DNA from: Candidatus Hydrogenedentota bacterium
Lineage (GTDB): Bacteria > Hydrogenedentota > Hydrogenedentia > Hydrogenedentales > CAITNO01
Assembly: GCA_903902895.1 (NCBI GenBank)
Contig: CAIUWO010000207.1
Span: 1-47,822 of the forward strand
Direction: 5' to 3'
DNA: 47,822 bases
Shown: piece after piece, positions 1-47,822 of the stretch
Position numbering within the stretch: the stretch's first letter is position 1
Layout of the letters: each line of letters starts with the position of its first letter
The notes under the pieces: generated by a model
Database searches by the model: none
Told to the model about the DNA's origin: nothing
Seen by the model: only the letters and a program-made list of their open reading frames with translations
Translations under genes and position numbers: made by a program

Positions 1-1
1 G

Positions 2-1381
2 CCCAACGCCGGCTCCACGGCGCCCGGCGCCCGCACCCGCGTCACCGTGACGGTCAATCCCGCCGCGGCCGGCGCGCCCCCGCTGCACGAGGTGGGCGGT
101 GTCCTGCTCGTGCATTCGGACAGCGGCGAGGGTGCCGCGGTCGTCTACATGACACTGGACAACACCAACACGGCGATCACGGGCCTTTCCTCCACCCTGC
201 ACGACGATCCTGGCCTCATTTGGTCCGACTTGGGCAACCAGTTGGTGCTCTCCTATGTCAGTCCGACCCAGACGGATTTCACTTACAATATCCGGGTCAA
301 CTACACCCAGCCCAACGGAAAGGTCATCACCGGTTCGTGGGAAAATGACGGCCTGCTGTACGCGGGAGATGTCCGGGCGGGTCAGTTGTCCATGACCACC
401 AGCGGAATTGTCGCCGACATCACCTCGCCGACACTCGACGAGGCGGTGCGCGCCGAAGTCTATCTGCGCGCCGACTACGTGCCCCGCGGCGTCAACCGCT
501 TCCGTGTGCGCTTCATCCCGGCCATGGGACCAGAGGTCCCCGAATCCGCGGCCGCCGCCTTCTCGAACGTGAAGATGAGCGTTGAACTCGCGCCCGACGG
601 GTTGCTGGTTTCGACGGACCCCTTTGCCTCGTCCTGGCGTCTGGTGGCGGAGCAGGACAACATCTACACCCTGCTCACGGACCAGGAAAACACGCTCGGG
701 TACGGGGCGTCGGGAAATCTGCTGCGCATCCGCTTTACCGGCCTGTATGACTACGCGGAGGCCTGTCTCGCCGCGGGTGCGGACCCCGTCTTCGCCCTCG
801 ACATGCGCGCCGACAACGAGATTTACCTCGCGCCGGCAACGCCCCAGGGACCTTCGCGCACAGTGTTCTTCCTCTATCCCTCCGGACCGTCCTGCCTGGA
901 CCGGCCCCTGCTGGTCTCGGAAATATCCGACACCGCCCCCGCCGCCCGGACCATTTACGACCTGGCGTTGCCGGGGATCAATCCTGAAGCGTCGGGCGCG
1001 TGGGACCACGACGGCGACGGGCTGGCCGACTTCCAGGATCCCTATCCCGACGACAAGACCCGTCCCGGACTGCTGACCATACCCGCCTCCATCAACCTGT
1101 CATCCGGCGCGGCCACCGTGACCCTGCGCAACAACCGCCTCGACACCTTTGCGTGGACCGCCGGCGTGCAGGCCATTCCCTCATCGGTGGGCAGCCTGGC
1201 CGGTCGCATCGCAATCAATTTGGCCGGAGCGCTGGCGGAACTGGCTCCGGGAGCGCAGACAAGCATTGGCCTCACCCTCAATGCGGCCGGACTGGCCACC
1301 GGGGATTACGAGGCGAATTTGCTGATTAACACCGACGTTTTTGGCACGGAACGCACGCCGATCGCGGCGAGCATCCGCTGA
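2..1381 (+). CDS. Secreted repeat protein, 3' part only (5' end outside window)
   Basis: The reading frame is open to the left edge, so the GTG at 47 offered by the ORF track is probably not the true start and the gene is 5'-truncated by the window. The visible 459 residues are beta-rich and threonine/glycine-rich, as in extracellular proteins. A calcium-binding-like segment (DHDGDGLADFQDPYPDD), similar to thrombospondin type 3 motifs, lies about 125 residues before the end. It is followed by a final beta-sandwich of roughly 100 residues (from GLLTIPASINLSSG) that resembles the anchor-D/BACON-type repeats of the next gene. The gene ends 58 bp before the next start and could share its transcript. 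The function is unknown; a surface or secreted structural/adhesive role is inferred from domain style alone. Confidence 0.75.
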   Translation, partial: PNAGSTAPGARTRVTVTVNPAAAGAPPLHEVGGVLLVHSDSGEGAAVVYMTLDNTNTAITGLSSTLHDDPGLIWSDLGNQLVLSYVSPTQTDFTYNIRVNYTQPNGKVITGSWENDGLLYAGDVRAGQLSMTTSGIVADITSPTLDEAVRAEVYLRADYVPRGVNRFRVRFIPAMGPEVPESAAAAFSNVKMSVELAPDGLLVSTDPFASSWRLVAEQDNIYTLLTDQENTLGYGASGNLLRIRFTGLYDYAEACLAAGADPVFALDMRADNEIYLAPATPQGPSRTVFFLYPSGPSCLDRPLLVSEISDTAPAARTIYDLALPGINPEASGAWDHDGDGLADFQDPYPDDKTRPGLLTIPASINLSSGAATVTLRNNRLDTFAWTAGVQAIPSSVGSLAGRIAINLAGALAELAPGAQTSIGLTLNAAGLATGDYEANLLINTDVFGTERTPIAASIR

Positions 1382-1439
1382 CCGTCAACTGATGCGCGCG
1401 GCGGCCCCGGGGGCCCGCGTCGCCGAGAGGACAGAAGGT

Positions 1440-4400
1440 ATGTCGTTCACAAGACGTTGCGTGGCCTGGACCGGCGTGAGTCTGGCGTTGGCATTGCTGA
1501 CGGGCTGTCCTTTTATACCGCAGCTTTTGGTGTCGCCGCTGACCATCGCGCTTGGCGGCAAGGCGACCTCCGCCAATTTCCGCATCGAAAATGCCGGCGG
1601 CGGAACACTGACCTACAAGGTCAGCGAGGACCTGCCCTGGATTGAAATCGCGGCCGAGTCCGGCGGCAAACAGGGCGGGGCGGTCGAAGGCTCCATCTCC
1701 ACTGAAGTGGCCTTCATTCAGGTGCTGCTGAACCGTGCGGCCCTGCCCGCGCAGGGCGTGGCGCGCGGCGAGATATCAGTCACCTCCAATGCGGGCGACC
1801 AGACCGTCATCGTTTCCGCGACCCAGTCCGGCGAGCCGGTCTTGCAGGTGTCGCGCACAAGCATCGATTTCGGCCTCTCCGGGCAGACGGAGCAGTTCAC
1901 CATCACCAACGGCGGCAACGCCCAGTTGGAATGGACCTTGGCCGTTCCGGGCACGGCCCCATGGCTCACAGCCCAGCCGCGCAGCGGTGTGCTCGAAAGT
2001 TTCGGCAAGCAGACCGTGGTGACGGTCAATGTCAGCCGCACCGGCATTTCCGCTCAGGCCGATCCCTACACCGCGGCGCTCAGCATCGCCTCCAACGGCG
2101 GCGATGCCAGTGTCGCCGTCAGCATGGGCGTGCCGTCCTTTACCGTGCAGCCCGGCAAAGTCGATTTCGGACGGACCGAGGGTGTCAAGTCGCAGTCGCT
2201 CACCGTCGAAAACAACGGAACCCTTCCCGTGGTGCTGGCGGTCACAGCAATCACCGATACCGGCGGAAACTGGCTTGCCGTGGACAACGCGGCACCGACG
2301 CTGCCCGCGCCCGGTCCCCTCCAGATCGTCGCCACGGCCAATGGCACCGGACTGGCCCCAGGCAACTACACCGGAAGCATCAAAGTGGAGGCCCCCGCCC
2401 TGGCCTACAGCCAGGTCGTCCCCGTCACGCTTTCCGTGCCCGGCTTCACCGTCGCCCCTGCGGAACTCGCCTTTGGCGTCATCAGCAGCCCGGCGACTCT
2501 GCCCCTCACCCTGACCAATCTGGGCGCCGCCCCCATCCAGTGGACCGCCGCAATTCCGGCCAATACCCCCTGGATTACGCTGAGCGCCACCTCCGGCACC
2601 CTCACGGCGACGCAGACTGTCAATGTCACCGCGGCGCCCGGCACCGTGGACCCCGGCCAGTATGTCTCGCAAATCACCTTCACCTTTGATGGCGGCCAGG
2701 ACACGGTGGCAGTGAGCATGTCGCGGCCCAAGCCGGCCGCCCTCAAGGTCGCGCCGCAGGACATGGATTTTGGTGTCACCCGCACCGAAACCACCGTGGG
2801 CATCTGGAATGACGGCCTGGGCACCATCAACTGGAGCATCGACACCGCCGGATTCCCGGCATGGCTGTCCATCTCCCCCGTGAACGGCGCGGGCGTGGCC
2901 TCGGGCACCGTCAGCGGCGACATAACCGACACCGTCACAGTCAGCGTGAACCGCAGTCTGGCCCCGCCCGCCCTGACCGTGTTTGACTTCACCTTCAACG
3001 TTGCCGCCTCGGGCGATTCCACCGTGCCCGCGCCCGTGACCGTGCGTGCCAGCGCGCCGCAGTTGCCCGAGTTCGGCGTGGTCGGCGAGGGTGTCGACGC
3101 CTTTGGCGTGCCCTATGTGCGCCTAGACATCGCCGAGGACACGCAGGACTTTGTCATTGTGAACGCCGGCGAGGGCGTGCTCACCTGGAACATCCAGCCG
3201 GGCACGGTGTTGCCCGTGTGGATAGTCTCCATTTCGCCGTTGCAGGGCACGGTAAACCCGGGCCGGCAGCAGACGGTGCGCGTGACGGTGGACCGCAGTT
3301 CGCTCTCCCGGGCAGGCGCCACGTTCCGGCTGCCCCTCGTTTCCAATGATCCGTCCCGTTCCCTCACGGTCATCGACATTCAGATTCGTGTGCCCTACTC
3401 GATTATTATCGGCCTGAAGCCCGAAAGCATTGCCTTTGGCCGCTTCGCGAACACGGCGTTTTTGGATGTGGCCAATTTTGGCGATGCCGGCGAGTACCTT
3501 AATTTCAAGGTCACCTCGTCCCAGCCCGACTGGCTCTTTGTCGAGCCGCCCACAGGCCGCAGCATCGGAAGATCGGGCCTGCAGGGCAAGGACTGGCAGT
3601 CCATAAGCGTGGCCATCGACCGGTCGCGTGTTACGGGCCAGGGCGGTGTGGCCAGGCTCATTATCGAGGCGGTTGATGTGCCCGAGGATGCCCTCCCGGT
3701 GGCACCGGTCGAGGTCGAGGTTTCGGTCGACCTGGCAAAGCTCACCATAGAAACCGCCCGCATGAATCTGCGGCCGCCTTCGCTGGTGCGCATGAACGTG
3801 CTCCTGCGTGACCAGGCCTACCGCCCCTTCCCGTCGCTGGAGGACAATTTCAGCGACACGCGCACTTTCTACAATGTGCCCAATGTCCTGGCAACCTTCC
3901 TGGAGGATGCCCAGAACATCGACGTGGATGAAACCAATGTGTTTGTCAAGAAAAACGAGAATCTTCGCTTCGATGTGCTCGTCATGCTTGACTTCTCCGG
4001 CAGCATGCGCGCCGCGGCGCAGGCGCTGGTCGATGACGGGCAACTGCCCGCCGGCGGCGACCCCCTGAACGCGCTCTACCTGCAGTGCATTTCCCCCATG
4101 CTGGCCGAGTTCCCGGCCCATTACCGCATCGCGCTGGCCGTTTTCAACGAGCGCCGTTACGGCCTGGATTCCATCCTGCGCATTATCTACGGCGCCGATG
4201 CCGCCCATCCGCAGTTGGCCGATGATGCTTTCGTTCAAGACAAGGATGTCCTGCAATACCGGCTCAACAGCATGGACGTGCAGGACAACGGCGCCACGCA
4301 GCTGCTGCCCGCCGTCACCGCCGGAGCGCTCACCCTTGCGGGCATTGACAACAGCGCCAACCTGATTCCGTTCGACACCGCTGAAGAATCGATCCTGGTC

Positions 4401-5990
4401 GCGGTGACCGACGGGCGCAGAACCACCCCGCCGGGCGAATTGCCGCCCGTGAAAGACGAGTTGGAGGCCAAGCGCGTGCGCTTCTTCCCAATCGGCTGGG
4501 GGCAGACGGTCCAGGCAAACACGCTCATCACGCTGTCCTCCGGGTCCGGCGGCCACTACTATTCGCCGCAGACCAGGAAGAACACCGAAGGCGTGGACGT
4601 GCCCCAGTTGTCCGAACTGCTCAACTGGTGCCGGACAGAACCGGGCAATGCCGCCGCGCAGTCGCTGCCGCGCGACCTGCGCTCCCATGTGTCCATTTCC
4701 TACCCCTCGCTCAACGAGGCGGAGAGCATCAATCTGGAAGCCCGTGTCGAGGTGCTTGACACGACGCCGTCCGTCAGCGGGGGGGTCACCATCGGCGCGG
4801 TGCCCATGGCGCTGTATGCCAATGACGTGCGTCTGGGCCAGATTGGCATGCGCACCGAAGGCATTAACCCCGCCGGCGCGACCTCCGTGTTCGTCTATAT
4901 GGATTACGCCCCGCGCAATCTCGGCCGGTTGACGCTCCAGTTGAGCGCCGAAAGCATCGACAATCTGGACGCACTAAGCTACGAGGTGGTGGTCACGCCC
5001 GAGGAGAACGGTGGCCTCGTCGCCGACTGGGCGAGAAGCGATTCGGGCACCCAGATTTCCTTTGTAGCCCCGACCGGTCGCCTTTTCTCCTATGGCGATT
5101 ACGGCGAACTGGTCGAAGTGCGTGTGAGCGGCGCGGTCCACCCCTTCAAGGTGCGTCTCAGCGTGGTTGACCCGGTCATCGGTTTCGACGCCGACGGCAA
5201 GTACTTCACCTGCCCTGACACCATAACGGTCGATGACAACCCGTTCCGGGCCCCTTCGCTGCCGCGACTGGCCCTGAAGAGCATTGTGCCCGACCGGGGC
5301 TTCATCAGAACCTCCATAGATGGTTCAATCGAACTCGTGCCCGTTCTGGACCTGCCCGCCGGTGAAGCGTCCTTCAAGCTGGACGTCTACAACCTTGGCG
5401 GCGCCCATCCCCCGACAGACGTGCGACTCTACTGGGTTCCCGATTTGGGCAGTCAAACCGTGGTCGATACAAAACCGGGCCTGTTCAGATTGACCCCGAT
5501 TGACGGTGGGCGGGTTGATTCCACGGAGACGCCCGGGGAACTTTATGTTACCCCCCTTCCCAGTTCCACAGACCTTCCCGGTCCGTACAGCGGCTCACTG
5601 TATGTCAGCTACACCTACGGCTCTCCGAGTGGCTACGGGACAATGAGCATTAGTGGTACCGACGGCCCCTATTTCCTGAGGTATTACGTCGGTTACGGTC
5701 CCGGTCTGGCGGTGTCACCGCACGCGCTCGATTTCGGCGACAACTTTACGGAACTGCCGCTGACCGTCCGCAATTCCGGCGTGGGTGAGTTGGTGGTGTC
5801 CATTGATCCACTGACCCTTCCCGATTGGCTCACGGTGGACATCACGGACACAACCCTGGTTTCGAACGGGTCGGTAACCCTTAAACTGACCGTTGATCGC
5901 AGCAAGGTGCTCACCGCGGAAGCCACCGCCAGTTTCTCGGTTGAGGGGAACGGCGACTCGCAGCTTATAACAGTGCACGTCACGAAGTAA
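1440..5990 (+). CDS. Large lipoprotein with anchor-D/BACON-like repeats and a von Willebrand factor A domain
   Basis: The track starts this ORF at 1341, inside the previous gene. ATG 1440 is preferred because it follows a GAGAGGACAGAAGG ribosome-binding stretch and opens a lipoprotein signal (MSFTRRCVAWTGVSLALALL then the lipobox LTGC). The mature 1516-aa product is predicted to be a secreted, membrane-anchored lipoprotein. Residues about 30-830 are a chain of roughly 90-residue beta-sandwich repeats with recurring 'V.P..L.FG' and 'PWLT..P.SG' motifs, as in choice-of-anchor D/ASPM-SPD-2-Hydin or BACON domains. A vWA domain follows (about 840-1080) with the metal-binding MIDAS motif DFSGS at residue 851 and VTDGR further on. 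More beta-rich sequence and a last anchor-D-like repeat (LDFGDNF) end the protein. vWA domains usually bind protein ligands through a divalent metal; the ligand here is unknown. A strong hairpin lies just after the stop. Confidence 0.85.
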   Translation: MSFTRRCVAWTGVSLALALLTGCPFIPQLLVSPLTIALGGKATSANFRIENAGGGTLTYKVSEDLPWIEIAAESGGKQGGAVEGSISTEVAFIQVLLNRAALPAQGVARGEISVTSNAGDQTVIVSATQSGEPVLQVSRTSIDFGLSGQTEQFTITNGGNAQLEWTLAVPGTAPWLTAQPRSGVLESFGKQTVVTVNVSRTGISAQADPYTAALSIASNGGDASVAVSMGVPSFTVQPGKVDFGRTEGVKSQSLTVENNGTLPVVLAVTAITDTGGNWLAVDNAAPTLPAPGPLQIVATANGTGLAPGNYTGSIKVEAPALAYSQVVPVTLSVPGFTVAPAELAFGVISSPATLPLTLTNLGAAPIQWTAAIPANTPWITLSATSGTLTATQTVNVTAAPGTVDPGQYVSQITFTFDGGQDTVAVSMSRPKPAALKVAPQDMDFGVTRTETTVGIWNDGLGTINWSIDTAGFPAWLSISPVNGAGVASGTVSGDITDTVTVSVNRSLAPPALTVFDFTFNVAASGDSTVPAPVTVRASAPQLPEFGVVGEGVDAFGVPYVRLDIAEDTQDFVIVNAGEGVLTWNIQPGTVLPVWIVSISPLQGTVNPGRQQTVRVTVDRSSLSRAGATFRLPLVSNDPSRSLTVIDIQIRVPYSIIIGLKPESIAFGRFANTAFLDVANFGDAGEYLNFKVTSSQPDWLFVEPPTGRSIGRSGLQGKDWQSISVAIDRSRVTGQGGVARLIIEAVDVPEDALPVAPVEVEVSVDLAKLTIETARMNLRPPSLVRMNVLLRDQAYRPFPSLEDNFSDTRTFYNVPNVLATFLEDAQNIDVDETNVFVKKNENLRFDVLVMLDFSGSMRAAAQALVDDGQLPAGGDPLNALYLQCISPMLAEFPAHYRIALAVFNERRYGLDSILRIIYGADAAHPQLADDAFVQDKDVLQYRLNSMDVQDNGATQLLPAVTAGALTLAGIDNSANLIPFDTAEESILVAVTDGRRTTPPGELPPVKDELEAKRVRFFPIGWGQTVQANTLITLSSGSGGHYYSPQTRKNTEGVDVPQLSELLNWCRTEPGNAAAQSLPRDLRSHVSISYPSLNEAESINLEARVEVLDTTPSVSGGVTIGAVPMALYANDVRLGQIGMRTEGINPAGATSVFVYMDYAPRNLGRLTLQLSAESIDNLDALSYEVVVTPEENGGLVADWARSDSGTQISFVAPTGRLFSYGDYGELVEVRVSGAVHPFKVRLSVVDPVIGFDADGKYFTCPDTITVDDNPFRAPSLPRLALKSIVPDRGFIRTSIDGSIELVPVLDLPAGEASFKLDVYNLGGAHPPTDVRLYWVPDLGSQTVVDTKPGLFRLTPIDGGRVDSTETPGELYVTPLPSSTDLPGPYSGSLYVSYTYGSPSGYGTMSISGTDGPYFLRYYVGYGPGLAVSPHALDFGDNFTELPLTVRNSGVGELVVSIDPLTLPDWLTVDITDTTLVSNGSVTLKLTVDRSKVLTAEATASFSVEGNGDSQLITVHVTK

Positions 5991-5999
5991 CCGCGCCTT

Positions 6000-6047
6000 C
6001 TGGCAGCCAGATTGTCGAAGGGCATTCTGGCTGCCAGGGCCGCGTTT
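6000..6047. terminator. Hairpin terminator between convergent genes
   Basis: A perfect 11-bp inverted repeat, CTGGCAGCCAG (6000-6010) and CTGGCTGCCAG (6027-6037), has a 16-nt loop and is followed after GGCCGCG by TTTT at 6044-6047. It starts 10 bp after the lipoprotein stop and lies before the 3' end of the minus-strand mannosidase, so it may stop transcription from both sides. The T run is short. Confidence 0.7.
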
Positions 6048-6103
6048 TCTGAGGCGCGTACTACGTTAGCTCAAGTGGTTTGTTCGAAGCAGTCTCCTGC
6101 CGC

Positions 6104-8764
6104 TTACCACCGGAAACGCACGGTGCTTAATCCCCCCGCAGGCACGGAAACGGCCACCGCGCCTTCCTGTGTCACTGGGAGCGCCTCCAGCATTTCTTCA
6201 TTCAGGTTGCACAGGCTTGCCTCGATAACGGGACGGTCCAACTGGAACCGCGCATCGCCATCCTGCGTGCCCGGATTCCAGAAGCGAATCACCGCCCCCG
6301 GTCCGTCCTCGGCGGGCTTGATCGCCGTCATCACGGTGGCTCCCGCATCCACCCGCAGGAATGACCGGGTCGCCGGGGCATCCTCGCGGATATCATGAGT
6401 GCGCACGGGCGTCTGCAATTCTGCCAATTGACCAAACGCCAACGCGGCATTAAAAGAAGATGCAAAAACACACAAACCGTAACTAAACGACAAATATCCC
6501 TGCAATTGCCCCTCAGTTTCTTCTGACCGGGCCACGGTCTTGCGGAATGAACGGAAGAGCGTCAAGGCCAGGGTGCGCTCGGCTGTGTCCAGCACGGCGT
6601 ACTCATGCAGGCCTTCCGGGCACAACACGGCGAGTCCGCCGATGCTATCCTGAACGCCACAAACCGATGTAAACGCCTTTTCTGGATTGATTCGTTCCTG
6701 CCATTCAGCGGTTTCGACCGGAACGGCAATCTCGCGCTCCACCATGGCAAAAGGCGTGTCAGCGAAGGATGTGTCGGTTTGCGCGCGTGTCGGGAAGAGC
6801 ACCCGCAGGCGGTGGTCCTTGGCGCAGTTGTCCACCACGGTGCGCACCTGCAAGATGGGACTGTGTTTGGCGATGGTTATAAAATCAGTAACCCTGACAG
6901 ACACCCGGTCCGTCGAGCGGTACCCCGTCTTCTGGTCCAGTTCGCGGGGCAGTGCCAGGGTACGCTCGACCCGGAACACGGTGCGCAGCGGCCCGTCCTC
7001 GTCGATGGCCGTCATGACCGCCGTGCCGGGACCGCGGTAGACGATGTCATTCAGCGGCTGGCCGCGCGTCCAGCCGTCGCCGCATTCGCCGGCGTCCTCA
7101 TAGCAGAACAGCCCGTCGAACACGCGCCCGTCGGCGAGATGGGTCAGGCGCCCAGTGCCGTCCGGTTTAAGTTCAAAGGCGATCAGGCCGTTGGCCGCAC
7201 GGAGCGGTCCCGTCATAAGACTGCCGAAAGTGCGGGTGGCCGCGTCGCAGGGTTCCACGCGCAGCGTGGTGTAGCCCGCGGCCGGAAGCTCCAGTTCCAC
7301 CGCCACGTGGTACAGGTCCCCGCAGCCGAAGGTGTGGCGGCCGGTCGCGTCGAGTCGCTGCTGCGTTTCCTGCCTGCGCTCCACGCGCACATGCTGGTAC
7401 GGGGCATGCGTGCCGTCCGGCAGCACCAGGTGGAACTTGTTGTACCGCTCGCTTGCGGAGAGCCCGTCAATGTACGACTTGCCCGCCTTCTCCGCATGGT
7501 CGGCGGGGAAGAAGAGGGACAGGTCAAACACGCCCCGGCGCGGCCGGGGCAGGGGATTGTGCACCGCAATGCGCCGCCAGTCCTCCGGGCCCGCCGCCGC
7601 GCCTGCAATTCGCGCCATCGACCCGCGCGCGCAGCCGTCGGCGATGAGGTCGCACTGGTCGAAGCGGTAGTGCATGTCCCGGTGAATCTGGTCCTGGCTG
7701 CATCCGCAGATGGAGTCGTGGGGATGATTGCGCAGCAGGTACTGCCACGCTTTGTCCAGAAAGCCCGGCACGGGCGCGCCGCCGGCCATCGCCTCATAGA
7801 CCAGCATCGGCTCGACCCACTTCTCCAGCAGGGCCTGGCTGTGGTCATTGCGCTGCTTGAGGTCATAGCGCGACGAGATGACATGCACGATGAGGTACTG
7901 GCCCACGCGCGTGTGGTCGCGGCAGGGCTCGCGCAGCTCGCCGCGGCGCTCCGGAAGCGTGTCCACGTGCCTGGCCAGTTCACGGCCATACTCCTCCAAA
8001 GAGGTCCAGCAGAATTCAATGTCCGGCCGCCGCTCCTTCAGCTTCTGGAAAATCTTGGGCATCTCATGGTCCGGCCGGGTGTGGTCTATGGCATCCAGCA
8101 TGAGCAGCAGGGGGGCGACTGTGCGGGCCGACTCCTCCGCAAAATAGGGGTCGAAGTGTTTGGCGTGGCTTTCATCCGTATACCCGTCGGTGCGCAGGTG
8201 GTCGCGCACGGCGAACTGGAACGGCGCATAGCTGCCCTTGTCCGTCAGTTTATGATAGGCCAGTTTGCCCCCGTCCGGGCCGACCCAGGCGAAGTGCATC
8301 GGGAAGGTTTCGTCCTGTGTGCCGCGCCAGCAGATGCCCGCGCTCAGCCCAAACCCGCGCATGATCATCGGCAGCGCGGCGATGTGGCCGAACTGGTCCG
8401 GCGTGTACGCGAAATCAAGGTGGGGGAACCCCATGTTCCTGCAGATGCGCACGCCCCGCATGAGGTTGCGCACAAACGACTCGCCCGAGATGAGCCATTC
8501 GTCGGGCAGGTTGTACCACGGTCCGGCGAGCAGGCGGCGCTCCCGGAGCAGTTTGAGCAGCGGCTCCCGCCGTTCCGGCCGGATTTCCAGATAGTCCTCC
8601 AGCATCACCGTCTGCCCGTCCAAATGAAAACAGGGATAGTCCGGACCCGACTCCATCAGGTCGATCAACTCGTCAATCAACTCCACCAGCCAGCGGCGAT
8701 ACTCCTGAAACGGTTCGTACCATTCCCGGTCCCAGTGCGTGCCGGCGCAATAAAAGGCTTTCAT
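6104..8764 (-). CDS. Glycoside hydrolase family 38 alpha-mannosidase
   Basis: The 886-aa protein is predicted to hydrolyse alpha-mannosidic linkages. The track extends the ORF to 9043, but the ATG at 8764 (MKAFYCAGTHWDREW) is preferred: it follows a GGAAAGGA site and gives the usual GH38 N-terminus. Visible GH38 hallmarks are the zinc ligands in GTHWD (His10, Asp12), the nucleophile region AYTPDQFGH (Asp123) and a later HPHDSICGCS segment matching the conserved metal-binding His-Asp block. The mid and C-terminal beta domains follow to RFRW. No signal peptide is seen, so the enzyme is probably cytoplasmic and acts on imported oligosaccharides or on mannosylglycerate-type substrates, as MngB does; the exact substrate cannot be told. 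It is divergent from the sugar-isomerase/DUF1080 gene, and the 162-bp gap must hold both promoters. The long plus-strand ORF opposite is a shadow. Confidence 0.93.
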   Translation of the reverse strand: MKAFYCAGTHWDREWYEPFQEYRRWLVELIDELIDLMESGPDYPCFHLDGQTVMLEDYLEIRPERREPLLKLLRERRLLAGPWYNLPDEWLISGESFVRNLMRGVRICRNMGFPHLDFAYTPDQFGHIAALPMIMRGFGLSAGICWRGTQDETFPMHFAWVGPDGGKLAYHKLTDKGSYAPFQFAVRDHLRTDGYTDESHAKHFDPYFAEESARTVAPLLLMLDAIDHTRPDHEMPKIFQKLKERRPDIEFCWTSLEEYGRELARHVDTLPERRGELREPCRDHTRVGQYLIVHVISSRYDLKQRNDHSQALLEKWVEPMLVYEAMAGGAPVPGFLDKAWQYLLRNHPHDSICGCSQDQIHRDMHYRFDQCDLIADGCARGSMARIAGAAAGPEDWRRIAVHNPLPRPRRGVFDLSLFFPADHAEKAGKSYIDGLSASERYNKFHLVLPDGTHAPYQHVRVERRQETQQRLDATGRHTFGCGDLYHVAVELELPAAGYTTLRVEPCDAATRTFGSLMTGPLRAANGLIAFELKPDGTGRLTHLADGRVFDGLFCYEDAGECGDGWTRGQPLNDIVYRGPGTAVMTAIDEDGPLRTVFRVERTLALPRELDQKTGYRSTDRVSVRVTDFITIAKHSPILQVRTVVDNCAKDHRLRVLFPTRAQTDTSFADTPFAMVEREIAVPVETAEWQERINPEKAFTSVCGVQDSIGGLAVLCPEGLHEYAVLDTAERTLALTLFRSFRKTVARSEETEGQLQGYLSFSYGLCVFASSFNAALAFGQLAELQTPVRTHDIREDAPATRSFLRVDAGATVMTAIKPAEDGPGAVIRFWNPGTQDGDARFQLDRPVIEASLCNLNEEMLEALPVTQEGAVAVSVPAGGLSTVRFRW

Positions 8765-8926
8765 CACATATTCCTTTCCATTAAGGCGGATTGCGGGATT
8801 CAACAGGCACGAATCATATATACCGCGGGGTGGGCGGGGCAATGCGGCACACAGGTTTGTTTGCACTGTGTTTCGCGTGTGCCTCAGAATGGGCAAAGAA
8901 ATTTCTTTCAAGGAAAGGCGCCCATC
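8765..8926. promoter_or_regulatory. Divergent intergenic region between mannosidase and isomerase/DUF1080 genes
   Basis: This 162-bp gap separates two divergent carbohydrate genes and should contain both promoters. On the plus strand TTGCAC (8861-8866) and CAGAAT (8885-8890) are 18 bp apart and could be a weak sigma70-type promoter. On the minus strand an AT-rich TATATATGAT block near 8810-8825 could be a -10 region. Ribosome-binding sites are clear on both sides (AGGAAAGG at 8911 on plus, GGAAAGGA before 8764 on minus). No convincing operator was seen. Confidence 0.4.
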
Positions 8927-10441
8927 ATGAACCTTCGCGACATTTTTTCCGGTGTTCTTGTGCTTATCGCCTCGGCCTCGGCTTGCGCCGTGCCCGTGAA
9001 CCCCTTCTTCGCCATGGACACGGGCACGAAGGATGACCAACACGCCACCTTCGCCGCCCAGGCCGAACTGGTCAGGACGCTCGGCTATGCCGGTTACGGC
9101 GGCACCGGTTTCGCCGATGTGGAACCGCTGCTGAAGGCGCTTGACGCACGGGGCCTAAAACTGTTTTCCCTCTACGTGGAGGGGAAGGTCAACCAAGACG
9201 GATTTCATTACGACAAGGCGGGCATGGAGAAGGCGCTGCCCCTGCTCAAGGGGCGTGACGTGACCGTCTGGGTGCCTGTCTCCAGCGACGCATGGAAGCC
9301 CTCCGACCCCGCCGGCGATGCAACAGCCGTGCGGGGACTGCTCGCCATGGCCGACTTGGCCGCGCGGGCGGGCGCGCGCATCGCACTCTACCCGCACAGC
9401 GGCTGCTGGCTGGAACGCGCCGAGGACGCGTTGCGCGTCGCCGAAGCCGTGGATCGGCCCAATGTGGGCGTAACCTTCAATCTGTGCCATTACCTCAAGG
9501 TCAGCGGCTTCACCGACCCGACGCTGCTCCTGCAGAAACTGGCCACGCGTCTTTCCATGGTCACCGTGAGCGGGGCCGAACCGGGTGACAGCTGGGACAA
9601 ACTCATCCAGACGCTCGACAGGGGTTCCTACAATCTCAATGGGCTGCTGCAGACGCTCAGCGACATTGGATACACCGGTCCCGTCGGTCTGCAGGCCTAT
9701 GGCATTGGCGGTTCCGTCGCGGATAATCTCAAGCGCTCCATGGCGGCATGGCAGGCACTGAACATGAAAGCGTCCGGAGTTGTCCCACTGGAGAACCTTG
9801 CCGCGTTTCGCGACCCGCTCGGCGATTGGACCCTTGCCGGCGATGTTGCCGCGAAGGGGGACAACCCTGCGTGCCTGGACTGGACCAACGGCATCGGCAC
9901 CGCGGTGAACGGTCCTAAGGGCAAGACCGCGCATTTGGTCACCAAGGCGGAATACGGCGACGTGGAACTGCACATCGAGTTCATGATGGCCAAGGGGTCC
10001 AACTCGGGCGTCTATTTCCAGGGCCGCTATGAAATTCAGGTGTTCGACAGTTGGGGCGTGGAGCATCCCAAGTACATCGACTGCGGCGGCATTTATCAGC
10101 GCTGGCACGAAGAGCCGGGCATCGGGGACAGTGAACGCGGCTATGAGGGCGCGGCCCCTCTCGTGAACGCCGCAAGAAAACCCGGCGTCTGGCAGTCCTT
10201 CGACGTCATTTTCCGGGCGCCCCGCTTTGATGTGTCGGGAAAGAAGAGCGCCAACGCAGTGTTCGTTAAGGTGGTGCACAACGGCGTCCTAATCCATGAA
10301 AACGTGGAGGTCACCGGCCCCACCCGCGCCTCCCTGTTCGAAGACGAAAAGCCCCTGGGTCCGCTCATGCTCCAGGGCGACCACGGTCCCGTTGCCTACC
10401 GCAACCTCTGCATTCAGCCAGTTGCGGTCCCGACGCCATAA
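8927..10441 (+). CDS. Secreted fusion of sugar phosphate isomerase/epimerase-like TIM barrel and DUF1080 domain
   Basis: The 504-aa product starts at ATG 8927, preceded by AGGAAAGG, and opens with a Sec signal (MNLRDIFSGVLVLIASASA). Most of the 1278-aa track ORF upstream of this point is antisense to the mannosidase and is not coding. Residues about 25-265 look like a xylose isomerase/AP endonuclease 2-type TIM barrel: 'AELVRTLGYAGYGG', a 'YPHSGCWLERAEDALRVAEA' block and a 'VGVTFNLCHYL' strand are typical. Residues about 285-500 form a DUF1080 domain (PF06439, 3-keto-disaccharide hydrolase family, LamG-like fold), with 'GDVELHIEFMMAKGSNSGVYFQ' and 'RYEIQVFDSWG' as diagnostic strands. DUF1080 proteins belong to extracytoplasmic pathways for 3-keto sugars. 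The fusion suggests one periplasmic protein that both isomerises and hydrolyses or binds a sugar derivative. It is likely functionally linked to the divergent mannosidase. Confidence 0.9.
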   Translation: MNLRDIFSGVLVLIASASACAVPVNPFFAMDTGTKDDQHATFAAQAELVRTLGYAGYGGTGFADVEPLLKALDARGLKLFSLYVEGKVNQDGFHYDKAGMEKALPLLKGRDVTVWVPVSSDAWKPSDPAGDATAVRGLLAMADLAARAGARIALYPHSGCWLERAEDALRVAEAVDRPNVGVTFNLCHYLKVSGFTDPTLLLQKLATRLSMVTVSGAEPGDSWDKLIQTLDRGSYNLNGLLQTLSDIGYTGPVGLQAYGIGGSVADNLKRSMAAWQALNMKASGVVPLENLAAFRDPLGDWTLAGDVAAKGDNPACLDWTNGIGTAVNGPKGKTAHLVTKAEYGDVELHIEFMMAKGSNSGVYFQGRYEIQVFDSWGVEHPKYIDCGGIYQRWHEEPGIGDSERGYEGAAPLVNAARKPGVWQSFDVIFRAPRFDVSGKKSANAVFVKVVHNGVLIHENVEVTGPTRASLFEDEKPLGPLMLQGDHGPVAYRNLCIQPVAVPTP

Positions 10442-10539
10442 ATTTGTCGCCAAACGCGGGGAATGCGCCCTGCCGGAGGGGTGTTGAGACTTGGCGAATG
10501 GTTTGAGGAAACGACATTGTTTATATTGACGGGGTGTTC

Positions 10540-10548
10540 TGCTATAAT
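10540..10548 (+). promoter_or_regulatory. Extended -10 promoter for the zinc-ribbon gene
   Basis: TG-C-TATAAT (10540-10548) is a consensus extended -10 element, 67 bp upstream of the GTG start at 10615. A TTGACG at 10526 is only 11 bp away and cannot pair with it as a normal -35, so recognition would rely on the extended -10. Confidence 0.6.
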
Positions 10549-10614
10549 CCCGCGGTTTTTAGAGACAGCATGACGTGTGCTGAATAATTCAATCGATCAA
10601 GGAAAGGGATAACC

Positions 10615-11067
10615 GTGGCCATCAAGTACTATTGTCCGAAGTGCCACAAGCGTTTCGTCGAATGGGGAGCCAAGAAGTCGGGTTTCAAGTGCCCCGATGC
10701 GGAGTGCGGGCAGGAAGAACTCAAGCTTATGGACTCGACCGTGCTCATTGAGGCGGTTGAAAAGCCCAAACTCAAACGGGTCAAGCGCAAGAAGACACCA
10801 CCCGTGCCGCTCGGCGAGGATTTCGACGTGGATGAGGGCATGGTTGTCATGCCTCTCGAGGACGAAGATTTCGAGGATGTCGAGTCGGAAGAGGAAGAGG
10901 CCGAGACCGAGGAGGTCGAGGAGGTCGAGGAGGTCGTCGACGGCGTGGACGAATTTGTCGTCGTTGAGGACATCGTTGGGGTCGAGGATGTGGATGTGGA
11001 TGACACCATCGGCGACGATATCGAGGAGTTCGACGGCGACGAAATGCCGATCGAGGAGGAAATCTAG
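10615..11067 (+). CDS. Small zinc-ribbon protein with long acidic tail
   Basis: The 150-aa protein starts at GTG 10615, preceded by GGAAAGGG with good spacing. The first 35 residues form a four-cysteine zinc ribbon (CPKC at 8-11 and a CPDAEC knuckle about 20 residues later). A short very basic stretch follows (KPKLKRVKRKK), and the rest is extremely acidic, with runs such as EEEEAETEEVEEVEEV. There is no signal peptide, so it is cytoplasmic. The layout resembles the FYDLN_acid (TIGR02300) proteins of alphaproteobacteria and the acidic tail of RNA polymerase delta subunit, but homology is not claimed. A nucleic-acid-binding or polymerase-associated role is possible; the function is unknown. 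It is a single-gene unit, with its own extended -10 promoter and a strong hairpin 34 bp downstream. The minus-strand ORFs over it are shadows of the acidic repeats. Confidence 0.85.
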   Translation: MAIKYYCPKCHKRFVEWGAKKSGFKCPDAECGQEELKLMDSTVLIEAVEKPKLKRVKRKKTPPVPLGEDFDVDEGMVVMPLEDEDFEDVESEEEEAETEEVEEVEEVVDGVDEFVVVEDIVGVEDVDVDDTIGDDIEEFDGDEMPIEEEI

Positions 11068-11100
11068 CCGCCGGAACGGCTGGATGACGCTGAAACAAAT

Positions 11101-11143
11101 ACGCCGCACGGCGTCCCGTTTCCCGCGGGATTCCGTGCGGCGT
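11101..11143. terminator. Bidirectional hairpin terminator
   Basis: A perfect 11-bp stem, ACGCCGCACGG (11101-11111) and CCGTGCGGCGT (11133-11143), has a loop that itself contains TCCCGCGGGA. It is followed by TGTGTTT on plus and by ATTTGTTT on minus. It lies exactly between the convergent zinc-ribbon gene and the STN-domain gene. Confidence 0.75.
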
Positions 11144-11180
11144 TGTGTTTATACCGTGGCGGAGGGGCCGCCGCGCAGTT

Positions 11181-12023
11181 TCACTTGGCCGCCGCGCCGT
11201 TCTTCGGGTCGAGTCCGGGCGGTACCGGGCCCGCGGCCTTGCGGGCCTCCGCCTCGGTGGACGCGACCAGAATCTTGTCAAACTGCAGCGAGAATTTAAG
11301 CGCGGGAACGGCCGACCGGAACCCTTCGCGCAACAGTGTGGACAGTGTGGCGTCTTTGGGCACGGCAATGGTCAGTTTGCGCTGCGCTTCCGGGATGACC
11401 AGCGCCTCCGGGTCCACCGCAAGCACGACCTGCGCGCGGTCGGCCAGGTCCTTGAGAACGGTGAGCGCGTCCTGGTCTTTGAACTCAAGCGGGGCGCCCG
11501 GTATGGGCGCCGTCAGCTTCTTGTTAAACTCGGCGGAGATTTCCTCGGCCACCATCACATCGCTGCCGGCCGCCTTGTCAGGCTCCGCCGTCTTTGCCGA
11601 AGGCGCATTGGCCGGATTCTCATATTTGATGTCGGCCACCAGTTTGCGCGGGATTTTCATGACCGGCTGGCCCGCGGCATACTCAACCTCAACCATGCTC
11701 GGGGTAACGCGCAGCACCTTTACGCCGCGCAAAGTTTTTCCGCTCTTCAGAGAAACGGTGTCGCCCTCTATCTTAAACGTGGATGCGCTGTCCTTGCCCG
11801 CCGCCGCAGGCGCCGTTTCCTCCCCTTTTTCGCCGCTGCCCTTTTCATCGGCTGCGGCTGGGGCGTCTTCCTTCAGCGCCCCCCCCTTGAGCACATGCGC
11901 CTTGGGAGCGGCGCCTTTGTCCGCATCGGCGGGGGCGGCAACCGCGCCCGAACTCTGCGCCAGACTCGCCCCGCACAGCATCAATGCAGCCACCGCGCAA
12001 ACAAGACAGTACTTCATGCTCAT
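11181..12023 (-). CDS. Periplasmic protein with secretin/TonB short N-terminal (STN)-like domain
   Basis: The track start at 12056 is replaced by ATG 12023 (MSMKYCLVCAVAALMLCGAS), which follows an AGGGA site and starts directly with a Sec signal ending at SLAQ. The mature part of the 280-aa protein has an Ala/Gly/Lys-rich linker to about residue 80. A small beta domain follows (VSLKSGKTLRGVKVLRVTP). An STN-like domain lies at about 180-265, with 'LEFKDQDALTVLKDLADRAQVVL' and 'KLTIAVPKDATLSTLLREGF'. STN domains are found at the periplasmic entrance of secretins and TonB receptors, but no beta-barrel follows here, so this is a stand-alone periplasmic module. It lies divergently about 700 bp upstream of pilMNOPQ, whose PilQ has the same domain type. 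A role with the pilus secretin is a reasonable inference but unproven. Confidence 0.75.
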   Translation of the reverse strand: MSMKYCLVCAVAALMLCGASLAQSSGAVAAPADADKGAAPKAHVLKGGALKEDAPAAADEKGSGEKGEETAPAAAGKDSASTFKIEGDTVSLKSGKTLRGVKVLRVTPSMVEVEYAAGQPVMKIPRKLVADIKYENPANAPSAKTAEPDKAAGSDVMVAEEISAEFNKKLTAPIPGAPLEFKDQDALTVLKDLADRAQVVLAVDPEALVIPEAQRKLTIAVPKDATLSTLLREGFRSAVPALKFSLQFDKILVASTEAEARKAAGPVPPGLDPKNGAAAK

Positions 12024-12242
12024 GGAGTGTATCCCTCGCTTGTCATGACACCGCACGCATTCTAGAACCCGGCCCGGCCCATTTCAACTTTGTGCCCGGT
12101 CATCTGAAACATTAACGGTCCCGCCCCATTTCCCGCAGGGCAAGCAGGGGAGTCTTTGGAAAGATTCCGTGCGGGTTGCGGGGGGGCATGAACGTGCGGA
12201 TTGGACAACAGCCCCTGTTTCTGCCGACTGTTGAATAAACTC

Positions 12243-12271
12243 TTGACGCGGCGGTAAGGAATGCTTAGAAT
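12243..12271 (+). promoter_or_regulatory. Sigma70-type promoter, distal to pilM
   Basis: TTGACG (12243-12248) and TAGAAT (12266-12271) are separated by exactly 17 bp, a near-consensus arrangement. It lies 456 bp before pilM with no clear gene in between, so it would give a long leader or an unannotated small RNA. Confidence 0.55.
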
Positions 12272-12562
12272 AGGGCATGGGCAGGCGATGTGCTCGGCAG
12301 CTATCGGCAACTCGCCAAGGTTTGTCGGCCTCATGACGACAATTGAATGGTGCGGTCAGTGATGTGGTGGCGTCGGTTTGAAGGTGCCTTTGAAAAGCGG
12401 AGGCCCATTGTTCACTGTCGCGGGTTTGGAACCATCGCTGTCAACTAGGAACCGCGCGCTCCACGATGTCTCTAAATGCTGTTTCCAGCCAAAAGGACAG
12501 GTTTTACGCCATATGTGGATTTTGCGCGGGATAAACCAAGGGCCGGGCCGCCAAATAAAGTA

Positions 12563-12591
12563 TTGACAGATTCTCATATTTATGATACTCT
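12563..12591 (+). promoter_or_regulatory. Possible pil operon promoter
   Basis: A perfect TTGACA (12563-12568) is followed after 17 bp by TACTCT (12586-12591), a weak -10, within an AT-rich stretch 136 bp before pilM. A second TTGACA starts at 12597. The good -35 with poor -10 would fit an activator-dependent promoter, but this is inference. Confidence 0.4.
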
Positions 12592-12726
12592 TTGTCTTGA
12601 CAAGGAAGATATCAGACGCTTACCCGAAGGGTTTGAAGTCTGAAGACAGTCAGGCGTAACGTGTCGCGCGGGGATTGCGCATGGAATTCTGCGCGATGAT
12701 TCTGAACCTGATGGAGCACGAAATCG

Positions 12727-13995
12727 TTGGGTTTCACAAGGCCTAAGAAAGCGATTGGTCTGGACATCGGCACACATTCGGCGAAAGCCGTGCTGATGTC
12801 GCGTTATGGGGGGCGGTTGCGCGTTGAAAGCGCTCTTCACGTCCACCTTGACCGCAGCCTGGTCAACAATGACCCTGTCGGCGCGCAGGCGCTGGCTACC
12901 CGGGAGGCCGTGCGAACGATGCCTGCGGGCCAGTGCCTCGTGGTGGCCGCGCTTGCGGGGCAGTCCGTGGTGGTCCGCTACCCCCGCCTGACGAACGTAC
13001 CCAAAGACCAACTGGAAAATGCGGTTTCCCGCGAGGCGGCGCACAACATACCCTACGACCTGAACGATGTGTTTCTGGACTGGTCGTTGCTGGATGAGGT
13101 AAAGGGGGAGGCAACCACGCAGCAGCTTAAGGTGCTGCTCGTGGCGGCAAAACACGAGGTGATCGACTCGCGCATGCAGGTGCTGAGCGCCGCTGAGGTG
13201 CAGTGCGGCGTGCTGGGTGTCGATTCACTGGCCCTGGCCGACGCCGCCGAAGCCTGCGACTTTCTGCGGGTCGGCGAAACGGTGGCCATCGTGAACATCG
13301 GCCTGAGCGCCGCATGCGTGCATTTTATCAAGGACGGCGTCTCGAACTTCATTCGCGAGGTCAACTGGGGCGCGCGCGAGATGGTTCAGGCGATTGCCAA
13401 AGACCGCCGGTGCAGTTACGAGGACGCGGTGCGCATGTTGGAGGAATACCAGTACACGGCGCCCCCGCTTCCGGTCGCCGTGGATGCGGACGACATTCCC
13501 ATGGCCCAGGAGATTCCGGCGGCAGTGCCGGTGAGACCGGCCTCCGCCTCCTCGCTGTTGGACCCGCTTGACGATGAGGCCTTTGAAATGACAAGGGGGG
13601 CGTCGACAGGGCGCCGCCCGTCGGAACGGCCGGCCGGCGCGGACCCGTTCGCGGCGCAGGCGACGATCCAGCAGCGCGAGCTGGCCGATGTGCTCGCGCC
13701 GTCACTGACGCGCATGGCCACGGAATTCCGCCGTTCCTTCGACTTTTACGAGCATCAGCTTTACGAGCAGCCGGTGACGCGCATCATCCTGTCGGGCGGC
13801 GTCGCCACGATGGGACTGGTGCGCGAGGCGCTCCAGTACGAGCTGGGTGTTGATGATATCGAGAGTGCACGGCCCGACGAGAGCGCATTGCTGTTTGGCG
13901 ATGACGAATCCGTTCGGGACCTTCTTGAACAGCCGGCGCAGTTCATGGTGGCCATTGGCCTGGCGGCGCGCGGCATGGCCGACATTTCCGGATAG
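12727..13995 (+). CDS. pilM: Type IV pilus assembly protein PilM
   Basis: PilM is the actin-like cytoplasmic ATP-binding protein that docks onto the PilN tail and links the alignment complex to the pilus motor. The 422-aa product shows the FtsA/actin-like phosphate-1 motif (KKAIGLDIGTHSAKAV) at the start. It also shows a 'VAIVNIGLSAACVHF' phosphate-2 block, a 'FIREVNWGAREM' segment and the adenosine-site motif 'RIILSGGVATMG' near residue 350. The start is TTG 12727, with GGAG ten bases upstream; the nearby ATG at 12711 is out of frame. A Pro/Ala-rich insert of about 65 residues (around 245-315, PPLPVAVDADDIPMAQEI) interrupts the domain and is longer than expected for PilM. pilN follows after 11 bp. 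Confidence 0.92.
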   Translation: MGFTRPKKAIGLDIGTHSAKAVLMSRYGGRLRVESALHVHLDRSLVNNDPVGAQALATREAVRTMPAGQCLVVAALAGQSVVVRYPRLTNVPKDQLENAVSREAAHNIPYDLNDVFLDWSLLDEVKGEATTQQLKVLLVAAKHEVIDSRMQVLSAAEVQCGVLGVDSLALADAAEACDFLRVGETVAIVNIGLSAACVHFIKDGVSNFIREVNWGAREMVQAIAKDRRCSYEDAVRMLEEYQYTAPPLPVAVDADDIPMAQEIPAAVPVRPASASSLLDPLDDEAFEMTRGASTGRRPSERPAGADPFAAQATIQQRELADVLAPSLTRMATEFRRSFDFYEHQLYEQPVTRIILSGGVATMGLVREALQYELGVDDIESARPDESALLFGDDESVRDLLEQPAQFMVAIGLAARGMADISG

Positions 13996-14006
13996 GGCGG
14001 ACGAGC

Positions 14007-14669
14007 ATGATACGCATCAACCTGTTGCCCCATCATCTGAGGCCGATTCAGCGGACTCCCCTGCCGTACATCCTGAGCGTGCTGGTGCTCGGCGCCATGC
14101 TCGCGTTCATGGGAAGCTGGTACATGAGCGTCCACGGCGAGTATGCGGCTGTCAACAAGAAATACGCGGCGGCAAACACCGCGCTGACCAATCTGGCGCC
14201 GGTGGTCGAGGAATACAACGGCCTGGTCAAGGAAAAGCTAAAACTGCAGGACAAGGTCGAAACCATCCGGCCCATTCTGCAGGACCGGCTCCTCTGGTCG
14301 CAGTGGATTCACCAGCTGGCCAAGCTGACCCCCGAGAACATCTGGTACAAGCGCATCAAGACGATAACGCGCAAGGTCCAGATGGACCAGCCCAAGATGG
14401 GCAAGAACGGGCAGCCCGAACGCGACGCGACCACGGGGCTCGTCATTATCGAGAAGGTTCCCGTGGACAAGCAGTTCCTCGAAGTGTCGGGATACGCGGT
14501 GGAGGACGAAAGCGGCCAGAGCAGCACGGCGGCGCTTGCCGAATCCACGCGCAACGACGAGGAGTTTAGCAGGAAGTTCACCATGTCGAGTCCGCGTATC
14601 GAGGACACCGACTTTGACGGGTACGCCGTGCGCGCGTTCACGTTCGAGTACGAGGTATTGAGAGGCTGA
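14007..14669 (+). CDS. pilN: Type IV pilus assembly protein PilN
   Basis: The 220-aa inner-membrane protein begins with the family signature MIRINLLPH, the short cytoplasmic tail that binds PilM. One transmembrane helix follows (about 20-45, PYILSVLVLGAMLAFMGSW). A coiled-coil stretch (about 45-90, VEEYNGLVKEKLKLQDKV) and a periplasmic ferredoxin-like domain complete it; that domain pairs with PilO. The start is close behind pilM and the order matches the canonical pilMNOPQ cluster. There is an insert around residues 125-150 (QMDQPKMGKNGQPERD) and a polar segment near 170-195 that may be loops specific to this lineage. It is co-transcribed with its neighbours, judging from the spacing. Confidence 0.9.
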   Translation: MIRINLLPHHLRPIQRTPLPYILSVLVLGAMLAFMGSWYMSVHGEYAAVNKKYAAANTALTNLAPVVEEYNGLVKEKLKLQDKVETIRPILQDRLLWSQWIHQLAKLTPENIWYKRIKTITRKVQMDQPKMGKNGQPERDATTGLVIIEKVPVDKQFLEVSGYAVEDESGQSSTAALAESTRNDEEFSRKFTMSSPRIEDTDFDGYAVRAFTFEYEVLRG

Positions 14670-14723
14670 TTCGGCCGTTGAGCGGCGCATTTTAGGCGCG
14701 CCGTCGGAACGAGAGGCAGACTG

Positions 14724-15368
14724 ATGCTGGACATGTTAAAAGGCAAGGTGACCAGGCAGGACTGGGTCTATGTCGGCTCGATCATTGCGGTCACCGTCGT
14801 GATTGCCGGCGCCTTGTACTGGTTCGTCGTCATGGCGGAGCAGAACAAGGTCGTCGAGTGCAACCAGAAGCTGGGCACCGTCAGCCAGGAACTGGAAAGC
14901 GCGCGCAAAATTGAAAAGAACATCGCGGCCCTGCGCGATGAAAAAGTGCTGATGGCCCAGCTCTTCGACGATTTCCAGAAGCGGCTTCCGGAGGAGCGCG
15001 AAATTCCGAACCTGCTGCAGCGCTTCGAGAAGATGGGCGGCGAGATTGGGCTGCGGCTGGAAATGGTCCCCATGGACACCAAGATCGACCGGCGCATCGA
15101 AACGATTCCCTTCAAGGTCAAGGCCAAGGGGAAGTTTCATGACGTGGTGGCCTTCATAAATTTGCTTGAAAGCGACGAACGGTACCTCAAGGTGTCGGAC
15201 ATTGACATAGGCGAGGAAAAGGAAGGCGTCTCGGAGACCAATTTTGTGCTCAGCACGTTCCGATTCCTGCCGGACAAGGAAGGCGAGACCGGAGGTGCCA
15301 AGGGCGTGAACCAGCAGAACACGGCTCAGAACGCCGGGAAGAGTGCGGCGAATGGACGAGAAAAATAA
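14724..15368 (+). CDS. pilO: Type IV pilus assembly protein PilO
   Basis: The 214-aa protein has a short cytoplasmic tail and one transmembrane helix (about 15-37, VYVGSIIAVTVVIAGALYWF). A coiled coil follows (ECNQKLGTVSQELESARKIE), then a ferredoxin-like periplasmic domain ending about residue 185, with the PilO-type 'KAKGKFHDVVAFINLLESDERYLKV' strand-helix-strand. It is expected to form a heterodimer with PilN in the inner membrane and to contact PilP. The start has GAGAGGCAG upstream, and the gap from pilN is 54 bp. The C-terminal tail is Gly/Asn/Gln-rich. The pilP start lies inside its last codons, so the two are translationally coupled. Confidence 0.9.
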   Translation: MLDMLKGKVTRQDWVYVGSIIAVTVVIAGALYWFVVMAEQNKVVECNQKLGTVSQELESARKIEKNIAALRDEKVLMAQLFDDFQKRLPEEREIPNLLQRFEKMGGEIGLRLEMVPMDTKIDRRIETIPFKVKAKGKFHDVVAFINLLESDERYLKVSDIDIGEEKEGVSETNFVLSTFRFLPDKEGETGGAKGVNQQNTAQNAGKSAANGREK

Positions 15369-15978
15369 AAAGCAAACCATCTTTGCTGTGGTGCTCGGCA
15401 TCGTGCTGGTGGTCGTGCTGATCTACCAGTTCGGCCTGCTCGGTGGGTCCAAGCCGCCCGCTGCCGGTCCGGCCTCGGCCGTTGCCGCGGCGCCGGCGGG
15501 CGCGGGTGCGCCGTTCCCGGGCACCGCCGAAACGGCGGGCACCGCCGGACAGCCCCTGACCTTAGAGCACACCGACGTGGATGTCCGGGTGCTGCTGGCC
15601 AGTCTCAAGCAGGAGCCCATCAATTACAAAGATGTGCGCATCCAGCGCGATCCCATGCAGCCCCTGGTCGGCAAGGTGGCGAACCAGACCAAGGGCGCGG
15701 GACTTTCCGACCCCAACGCGCCGCCGGAACCGCCGGTCGGCGCGGGCGACACGCCACCGCCGCCCGACGCGAAACAGCAGAGAATCATCAGCGCCCAGGG
15801 TCACCGCATCACCGCCATTGTCTGGGATGCGCGCAGCCCGGTTGCCGTTGTGGATGATGAAATCGTCTCCGTGGGATACACCTACCCCGACGGGGTACAA
15901 GTGCACGCCATCGAACCCTCCCGTGTGGTCTTCAAGGTCGATGAGTCGCTTATCACCGTTGAAATGAAGGAAAAGTGA
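15352..15978 (+). CDS. pilP: PilP-like type IV pilus protein anchored by a transmembrane helix
   Basis: The 208-aa product starts at ATG 15352 (MDEKNKKQT); the track's GTG at 15343 is less likely. The start overlaps the end of pilO by 17 bp. A transmembrane helix at about 8-32 (TIFAVVLGIVLVVVLIYQFG) is followed by an Ala/Pro/Gly-rich linker. The last 65 residues form a small beta domain (ITAIVWDARSPVAVVDDEIV), as in PilP/GspC homology-region domains that contact the secretin. Classical PilP is a lipoprotein, but no lipobox is visible here, so anchoring appears to be by the helix instead. The position between pilO and pilQ supports the assignment more strongly than sequence does. Confidence 0.8.
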   Translation: MDEKNKKQTIFAVVLGIVLVVVLIYQFGLLGGSKPPAAGPASAVAAAPAGAGAPFPGTAETAGTAGQPLTLEHTDVDVRVLLASLKQEPINYKDVRIQRDPMQPLVGKVANQTKGAGLSDPNAPPEPPVGAGDTPPPPDAKQQRIISAQGHRITAIVWDARSPVAVVDDEIVSVGYTYPDGVQVHAIEPSRVVFKVDESLITVEMKEK

Positions 15979-15981
15979 ACC

Positions 15982-18426
15982 ATGCCTCAGTCTTGCCACA
16001 GGTGCATTGCGTTGGCCGCGATGTTCGGCCTGGCACTGGCCGCATTCACGGCGCAAGCCGGTAGTGCGTCCGACCAGACCGGCGGTGCGGACCGTGCCGC
16101 TCAACTGACCCGGCAATTACAGGACGTGGCCGGAGATGCAAACGCGTCCGCCACCGCGTCCGGTGCCGGCCGCAGGGGCGTCCTGCGGGAGACCCTGACC
16201 GCGGTGGCCTCTCCCGAGGGGGTGCCGTCATCAGGCACGACCACGGCGCTTTCCTCCATGGAGAGCCCCGGGAGCGTCAGCGCCGCGCTTGGGGATGCTG
16301 ACAACCCCCTTCCGAAAATTTCCCTTGAACCAATCGCTGACACATCTGAACCGCCCAGCGCCGGGGCATCCGACAACAATGGCATGCCGCAGGCTGCGCC
16401 CCCGCCAGATGGCGCGCCGGCCAGGCCCGACGACGGCAACGCGCCCCTCTTTAAGGCGCCAGGTGGCGACAAGGCGGCCGGGCCGCCGGCCAAGCCCGCC
16501 ACTGACGCCAAAGACGTGAAGAGCGGTGACGACGCCAAGGGTGGGGCGGTGGAAAACCCGGCGCCCGAACCGCCCGCGCCCCGCGCGGCGCCGCAGCCCG
16601 CCACGACCGACGCAAACGCCTCGCTGGCGACGCACCTCCGCGCGCTGATACGCGGCAGTGAGGAAGGCACGGACCCGCTCTCCAAGGGCGGTGTGACCAG
16701 CGGCGGCCAAACCGCCGCCAAGCCCGCCGCGGACGATGCGGCCGAGATGGCCGCTCCGCCCGTGCTTCCCACGGCGACCATATCCGCCGCCGCCCCTGTC
16801 GCCCAACCGGTGCCCACGCTGGTGCCGCCCGCGGCCGCGCCGAATCCCGCGCCGATACCCATGGCCAAGACCGCGCCCCTCAAGAAATTCGAGGGCGACC
16901 CACTCAACCAGGTGGTAAACATCGACTTCCGTGAAATGGAACTGACCAACGTTGTGGCCCTGCTCGCGCAGAAGGCCGACATCAATGTCATCGCCGGCAC
17001 AGACCTGCGCGGCACGGTGACCGCGAATCTTCGCAATGTTACGCTGCGTCAGGCGATGGAAACCGCCCTGCGCATGAACAACCTTGGCATGATCGAGGAA
17101 GAGCGCATCTACCGCGTGGTGTCGTACGAGGAGGCGGTGGCCGCCAACACGCGCACGGCGATGATAAAGCTGGAAACCGCCAAGGGCGAGGAAGTCAAAG
17201 AGGTTCTGAAGGAGCTCTCGGCAAACTGGCCGGACAAGGCCAACATCAGCGTTACCGTCAACAAGGGCCCCAACGTCCTCCTGCTGTCCGCCCCGAAGGC
17301 GCGGATCGATGAACTGACCGCCCTTGTCAAGGCGCTCGATGTCAGCAAGCCCGTGTTGCCGACCGTTACAGAGGCCATCTCGCTCAACTATGCAGAGCCG
17401 GAAGAAATGGTCAAGGCGCTTCAGAAGACCCTGACCCCGGGCATCGGCCAGGTCACGGGCGACAAGCGGTCGCGCCATCTGGTGGTCACGGACATGCCTG
17501 TGGTGATTGAGCAGGTCAAGGAGCTGATCAAGACGCTTGACAAGCCGGTCAAGCAGGTCATGATTGACACCATGATTGTCGACGTGTCACTGACCGATGC
17601 GGCCGACACCGGTGTGGACTGGCTGTTGGCGGCGGTAAGACACCAGAGCGCGCGCGACGCGGCCTTGGGCGGTCCCAACATCGGCAACCTGCAGGCGCTG
17701 GGCCTGGAATCGAACAACAGTGTTTTGCCCACCGCCGCCGGGTTGCTGAACTACGCCCTGCTTACCAACAATGTTGACTGGAAAGGCGTTGTAGAACTCG
17801 AGGTGCGCAACCAGAACGGGCGACTCCTGTCCAATCCGGTGGTCATGACCGTGGAAAACAAAGAGGCGGCCATCAGCATATCGCAGGAAATCCCCTACAC
17901 CGACCTGTCGCAGACCAGCAACGGCGGCTCGCAGACCAGCACCCGCTTCAAGGACATCGGCACCATCTTTACCGTCACCCCCCAGGTCACCAACGACAAC
18001 CACATTATCGCCAGACTTGAGGGCAAGGAAAGCTTTACGAACGGCGAGTTCAAGGGTGTGCCCATCGAGGACAAGCGCCAGATCGCGTCCACCATGCGCA
18101 TGTCCACCGGCCAGACCATCTTTATCGGGGGCCTGCGGAAAGGCTCGGGCACGACGTCAATCAAAAAGATTCCCATTCTGGGTGACATTCCGGTGGCCGG
18201 CTTCTTCTTCAAGACCAACCAGCAGACCCAGAAACTGCAGGATTTGCTGATATTCATCACCTGCAACGTTATCGAGGATGACGTTCCGCTGACGGACCGC
18301 CAGAAGCAGATCATCAAAGACATGAATCCCGGGGACGAGACGGATGCCTGGGGCGAGTCCATGCAGGACTATTTGCATCCCAAGGACAACAACAAAGTCA
18401 GGTTCAAGTACCGTCGCGGCGAGTAA
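15982..18426 (+). CDS. pilQ: Type IV pilus secretin PilQ
   Basis: The 814-aa protein starts 3 bp after pilP, with GGAAAAG in the pilP tail as ribosome-binding site. A Sec signal (about 1-26, ending TAQAG) is followed by about 270 residues of Ala/Pro/Asp-rich low-complexity sequence where AMIN domains would normally be. An STN domain lies at about 310-390 (VVNIDFREMELTNVVALLAQ), and two NHN/secretin_N domains at about 395-455 and 465-535. The secretin barrel domain (about 600-765) carries the signature IPILGDIPVAGFFFK. It should form the outer-membrane channel through which the pilus leaves. The C-terminal tail of about 45 residues is charged. A clear intrinsic terminator follows, closing the pilMNOPQ unit. 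Confidence 0.95.
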   Translation: MPQSCHRCIALAAMFGLALAAFTAQAGSASDQTGGADRAAQLTRQLQDVAGDANASATASGAGRRGVLRETLTAVASPEGVPSSGTTTALSSMESPGSVSAALGDADNPLPKISLEPIADTSEPPSAGASDNNGMPQAAPPPDGAPARPDDGNAPLFKAPGGDKAAGPPAKPATDAKDVKSGDDAKGGAVENPAPEPPAPRAAPQPATTDANASLATHLRALIRGSEEGTDPLSKGGVTSGGQTAAKPAADDAAEMAAPPVLPTATISAAAPVAQPVPTLVPPAAAPNPAPIPMAKTAPLKKFEGDPLNQVVNIDFREMELTNVVALLAQKADINVIAGTDLRGTVTANLRNVTLRQAMETALRMNNLGMIEEERIYRVVSYEEAVAANTRTAMIKLETAKGEEVKEVLKELSANWPDKANISVTVNKGPNVLLLSAPKARIDELTALVKALDVSKPVLPTVTEAISLNYAEPEEMVKALQKTLTPGIGQVTGDKRSRHLVVTDMPVVIEQVKELIKTLDKPVKQVMIDTMIVDVSLTDAADTGVDWLLAAVRHQSARDAALGGPNIGNLQALGLESNNSVLPTAAGLLNYALLTNNVDWKGVVELEVRNQNGRLLSNPVVMTVENKEAAISISQEIPYTDLSQTSNGGSQTSTRFKDIGTIFTVTPQVTNDNHIIARLEGKESFTNGEFKGVPIEDKRQIASTMRMSTGQTIFIGGLRKGSGTTSIKKIPILGDIPVAGFFFKTNQQTQKLQDLLIFITCNVIEDDVPLTDRQKQIIKDMNPGDETDAWGESMQDYLHPKDNNKVRFKYRRGE

Positions 18427-18456
18427 CCCTCGCGAGTCTTGACGCATGCTTTAGAA

Positions 18457-18503
18457 CGGGGCGTTCGCAGGGCCTGAGTGGCCGGTGGACGCCCCGGTTT
18501 TTT
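18457..18503 (+). terminator. Intrinsic terminator of the pilMNOPQ operon
   Basis: An 8-bp perfect stem CGGGGCGT (18457-18464) and ACGCCCCG (18489-18496) contains an inner GGCC/GGCC stem with a TGAGT loop. It is followed by TTTTTT at 18498-18503. This is a textbook Rho-independent terminator, 30 bp after the pilQ stop. Confidence 0.9.
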
Positions 18504-18622
18504 GAGGCAGACCGGCCGCCTCAGTGTCCGCGTCAGGCTGTGGGCGGACAGCCCGTTGGCCGGTGCGGCACAAAGGGGGTACAATAACAGTCCGGCCATG
18601 GCGGCCGAAGAGGTGGACAGGC

Positions 18623-19570
18623 ATGGACGCAGACAGTATCGAAAAAATCGGCAGTATCATCCGAAATGTCGAGCAGGTCGTTTTCGGCAAGCACGAGGTC
18701 GTGAAACTGTGCGTGGTCGGCCTGCTTGCCCGGGGCCATCTGCTCATTGAGGATGTGCCCGGCATCGGAAAAACCACACTCGCGCAGAGCATCGCCAAAT
18801 CGATTGACTGCTCCTTTACGCGCATCCAGTTCACCAGTGACATGCTGCCTTCGGACATCCTCGGCGTCTCCATTCTCAACCCCCGCACCACCGAGTTCGA
18901 GTTTCGCCGGGGGCCCATATTTGCCAGCGTGGTCTTGGCCGACGAGGTTAACCGCACCCCGCCCAAAACACAAAGCGCGCTGCTGGAGGCCATGAGCGAG
19001 TACACCGTCTCCATCGACGGCATCAGCCACGAACTGCCCCGGCCGTTCATGGTCATCGCCACCCAGAACCCCATCGAGCATGAGGGTACCTACACCCTGC
19101 CGGAATCGCAACTGGACCGGTTCATGCTCCGCGTGGAGGTGGGCTATCCGCCGGAGGAGGATGAACTTCGGGTCATGCGCCGCCATGACCCAATGGATGC
19201 CATTGCCAATCTGCAGCCCGCAATTTCCGCCTCCGAACTTATTGCCCTGCAGGGTCTGGTCAGCGAGGTTCGGGTGGATGACAGCGTCCAGCAGTACATG
19301 CTCCAAATTGTGCGCGCCACCCGTGCCCACGAGCAGATACGCCTTGGCGCGTCGCCCCGCGGCTGCCAGGGGCTCTACGAGGCAAGCCAGGCAAGGGCGA
19401 TGGTTGATGGGCGCGACTATGTTACTCCCGGCGATGTGAAGGCGCTGGCCGCCCCCGTGCTGGGCCACCGCATTCTCGTGCGCGCGCGCGGCGCCGACCT
19501 TTCCGCGTCTGCCCGAGAGCGCGAGCGCATTGTCTCCGAAATCGTCCAGAACACCAGGATTCCAGTGTAA
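18623..19570 (+). CDS. MoxR-family AAA+ ATPase
   Basis: The 315-aa protein starts at ATG 18623 ([10 protein letters not shown]); the track start at 18524 lies partly in the terminator region and lacks MoxR similarity. The core shows Walker A '[11 protein letters not shown]' (residues 43-53), Walker B '[22 protein letters not shown]' (about 108-130), a sensor-1 region '[14 protein letters not shown]' and the C-terminal AAA_lid with '[19 protein letters not shown]'. MoxR ATPases act as chaperone-like machines, usually encoded directly before a DUF58 protein and a transglutaminase-like membrane protein. Here the expected partners appear only about 26 kb downstream (45876-47822), beyond an accessory block. 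GTAA and AT-rich sequence follow at once; no terminator is evident. Confidence 0.93.
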
Positions 19571-20138
19571 ATGCCATATATGCCGTAAGTCATTTATCTG
19601 CAATTGCCTATTTGTCAATCAAAATCGGATTCCCTGTTAATAGGCTCAGGTTTTAGGGTGCACCTATCCCCCCGTCTTGGCTCGCACCACGTTGTGATTG
19701 CTCAGGCTTCTCTCCCCGCACGGCATGACCCTCTGAGCACAGAATAATCGCACCGCCATTTCTGTTTTCTGGTTCCAAAAGCATCTCGACATGGGTGTCT
19801 GAATACAAAGTCCCCTGCCCCAGGAAACGAAAAGAAAGTCCAGTCACCTTCCAAAGTTCAGAAAATAGTCCACAGTCATCCCATAGAAATTTGAATCAGC
19901 CCCTATTCAAATCCCTGTGGGATAACTGTGAACTGCTCTGATTAATAGGTCGCATGGGAGAATGACGATAAATGCGACTAACCGCGATGAAGAGTTTGAG
20001 TGTAAGGTCTTCCTGAATCGTTTCTTCGACAAAGACCCGGTTTCGGGCGTATGCCCCGCTGCGCGGAGCTACCCATCTCCACCATTCTTGCCATAACAGC
20101 ACCCAGTCCGCCCCCCCTTGCGGCCTGGCATCCGCGGC
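19571..20138. other. Degenerate intergenic region at left edge of accessory block
   Basis: This 568-bp stretch is AT-richer than the pil and moxR genes and holds no full gene. On the minus strand an open frame around 19653-19880 reads plausibly (LWKVTGLSFRFLGQGTLY, HVEMLLEPEN), but stop codons bound it on both sides at about 80 codons. It may be a decayed gene. A tiny plus-strand ORF (19962-20096) is listed separately. The region may be the scar of past insertion or deletion next to moxR. Confidence 0.4.
19962..20096 (+). CDS. Possible 44-aa small ORF or gene remnant
   Basis: ATG 19962 follows a GGGAG site and gives a 44-residue product (MTINATNRDEEFECKVFLNR then FFDKDPVSG). The first 30 residues read like ordinary protein. 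The last dozen (CPAARSYPSPPFLP) do not, which suggests a truncated reading frame joined to foreign sequence. It ends 42 bp before the palindrome at 20139. The family is not recognised, and it could be chance. Confidence 0.25.
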   Translation: MTINATNRDEEFECKVFLNRFFDKDPVSGVCPAARSYPSPPFLP

Positions 20139-20174
20139 CGCAAGCATGTAGCATCGGAATGATACATGCTTGCG
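20139..20174. promoter_or_regulatory. 12-bp palindrome covering the promoter of the DUF6788-type gene
   Basis: CGCAAGCATGTA (20139-20150) and TACATGCTTGCG (20163-20174) are perfect inverted arms with a 12-nt spacer. The right arm ends one base before a consensus TATAAT (20176-20181). The arms therefore span the expected -35 region, as an operator for a dimeric repressor would. It could also be a hairpin of a mobile element end. Confidence 0.55.
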
Positions 20175-20175
20175 C

Positions 20176-20181
20176 TATAAT
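20176..20181 (+). promoter_or_regulatory. -10 element of the DUF6788-type gene
   Basis: A perfect TATAAT lies 36 bp before ATG 20212, which would give a leader of about 24 nt containing the GGAGG site. No good -35 is present at 16-18 bp; the palindrome occupies that place. Confidence 0.55.
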
Positions 20182-20211
20182 GTCAAGAAGAAAATGGAGG
20201 CCCGGAAAGAA

Positions 20212-20511
20212 ATGGAACGGAGCGCGCAGATTGAGCGCAGGATTGTGAAAATTAAGCAGGCGCTGGCGGACCTGGGCGACATGCGACCGGGTTCGCTCTC
20301 AACGCAAACTCGAAGCTGGGGCGGACAGTACTGCCAGTTAAGCTACACCCACTTGGGAAAGGGCCGTACTGAATACGTCCCCCAGGAACGCCTTAACACG
20401 GTCAGGCAACAACTGGCAAACCACAACAAGTTCAAAGACCTTGTCCAGGAATGGGTGGCTCTCGCCATAGAGTTCTGTAAGCTAAAAGCGACACAGGACC
20501 AAAGGCCATAG
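20212..20511 (+). CDS. DUF6788-type small protein
   Basis: ATG 20212 is chosen because GGAGG (20196-20200) lies 11 bases upstream and a TATAAT sits 36 bp before it; the track's TTG at 20170 overlaps the promoter and palindrome. The 99-aa product has a charged helical N-terminus (ERSAQIERRIVKIKQALADL). A conserved core follows (MRPGSLS, then CQLSYTHLGKGRTEYVP) with a helical C-terminus. From memory this matches DUF6788, a small family often found beside transposases and in accessory regions. Its biochemical function is not known; the basic residues and the SYTH..GRTEYV core suggest nucleic-acid contact, as inference. No transposase is adjacent here, so it may be a solitary relic or a self-regulated small gene. 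Confidence 0.7.
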   Translation: MERSAQIERRIVKIKQALADLGDMRPGSLSTQTRSWGGQYCQLSYTHLGKGRTEYVPQERLNTVRQQLANHNKFKDLVQEWVALAIEFCKLKATQDQRP

Positions 20512-20525
20512 ACCGAGAAATCGGT
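20512..20525 (+). terminator. Small GAAA-loop hairpin after the DUF6788-type gene
   Basis: ACCGA-GAAA-TCGGT starts directly after the stop codon and is followed by ACTTTAAAAAT. The stem is only 5 bp and the T run is short, so termination would be weak. Confidence 0.3.
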
Positions 20526-20582
20526 ACTTTAAAAATATTAACAATATGGAGATAATATAAGGTTAGAAGTACAGGGTTTTCC

Positions 20583-20611
20583 TTGACACCGTGTGCAAAA
20601 TATGTTAAGAA
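20583..20611 (+). promoter_or_regulatory. Promoter of the giant surface protein gene
   Basis: TTGACA (20583-20588) is followed after 17 bp by TAAGAA (20606-20611) in AT-rich sequence, about 110 bp before the ATG at 20722. The -35 is perfect and the -10 weak. Confidence 0.5.
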
Positions 20612-20678
20612 ATATGGGTTAGGATCGCAGGAGTATTTTGGGTGCACTTTCAGGGTTAACTCTTGTGCGAAGGGTGAG

Positions 20679-20707
20679 AGTCTTTCCGCGAGGGGAGCCG
20701 TAAGACT
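20679..20707 (+). promoter_or_regulatory. Leader hairpin next to the ribosome-binding site of the giant gene
   Basis: AGTCTT (20679-20684) and AAGACT (20702-20707) can form a 6-bp stem with a GC-rich 17-nt loop, ending just before AAGGAGAGG and the ATG at 20722. It might modulate translation. It does not match a riboswitch family known to me. Confidence 0.35.
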
Positions 20708-20721
20708 AAGGAGAGGTAGTC

Positions 20722-23700
20722 ATGCGGAAAGGTGTAACTATCGTTCGCGCGAACATGGTGTTGTCAGTGTGCCTGCTGTGTGCGGCACTGGCGCTCACTG
20801 GAGGCGGGGTGTGCGCCGTGCTTTCGGTGAATGCGAAGCCCATGGGCGAGGGAAAGCCGGTTGCTCCTGTGATTCCTGCCGAAAGCTCCGCCGGGGAGAG
20901 CGGTATGGGGCAAGTGATGGTGCAATGGTGGCGCGACACGGCTGCGGCCCATGGGACTCCAACGCCCGAGACGGTTCGGGCCGAGGCCTTGGCAACACCG
21001 CCTGTGGACAACGCTGCGTCAAGGGTGCCGGGAACCGTGGTGACTGCAGACACGCCCGCTGTGCTGCCCGTACATCTCCCGGCTTCGGCGGTCAGCGTGG
21101 AACAACTTGGCCTGACTTTTCCCGGCCTGGCGATCAACGCCCGGACTCGGACTCAACTGGATGCGCTGTCGAATGTGACCGTGGGTATCACGACATTCGC
21201 TGTCGACCAGGGGATCAAGAACGCGGTTGGCCTGTCAGAAAAATCGCCATCCGCGCAAAAGGACAGCGGCGAGGGCGAGCCCGACCTCAGCACCTTTGAC
21301 CTTGTTGCCGACTACGACACATTCCTTGCCTTGGTCAGTCCCGGCAGCGATCCCCACACCGCAGACATCAATGCCTATGGTCTGGACGAAAACGGCGCCG
21401 CATCCTTCGGCACCGGTGATGGTATCCCCGACAGGGCACAGATACTCATCCTTCAGCAGGTGCTGAAAACGCCGGGTATTGAGTTCTCCGGAGGGGCGAG
21501 CCACACAACCGCCGTGGCGCGTTGGCAGGCCATTTGGGCCTCTTTTCCCGCAGAGGGCAGCTCGATCGAGGGCGTTACCGCGGAACAGTATGCGAGTGTG
21601 CGGCGGGTGATTGTGAGTGTGTGTATGTTCGGGGACACCGCATCAGTCCAGTTGGGCCTGACCTTGGGCGGGCTGATCGGCTGGGTTCCCATCGACGAGG
21701 CTGCGCAGCGCAGCCTGTTCACGCCCATGCCCTGGCCCTTTAGCGCACAGGGCAACTTTAACGGCACAGCCACCGGCGCGGCTTACTGCAATTCGGCCAA
21801 GTGGACCATCGCACAGGAACATGCCGCCGCTGCCACCAGCCCCGTTGCGCCGACTTTTGACGAGATTGCCACCGCCTACGGTGCCATGCTGGGCGCGGAC
21901 TTTGTCAACGCGCAAAGCACGGCGACTCAGTTTCATACCCTGAATATTCAACTTTGCGGGCAGCTTGTCTGCCCGACGCTGGGGCGCTTGGACCTGGCCG
22001 AGGGCATCGGAACCAACCTGACCGCCGTGCCCGACACCTCCTGGCTTTTCGACCACTGGGAACTGACCCCCGAAGGCGGCTCTACCAGCATCGTGACCAC
22101 CCAGGCGCTCACGGTGCCCCCGTGCTACGGCAACATAGCCGTGCGCGCCGTCGCCAAACCCGACGCCACCGCCAGGATCGACACCGTATTTCGTGACAGG
22201 CACTTGGAACAGGCGGTGCGTGTTGCGGTGAACAAGCTGACCGGGGATGTGTTCTGGGCAGACGTGGAAGGGCTGACCGGGCTTGATGCCCGGGGACTGG
22301 GAATTGCCGGCACGGATGGACTCAACTATCTGACCTCACTCACCTATCTGGATTTGCGAGACAACCAGATCATCGACATCACACCCCTGGCCGCGCTGAC
22401 CGGACTGGGCATGTTGATGCTCGGACACAACCAGGTAGTTGATGTGGCGCCCTTGGCCGGTCTGTCCGGCCTGGTGATACTTGATCTGGGCTGGGGCATG
22501 GACAGTCTGTCCATCTGGGACCGATGGGCCGCCCAGGGCGAGGCCAACCAGATTACCAGCATCAGCGCCCTGTCGAGCCTCAATAATCTGAACATTCTAG
22601 ACCTGTGCGGCAACAACATCTCCAGCCTTGACGCAGTTTCCGCCATGACCTCCCTGCAAGTGCTGTTGGCGGACGGTAATCCCGTGCGCGACTATGACTC
22701 CGTGGGGGCCTTGGACAGTCTCTACCTACTATGCGTCCAGAACACGGGCATGACCGACACGATCCTTGCCAGCCTGCTGCTCGACAACGGCACACCCAAA
22801 CTGCCGGGGCTGGGCGGCATAGGCCTGAGCGCCAATCCCGCCCTGACCACACTGGCCCCGCTGGTTGATTATGCCAATCTCACGGGGTTGCTCTGCGGAG
22901 ACAATGCCGAGTTGGCCAATATCACCGACCTGTCCGGACTGTCCAGCCTAGGCGTCGTTATTCTCGGCAACACCAAGGTGACAGAGCTTGCCAGCCTGAA
23001 CGCCCTGAGGACCCAGGACTTGGGCGGCGCACTCATACTGCGGAACAACCCCCACCTATTTGACAATGGCGGCGCTCCGTGCACCGATGTTGAGCTCATT
23101 GAAGCAATGGGCAACACGGTGGACTGCGATTTTGCCTGTGGAACGCAGAAGCTGCTGACCACAACCGTCTCGCCGACATTGAATGCCGGCGACGTCGCCC
23201 CCTTTGTTGGGAGCCGTCCCTACGCTGCGAACGCCGTGGTGCAGGTCCAGGCAATGCAGAGTAACCCCGCCTACTGTTTCTCGCACTGGACCGGCCCAGT
23301 CGCCGACCCGGCAAGTCGAAACACGGCGGTGTACATGACCGGGGACCGGTCCGTGAGTGCCGTGTTCATCCCTTACGGCGACGGCATGCTGACCATGCTC
23401 GCCCCGAAGACCTATGAAGTGAATGCACAGGGCGCACGCGTCCCCGGAACCGAGCGGGATGTGCCGGGTGTGGTAACGCCCGCACCCGGCCAGTGGAACT
23501 GCCGGCTTGGCGAGACGCGCCATTTGCGCGCCGAGGCCAAGCCCGGTTGGGGTTTCTTGTGCTGGTGCGATGCCGACTATACGGTTGTGGACTCGACCCA
23601 TGACTATGATCTGGTCATGACAGGCGACCGCACCGTGCGGGCGATCTTTATGCCGGCCAAGTGGACGCTCTACATGTATGGGCAAAACGGTGCGGGCACA

Positions 23701-26700
23701 ATCACGCCGCCGCTGGGGCTCATGTATTGTGCCGCTGGACAGCAGGTGCCGCTCCACGCCGAGGCGGACCCTGATTACTGTTTTACCGGGTGGTCCGGTG
23801 GTCCGTCAGGCCAGAGCGGTTTCCAATACAATGCCGCCGACACAATGATCATCATGGACGCGGATTACACGCTGTGGACCACATTTACCGCTTGCGACCA
23901 GCTTCCCCTTACTGTGGGCGTGGAGGGGTTTGGCGATACCAACCCTGCGGTCGGCACGCACTACTACTCAACCGGTACCACTGTGTCATTGACTGCTGTT
24001 CCTTATCCAGGTTGGATGTTTGACCATTGGACGGGTGATCTGGCAGACACAGCCAATCCCGCATCTGTCACCATGGACACGGCCAAGACGGTCACGGCGG
24101 TGTTTTCCATCGATTTTGCCGATGGCAATTTGTTGTCGGTTATTCGGCAGGCCATAGGCAAGCCTTCCGGCCCCATTTACGTTGGCGACCTCACCGGCCA
24201 CACGGAACTCGACACAACAGGATGTCAGATTACCTCATTGCAGGGACTCCAATACTGGAACGACCTCGCTGTGTTGACCGTCAACAATGCCACGCTTGAC
24301 TCTGAAACACTCGACCTGACGCCTCTGGAGGCGCTCAACAATCTGCGAGAGGTGTCTTTCCAGAACGTTCGTTTCGCGTCTGTTGCCCCGCTGGCATGTT
24401 TAGGCACAGTGGAAAAGCTGGTGCTGCACGATTGCGGCCTGACCGACATCGCCCCGCTGGCAACCATGACAGGACTCAAAGAGCTTGACCTTGCCCAGAA
24501 CCGGATTGGCGACCTGGTTCCGCTTCAGGGCCTGATTCTGCTGGAAGCTCTTGACTTGTCCCGAAATGCCGCGCCCGCGCCGGCCACCGGCCCCGCATTC
24601 TCCAGCGAAGCCCCGCTCGCTGGACTGACACCGCTCGTGGGGCTCACGCAGTTACGGAACTTGTCTCTGGCATACAACCGCCTTGAAGAGATCGCGCCGC
24701 TGGCCGGCAACACCGGTTTGGGTTCAGGCGACATCGTCGACCTTTCAGGCAACCCCCTCAGCCCAGCATCACTTTGCGGTGCCGTGCAGACAATGAAGGA
24801 TAACGACGTCACCGTTTTCCACGAGGGAGTATGCACCCACATCTTCACGCTCCAGATCACCGGCAACGGCTCGGTGGGCATGGCCCCGGGACAGTATTCT
24901 TACCCGGCGGGTCAGACCGTGGAGTGCCTTGCCCAGGCCGATTCTGGCTGGGTGTTTGATCGTTGGGAGGGAGGCACCGTGGCATGCCCCCGCGCCAAAG
25001 CGCAGACCTTCACCATGGACCAGGCTGTCACTGTAACGGCAGTCTTCATCGCGGTTCCCCAGGAGGAAATTCCGGCCAACGAGATTACAATCGCAGACCC
25101 AAATCTCAAACTGGCCATATTTGCGGCCATAGGGCGCCACTCCGCACAGGCCACCGACCCTCTATATCTCAAGGAGGTTGTCTGCCTGCAATACCTTGAT
25201 GCATATAATAGCAGGATTACCAGTCTTGAGGGCATCCAGAACTGCCGGGCGCTTCAGGAAGTATTTATCTACGAAAACCAAATTACCGATGTGTCCCCGC
25301 TCACTGCTTTGGGTGAACTGACGCATGTGGAGTTAGGCGGCAACCCGCTCGCCAGCGCGGCGCCGCTTACCCAGATTTGCGGACTGCAGGAACTGCATAT
25401 AGATAATTGTGGCCTTGTCTCGCTGGACTTCTTGCCTGGACTGGATTCTCTGCAGCTCTTGGATGTTAGCGGTAATCCCGTCGGCAACAGTGAAATGGAG
25501 CATATTGAGGCACTGACGAGCCTGCATGCACTTGGTATTGGCCAAACAGGAATTACCACACTGGAACCGCTCTCCGGTCTTTCTTTACTCGACACGGTTT
25601 ATGCCCCAGAAAACGCCATCACAGATTTGTCTCCATTGGCGAACCTGACAGGCTTGCAGGCATTGGTGGCATCCTCATGCATGATTACAGACCTCACGCC
25701 GCTTGCGGGACTGACCCAGTTGGGCATTCTGCTCATAGACCAGAACCCCAATCTTGCAAGCCTTGCGGGCCTGGAAGGCATGACAAGCCTAAACTGTCTA
25801 TATGCTTCCTCGTGTGCTCTTGATGATATTGGCATCGAAAGTCTGGGGGATGCCAACCTGACCATGCTGCAGTGGCTTGCCTTGGGCAATAATGAGCTCG
25901 TGGACATCCAGCCGCTGGCGGACAACGCGGGTATCGGCACCGGTGATTTCGTGGACCTTGAGGGAAACCCGCTGAACGACCAGTCCAAATGCACGCATAT
26001 CCCCGCACTTCAGGCACGGGGGGTGGACGTGCATCCCTCCAATGCGTGTGGGTACAAACTCATGGTTGAAGTTCAGGGCCAGGGCTTCGTGACACAGAAT
26101 CCGACGGGATCGCCTCTGAGACCGGGCACCCAGGTGACCCTTACCGCAACACCACCGGCCAATCCCGCGAAGTGGTACTTCGACCATTGGGAGGGCGATC
26201 TGACCGGAACGGTCAACCCTGCCACCGTCTCCATGGATGCGGACAAGACCGTCAAGGCGGTCTTCAAGCCCTATGACCACACTCTCACCGTAGAAGTGGA
26301 GGGCGACGGCACCCCAACGCCCGGTGTTGGCACTCATTACTACAGCAGCGGAGATGTCGCCTCTTTCTCCGTCGCGCCAGCGGCAGGGTACATGCTGGAC
26401 CATTGGGAAGGCGACCTGGAGGGGGCCGGCCACAGTCCGCAGCTAACCATGAACCATGACTGTTCAGTAAAGGCTGTCTTTGTGCAAGGCACGCTTAGGG
26501 CAGCCTTTAAGGCATTGCCCAGGGTAGGCCTGCCTCCCCTTACAGTGGCGTTCGCGGACCAGTCCTCATGGCGCGATCATCCAGCAACCGCCTGGGAGTG
26601 GAACTTCGGTGACGGCACGGATATTGACAGCGCGGCTTCGCCAACCCATGTGTACCAGTCCCCGGGAATCTACAGCGTGTCGTTGAAGGTTACGTCCAAC

Positions 26701-29700
26701 GCTGGAAGTGATACCCTGGTGCGGGAACACTACATTCACGCGCAATCGCTTCCCACGGCATCCTTTACCGCCGCGCCGTTTAGCGGTGTTGCGCCTCTGG
26801 ACGTTACATTCACGGATGCATCACTTCCGGGAAACACGCCCCCCATCTTGAGGCGGGAATGGAAATTCGGTGACGGCGGCACCAGTACCGCGGCTTCTCC
26901 AACCCATGCGTACCAATCCTCCGGAACTTACGACGTGTCGTTGAAGGTCACCACCGCAGCGGGAAGCAATACCCTGACGAAGACGAGCTATATCTACGTG
27001 CAATCGAGACCCACGGCTTCTTTTGTCGCTTCGCCATCGGGCGGGCTCGCGCCTTTAACCGTTCACTTCACGGACACTTCAGTTTCGCAAAACGCGTCCC
27101 CCATTGTGCGGAGACACTGGGACTTTGGAGACGGCGCAACAAGCACTGAACAGTCGCCCCAACACATCTATGCGGTGCCAGGCGTCTACACCGCCTCGTT
27201 GACTGTTGAGAATCTCTTCGGGCCGAACACTTGTACCAGAACGATTCACGCTGTCGAAACGCTTGCGCGCCTCTATGTCGTTCCGCCGGGGACGGCCAGG
27301 GACGGACTTGCCCCAGGTTGGGCGGACGCGTTTGAAAGCATCGGCGATGCTGCGGAGCAACTGGGCCTGTATCCTGACGCAGAAATATGGATAGCCCAGG
27401 GGGTCTATAACGAAAGCGTTGCAATCCACGAATGCGGGTTCAATGAAGGCCATGCCTGGGTGTACGGCGGCTTTTCCGGAACCGAAACAGCGCTTGAGGA
27501 TCGCGATCCGGCGGCTCACCCGACGATTCTCGACGGAAGCGGAAAAGAGCCCTTCTATTTTGATAATAGGGGCGCGATTCTTTTCCTTAACGGGGAAATG
27601 GCGGTTGTTGACGGTCTCACGGTTACCGGAAGCAGCGATTGTGGTGTTGCCACGGGTGATGGTGTCAATGCCACCATTTCCCATTGCACCCTGGCGGGTA
27701 ACGCGGGATACGGTGTATTCCTTGGAGCCCCCATTTATGACGACGGCGGCCGTGTTGAACTCTCCAACTGCGTTGTGAGCGGCAATGGTGGTGGTGTCAC
27801 AGGCATCCGTATGCAGGCTATCATCAAGAATACCCTGATTACCGGCAACGCGAGATGCGGAATAGAAATCAATACGCCGCCAGGCTTTTGTGACAAGAGC
27901 AACAACTTGAAGCCCCAAAGCACAACGGGTTCCCGACTTTGGCAAGGGCCAACGAACGGCTTCGCGTCGAACGACTGGGCAAGGAAGGAGCATTCACCGC
28001 AGGAACTGGATGCCGCGTTATCAGCCAAAGATGGGGCGATCAACGATCCAACCAGACTCTTAACGAAGTCCGGACAGGCGGAATGGACCGTTCTTGTCTA
28101 TATGGATGGTGACAATGACCTTGAAGAATATGCCATTGCCGACTTTCTGGAAATGTCGGAGATTGGCTCAGGCGACGAGTTCAATATTGTGGTTCTGTTT
28201 GACCGCTCCCCAGACTATGCCACAGCCTATGACAATTGGACGGGCGCCCGTCGTGGAATGGTGAGAAGTGGGGACACGCCTGGCCTTGCATGGGGGACGG
28301 CGGTTGGCGGCGATGTCAACATGGGCAACAAACAAACCCTGACGGATTTTTGCCAGTGGGGCATGTCGAGCTATCCGGCGGCGCGGTATGCCCTGATCCT
28401 GTGGAACCACGGGGGAGGCTGGAGCAAGAGTCTTACGCTTCAGGCGCGCCCGTTCAAGGAAATCTGCTATGACTACACGAGCGGGTCCGTGTTGAGCGTG
28501 GCGGACGTGAAGGATGCCATTTGCGCTGCCACTTTCACAAAGCCATTCAGTTTGATCGGGTTCGATGCCTGCCTAATGGGGATGGCAGAAGTCGCCTATG
28601 AGATGAGCCAGACACAGGCCTCCGTAATGGTTGCGTCGGAAGACCTGGAACCGAGCAACGGATGGCCGTACGCGGACGTGTTTGCGCAACTCAAGGTATC
28701 GCCAGCGATGGGCCCGGCGCAATTAGGGGCCATCATCGTTGATTCTTATTACAATTCCTATGGCCGCAGCCAAACAATGTCCGCTGTGGACCTCAGGGAA
28801 ATGGGCACCGTCGTGGAGGGGATCACGGCCCTTGGATGCTGCATTCCACGCGACGAGAGCAGCAACCCGCGCAACTGTGCCGCAAAGGCCACGGAACTGA
28901 TGACGGCGCTGGACAAAGCGGTGATACGCGAGCGGCACGGCGATGACTGGGATGGAAGCCATGGGTTGTCCATCTACTTCCCCAACGATGCCTTCCCAGT
29001 CCCGGAATACGAGGGCATCGCCTTTGACAACGAGAGTTCCTGGTACGAGTTTCTTGAGAGCTTTGCGGGTCTGCCCACTGATTCGTGGGTCCGTCAGGCG
29101 CGCGATGGCGTGAAAACCTACGGGCCGGAAGCAGACTATGCCGATCTCTACGCCTTCTGCGATGCTGTGGCCGGCCTAGCCCAACAGCGTGATAGTCACC
29201 TCAAAGTGGTCAACTGCACGATTGCAAACCAGCCAGTGGGAATCTTTGTGGCAGACAAGCCTTTTTGCGCGGATGTCAATTATGCATTCGAGGCCGTCAA
29301 TACCATTTTTGCCAACCATGGCGAATGCGGTGTTTGGGAGGCACGGGCGGATGCCATAACGCAACTGGATAATTGCCTCTTCTTCCAAAATGCCATTGAC
29401 TACCGCGCCAAGGGCACCACGGAACTCACAGGTCCAGGGGCCATTGATGCCTATTTTGGGTGGCAGTCATTCAACGCCGGCGGCGACCCAAAATTCCTTT
29501 TACCCGTTATCAACGCACAGCTTGCACTGGCGGGAGAGCAACCCGAGAACGATCCCAATAGAACCAAGTTTACCGCCACGGGACTTACGGCGGGCGCCCT
29601 GGTTGGAAAAATCCTGAGATTGCCGCCCCTGGAGGGTCAGTCGGGGGAATCACTCATCGTTGCCAACACGGCCACCGAAATCGAGGTTCTCGGCCCTGTG

Positions 29701-32700
29701 GCGGCCGCACTTCGCTCTGTGCAGCCAGTTCCTTCTGTGTTTCTGGATTGTGCCGACTACCACATTACCGATGGTTCAGCCGCGATAGACAAAGCCGATC
29801 CGTCCAAGGCACCGCCAGAGGATATCGACGGAGACCCGCGCCCTGGCCCCGATGATGAGCTTGTGGACATCGGGGCCGATGAGGCCAATTCTTCATATGG
29901 CGGACTTCCCGAAACAGAAATCTGCAACCTGCCTGACAAAATGAGAACGCTGTCGTTCTACCTGCCTTATCGTGTCCTCGGCTCTTCGGCGGAGATCACC
30001 AGCGTTGTGCTGTGGTATCGGTATACGAACGCAGATGAAGTAACAGGACCATGGACGCCGTATCCAGGCCTACCGCATCCTCATGACCCCGCCGACCTCC
30101 GAATGCCATTTGACGCACTCGCGGTCGATGGCGAGGGCACATACGAGTTCTATTCAATCGCCACGGACGTGAATGGCAGAACGGAGCAAGACCTGCGGAC
30201 CGCGGACGCCAAGGTATGGGTAGTTCAAGAGTACCCGGACAACCGAATTTATGTCGACTGCGGTGCCAACAGCGGTGGCAAAGGAAAGAGCTGGGACGAT
30301 GCCATCGGCGGGCCTGACGGTCTACGCAAAGCCCTCGAAATTGCCAGCCAACTGCAGATTCCCGAAATATGGGCAGCGCAGGGCACGTATGAGACCAATG
30401 AGTACGCCGGCATTGCCCTTCAAAGCAATGTCGCGATCCATGGCGGATTCCTGGCTGGACAAACCGCGCTGTCTGACAGGGATCTGGCGGCGCATCCGTC
30501 CATCATTTCCGGCGGTGGTGACTGCGCCGTCGTCGTAAACGCGTACGGAGTCAAGAACGCCCGCTTGAACGGTTTCACGGTCACAGGGTGCACCGCATAC
30601 GCGGGCATCTACTGCAGCCTTGTCGCGGGGGATGTCGTCTTTGAAGACTGCACGCTGACAGGTAATGGCGGTAGAGGCATCGAACTTTACAACGACGGTT
30701 CTCCCACGATTGTAAGTTGCACCATAAGTGACAACGCCTTTGACGGCGTATTGTCGGGGTTTGGCTCGTATCCACACATTGTGGGCTGTCAAATAAGCGG
30801 GAACGGCGGGTGCGGGATCTGGGGGACTGGCGTTCCATTGGGCTCAGGGTGGAATCCCGGCGATGATGGCGGCGTGGAGATTGAAGACTGCGTGATTTGC
30901 AGGAATGGCCTTGACGGAGTAGTCGGCTCAAACCGGAGCGCCATAAGTGTAAGCGGTAGCTTCATTTCCGGAAATGGTTCAGAAGCACATTCCGCTCCGG
31001 ACGACCCGGATCTTCCACTTCCTCCCACGGGAAATCTGAACCTCTGGGACGCCGGCAACGTGGCGGTTACGAACTGCGTGATATCGCAAGGGTACGCCTA
31101 TGGCGCCTATCTGGGGTCGGGCACGGTCGCAAACTGCACGATTAGTGACAACGCAGGACCGGGAATTAACGCAATATACGGTCGAGGGTGCCCGGCGGAG
31201 GTCGTCAACTGCATCCTCGCGAGCAATGGAGGACCTGGTATTGTAACGGATGTCTATGGGGAAAATACCGAACCGGAGTCTTGCCTTTTCTATTCTAACA
31301 CCGGTTTCGACTATGACGATGGCATGCCGGAGGGACAATGCGTTGGCGCGATAAGCCTTACGGGTTTCCTGGGCAAGGAGGCTGGCAATGTCGACGGAGA
31401 TCCGTCTTTTGCCCCGCCCATCAGCGGCACATGGGCCCACATCTCGCGCCAAGGAGATGATCTCGTCCTGACAGCGGCCGATTCCGCGGCGTTTGCCAAC
31501 CAGAATCTTGCCGGCCATCGCGTCAAAGTAGACACTTCCCGCAAAGATTGGATACGCATAATCTCAAACAGTCCCAGTGCAGTGACAGTGCGCGCAAATG
31601 ACGTGCGCTTTGCCGTGCCAGTCGGTACCGGGTTTGAAACCGACGGATATCACCTGCAGAACGGATCCAATGCCATTGGCCGCGGTCACAAATCCGCGGC
31701 GTCGCCGCCCAAAGACATCGACGGCGATGACCGGTCTAAGGAAAGCGGTGTGGACATTGGCGCGGACGAAGCCCCCCCCAGCTGGCTGGCGCCACCGCAG
31801 ACCTACCTGGTCAACGTGCCGGCCGTTTCCGTAACGGGGCAAGTCTGCATGGAATACGTTGTCGAACCAGGCTCTGCGCCAGTGGTCTCACTTGACCTCT
31901 GGTACAGAAGCATTAGAGAGACGAACTGGCACCAAGGCGGCACATTTGACGTTCCCGTCGAACCCAATCCCAGCGACACTGTCTGCTTCAACGCCTTGAC
32001 GATTGCTGACGGGGCATATGAATTCTGCCTGGTTGCCCACGGTGAAGCCGTTACATCTGAATCGTTGGCTGAGGCCCGCACAGCCATCGCAAGGTCATTT
32101 CCAGACGGCCATATTTATGTGAACAATCAAGCCGCGGCGGGTTTGAGAACCGGCACCTCGTGGGATAACGCGTTCCTGACCGTCTCGGACGGCATTCTGG
32201 CCGCACGACTCAAGGGGGGGATATCAGAAGTGTCGGTGACCGGGGGGCCCTATTACGAGAAGATTTCGATTCCTTCGGGTGTGACAGTTCAGGGGGGGTA
32301 TGTTCCTGATGGCGCTGGGCAGACACGGAACATAACGCAGGACCCTAAACTTTACACAAAAATGTTCCCCTCTCAGTTGGGCGCGGTGTCGGTGACCATT
32401 CCCCAAAGCATGACACAGCTGCAAGTGCGGGATACTGTAGCGCCAACCGTCACCTTATCAGGAGCAGACCGTGATCACCAGGTGTCTGATGCAGGGTTGT
32501 CTGGATTTACCGTACATCCATCCGAATACTTTCTCTATGGAACAAACAACGCGCCGTCCGAATTAGCCATTGCCCTTAGAACAAATCATGCGGCGCCGTC
32601 GACCAGCATCTCCAACTGTGTGTTTGCCGGGTGCGCCTTCACGTTCGACCTGATGACGTTTCAGTTTGACCATACATATGGCATCCGTTGTACTGACGCC

Positions 32701-35700
32701 TCTCCCACGTTGGAGAACTGCGCGTTCAACCAATTCCAAACCGGCATAGAAGCGAGCGGATCCAGCGCACCGATCATGAATGAGTGCATTTGGGACGGAC
32801 GGTGCAATTATGGGCTGGGCGTTGGTGTCGAGGGAACTGGGCCCGTGTTAAACAACTGCATCGTGGAGTCCCGTGTGAGCGTTGGGGGCAGTTCCTTGAT
32901 TGGCATAAATGACTCCAACATTGGCACATGTATTTTGCGCGGTCAATCTGTTGGCACGATTGCAGATTGCATAGTCCGAGGGTGTGTGGAGGCAAGGGAT
33001 ACCGCATGTGCCAAAATAGCCAACTCAATACTGGCTGTGCGCATAAGCAGCAGCAACGACAACAACTTGATACAAAACTGCGCCATCCAGGGAAACGCAG
33101 GGGCGGGAATCACATGCTTGTCAGGTGCGTCCGCAACGTTTAAGAACTGCGTTATCGCCGGAAATGGGCTCTCAAACGAGGACAGTGCCATTCGGTGCTG
33201 GGGGTGTTCCCCTCTCTTTGTCAATTGCACCATTGCAGACAACGCGGGAACCGCTGTCGAAATTGGCGCGCCGGATTCCTACCACCCGGATGTCAGCCCG
33301 GAGTTTCAGAACTGCATCATCAGCGGGCATCATGGCAGCGGCAGCGCCGGCATTTCGTGCTACCGTAATTTCGATGTGAACAGCGCTACCGGTGGCGACC
33401 CGATTCTGAAAGACGGGTTGCCATTGCTTACGAACTGCCTGTTTCACGGAAACGACGGCGGCGATCTTCTCGTGCATGAGGGAGGTGAAGGGGGCGTGAC
33501 TCGGGTTTGCGGGGTTGACGGCATAAACGACACGACGGGATCTTCCTCGACAATATGGGGCGACCCGAAGTTCGTCCGGGGCCTGAGTGGAACCTGGGCC
33601 AGTATCAATCCGGTTTCCAGTGCGGAAACTGCACTGGAAGCGGCAGCGCCGTATGAGGAGGCCGGGGATTTGGCGGGCCGGTTCCTGGTTGCGAACAACA
33701 AGTATGCGCGTCAGATCAGGATTCTGCGCAGCCCCAGTAATCCGCCTCCAGATCATAATACCATCGTGATTCCAAATGAAAGCAACTTTGTTCTGGCCAT
33801 GGACGGCGAAAACGCCATCGCTATTTTTCAGGGAGTAAAACCGGGCGATTCCTTCCATGTTGTCGATTATCACCTGCAAAACAGTTCGATGGCCGTGGAC
33901 GGCGGCGATGTCGGCTCGGCGCCGGAGAGGGATGCGGAAGGAAATCCGCGGCCAAGCGGGGAAGGCGCGCACGTCTCCATCGGCGCATACGAACCCCCCG
34001 AGGAATACGTCGTCGGCACGCCGGGGCCATACACCCGGGTGACCGAACTGCAGGGAATGGTGGAAGGCATCGTCGCCGGGTTTAGCTTCAACGTGGGGTT
34101 TGTTGCGCTTTCAGCGGACACCAACCCCGTAACGCAGGTGAAGCTCTGGTACCAATTCAACGGTGGCCCGGCGACACTGTACGGAAGCTTCCTGCCAAGC
34201 GAAACCCCCATACCGTTCAATGCAGGCGATACGGGGCTCAATGCCACCGGAACGAAGGCCGGCATGTACACATTCTACACAACCGGCATCACGCAGGACG
34301 GCACGGTCGAAGATCCTCCTGTCTTCCCCGATGCAATGTGTGAAGTCGTCGCGCCGTGGGACGGTGTAACGCCCATTTGCGTGGCTTTGGACGCCGTCGA
34401 GGAGAACGATTGGCGCCAAAAGACCGGCAGCGACTGGGAACCCAATCACGCCTTCAAGAAGCTCAGTAATGCGATTGAGCGCGCCCGCATCTACAGAATA
34501 GGCGAAATTTGGATGAAGCAGGGCGACTATACAGAACAGCGAATGTTCAGGAGCGGGGATGTTGCCATCTACGGCGGATTCACCGGCACAGAGACTCCCG
34601 GCGACCGGAATGCCAGAAACACGCGCGATACCGCCGCGCATCCCACGACGATTGGAACGGACTTTGACTGGGTGGGCAAGGACTATTATGGCAACGACAC
34701 ACCGTTGTCATTATGGTGCTACCAAACCCACAACCTGCTCCTGGACGGAATCACCTTTAGCCGGGGTGTCGAATTCTCTGAATGCAACAGCAGCAACACA
34801 ATTCAGAACTGCATCATAAAGAACGTCTTAAGGGGCTCGGTCAGTATGAACGAGTCCTCGCCGACATTTTCCAATTGCACCATCACCAGCGATACCGGCA
34901 CCGTCTTCTTCCCCGGTGACAGCCCATGCACCATGACCGGGGCATACAGTGGCATAAGCGTGGGCGGAGGCGCGCCTACTTTCACGGACTGCCAAGTGGA
35001 TGGGGTGTTCTGGTGCGCCGTCCATATCATTGCCGGCGCAATTCCAACCTTTACCCGCTGCAGCATCTTGTCCCGGCAGGCGGACCCATCGGGCAACGCA
35101 GACTACATTACTAGGTCTGTATGGGAGCCTTTCCTAAAATCTGTGGTCAGTTGCGGCTGCGATGGGGCGCCGGTTTTCCAGTCATGCAGCATTGCTGGCT
35201 GCGCCGAGGCTGGGGTTTATGTGTATGTGAGGCATTGGCCTGATGATGAATGCCCGCCAACGCAGGGGATGGACAGCCTTGCGCCGAACTTTGATGATTG
35301 TGCGATCAGCGTCAGCGGCACAACACCGTGGAAGAGCCACCGCAGGAAGGAAGGGTATGGCGTCGTGTGCCAGGATGCGGCGACCACGCCCCAGTTCTCG
35401 CGTTGCCGGATTCAGGGGAACTATGTTGGCGTGTACGCCGACAATTCCCGGGCCGACTTCTCAAACTGCAATATAGCCGGCAATGGACGCATTTACACGG
35501 ATGGCGACTACTACCACCTCGAAGGTGCGGGCATACTGTGCGGCGGCAGTCCCGCTCCGGCGTTCACAAACTGCACGGTCAGCGACAATCCCAACGTCGC
35601 AGTCGCGGCCAGTGGTTTGGAGTCGCCTTCGCTCATCAACTGCATTATCACCGGAACGGAGGGCGACGAGGCGGTAAAGCACAGATGTTCCCCTCCGCCG

Positions 35701-36768
35701 ATACTGAAGAACTGCTTCTTCAATAACAGTTGCAATGACTACAGCGGGTACGAAGATGGCGTCTTCAAGGCCGCGCGCGGCGCCGCGGAACTTGCCGAAG
35801 TGCCAGGGATAACCGCTCCTGTCGACGGAGACCCGCATTTCAAGCCTTCCACAGAGGTCGGCTGGTGGGGCAACGTCCCAGCGTCTGTCCAACAGAATCC
35901 GTATAAAGCGCTCAGCATGGCGAAAGAGGGCGCCTTTACCCGGTTTACGGTGACCACCGGCACGCTGGGAATGGGCGTTAGGGCAGGCGACTATATAAGT
36001 GCCCTTTCCAATGACGGTGGACTTTATGCAAAGTCCGGGCTCATCGTCGCAAAGACGAACACCACCATTGATGTAATGGGCGACTTTACCGACAGGCAAC
36101 CGTCCAATCTGCACGTTGTCATCCCCGATTACCATATCGACAACGGTTCGCGCGCCCTGTGGCACGGTATGGTTGACGGCGCCCCAACGTACGACATTGA
36201 CGGGAATGACCGGCCGGGAAGTGATGCCTTTTTCGATATCGGCGCCGATGAAGGCGCGCCCGGATCGCGGCCGGACAATGTGTGCGTTCTTAACCTTCAG
36301 TGCCCCAACGGCGGGCAAATATCGCCGCAGGCCGGCACATCCTTCCATGAGGCGGGCAAGACGGTGTCACTGAGCGCTACCGATACCGCGGACCGTGGCT
36401 TTGTGCGTTGGGAAGAACTCGGCGCCGGCGGCCAGGTCATTGCCGAACATGACAAGAGAGAACTGCACGTGGAAATGAACGCCGACAGGACGTTCCGCGC
36501 AGTGTTTGGGGCCCGGATCACCATTACCGTTGAGAAGAGCGGCGTTGGAGCCACAGTTCCCCTCGCGGGCACGCACACCTTTCTCGAATTCACCCAGGCC
36601 ACCTTTACGGCCTCTCCCGTCGACGGCTCCCAATTCTCGCATTGGGAAGATTCGGACAGCGCGGTGCTGGGAGCTGACCCCGTGCTGACGTTTACCGTAA
36701 GCGCGCCCAGGACCGTGCGGGCGGTATTTGTTGAAACGGGCGCCGTATGCGCTCCGCCGCTGCCGTGA
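20722..36768 (+). CDS. Giant multidomain surface protein: LRR arrays, InlB-type repeats, PKD domains, four beta-helix modules and a nested clostripain protease
   Basis: The 5348-aa protein starts at ATG 20722 after an ideal AAGGAGAGG and has a Sec signal (about 1-37). In order, with rough residues: N-terminal region with a dockerin-like Asp-rich segment; LRR array 1 (490-800, internalin-like 'LTYLDLRDNQIIDITPLAAL'); InlB-B-type repeats (810-1130, 'FDHWTGDLADTANPASVTMD'); LRR 2 (1132-1370); repeat (1373-1445); LRR 3 (1453-1775); repeats (1777-1920); three PKD domains (1924-2182, 'WEWNFGDGT'). Four beta-helix modules follow (2183-3057, 3175-3687, 3795-4427, 4552-5180), each ending in an anchor-Q-like 'DIDGxxRP..DIGADE' and separated by Ig-like domains. 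Two C-terminal repeats end it. A C11 protease domain (2454-2783) sits inside beta-helix module 1, with His2563 (NHGGGW) and Cys2617 (DACLMGM). No LPXTG, PEP-CTERM or T9SS tail is recognised. Probably an exported adhesin with protease activity; rhs follows after 77 bp. Confidence 0.9.
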   Translation: MRKGVTIVRANMVLSVCLLCAALALTGGGVCAVLSVNAKPMGEGKPVAPVIPAESSAGESGMGQVMVQWWRDTAAAHGTPTPETVRAEALATPPVDNAASRVPGTVVTADTPAVLPVHLPASAVSVEQLGLTFPGLAINARTRTQLDALSNVTVGITTFAVDQGIKNAVGLSEKSPSAQKDSGEGEPDLSTFDLVADYDTFLALVSPGSDPHTADINAYGLDENGAASFGTGDGIPDRAQILILQQVLKTPGIEFSGGASHTTAVARWQAIWASFPAEGSSIEGVTAEQYASVRRVIVSVCMFGDTASVQLGLTLGGLIGWVPIDEAAQRSLFTPMPWPFSAQGNFNGTATGAAYCNSAKWTIAQEHAAAATSPVAPTFDEIATAYGAMLGADFVNAQSTATQFHTLNIQLCGQLVCPTLGRLDLAEGIGTNLTAVPDTSWLFDHWELTPEGGSTSIVTTQALTVPPCYGNIAVRAVAKPDATARIDTVFRDRHLEQAVRVAVNKLTGDVFWADVEGLTGLDARGLGIAGTDGLNYLTSLTYLDLRDNQIIDITPLAALTGLGMLMLGHNQVVDVAPLAGLSGLVILDLGWGMDSLSIWDRWAAQGEANQITSISALSSLNNLNILDLCGNNISSLDAVSAMTSLQVLLADGNPVRDYDSVGALDSLYLLCVQNTGMTDTILASLLLDNGTPKLPGLGGIGLSANPALTTLAPLVDYANLTGLLCGDNAELANITDLSGLSSLGVVILGNTKVTELASLNALRTQDLGGALILRNNPHLFDNGGAPCTDVELIEAMGNTVDCDFACGTQKLLTTTVSPTLNAGDVAPFVGSRPYAANAVVQVQAMQSNPAYCFSHWTGPVADPASRNTAVYMTGDRSVSAVFIPYGDGMLTMLAPKTYEVNAQGARVPGTERDVPGVVTPAPGQWNCRLGETRHLRAEAKPGWGFLCWCDADYTVVDSTHDYDLVMTGDRTVRAIFMPAKWTLYMYGQNGAGTITPPLGLMYCAAGQQVPLHAEADPDYCFTGWSGGPSGQSGFQYNAADTMIIMDADYTLWTTFTACDQLPLTVGVEGFGDTNPAVGTHYYSTGTTVSLTAVPYPGWMFDHWTGDLADTANPASVTMDTAKTVTAVFSIDFADGNLLSVIRQAIGKPSGPIYVGDLTGHTELDTTGCQITSLQGLQYWNDLAVLTVNNATLDSETLDLTPLEALNNLREVSFQNVRFASVAPLACLGTVEKLVLHDCGLTDIAPLATMTGLKELDLAQNRIGDLVPLQGLILLEALDLSRNAAPAPATGPAFSSEAPLAGLTPLVGLTQLRNLSLAYNRLEEIAPLAGNTGLGSGDIVDLSGNPLSPASLCGAVQTMKDNDVTVFHEGVCTHIFTLQITGNGSVGMAPGQYSYPAGQTVECLAQADSGWVFDRWEGGTVACPRAKAQTFTMDQAVTVTAVFIAVPQEEIPANEITIADPNLKLAIFAAIGRHSAQATDPLYLKEVVCLQYLDAYNSRITSLEGIQNCRALQEVFIYENQITDVSPLTALGELTHVELGGNPLASAAPLTQICGLQELHIDNCGLVSLDFLPGLDSLQLLDVSGNPVGNSEMEHIEALTSLHALGIGQTGITTLEPLSGLSLLDTVYAPENAITDLSPLANLTGLQALVASSCMITDLTPLAGLTQLGILLIDQNPNLASLAGLEGMTSLNCLYASSCALDDIGIESLGDANLTMLQWLALGNNELVDIQPLADNAGIGTGDFVDLEGNPLNDQSKCTHIPALQARGVDVHPSNACGYKLMVEVQGQGFVTQNPTGSPLRPGTQVTLTATPPANPAKWYFDHWEGDLTGTVNPATVSMDADKTVKAVFKPYDHTLTVEVEGDGTPTPGVGTHYYSSGDVASFSVAPAAGYMLDHWEGDLEGAGHSPQLTMNHDCSVKAVFVQGTLRAAFKALPRVGLPPLTVAFADQSSWRDHPATAWEWNFGDGTDIDSAASPTHVYQSPGIYSVSLKVTSNAGSDTLVREHYIHAQSLPTASFTAAPFSGVAPLDVTFTDASLPGNTPPILRREWKFGDGGTSTAASPTHAYQSSGTYDVSLKVTTAAGSNTLTKTSYIYVQSRPTASFVASPSGGLAPLTVHFTDTSVSQNASPIVRRHWDFGDGATSTEQSPQHIYAVPGVYTASLTVENLFGPNTCTRTIHAVETLARLYVVPPGTARDGLAPGWADAFESIGDAAEQLGLYPDAEIWIAQGVYNESVAIHECGFNEGHAWVYGGFSGTETALEDRDPAAHPTILDGSGKEPFYFDNRGAILFLNGEMAVVDGLTVTGSSDCGVATGDGVNATISHCTLAGNAGYGVFLGAPIYDDGGRVELSNCVVSGNGGGVTGIRMQAIIKNTLITGNARCGIEINTPPGFCDKSNNLKPQSTTGSRLWQGPTNGFASNDWARKEHSPQELDAALSAKDGAINDPTRLLTKSGQAEWTVLVYMDGDNDLEEYAIADFLEMSEIGSGDEFNIVVLFDRSPDYATAYDNWTGARRGMVRSGDTPGLAWGTAVGGDVNMGNKQTLTDFCQWGMSSYPAARYALILWNHGGGWSKSLTLQARPFKEICYDYTSGSVLSVADVKDAICAATFTKPFSLIGFDACLMGMAEVAYEMSQTQASVMVASEDLEPSNGWPYADVFAQLKVSPAMGPAQLGAIIVDSYYNSYGRSQTMSAVDLREMGTVVEGITALGCCIPRDESSNPRNCAAKATELMTALDKAVIRERHGDDWDGSHGLSIYFPNDAFPVPEYEGIAFDNESSWYEFLESFAGLPTDSWVRQARDGVKTYGPEADYADLYAFCDAVAGLAQQRDSHLKVVNCTIANQPVGIFVADKPFCADVNYAFEAVNTIFANHGECGVWEARADAITQLDNCLFFQNAIDYRAKGTTELTGPGAIDAYFGWQSFNAGGDPKFLLPVINAQLALAGEQPENDPNRTKFTATGLTAGALVGKILRLPPLEGQSGESLIVANTATEIEVLGPVAAALRSVQPVPSVFLDCADYHITDGSAAIDKADPSKAPPEDIDGDPRPGPDDELVDIGADEANSSYGGLPETEICNLPDKMRTLSFYLPYRVLGSSAEITSVVLWYRYTNADEVTGPWTPYPGLPHPHDPADLRMPFDALAVDGEGTYEFYSIATDVNGRTEQDLRTADAKVWVVQEYPDNRIYVDCGANSGGKGKSWDDAIGGPDGLRKALEIASQLQIPEIWAAQGTYETNEYAGIALQSNVAIHGGFLAGQTALSDRDLAAHPSIISGGGDCAVVVNAYGVKNARLNGFTVTGCTAYAGIYCSLVAGDVVFEDCTLTGNGGRGIELYNDGSPTIVSCTISDNAFDGVLSGFGSYPHIVGCQISGNGGCGIWGTGVPLGSGWNPGDDGGVEIEDCVICRNGLDGVVGSNRSAISVSGSFISGNGSEAHSAPDDPDLPLPPTGNLNLWDAGNVAVTNCVISQGYAYGAYLGSGTVANCTISDNAGPGINAIYGRGCPAEVVNCILASNGGPGIVTDVYGENTEPESCLFYSNTGFDYDDGMPEGQCVGAISLTGFLGKEAGNVDGDPSFAPPISGTWAHISRQGDDLVLTAADSAAFANQNLAGHRVKVDTSRKDWIRIISNSPSAVTVRANDVRFAVPVGTGFETDGYHLQNGSNAIGRGHKSAASPPKDIDGDDRSKESGVDIGADEAPPSWLAPPQTYLVNVPAVSVTGQVCMEYVVEPGSAPVVSLDLWYRSIRETNWHQGGTFDVPVEPNPSDTVCFNALTIADGAYEFCLVAHGEAVTSESLAEARTAIARSFPDGHIYVNNQAAAGLRTGTSWDNAFLTVSDGILAARLKGGISEVSVTGGPYYEKISIPSGVTVQGGYVPDGAGQTRNITQDPKLYTKMFPSQLGAVSVTIPQSMTQLQVRDTVAPTVTLSGADRDHQVSDAGLSGFTVHPSEYFLYGTNNAPSELAIALRTNHAAPSTSISNCVFAGCAFTFDLMTFQFDHTYGIRCTDASPTLENCAFNQFQTGIEASGSSAPIMNECIWDGRCNYGLGVGVEGTGPVLNNCIVESRVSVGGSSLIGINDSNIGTCILRGQSVGTIADCIVRGCVEARDTACAKIANSILAVRISSSNDNNLIQNCAIQGNAGAGITCLSGASATFKNCVIAGNGLSNEDSAIRCWGCSPLFVNCTIADNAGTAVEIGAPDSYHPDVSPEFQNCIISGHHGSGSAGISCYRNFDVNSATGGDPILKDGLPLLTNCLFHGNDGGDLLVHEGGEGGVTRVCGVDGINDTTGSSSTIWGDPKFVRGLSGTWASINPVSSAETALEAAAPYEEAGDLAGRFLVANNKYARQIRILRSPSNPPPDHNTIVIPNESNFVLAMDGENAIAIFQGVKPGDSFHVVDYHLQNSSMAVDGGDVGSAPERDAEGNPRPSGEGAHVSIGAYEPPEEYVVGTPGPYTRVTELQGMVEGIVAGFSFNVGFVALSADTNPVTQVKLWYQFNGGPATLYGSFLPSETPIPFNAGDTGLNATGTKAGMYTFYTTGITQDGTVEDPPVFPDAMCEVVAPWDGVTPICVALDAVEENDWRQKTGSDWEPNHAFKKLSNAIERARIYRIGEIWMKQGDYTEQRMFRSGDVAIYGGFTGTETPGDRNARNTRDTAAHPTTIGTDFDWVGKDYYGNDTPLSLWCYQTHNLLLDGITFSRGVEFSECNSSNTIQNCIIKNVLRGSVSMNESSPTFSNCTITSDTGTVFFPGDSPCTMTGAYSGISVGGGAPTFTDCQVDGVFWCAVHIIAGAIPTFTRCSILSRQADPSGNADYITRSVWEPFLKSVVSCGCDGAPVFQSCSIAGCAEAGVYVYVRHWPDDECPPTQGMDSLAPNFDDCAISVSGTTPWKSHRRKEGYGVVCQDAATTPQFSRCRIQGNYVGVYADNSRADFSNCNIAGNGRIYTDGDYYHLEGAGILCGGSPAPAFTNCTVSDNPNVAVAASGLESPSLINCIITGTEGDEAVKHRCSPPPILKNCFFNNSCNDYSGYEDGVFKAARGAAELAEVPGITAPVDGDPHFKPSTEVGWWGNVPASVQQNPYKALSMAKEGAFTRFTVTTGTLGMGVRAGDYISALSNDGGLYAKSGLIVAKTNTTIDVMGDFTDRQPSNLHVVIPDYHIDNGSRALWHGMVDGAPTYDIDGNDRPGSDAFFDIGADEGAPGSRPDNVCVLNLQCPNGGQISPQAGTSFHEAGKTVSLSATDTADRGFVRWEELGAGGQVIAEHDKRELHVEMNADRTFRAVFGARITITVEKSGVGATVPLAGTHTFLEFTQATFTASPVDGSQFSHWEDSDSAVLGADPVLTFTVSAPRTVRAVFVETGAVCAPPLP
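27270..36260 (+). repeat. Four tandem beta-helix/anchor-Q modules within the giant gene
   Basis: Each module begins with an 'IYV....G.SW..AF' strand and an 'EIW.AQG.Y' segment. It runs through many short right-handed beta-helix rungs ('NCTI..N...GI') and ends in 'YH..NGS.AID.G....DIDG..RP...DIGADE'. Approximate limits are 27270-29890, 30245-31780, 32105-34000 and 34375-36260. An Ig-like domain lies after each of the first three. The copies are divergent in DNA sequence, so the duplication is old. Confidence 0.8.
28081..29070 (+). other. Clostripain-family (C11) protease domain nested in beta-helix module 1
   Basis: The segment from EWTVLVYMDGDNDLEEYA through YALILWNHGGGW and LIGFDACLMGMAEVAYE to HGLSIYFP is a near-complete C11 caspase-fold peptidase, with the catalytic His and Cys both present. 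The rung NTLITGNARCGIEI before it and LKVVNCTIANQPVGIFV after it belong to one beta-helix. A linker of about 55 residues precedes it and resembles the propeptide region of free C11 enzymes. Confidence 0.85.
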
Positions 36769-36845
36769 CAACCATGAACACCATGAGCACCCTGAACCTC
36801 CATGTCACCCAAGATGACTTGCGCAAAAGAAGGGAACTGCCCGAT

Positions 36846-39800
36846 ATGACGCCGACACAATGCATTTGTCGCGGCATGGTCGCAGCACTGGCTGGCTTTT
36901 CCGTGCTTCTGTGGGCAGTTGCGGCGCATGCCCAGAACTGTTACCCAGTCTACGAAGTTACCACGGTGACCGATCCCCCTGTGGCCCTCGGTGGTGTCGG
37001 TGGTGACGCTGAATACTGGGATGGCAACCCTCAAGACTGTCCCCGAGACTATGGTGTGTTTTATGACGAGCTGGATGAATTCCAAACCAACATTGTGGCC
37101 CGGGCGCCCCTTGGAGCCAAGTTGATTCAGGGCGTAAGTGGTGGGGACCTTGACCCCGCCGGACAATTCGGTCCCCACTACGCCTTCTGGTGGCACTCTC
37201 CGGAGTACTATGGGCAATGGGAGTTTGACAACTATGACTTCTCCTACTGGGATACCATATTAGAGAGGTGGAGATCCATGGGGGGGTGGCGTTACAACGA
37301 AGATTATCCACTTGCCCCCACCGTGATTTCACTACCCCAAGGTGAATATGAAACGTACCTGGATGACCGCAGCGGCTTCGCTTTTCAAGATTGCGAAATC
37401 ATTATTCCCAAGAGCCCCAAAGGCGCGTTTCCGGCGGGACAATGGACGGTCAAGCACCTCCAGTACAATCTCCAAGTCATAAACAAGTGGAAGCGCATAG
37501 AGGCCGACAACCAGCTCACCGTCGCCAATGAGCCCAGTGACAAAGCCTACCAGTACAGATATCGAATTGCGCCGCACCCGTTTCCCGATTCGGGCGCCTG
37601 GAAAGAGAAGGATGTCTCCGGGGATCCTGCACTTATTGACAAAATTGGCGATGGATTCGGCGTTCAACTGGAGCCGGTACAGCCACACGACCGGGGTGAC
37701 CCGGTGGAGGAAGGGTGCTTCTTCCAGAATGGGCATGTATTCGACTATTGGCGAGGCGACGACCACCTGCGTTACGCCCAGCCACGTTTCCTGTGGGTGC
37801 CGGACATCACCTTCCCTCCCGCCCCCGCCGTGCCGGATGAAACAAAGTCGGTGACCGCGGTATGGAAACACGATGTTGAACTTGCGATCCACTTTGTGGA
37901 AGTGGGGGTTTACAGGGACCCAAGCATATACCCTGAAATCGTTTCGAGCAGCAGCACCGTGGCCATTTCGAGCGAGTCAGACTCTGTGGACGCACCCATA
38001 ACCAGCAGCGAGGACTTCACAGTTCGCCTGACCCACGGCTACGAGTTCACAATGAACCCGGAACCGAAAGCGCACTATGTGTTCTTTATGGCCGGGTATG
38101 CGGAGCGCAGTCTCGGCATAAATGAATGCATCACGGCCTTCCTGCCCGGTGGCACCCAGTCTGAGGATGTCGTCTGGCTCAGGGAGGACCCGCTTACCAC
38201 CAGCTTTTCCGTTCCGGAACCCGCTGGCCCCGGCGCGTACTACAGCGGCGGTGTGATAACCGTGTTCTTCGTCGATGAACTGCTTGCGCAGCACCTGCGT
38301 GAGGTGAAAGCGGCCATCGCGAAGAAACTTGAGTGCCTCGGAATCACCTCCTGGGTGGGCGACCCGGTTTATCCGCACTCAGGGGAGTTCTACCAGGAAG
38401 AGGAGGACCTGCGCGTCAAGAGCCCCGGCATGGACTTTGTCTGGGCTAGGAAGTACTCCTCGCGAAACGGATACGACACGGTGCAAGGAAGCCGGTGGGA
38501 CTTCAACTACAACATCTACGTCGAACGGTTGGGTGACGAACACCTCCTGTACCATGACGGAAATGGCAGAATTGACATTTTTGCGCTATCGAAGCAGGAC
38601 GGCGAATGGCATGCCGGCGGACGCACGGACAGGTTTGACTACGGGGGGGGCGGTTCAGCGGCGGTTCTGCATATGCAGGACGGCACGACACAGTATTTTA
38701 GTCCGCTCGCTGTTGATTCAGATGAGCCTGGCGGAAAGCTCACATGCATTCGGGATCGAAACGGCAACACAATGAGCTTCTACTATGATTCTGAATGGCA
38801 CCTCACCTCTGTGTCCGATACGCTGGGCCGACGATACTGGATTGAGTATGATCACGGCACAGCACTCCGCATCCGTGGCGTCCATGAGGAATATGGGGAT
38901 TCACCCCGGTCTGTCCGCTACTGGTACGACGGTGACGGAAACCTCACATCAGCCATCGGGCTTGGCAGCGGGACGACGACCTATGGCTATGACAACGCGA
39001 ACAATCTGACGACGATCACCGATCCGCGCCGGAACACGTACCTGACCAATCACTATGGTTCGCCTCTTTTGTCCCGGGCGCGCCGTTCCCAGGTGGCCTC
39101 CCAGGAATGGGGCAACCCGGGGGATACCATAAGATTCTCGTATGATCTTTTTGATTACCTGCCCGATGGTTCCGGTGAACTGCTGTCCGGCCTCAGCCGA
39201 AAAACCACCGTGACAGACCGCAATGGAAACACGATGGATTTGAGCTTCGGCGGTGCCTTCCTGACGAGGAAAGACGAGACGGAGAAGGAAGGGGGGCATA
39301 TTGTCACGGCGTATTCCTACAATCACACGGGAATGCCTGTCGCCATCCAGTATCCCCGGGGAAACCGGACCCTGTACGAGTACAGCCTGAGCAATCAAAT
39401 AAATCCCGCCAGGGTCACCAGGGGTGTCCTAAACGGGACGGGGGGTATTTGCCAACAGTTCACCTATCTTCCCGGGCTGTCCGGATGCGGTTGCGGGACC
39501 AGTTTCATCAAGGCGTACACCGACGGCCGCGGCAAGGTGACAACAAATGACTACGACGCAAATGGGAACCTGACTTTTGTCCATCGGCCGGCAGGCGCAG
39601 GCGTGGACGACGAAGCCTACACCTACAACGGCAGGGGGCAGGTGGAAACGCACACATGGCCGGGGGGCCGTGTGGACGAATTTCAGTACACCGGCGGCTA
39701 CGTGACCACGGTCATTCAGGACAGGGATGGTGTCCACGCGACCGTTTCCCTCGAGCGGGACGCCCGCGGCAATGTGACTGCAATGACGGACGCGGAGCAG

Positions 39801-42800
39801 AATATCCACAGCTTTGAATACGACGCCCACGACCGGGTGACGCGCATTGAGTCGCCCGGGGCGGCCGTCCATCCCAACGTGGTATCCGTTGTGTACGACG
39901 AAAACGGCAACGCCACCAAGGTGCGTTTTGACAACACGGGCACGGGGGAGTGGCAGGAGGCGTCGTATGAGTACGAAATTCTGAACTATCTGAAGAGGAG
40001 CACGCTGTCCGGCAGTTCCGGCACCCCGGATTCCCACGCATTACTGGAGACCACGTACGAGTATGACGGGAACCGAAATGTGACAGACATCATCCCGGGT
40101 GGGGGCGGGACCCCGATCTCCTTCGAATACAATGCGCGAAACATGGTCACGGATATACACCGGGGAGACATCACGATTTCGTATGAATACGACGGCAATG
40201 GCAACGTGACCGCGGTGACTTATGGCGGAGGCCGCCATGAGTACAGCTATGACAGCCATGATCAGCTGGTAAGCGCGAAGGATCCCCTGGACAACCTGAC
40301 TTCGCTGGCCTATGACGCGAACGGAAACCTTGCCGGCGTGGACCGGCGTGATGGCGGGGGCAAGAGACTTTTTGCCGCCAGCTACACCTATGACGACGTG
40401 AACCGCCTTATTGAACGGCTGGTCGGCAATGCCAAGACAGAGCTAAAGTACAACGGGGCGTCTGAACTCACGGACCTGATCAATCCAAAGGGTCACAAGG
40501 CCTCCTTCGTTCATGACACGATGGGCCGCCTCGAATCGGTGTCAAACGATGCGGGCGAGTCGGCGTCTTACGAGTATGACAAGAACGGCAACGTGCTGTA
40601 CGCCACCCGGAAGGGATTGGACGGGGTGCCGTACACGACGGGCTTCACCTATGACGCGCTGAACCGCCTCGCCACGGCGGTGGACAGCGCCAACCACCAA
40701 ACCACCTACGGCTATGACGCGCGGTCCAATCTGGCCTCTGTGACGGGGCCCGACGGGCGGACGTCCACGTTTGGCTATGACGGCCTGAACCGGCTCGTGG
40801 AGGCTGTTCATCAAATTGATGCCACCCATCAGGCGACCTTAAGCCAAACCTGGGACGCCAAGTCGCGTTTGGCCAGCCGCACCGACGGCAACAGCCAGAC
40901 GACGCGGTACGATTACGATGTTCTGGACCGCATCAGCGCGGTCACCTATGCGGACAACACGGCCCGCAGCTATGAATACTATTCCGGTGCCGAAGGCGGC
41001 AGCCTGAAAGAGGTCATTGCGCCCAGTGGTGCCAAGGCCAGTTTTGAATACGACGCGCTCAACCGGATGGCGAAGCGGACAGTGACGAAGGGCGCCTTGA
41101 GCGAAACGGCGAACTTTGCCTACGACGGGATGTCGCGGCTCCTGTCCGCCACCGTGCCGGGTTCGCGGGTCAGTCTGGAATATGACGCCCTGGGCAATCT
41201 CACCGCGGAGGCGCTCAACGGCGAAGCCGTACGATACACCTATGACCTTGCGGGTAACATGGAGACGCAGACCTATCCGCATGGCCGGTCCCTGTCCTTT
41301 GCCTATGATGCGGCGGAACGGCTGACGGGTGTCTTGGAAAGCGGCAGCCCGCTGGTGACCTATGGCTTCGAGAAGCCCCATCGCCTCGCCTCCAAACTGC
41401 TGGCGAACGGCGTCACGACCGCGTACACCTACGACAGCGCCCTGAATGTTGAAAGTGTCACCGCGGCCAAGAGCGGCGCAGACCTCGACAAATGGGGATT
41501 TGCCTGGGACAGCGTGCGCAATAAGACCGGTCGGAACGACCTGCTGGCAAATCTGTCGTCCACCTACGGGTACGACGGCCTGCAGCGCCTGACTGACTCG
41601 ACCAGCATCCCCGGCTCAGGCACCATTCTTTACGCGCTCGACGCCGCGGGCAACCGGACGGGCGTCACGAACGGTCCTGACGCGGGCGCCTATGTTCTGG
41701 GCGCCATGCACGAGTATGCATCGGCGCCCGTCGGCGGGTTGACCTATGACGCAAACGGCAACCTGCTGACGATCAATGCTGGCCAGCCGAACGCCCAGGA
41801 ATTCGCCTATGACGCGCAGGATCAACTGGTCCGGCACGTCGCGCACCATGCGGGCGGCTGGCAGACCATGGCCGGTGACTGGACCACCGCCGACGACAGT
41901 TCGGCCAGCGGGTCCGGGCGGATTGTGAAGGCCCGCGAGGCGGGGTTTGACACACTGCGCTTCACCTACACGGCCGATTCCGTCTCCACCGACGCCGAAT
42001 CCTACGGTTTCGCCGCCGTGCGCGCCGGACAGAACGCTCAGGGCTGCGTGGTTTACGTCGGCGTCCGGATTCACGGCGCGAATATCGAACTCATCCTCTT
42101 CGGTCCGGCCGGTGAAACGGGCCTCGCCACGGCAAGCGTCACGACCGAGGCAGGCACGGAGTATGATCTCGCGCTGAACATAGACGCAACCACCGGCGCG
42201 GTCACGCTCCAGCGCGCCGCTCACGGCCAAGCGCTGGCTACAATCGCCTCGGCGTCCACCGGCGCAACGGGACTCAACCCCGACATGCTCATTCTGGGCG
42301 CCGGCTCGGCGACCAGCTACAGCTTTGCAAACGTCGCAACATATATGGGAACCACCGCCCAGGGTGAACTGCCCGACCGGCCCGTCACCACGACTTTCCA
42401 ATACGACCCCTTCGGCCGCAAAGTCCGGAAGATCGTGGAGGGCGGCGTCCACCCGCCCCAGACTACGCGCTACGCCTACAGCGGCGGACGGGTGCTCGAG
42501 GAACAGGACAACACGGGCACGCCGAAGGCGAGCTACGTCTACGGCCGGTACATCGACGAACCCATTCAGATGAAACGCGGCGACAGCACCGTCTACTACC
42601 ACACCGACGACCTCTACAACGTCACCGCCCTCACGAATGCCGCCGGAGAAGTGGTCGAGCGCTACCGCTACGATGATTTCGGGACACCGCATATTTATGG
42701 CCCGACCGGCGCTTCGATCCCGGAAAGCACCGTCGGCAACCCCTACCTGTTCACCGGCCGGGCCTACGACACAGACCTTGGGCTGTACGACTACCGCACC

Positions 42801-43691
42801 CGACACCTCCACCCCGGATTGGGCCGCTTTACCACGCGGGACCAGATAGACCTCTGGGGTGACCCCGTCAACATGGGTAATCCGTATAGCTATGTCGGCA
42901 ACGCACCGGGGAAGTATGTGGATCCATACGGGCAAACTAGCCTATGGGATTCGCTTTCAAATATGTTCGTACCGTTTTGGAATTTCGTAGATCCTAATCT
43001 TCAGAAGGAGCCCTTGCCAGTTACCGACACTGGCCCGAGCGGAGAGCAGCAGCCAGACGAACTTACAGAAGCAGAGTTGGCCGAGCGATCATCGAGAGTT
43101 GTGCCTGCCGTCCGTGAAGGGTTTAACGAAATATTCGATTGGGCTGCCATGGGGCCAAGCGTTGTCTTTCCGGGGGGGACTGCAGCAGTAAGTGGAATTG
43201 TCAATGTATCAAGGGGTCGCAACGGGTCCGCCGCTCTGGATGTCGCGGTCATTGGGAGTGTTGCGGGCGAAAGACTTGTCGGAACCTTCCTTAATAAGGC
43301 GGGTGATCTTGAGAGAGTTATGGGGATTCCTAGCTCGAAGCGCCTCAAGAATAGCCTTATTAAAGCAGGGGAACAATTCTTCGAAGGGTGTGAAGCGCAC
43401 CATATAGTACCGAAAGAACTGAAGACAATCCCCGAAGCAGAAAAGTTGAGGGACATATTGCAGAAGTTCCGTATTGGCCTAGACGATGCTGAAAATGGTA
43501 TCTTCCTGCGTGGTCCAAAACTGAAGGATACAACGGACCCGTTGTTGCTGGCCATACCAACACATAGAGACATACACAAACCGGAAAGCCTGCAAGCTAT
43601 GCTGGCAATCATGCAGGATGCCACAACCCGGCAGGAAGCGGTTGATCAACTAGCAGTACTCCGTTCTCTGATAAGAGGCGGAAACCTGTAG
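36846..43691 (+). CDS. Rhs/YD-repeat protein with Sec signal and C-terminal AHH nuclease toxin domain
   Basis: ATG 36846 is preferred over 36747: it follows AAGGGA and opens a Sec signal (MTPTQCICRGMVAALAGFSV, then WAVAAHA). The 2281-aa product has an N-terminal region with an InlB-like piece (VFDYWRGDD, SVTAVW). A DUF6531-like start of the Rhs shell follows near residue 500 (VGDPVYPHSGEFYQ). Dozens of YD repeats ('YEYDGNGNVT') run to about 2020. A beta-sandwich insert interrupts the shell at about 1665-1845. The Rhs core ends with 'LGRFTTRDQIDLWGDPVNMG' and DPYG (Asp2026). The last 250 residues are a variable toxin region ending in an HNH/EndoVII-type AHH nuclease: CEAHHIVP (AHH at 2184-2186), 'GLDDAENGIFL' and HRDIH (2240-2244). 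The toxin-encoding part is visibly AT-richer than the core, as expected for exchanged Rhs tips. The immunity gene starts 2 bp after the stop. Confidence 0.92.
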   Translation: MTPTQCICRGMVAALAGFSVLLWAVAAHAQNCYPVYEVTTVTDPPVALGGVGGDAEYWDGNPQDCPRDYGVFYDELDEFQTNIVARAPLGAKLIQGVSGGDLDPAGQFGPHYAFWWHSPEYYGQWEFDNYDFSYWDTILERWRSMGGWRYNEDYPLAPTVISLPQGEYETYLDDRSGFAFQDCEIIIPKSPKGAFPAGQWTVKHLQYNLQVINKWKRIEADNQLTVANEPSDKAYQYRYRIAPHPFPDSGAWKEKDVSGDPALIDKIGDGFGVQLEPVQPHDRGDPVEEGCFFQNGHVFDYWRGDDHLRYAQPRFLWVPDITFPPAPAVPDETKSVTAVWKHDVELAIHFVEVGVYRDPSIYPEIVSSSSTVAISSESDSVDAPITSSEDFTVRLTHGYEFTMNPEPKAHYVFFMAGYAERSLGINECITAFLPGGTQSEDVVWLREDPLTTSFSVPEPAGPGAYYSGGVITVFFVDELLAQHLREVKAAIAKKLECLGITSWVGDPVYPHSGEFYQEEEDLRVKSPGMDFVWARKYSSRNGYDTVQGSRWDFNYNIYVERLGDEHLLYHDGNGRIDIFALSKQDGEWHAGGRTDRFDYGGGGSAAVLHMQDGTTQYFSPLAVDSDEPGGKLTCIRDRNGNTMSFYYDSEWHLTSVSDTLGRRYWIEYDHGTALRIRGVHEEYGDSPRSVRYWYDGDGNLTSAIGLGSGTTTYGYDNANNLTTITDPRRNTYLTNHYGSPLLSRARRSQVASQEWGNPGDTIRFSYDLFDYLPDGSGELLSGLSRKTTVTDRNGNTMDLSFGGAFLTRKDETEKEGGHIVTAYSYNHTGMPVAIQYPRGNRTLYEYSLSNQINPARVTRGVLNGTGGICQQFTYLPGLSGCGCGTSFIKAYTDGRGKVTTNDYDANGNLTFVHRPAGAGVDDEAYTYNGRGQVETHTWPGGRVDEFQYTGGYVTTVIQDRDGVHATVSLERDARGNVTAMTDAEQNIHSFEYDAHDRVTRIESPGAAVHPNVVSVVYDENGNATKVRFDNTGTGEWQEASYEYEILNYLKRSTLSGSSGTPDSHALLETTYEYDGNRNVTDIIPGGGGTPISFEYNARNMVTDIHRGDITISYEYDGNGNVTAVTYGGGRHEYSYDSHDQLVSAKDPLDNLTSLAYDANGNLAGVDRRDGGGKRLFAASYTYDDVNRLIERLVGNAKTELKYNGASELTDLINPKGHKASFVHDTMGRLESVSNDAGESASYEYDKNGNVLYATRKGLDGVPYTTGFTYDALNRLATAVDSANHQTTYGYDARSNLASVTGPDGRTSTFGYDGLNRLVEAVHQIDATHQATLSQTWDAKSRLASRTDGNSQTTRYDYDVLDRISAVTYADNTARSYEYYSGAEGGSLKEVIAPSGAKASFEYDALNRMAKRTVTKGALSETANFAYDGMSRLLSATVPGSRVSLEYDALGNLTAEALNGEAVRYTYDLAGNMETQTYPHGRSLSFAYDAAERLTGVLESGSPLVTYGFEKPHRLASKLLANGVTTAYTYDSALNVESVTAAKSGADLDKWGFAWDSVRNKTGRNDLLANLSSTYGYDGLQRLTDSTSIPGSGTILYALDAAGNRTGVTNGPDAGAYVLGAMHEYASAPVGGLTYDANGNLLTINAGQPNAQEFAYDAQDQLVRHVAHHAGGWQTMAGDWTTADDSSASGSGRIVKAREAGFDTLRFTYTADSVSTDAESYGFAAVRAGQNAQGCVVYVGVRIHGANIELILFGPAGETGLATASVTTEAGTEYDLALNIDATTGAVTLQRAAHGQALATIASASTGATGLNPDMLILGAGSATSYSFANVATYMGTTAQGELPDRPVTTTFQYDPFGRKVRKIVEGGVHPPQTTRYAYSGGRVLEEQDNTGTPKASYVYGRYIDEPIQMKRGDSTVYYHTDDLYNVTALTNAAGEVVERYRYDDFGTPHIYGPTGASIPESTVGNPYLFTGRAYDTDLGLYDYRTRHLHPGLGRFTTRDQIDLWGDPVNMGNPYSYVGNAPGKYVDPYGQTSLWDSLSNMFVPFWNFVDPNLQKEPLPVTDTGPSGEQQPDELTEAELAERSSRVVPAVREGFNEIFDWAAMGPSVVFPGGTAAVSGIVNVSRGRNGSAALDVAVIGSVAGERLVGTFLNKAGDLERVMGIPSSKRLKNSLIKAGEQFFEGCEAHHIVPKELKTIPEAEKLRDILQKFRIGLDDAENGIFLRGPKLKDTTDPLLLAIPTHRDIHKPESLQAMLAIMQDATTRQEAVDQLAVLRSLIRGGNL
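42184..42590 (+). repeat. Parent copy of a duplicated rhs segment
   Basis: This roughly 407-bp part of the rhs gene (end of the beta-sandwich insert plus the following YD repeats) is repeated at 44321-44727 with scattered substitutions and no net length change, at a constant offset of 2137 bp. Confidence 0.9.
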
Positions 43692-43693
43692 GC

Positions 43694-44248
43694 ATGAGCA
43701 CAAGAAGAGTATCGCAAATGAATACTTATGAAATGTTCAGCCTCGACGGCTTCCGATTGCTCGCTTTGGTGGACGAAAAGGATATAAGCAAACTTTGGCA
43801 TGACGGTACGAGTCGCAAGGGAGATTGGACACCGGTTCCAGTCACGTTCGCGCCTACAAGGTATGGCCACAGAACCGATTGGGACATACATCCTTGTCTT
43901 GGCCCCATGTTCTTCGTTACGCGCCGTGGAGTTGATATATTGAGCCCGGTAATTGAACCGTACGGAGAGTTTCTCCCACTCATATCAACCGCCGGAGAGT
44001 TCTATGCGTATAACACCACCTACACAATAGACGCGCTGGACCATGAGGCGTCTAACTTCACAAGGTTTCCAAGTTCCGGTAGGATCAGCGGCTGGAATCA
44101 ACTGGCTTTCAAGGAGGACATGATTGCGGACGTGCCTCTCTTCTTAGTCCCGGAGTTTCCAAGAGGGCATCTCTTTCTCACAGAGCATTTTGTCGAGTGC
44201 TGTGTGAGGCATGATCTACGCGGCGTGAAGTTCAAACAGGTCGTGTGA
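43694..44248 (+). CDS. Probable immunity protein for the Rhs AHH nuclease
   Basis: The 184-aa protein starts at ATG 43694, two bases after the rhs stop, which implies translational coupling; ATG 43718 is an alternative. It has no signal peptide and is cytoplasmic, as needed to neutralise a nuclease. The layout looks like DUF1629/Imm43-type immunity proteins: 'TRRGVDILSPVIEPYGEFLPL' followed by a 'FYAYNTTYTIDALDHEASNF' strand pair and a C-terminal 'FVECCVRHDLRGVKFKQV'. That family match is from memory and not searched. Position directly after a polymorphic toxin tip is the main support. The base composition is AT-richer than the rhs core and matches the toxin region, so toxin and immunity probably arrived together. 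Confidence 0.78.
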   Translation: MSTRRVSQMNTYEMFSLDGFRLLALVDEKDISKLWHDGTSRKGDWTPVPVTFAPTRYGHRTDWDIHPCLGPMFFVTRRGVDILSPVIEPYGEFLPLISTAGEFYAYNTTYTIDALDHEASNFTRFPSSGRISGWNQLAFKEDMIADVPLFLVPEFPRGHLFLTEHFVECCVRHDLRGVKFKQVV

Positions 44249-44270
44249 ACGTGGTCGGGGGAATTGAAGA

Positions 44271-44295
44271 AATTAAGGGGACACCTTACTTAATT
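44271..44295. repeat. REP-like palindromic element
   Basis: AATTAAG and CTTAATT form perfect 7-bp arms around GGGACACCTTA. The motif (AAGGGGACACCTTACTTAATT) is reminiscent of short elements associated with REP-type tyrosine transposases, recalled from memory. It lies 23 bp after the immunity gene and 25 bp before the duplicated rhs fragment. Confidence 0.5.
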
Positions 44296-44311
44296 ATGGC
44301 AGCGTAGCATC

Positions 44312-44727
44312 ACTGAACACACGCAGCCACCGGTGCGGTCACGCTGCAGCGCGCCGCGCACGGCCAAGCCCTGGCTACAATCGCCTCGGCATCAACCGGC
44401 GCAACGGGACTCAGCCCAGACATGCTCATTCTGGGCGCAGGCACGGCGACCAGCTACAGCTTCACAAACGTCGCAACGTTTGCGGGATCCACCGCCCAGG
44501 GTGAACTGCCCGACCGGCCCGTCACCACTACCCTCCAATACGATCCCTTCGGCCGCAAAGTCCGGAAAATCGTGGAGGACGGTGTCCACCCGCCCCAAAC
44601 CACGCGCTACGCCTACAGCGGCTGGCAGGTGGTGGAGGAGCAGGACAACACGGGCGGGATTCTGGCCAGCTACGTCTATGGTAGATACATCGACGAACCC
44701 ATTCAGATGAAGCGCGACGGTGGCACC
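44312..44727 (+). pseudogene. Orphan rhs fragment duplicated from the upstream rhs core
   Basis: From 44321 to 44727 the DNA closely matches 42184-42590 of the rhs gene. The frame reads TGAVTLQRAAHGQALATIAS through YVYGRYIDEPIQMKR without any frameshift. A TGA lies just upstream at 44314 and there is no start codon before the homology begins, so it is not a gene in its own right. Homology stops about 110 codons before the DPYG junction, after which the frame continues into unrelated sequence to 45078. Track ORFs 44333-44710, 44392-44784 and 44422-45078 derive from this fragment. Orphan rhs pieces next to Rhs loci can serve as recombination partners for tip exchange; here it may be a remnant of an earlier tip or a partial duplication. 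Confidence 0.88.
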
Positions 44728-44858
44728 GCTTTGCGAATGCGCCGCATGGCACCAGCCAAAGCGTCGTCGTTGCCGCCGCACCAAGGTGGGGCTCCGAACT
44801 CGGGAGTCACTTCACCCAATCAGCACGGCACGACATTACGGTCAGCGCGGAATGCAGA

Positions 44859-45545
44859 TCATTGCTTGGGCGCCGCAGGCGGCTCGGCGGGGCTTTTCGG
44901 TGCTGGGCTTTGTGGTGCGGGGGGTGGCGGTACGGGGCTTTGTGGGCCGGTGGGTGGCGGGGCGGTCGGCCGCAGCTTCACGCCGGTAGCGGGTCGGGGC
45001 AGTTCCGTTTTCGGCGCGTCCCGCGGGCCCGCGTTGGCGGCGGGGCGTTCACCGGAAGAGAAGTTGTCCAGTGCGTAGATGTACAAAAACGTTTGCGCAC
45101 GCCGCTGATCGTTCATCTCCTTGGTGACTTCTTCAAACGCCGTCTTTTTCGCCTGACCGAGCTTCTGTTCAGCATCGATGGCCTGCTGGAGGAGTTTGGC
45201 AGATTCGGGGGAGGCAGTGCCCGAGCTCAGGGAGCCTTTGAGCTTTCCAGCCGCCGCTTTGACTTCCTCGCCGGGTTTCCGCATCAGTTCACGATACTTG
45301 CCGGAGGCTTCAACGATGGACTCGCGGTCGACGGGGTCAACCCCAATGCCGTCAAAGACGCGCGCAAGGTCCTCGGGTGCAGGCTGCGAAGTGCGCCTGG
45401 CCATGGGGTTGGGATAGCTGGGCGCGCGATTAAAGTGGAATTCCTTCATTTGGGATGCAGGATTGCCTGGCTCGGCTGAGCTTGCGGAAAACGAAATGGT
45501 CATGATTGCTGCAATGGAAACAGGCACGAGAACGGTGTTTTTCAT
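44859..45545 (-). CDS. Small secreted protein with helical core and Pro/Ala-rich tail
   Basis: ATG 45545 (MKNTVLVPVSIAAIMTISFS) is preferred over the track start at 45587: it has GGGAGGAAAG ten bases upstream and opens a Sec signal ending near SSAEP. The 228-aa product has a helical central domain (about 55-150, with 'EDLARVFDGIGVDPVDRESI' and 'AEQKLGQAKKTAFEEVTKEM'). It somewhat resembles Spy/LTXXQ-type periplasmic helical proteins, but this is weak. The last 60 residues are Pro/Ala-rich with degenerate 'PQSP.P' units. The 3' end lies 131 bp from the orphan rhs fragment on the opposite strand. The function is unknown; it is probably periplasmic. Confidence 0.7.
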   Translation of the reverse strand: MKNTVLVPVSIAAIMTISFSASSAEPGNPASQMKEFHFNRAPSYPNPMARRTSQPAPEDLARVFDGIGVDPVDRESIVEASGKYRELMRKPGEEVKAAAGKLKGSLSSGTASPESAKLLQQAIDAEQKLGQAKKTAFEEVTKEMNDQRRAQTFLYIYALDNFSSGERPAANAGPRDAPKTELPRPATGVKLRPTAPPPTGPQSPVPPPPAPQSPAPKSPAEPPAAPKQ

Positions 45546-45875
45546 GGAAATCTTTCCTCCCTGCGCCAGCATCTTGGCACGCTTCATTCTCTTCGGTGAT
45601 GCATAAGATAAAAGCCGTTCATATTGTAGATTACGGCATCAGAGAATTCAATTGTCCTTTTGTCGGTGAGGTGGACCATGTGCCATCCCTTTTCTGCCTC
45701 GTGAATCCCGTTTGTTTCTTCCTACCCATTTTGTTAACCTTTCCTGTGGTTTCCGGCACGCCAAGACCGGCATTCTGTTAACAAAAGCCTGTCACGCTGT
45801 TAATCAAACGTAGATTGCTTTCCATAACCCTCATAAATAGGGCATTAAATGAAAATAGTCAAGGTTCCGGTTTGA
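45546..45875. other. Intergenic region with a 10-bp inverted repeat at the right edge of the accessory block
   Basis: This 330-bp gap separates the minus-strand secreted protein from DUF58 and must contain both promoters. It is AT-rich. TTTTGTTAAC (45728-45737) and GTTAACAAAA (45776-45785) are perfect 10-bp inverted arms 38 bp apart. Possible roles are an operator pair or an element end. The track ORF 45506-45781 has no protein-like features. Confidence 0.5.
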
Positions 45876-46958
45876 ATGCCCCCCTCCAGGGGCGATAGTT
45901 CTCGCGGAGACCTCGGATGGCCCGGCGTGGTGATGGCCATTATTGCGGCGCTCCTGCTGGTCTCGGCATGGAACACGGGGGAGAACCTGCTCTACATCGT
46001 GCTGGGCGGCGTGCTGAGCCTGCTCGTCCTTTCGGGCATCCTGGCCCGGACCAACCTCACGGGGCTTTCCTTTGAGCGGGAGGCCCCGCACGCCGTGTTC
46101 CGCGGGGACACGTTTCTCGTGCATGCCACCATCCGCAACCACAAGCATTTCATGCCGTCCGTGTCCGTGCGCATCGAGGACGGCGCCCAGCCCGGCGAAA
46201 CCGCGGCCTATGCGCTCAAGATTCCCGCGCGCAGCGCGGTGCAGCTCGACGTGGAGCACGACGCCTTTCGCCGCGGCGTGATGATGCTGCCCGAATACAC
46301 CGTTGCCTCCGCGTTCCCCTTCGGTTTCAGCGAGCGCCGGCGCACCCTGCGCGACGCGCAGGAGGTGCTGGTCTACCCGCGGGTGCGCGCCGTGCGCACC
46401 GCGGCCATAGAGCGCACGCCCGGCGCGCGGTTCCTGCCAAGGCAGCGCTCCAACGACGGCGATGAGTACATGTCCCTGCGCGAATACGTGCCGGGCGACG
46501 ATGTGAGGCTCGTCGCCTGGCGCATCAGCGCCCGTGTCGGCAAGTGGATGGTCCGCGAGATGGGCATGGGCAACGTGCGCTCCGTGGTGTTCTTTCTGGA
46601 CACCGCCCGCGCCCCGAAGCTGCCGGATTTTGACGGGCGCTTCGAGGAGGCCGTCGAGCTTGCGGCGTCCATTGCCGTCACGCTGCTCAGCCGGCAGTAC
46701 TCGGTCGGCATCGTTGCCGACGACGCGCAGCTGCCGCTCGGCAAGGGTACCCAGCAGGAGCGGCGCATTCTGGAACTGCTCGCCCGGGTGCAGCCGGACG
46801 ACGGCGAGAATGAGGCCCGTCTTGTGTCCGAGGCGCGACGGCTGCAGGGCGAGCCGGTCCATCTCATCTGTGTCAGCGCCGACCCGGAGAAGTGGGGGCG
46901 CGGCAGCGGACCGGAGGGGATGCGCGTGCTTGACCCGGGGGATGTGATCCATGCCTGA
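45876..46958 (+). CDS. DUF58 membrane protein
   Basis: The 360-aa protein has two N-terminal transmembrane helices (about 13-50, 'WPGVVMAIIAALLLVSAW' and 'LLYIVLGGVLSLLVLSGIL'). A beta-rich region follows, then the DUF58 core with its signature 'GDEYMSLREYVPGDDVRLVAW' plus 'RISARVGKWMVREM' (about 190-230). A vWA-like segment with 'VVFFLDTAR' completes it. DUF58 proteins work with MoxR ATPases and transglutaminase-like TgpA proteins in a membrane-associated maturation system. Its MoxR is not next door but at 18623-19570. AAGG lies 12 bases before the ATG. The next gene overlaps the stop by 8 bp. The minus-strand 383-aa ORF is a shadow. Confidence 0.92.
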   Translation: MPPSRGDSSRGDLGWPGVVMAIIAALLLVSAWNTGENLLYIVLGGVLSLLVLSGILARTNLTGLSFEREAPHAVFRGDTFLVHATIRNHKHFMPSVSVRIEDGAQPGETAAYALKIPARSAVQLDVEHDAFRRGVMMLPEYTVASAFPFGFSERRRTLRDAQEVLVYPRVRAVRTAAIERTPGARFLPRQRSNDGDEYMSLREYVPGDDVRLVAWRISARVGKWMVREMGMGNVRSVVFFLDTARAPKLPDFDGRFEEAVELAASIAVTLLSRQYSVGIVADDAQLPLGKGTQQERRILELLARVQPDDGENEARLVSEARRLQGEPVHLICVSADPEKWGRGSGPEGMRVLDPGDVIHA

Positions 46959-47822
46959 CCGGGTTTCCATCGTGCTGCGCACCGCCTCCTATGCCGTGGT
47001 TCTGCTGGGCTTTCTGGCCCTGGCCAGCGTGCGCGAATACGGCGCGGTCATGGTACTTCCCCCGCTGGCGTTTATGGTTCTTGCCGGTCTGGGCGAGCGG
47101 CTTGAGCGCGACCGCCCCTCCTTTCAAACCCTGAAACGGGCGCTTTGCATCACCTATGGCTGCTTCATTCCGCTGAGCCTGTTCGCGCTCGGCCTCATGC
47201 AGGCCGTGGTCGCGCTGATCATCTTCATCCAGGGCTGGCTCATGATTGGCGGAAAGAACGGCAAGGTCTGGTACCAGATATACCTCATGTCCTTCTTCCT
47301 GCTGCTCGCCGCCGTGGTGCAGAAACCGGAACCCGGCATTGCCCTTGTGCTGGCGGGGTTCATCATCGCCGTTATCTGGGCCTTTGTCGCGCTGCGCATA
47401 CAGGTGGAGCGGGGCCGCATGGACCGCGTGCGGCCCGCGCGCGTGGCCGACCTTTCGGGGGCGCTGCGGCCCGGCGGGGCGCGTTCGGGCAGCGTGTTCG
47501 ACGCCGGCCTTTTCGGGGCGCTTGTCCTGCTGTCCGCAGTGGCCGTGGTGATGACCATTGGCCTGTTCCTCGCCACACCGCGCATCGAGGCGGGTCTTTT
47601 CGGCAGGGAGGACCCGGAGCGCTCCGTCACCGGGTTGAGCGAAACCGTGCGTCTTGCCGGGGGCATGAGCATCTACCAGGACCAGCGGGCCGTGATGCGG
47701 GTCGAATTTCCGGACGAGTCGGACGGCATTTATGCGCCGGCAGACCAGCTCTACTGGCGGGTGACCACACTGTCCCGGTTCTCGGGCTCAGAATGGTCCC
47801 GCCTCGGCCTTCAGGACCATCA
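46951..47822 (+). CDS. TgpA-like transglutaminase, N-terminal part (3' end outside window)
   Basis: This gene is missing from the ORF track because it runs off the window. ATG 46951 overlaps the DUF58 stop (ATGCCTGA). The 290 visible residues include about five to six transmembrane helices ('TASYAVVLLGFLALASV', 'AVVALIIFIQGWLMIGG', 'IALVLAGFIIAVIWAFVAL', 'FGALVLLSAVAVVMTIGLFL'). They are followed by a periplasmic start 'PADQLYWRVTTLSRFSGSEW', the typical end of the TgpA/DUF3488 N-terminal domain. The transglutaminase-like catalytic core (Cys-His-Asp) should lie beyond the window edge, so activity cannot be judged. It forms an operon with DUF58. Confidence 0.88.
   Translation, partial: MPDRVSIVLRTASYAVVLLGFLALASVREYGAVMVLPPLAFMVLAGLGERLERDRPSFQTLKRALCITYGCFIPLSLFALGLMQAVVALIIFIQGWLMIGGKNGKVWYQIYLMSFFLLLAAVVQKPEPGIALVLAGFIIAVIWAFVALRIQVERGRMDRVRPARVADLSGALRPGGARSGSVFDAGLFGALVLLSAVAVVMTIGLFLATPRIEAGLFGREDPERSVTGLSETVRLAGGMSIYQDQRAVMRVEFPDESDGIYAPADQLYWRVTTLSRFSGSEWSRLGLQDH

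Follow-up and report, generated by a model that had tools for sequence, protein, structure and literature searches.

In a 47,822-nt stretch of DNA, an entire contig (C207) from a Candidatus Hydrogenedentota MAG with a genome of 7.6 Mb (the whole stretch is hereafter the window), we found that the gene at 10615..11067 (+) encodes a protein of 150 amino acids in which a zinc ribbon is followed by a basic patch and then by an acidic tail, and that it belongs to a protein family which, among the genomes sampled, is confined to the Hydrogenedentota and near-universal there. Being single-copy, near-universal and restricted to one uncultured phylum, the gene is likely to have a central role in this lineage. 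We tentatively regard the protein as a phylum-specific accessory factor, whose ribbon may dock on a nucleic-acid machine and whose tethered polyanion may compete with nucleic acid in a delta-like manner; this reading is possible rather than probable.

Architecture and distribution of the family

The ORF starts with GTG and ends with TAG, and a ribosome-binding site, AGGAAAGGG (10600..10608, +), is located 6 nt 5' of the start codon; a GAAAGG-type site is kept in most homologs. A sequence-only reading of the window had described a four-cysteine ribbon, a basic patch and about 90 highly acidic residues forming a charge-segregated protein. The ribbon is present in residues 1-40 (10615..10734, +) as C7-x2-C10-x15-C26-x4-C31, together with an invariant W17 and a WGA(E/K)K helix, and its four cysteines would bind zinc. 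It is followed by the basic linker KPKLKRVKRKK at residues 50-60 (10762..10794, +), recognized in the sequence and represented in the family by the motif PxLKR, and then by the acidic tail at residues 71-150 (10825..11064, +), which contains 41 D/E and no K/R. The order of ribbon, basic linker and acidic tail thus agrees with that reading, and so does the character of the tail, the length of which is about 80-83 residues instead of 90. Using AlphaFold2 with 62 sequences, residues 1-40 were predicted to be folded (pLDDT 90-95), with short strands at residues 4-6 and 13-15 and then a helix around residues 16-21, and the remainder was predicted to be disordered, with pLDDT of about 43-59 in the tail.

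The sequence-only reading had proposed a phylogenetic profile of the ribbon as a check. Searching with the N-terminal part, we detected the family in 62 of 68 Hydrogenedentota genomes, nearly always as a single copy, and a family profile built from 25 heads found its best copy at E<=2e-17 in the same 62 genomes. Among 318 sampled genomes of other phyla the profile found zero true members and three weak matches only; reading their translations, we identified an ExbD-like protein with a ribbon, a nicotinate-phosphoribosyltransferase-like fusion and an FmdB protein, none of which is a member. A scan of IMG/VR viral contigs yielded no relative of the family. The gene is a good phylum marker for the Hydrogenedentota.

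The consensus of the head is M[AP][VI]KYxCPKCxRRFVEWGAEKLGFKCPxC..EL.R.G...PxLKR. M1, K4, C7, C10, W17 and C26 are invariant among the 62 full-length members, so that three of the four Cys residues never vary, and the fourth is kept in >90% of them. Three members (L064, L070 and L079) have Arg or a Ser/Asn region in place of the fourth Cys, and the protein is otherwise conserved in them. The dN/dS values were <=0.21 wherever computable, in the head as well as in the tail; for close pairs, the tail gave 0.03-0.21 where computable and was sometimes constrained as strongly as the head. These results show purifying selection on both head and tail. Because 62 of the 68 phylum genomes carry a homolog and dN/dS is this low, the ORF is beyond doubt truly coding.

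Two further ribbon-bearing proteins were observed. One genome carries a second ribbon copy (L093; G007:C308, about 32028), which has no acidic tail and ends in another C-terminal domain with no Pfam match. A divergent similar ribbon stands at the N-terminus of the L128 protein (G045:C219), the translation of which reads as TIR-like and then as a P-loop NTPase, and from these translated features it is possibly a defence gene.

Comparison with known zinc-ribbon families

To look for homology to a known enzyme or ribosomal protein family, which the sequence-only reading had named as the finding that would speak against it, the window protein was compared with Pfam, NCBIfam, PHROGs and PDB sequences, and no family scored above its cut-off. 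When the family model was used to search PDB for similar folds, the ribbon matches obtained were all insignificant, none at E<=0.001. In the open literature searched, FYDLN and TIGR02300 are almost absent, and nothing was found for Hydrogenedentes together with zinc ribbon; the family appears undescribed. The layout, in which a basic patch and then an acidic tail follow a folded anchor, is of a kind already known, and the family is a lineage-specific variant of it.

The closest resemblance is to the FYDLN_acid proteins (PF09538/TIGR02300), for which we know of no function. These proteins contain CxxC, F-[YV]-[DE], CPxC, a basic stretch and a long D/E-rich tail in the same order as the window protein, in which C7xxC10 and C26...C31 (CxxC in many relatives) form the pairs flanking the motif and the tail is likewise long, acidic and of low complexity. 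The sequence-only reading had noted this likeness of layout and had assigned the protein to an apparently different lineage. Both points were borne out, and the likeness even extends beyond the layout: PF09538 matched nine family loci genome-wide, four of them above cut-off, 13 of the 62 members matched it at E<=0.01, and the hhalign probability between the two families was 90-95% over the ribbon. Together with the identical order of parts, these scores argue for a divergent FYDLN_acid lineage that shares the unknown function of that family and has RFVEWGAEK in place of KFYDLN. However, PF09538 gave no match on the window protein itself, and the [KR]FYDLN motif after the first CxxC was found in none of the 62 members, where RRFVEWGAEK stands instead. 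The C2-C3 spacing is 15 in the window protein but 13 in FYDLN_acid, and the PxLKR linker and the phylum differ as well. When FmdB was used as a control ribbon family in the profile–profile comparison, it reached a probability of 79-93% with our family and 93% with FYDLN. Since FmdB scores nearly the same, the FYDLN score reflects a widely shared ribbon together with acidic composition, and with the FYDLN motif missing we did not file the family there. We consider FYDLN_acid membership somewhat unlikely.

FmdB/Zn_ribbon_8 (PF09723, TIGR02605) shares the N-terminal MPxxYxCxxC start and the four-Cys ribbon with the family, but it has no WGAEK, no acidic tail and another Cys spacing. The FmdB model stayed below cut-off on the window protein (9.6 bits vs 34.4), FmdB models matched 16-23 of the 62 members weakly, and true FmdB paralogs coexist with the family in the 20 genomes tested. 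Among the NCBIfam models, the best weak match to the window protein was the zinc ribbon of TFE alpha/TFIIE alpha (TIGR00373; E 3e-4), which scored 19-20 bits against cut-offs of 149.5-180, and the winged helix is absent from the window protein. Archaeal Rpo12 also gave a weak ribbon match (E 0.06). These weak ribbon matches point towards transcription factors, yet they are far below the cut-offs and typical of any ribbon.

The tryptophan of the ribbon raises the question of a topoisomerase regulator acting as YacG does, which blocks gyrase by means of a zinc finger and a C-terminal tail. In YacG, a small zinc finger puts a tryptophan into GyrB, and the C-terminal region blocks DNA binding (PMC10886550). 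YacG (PF03884) resembles the family in its small four-Cys finger, its important Trp and its functional C-terminal tail, and the family Trp after the second Cys is invariant; however, the family tail is longer, and PF03884 matched 0 of the 68 phylum genomes with all candidates scored. That YacG is missing above cut-off from all 68 genomes could be taken to favour such a role, but since YacG occurs mostly in proteobacteria, one would expect not to find it here, and little can be read from this. A YacG-like role is very improbable.

A proposed delta-like model and the variation of the tail

We return to the delta-like model. In B. subtilis delta, the disordered acidic C-terminal region has 83 residues and a net charge of -47, and, tethered by the N-terminal domain, it displaces DNA/RNA from the main channel of RNA polymerase by competition (PMC7749165). 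Delta (RpoE of Firmicutes, TIGR04567) and the window protein both combine a folded N-terminal anchor with a disordered acidic C-terminal region, which in the window protein has about 80 residues and a charge of -41. The anchor is a winged-helix-type domain in delta but a zinc ribbon here, with no sequence relation, and TIGR04567 scored above cut-off in 0 of the 68 phylum genomes. The family is thus not a delta homolog, and the likeness is one of layout only; RNA polymerase binding and nucleic-acid displacement are properties of delta, and for the window protein they are proposed by analogy.

According to this model, the ribbon and the W-G-A-E-K helix (residues 1-40) would dock on a single conserved partner, for which RNA polymerase or another nucleic-acid machine is the most likely candidate. 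The basic linker with PxLKR and, behind it, the disordered polyanionic tail would extend into the nucleic-acid channel of the machine and compete there with DNA or RNA, or the linker would be shielded by the tail until docking. The overall action would be like that of the Gram-positive RNA polymerase delta subunit, through an unrelated anchor, the identity of the partner and the competition mechanism being suggested by this layout. Because W17 and three Cys residues are invariant among the 62 members and the fourth Cys is kept in >90%, a specific docking surface is likely, and the near-universal single copy, the invariant Trp and the conserved ribbon face indicate that there is probably a single conserved docking partner. 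If the family is a delta-like factor, anchored polyanion tails that clear nucleic acid from polymerase arose repeatedly in evolution, and testing this would also inform on the FYDLN_acid proteins found in other bacteria, which are likewise unexplained.

The tail is not acidic in every member. At least 35% D/E beyond residue 70 was found in 56 of the 62 members, K/A-rich tails replace the acidic ones in four (L056, L084, L086 and L088), L024 is almost without a tail, and L063 is intermediate. The exceptions are spread over three or more families of the order (f4, f7 and f11). Some of them could be assembly frameshifts in repeats, and in L084 an alternative frame of the tail is acidic. With four K/A-rich-tailed members and one nearly tailless, the polyanion is not essential in every species, and the basic-tailed members are the main difficulty for the delta-like model: in them, either the tail is dispensable or the head brings a DNA binder to the same place. 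An extended version, in which the RNA polymerase or core nucleic-acid machine of the Hydrogenedentota would have a near-universal subunit with a zinc-ribbon anchor that evolved separately from delta and a tethered tail mimicking nucleic acid, replaced in some genera by basic DNA-binding tails, seems to us distinctly improbable.

Transcription unit and gene neighbourhood

The sequence-only reading had also proposed a consensus extended -10 promoter and a strong terminator, and from these a high and independent expression. The promoter (10520..10548, +) is composed of a -35-like TTTATA (10520-10525) and, after a 17-nt spacer, the extended -10 element with TGC (10540-10542) and TATAAT (10543-10548); TGCTATAAT at 10540-10548 is the sole TGNTATAAT occurrence within the window. 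The exact TGNTATAAT pattern (TGnTATAAT) was found <=130 nt upstream of the start in 43 of the 62 homologs, compared to a background of 0.0009 per 130-nt window, and with one mismatch allowed in 53 of the 62, compared to 0.022. The T-rich -35 region is conserved across homologs at the identical 17-nt spacing. The upstream region supplies a phylogenetically supported housekeeping promoter consensus for the Hydrogenedentota, TTTnCT - 17 nt - extended -10 TGnTATAAT. The stricter 12-base pattern TTNTGNTATAAT occurred seven times in the 7.6-Mb genome, and the reversed-pattern control once. The six other genes carrying it are mixed; their translations read as an RRM protein, a valyl-tRNA-synthetase-like protein, a CysC-like kinase, an SDR, an AraC-type regulator and one unclear product. 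The gene of an RRM RNA-binding protein with a Gly-rich tail (L182; G000:C180, about 5132) shares the rare TTCTGNTATAAT promoter.

Downstream of the gene, a terminator-like hairpin (11101..11143, common to the convergent gene) gave a folding z = -6.2 vs shuffles, and comparable hairpins are located 3' of the gene in the two congeners as well as in several other genomes. The extended -10 promoter and the terminator hairpin are real, and with its own promoter conserved across the phylum and this hairpin the gene has its own transcription unit, as had been proposed. The codon usage lends no support to high expression: the CAI of the window gene is 0.571, below the 0.64-0.80 of seven ribosomal-protein genes of the same genome, and ribosomal codon usage on the same amino acids would yield 0.713 +/- 0.037, so the codon usage is ordinary and not ribosomal-like.

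The codon usage also bears on whether the protein is RNA- or ribosome-associated, or a chaperone of basic proteins, whose tail would neutralise ribosomal or nucleoid proteins and whose basic patch would bind RNA. Ribosomal proteins often contain small ribbons, weak ribbon matches to eL42 and aS34 were found, the basic-tailed variants would suit a nucleic-acid binder better than a mimic, and an RRM RNA-binding protein gene has the same rare promoter type. However, no match to ribosomal proteins was significant, the family gene lies outside ribosomal operons, and its codon usage is unlike that of ribosomal genes. We judge a role of this kind unlikely.

The commonest conserved neighbour, at 33 loci, is a convergent gene standing tail to tail with the family gene. 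In the window (11181..12056, -) it encodes a putative secreted protein with a signal-like N-terminus and no Pfam match, and it probably has a separate function. At 15-19 loci, mostly in family f11 (L083 and L068, for example), genes for an ECF-type sigma factor and for a small membrane protein, possibly an anti-sigma, lie directly upstream on the same strand, and HemE lies downstream in nine loci. The neighbours vary between families, with no RNA polymerase core subunit gene among the conserved ones, and do not indicate a single pathway.

Past the convergent gene, the window contains a type IV pilus operon (12727-18426, +), in which PilM was identified by Pfam and pilN/O/P-like ORFs and a secretin-like PilQ were read from the translations. 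Farther on (20722-44248, +), an ORF of 5348 aa that contains leucine-rich repeats and InlB B-type repeats precedes an Rhs-repeat protein of 2314 aa with an AHH nuclease domain at its end, and a small ORF of lower GC3 (0.57) comes next. To judge from these sequence features, the arrangement resembles an Rhs polymorphic toxin together with a candidate immunity gene.

Follow-up and report, generated by a model that had tools for sequence, protein, structure and literature searches.

The locus examined here raises the question of why a short piece of rhs core, open in frame and lacking a start codon, lies behind an intact rhs gene and its immunity gene. The window, which is the whole stretch of DNA analyzed (47,822 nucleotides), is one entire contig (C207) from a metagenome-assembled genome of 7.6 Mb, which comprises 1056 contigs. 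Its relevant features are collected in Table 1. Pfam and NCBIfam searches showed that the main rhs gene encodes, in order, DUF6531, RHS/YD repeats, the Rhs-associated core (Rhs_assc_core) closing in DPYG and an AHH nuclease tip of the HNH/EndoVII type. The Imm11 gene lies directly 3′ of it, and the GC content is about 50% in the Imm11 region versus about 65% in the rhs core. RHS repeats, the Rhs-associated core, the AHH domain and the neighboring Imm11 gene make up the full set of features by which the family is recognized, and the main gene is predicted on this basis to encode an Rhs polymorphic toxin with an AHH tip and Imm11. A gene for a protein of 5348 aa (20722-36768) directly 5′ of rhs overlaps the rhs start. 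It contains leucine-rich and PKD-like stretches, and one segment resembles a clostripain-type peptidase by eye.

Table 1. Coordinates of the features of the rhs locus within the window.
Feature	Position	Strand	Basis or remark
26.3-kb insertion holding the rhs locus and the fragment	19574..45860		flanking MoxR and DUF58 genes adjacent in G001, G002 and G003
Main rhs gene, 2314 aa	36747..43691	+	ORF; Pfam PF05593, PF20148, PF14412; NCBIfam TIGR01643, TIGR03696
rhs core segment repeated downstream	42183..42590	+	aa about 1813-1948 of the rhs protein
Immunity gene, Imm11 family	43694..44248	+	Pfam PF07791, E = 8.8e-8; adjoins the AHH tip
Solo AATTAAGGGGACACCTTACTTAATT palindrome	44271..44302		kind flanking a Y1_Tnp/RAYT transposase gene elsewhere in the host genome
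Tipless in-frame orphan fragment of rhs core	44313..44728, certain 44320 to 44727	+	blastn, repeat search, alignment
Truncated REPIN, two inverted REP arms	44711..44790		alignment of copies

The 5348-aa gene and the rhs locus are contained in a segment that is absent from three relatives. Since the flanking MoxR and DUF58 genes are adjacent in all three, this segment is most simply taken as an insertion in the present lineage. It sits exactly between the MoxR stop and the DUF58 start. ATGCC is found at both of its ends, a possible 5-bp duplication that is partly accounted for by the start codon. The interval from the REPIN to the DUF58 gene contains a minus-strand gene (44859-45587) whose product is proline-rich with a possible signal peptide; it gave no Pfam or NCBIfam match and has no clear relative.

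When the region was compared with the whole assembly by blastn, positions 44313-44728 matched rhs 42174-42591 at 87% (E = 1.7e-145), and a repeat search returned 300 nt at 91% with a spacing of 2137. On alignment, 44320-44727 paired without a gap with rhs 42183-42590 at an offset of 2137 bp and with 51 differences in 408 bp. This part comprises 136 codons with no stop and no internal indel; carrying the match on to CTGAAC at 44313 requires a 2-bp gap. The repeat of about 407 bp described in the initial annotation, in frame, without a start codon and offset by 2137 bp, was thus confirmed. Its further description as beginning mid-domain and stopping well short of DPYG was equally borne out: the fragment starts inside a non-YD insert of the core, continues in the core and ends about 110 aa before DPYG. 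It begins about 65-70 bases past the Imm11 stop codon. The 5′ edge has no start codon and the fragment no export region of its own, only aa 1813-1948 of 2314 being represented. A 218-aa ORF can be read mechanically from an internal ATG in frame at 44422; it crosses the REPIN and continues on the strand opposite the next gene. The fragment carries neither a C-terminal tip nor an immunity gene, and the DNA to its right holds no tip remnant, consisting of the REPIN and then the end of the unrelated antisense gene. No donor rhs gene was found elsewhere in the genome, the resident rhs gene being the sole match in the whole assembly. The number of contigs, together with 6.7% contamination, might raise the suspicion of an assembly artefact. 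Nevertheless, the two copies are about 13% divergent and each has its own unique flanks on one contig, so that the probability of an assembly duplication is close to nil.

A partial, same-strand copy of the upstream rhs core located 3′ of the AHH tip and Imm11 is the arrangement by which a displaced orphan is recognized. The C-terminal displacement model and displaced ('dissociated', 'orphan') rhs core fragments were described for Enterobacteriaceae (Jackson et al. 2009, PMC2935791). As in those bacteria, the fragment is a partial direct repeat of the core 3′ of an intact rhs gene and a GC-poor tip region, and lacks a start codon. In contrast to them, it abuts a REPIN on the right and its host belongs to a distant, uncultured lineage. 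Moreover, displaced cores in the literature mostly match the resident core almost perfectly (PMC2935791), whereas the identity here is only 87%, which counts against a reading as displacement. Two E. coli strains in the same study have a downstream core fragment without a tip (PMC2935791). Since the present fragment has no tip and such tipless cases are on record, it was classified as a displacement relic rather than as an orphan toxin cassette.

Two further systems show a comparable layout. In Salmonella LT2, an arm of 522 bp with 95% identity between rhs-main and rhs-CT-orphan permits fusion of the orphan tip to the main gene (Koskiniemi et al. 2014, PMC3967940). The shared core segment (522 bp there, about 408 here) with a tip and immunity gene in between is common to both loci, as is the absence of initiation signals. 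The LT2 orphan keeps its toxin and immunity gene, and recombination there gains a tip, whereas the fragment here is tipless. The Rhs loci of Snodgrassella alvi consist of a full rhs gene, an immunity gene and then truncated rhs pieces (Steele et al. 2017, PMC5727410). The order is the same as in the window, although S. alvi has long arrays with tips and only a single tipless piece is present here.

The count of synonymous and nonsynonymous differences proposed in the initial annotation was carried out on the 408 bp. The 51 substitutions fell 14/10/27 on the three codon positions, with dS of 0.32, dN of 0.083 and dN/dS of 0.26. All-neutral divergence was rejected (23 or more synonymous codon changes, P = 0.0001). 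The divergence is coding-like, and most of the differences date from a time when the sequence was still under coding constraint. The longest identical run, 40 bp, is of chance length (permutation P = 0.18), so no conversion tract between the fragment and rhs is evident, and no stretch comes near 100%. The last quarter of the fragment is less similar (79% vs 90%, P = 0.003), as would be the case for a mosaic or a less constrained part.

These values bear on the earlier proposal that the preserved frame points to a recent origin or to conversion by the parent gene. An open frame and a constant offset are consistent with a recent copy or with similarity maintained by conversion. Nevertheless, the number of differences, the dS and dN/dS values and the missing conversion tract indicate that the fragment is neither recent nor homogenized, and this origin is extremely improbable. 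The frame is better explained if the sequence diverged under purifying selection and was orphaned only afterwards. The most telling site is YSGWQVVEEQD in the fragment, where the resident gene has YSGGRVLEEQD. The fragment version recurs unchanged in Acanthopleuribacter pedis (L045), and two other relatives have a close match to it (WQVVEE in L046 and L052). Because WQVVEEQD is common to other bacteria and missing from the resident gene, the fragment descends from, or preserves, a functional rhs allele distinct from the adjacent gene.

The same data bear on a rival origin, in which a part of the resident rhs gene was simply duplicated locally, without any link to tip exchange, and then drifted. 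Such a duplication would require fewer steps, and the copies share orientation and locus, with no other partner in the assembly. An equal-rate model of duplication, with the fragment drifting without a stop and the gene under selection, gave P = 0.006 to 0.03, a test that is only moderately strong. In addition to the low dN/dS and the open frame, the WQVVEEQD site fits other bacteria and not random decay. Local duplication is thus regarded as unlikely, also in view of the relatives described below, in which cassette arrays are the normal source of such repeats.

The initial annotation had further suggested a search for the same fragment in relatives, which did not recover it: in 100 genomes, significant DNA matches did not exceed 62 bp, and the same genus gave none. 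A contig-level search for the fragment gave two distant matches only. Genomes of the host genus and family gave no match to it, though some contain more distant rhs genes. The locus itself was not found in any other genome searched.

The layout, as opposed to the DNA, recurs in the order. One contig (G054:C304, L049) carries three consecutive core-tip-immunity units, after which comes a fourth core. The four core copies are 87-93% identical and about 2 kb apart, with three different tips between them, and each tip is followed by a small gene in the immunity position, one of which is a Barstar relative. One tip-immunity pair in this array resembles ribonuclease/Barstar. On G030:C15, a module with a WHH tip and a SUKH immunity gene precedes a core fragment that is in frame, has no tip and shows 97% identity over 487 bp. 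Tipless core pieces behind a tip and an immunity-position gene were also found at G030:C1, G054:C89 and G042:C16, bringing such fragments in related genomes of the order to at least four. The piece at G042:C16 and the fragment in the window represent almost the same portion of the core. G035:C83 has a probable further tipless fragment, whose intervening genes gave no family identification. Rhs arrays are probably under-counted in these relatives, since several of their rhs contigs terminate within the repeated core. The architecture in related genomes and the three published systems (PMC2935791, PMC3967940, PMC5727410) support the early suggestion of a leftover from an older tip exchange.

The two edges of the fragment were analyzed separately. 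The palindrome to its left has 15 copies in the host genome at up to 2 mismatches and 0 in five relatives. At C631:22134 and 22858 an inverted pair of it brackets a Y1_Tnp gene with PF01797 and an NPVRAG motif. An inverted pair around a Y1_Tnp gene with NPxRxG, together with scattered copies, corresponds to the definition of a RAYT-associated REP (PMC2817692). Among six genomes tested the family occurs in this one alone, with one transposase unit (G000:C631:22134-22882). At the right edge, the left arm of the REPIN is cut at CACCG, the exact end point of the rhs homology, and the outer part of that arm is missing. The right arm has 20 copies in the host genome, and 39, 29 and 18 in G001, G002 and G007. 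The truncated REPIN at the end of the rhs homology suggests a deletion by microhomology between rhs core and REPIN.

With a solo RAYT-type palindrome about 10-17 bp to the left and a REPIN at the right end, the rhs piece could be considered cargo of a RAYT/REP-type mobile unit. However, the two flanking repeats are from different families, no transposase is encoded between them, and the REPIN is incomplete where it meets the rhs piece. Tipless ends at two other sites, both in G030, were tested for repeats and found in single-copy DNA. Insertion as cargo is therefore highly improbable, and the REPIN at the fragment end is, as far as tested, a local accident. It is likewise very doubtful that REP/RAYT elements trim or move rhs cassettes, with the REPIN at the core end as a preferred breakpoint for removing displaced tips. 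The palindrome on the left and the right end inside a truncated REPIN constitute one new local detail.

Taken with the position behind tip and immunity gene, these data make it probable that a displaced (orphan) rhs-CT/immunity cassette left the fragment behind as its core arm, and that its 3′ core, tip and immunity gene have been lost. We infer a displacement event, a lost tip and a deletion at this locus. In this history, recombination within the shared 3′ core would have placed an incoming cassette of core arm, AHH tip and Imm11 in an rhs gene, so that the previous core arm, with its tip and immunity gene, came to lie further downstream (C-terminal displacement). The displaced 3′ core, tip and immunity gene would have been lost in a subsequent deletion, which probably joined the rhs core to the left arm of a REPIN at their short CACCG match. 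As nothing is left of the lost tip or immunity gene at the fragment, the displacement step cannot be proven at the locus itself, and with no close relative carrying the locus the event cannot be polarized. The remnant would be relic DNA, untranslated or incidentally translated, and at most a short homology arm. Lacking both start and tip, it is expected to have no present function beyond that of a short arm for incoming cassettes; the sole outcome of recombination with the main rhs gene would be loss of the AHH tip and Imm11.

The fragment is thus a genuine but ordinary relic, probably the scar of a known tip-swapping process, and leaves the view of the system unchanged. C-terminal displacement of rhs tips, known in Enterobacteriaceae and bee-gut bacteria, also marks the rhs loci of this distant uncultured lineage, several genomes of which carry core-tip-immunity arrays.
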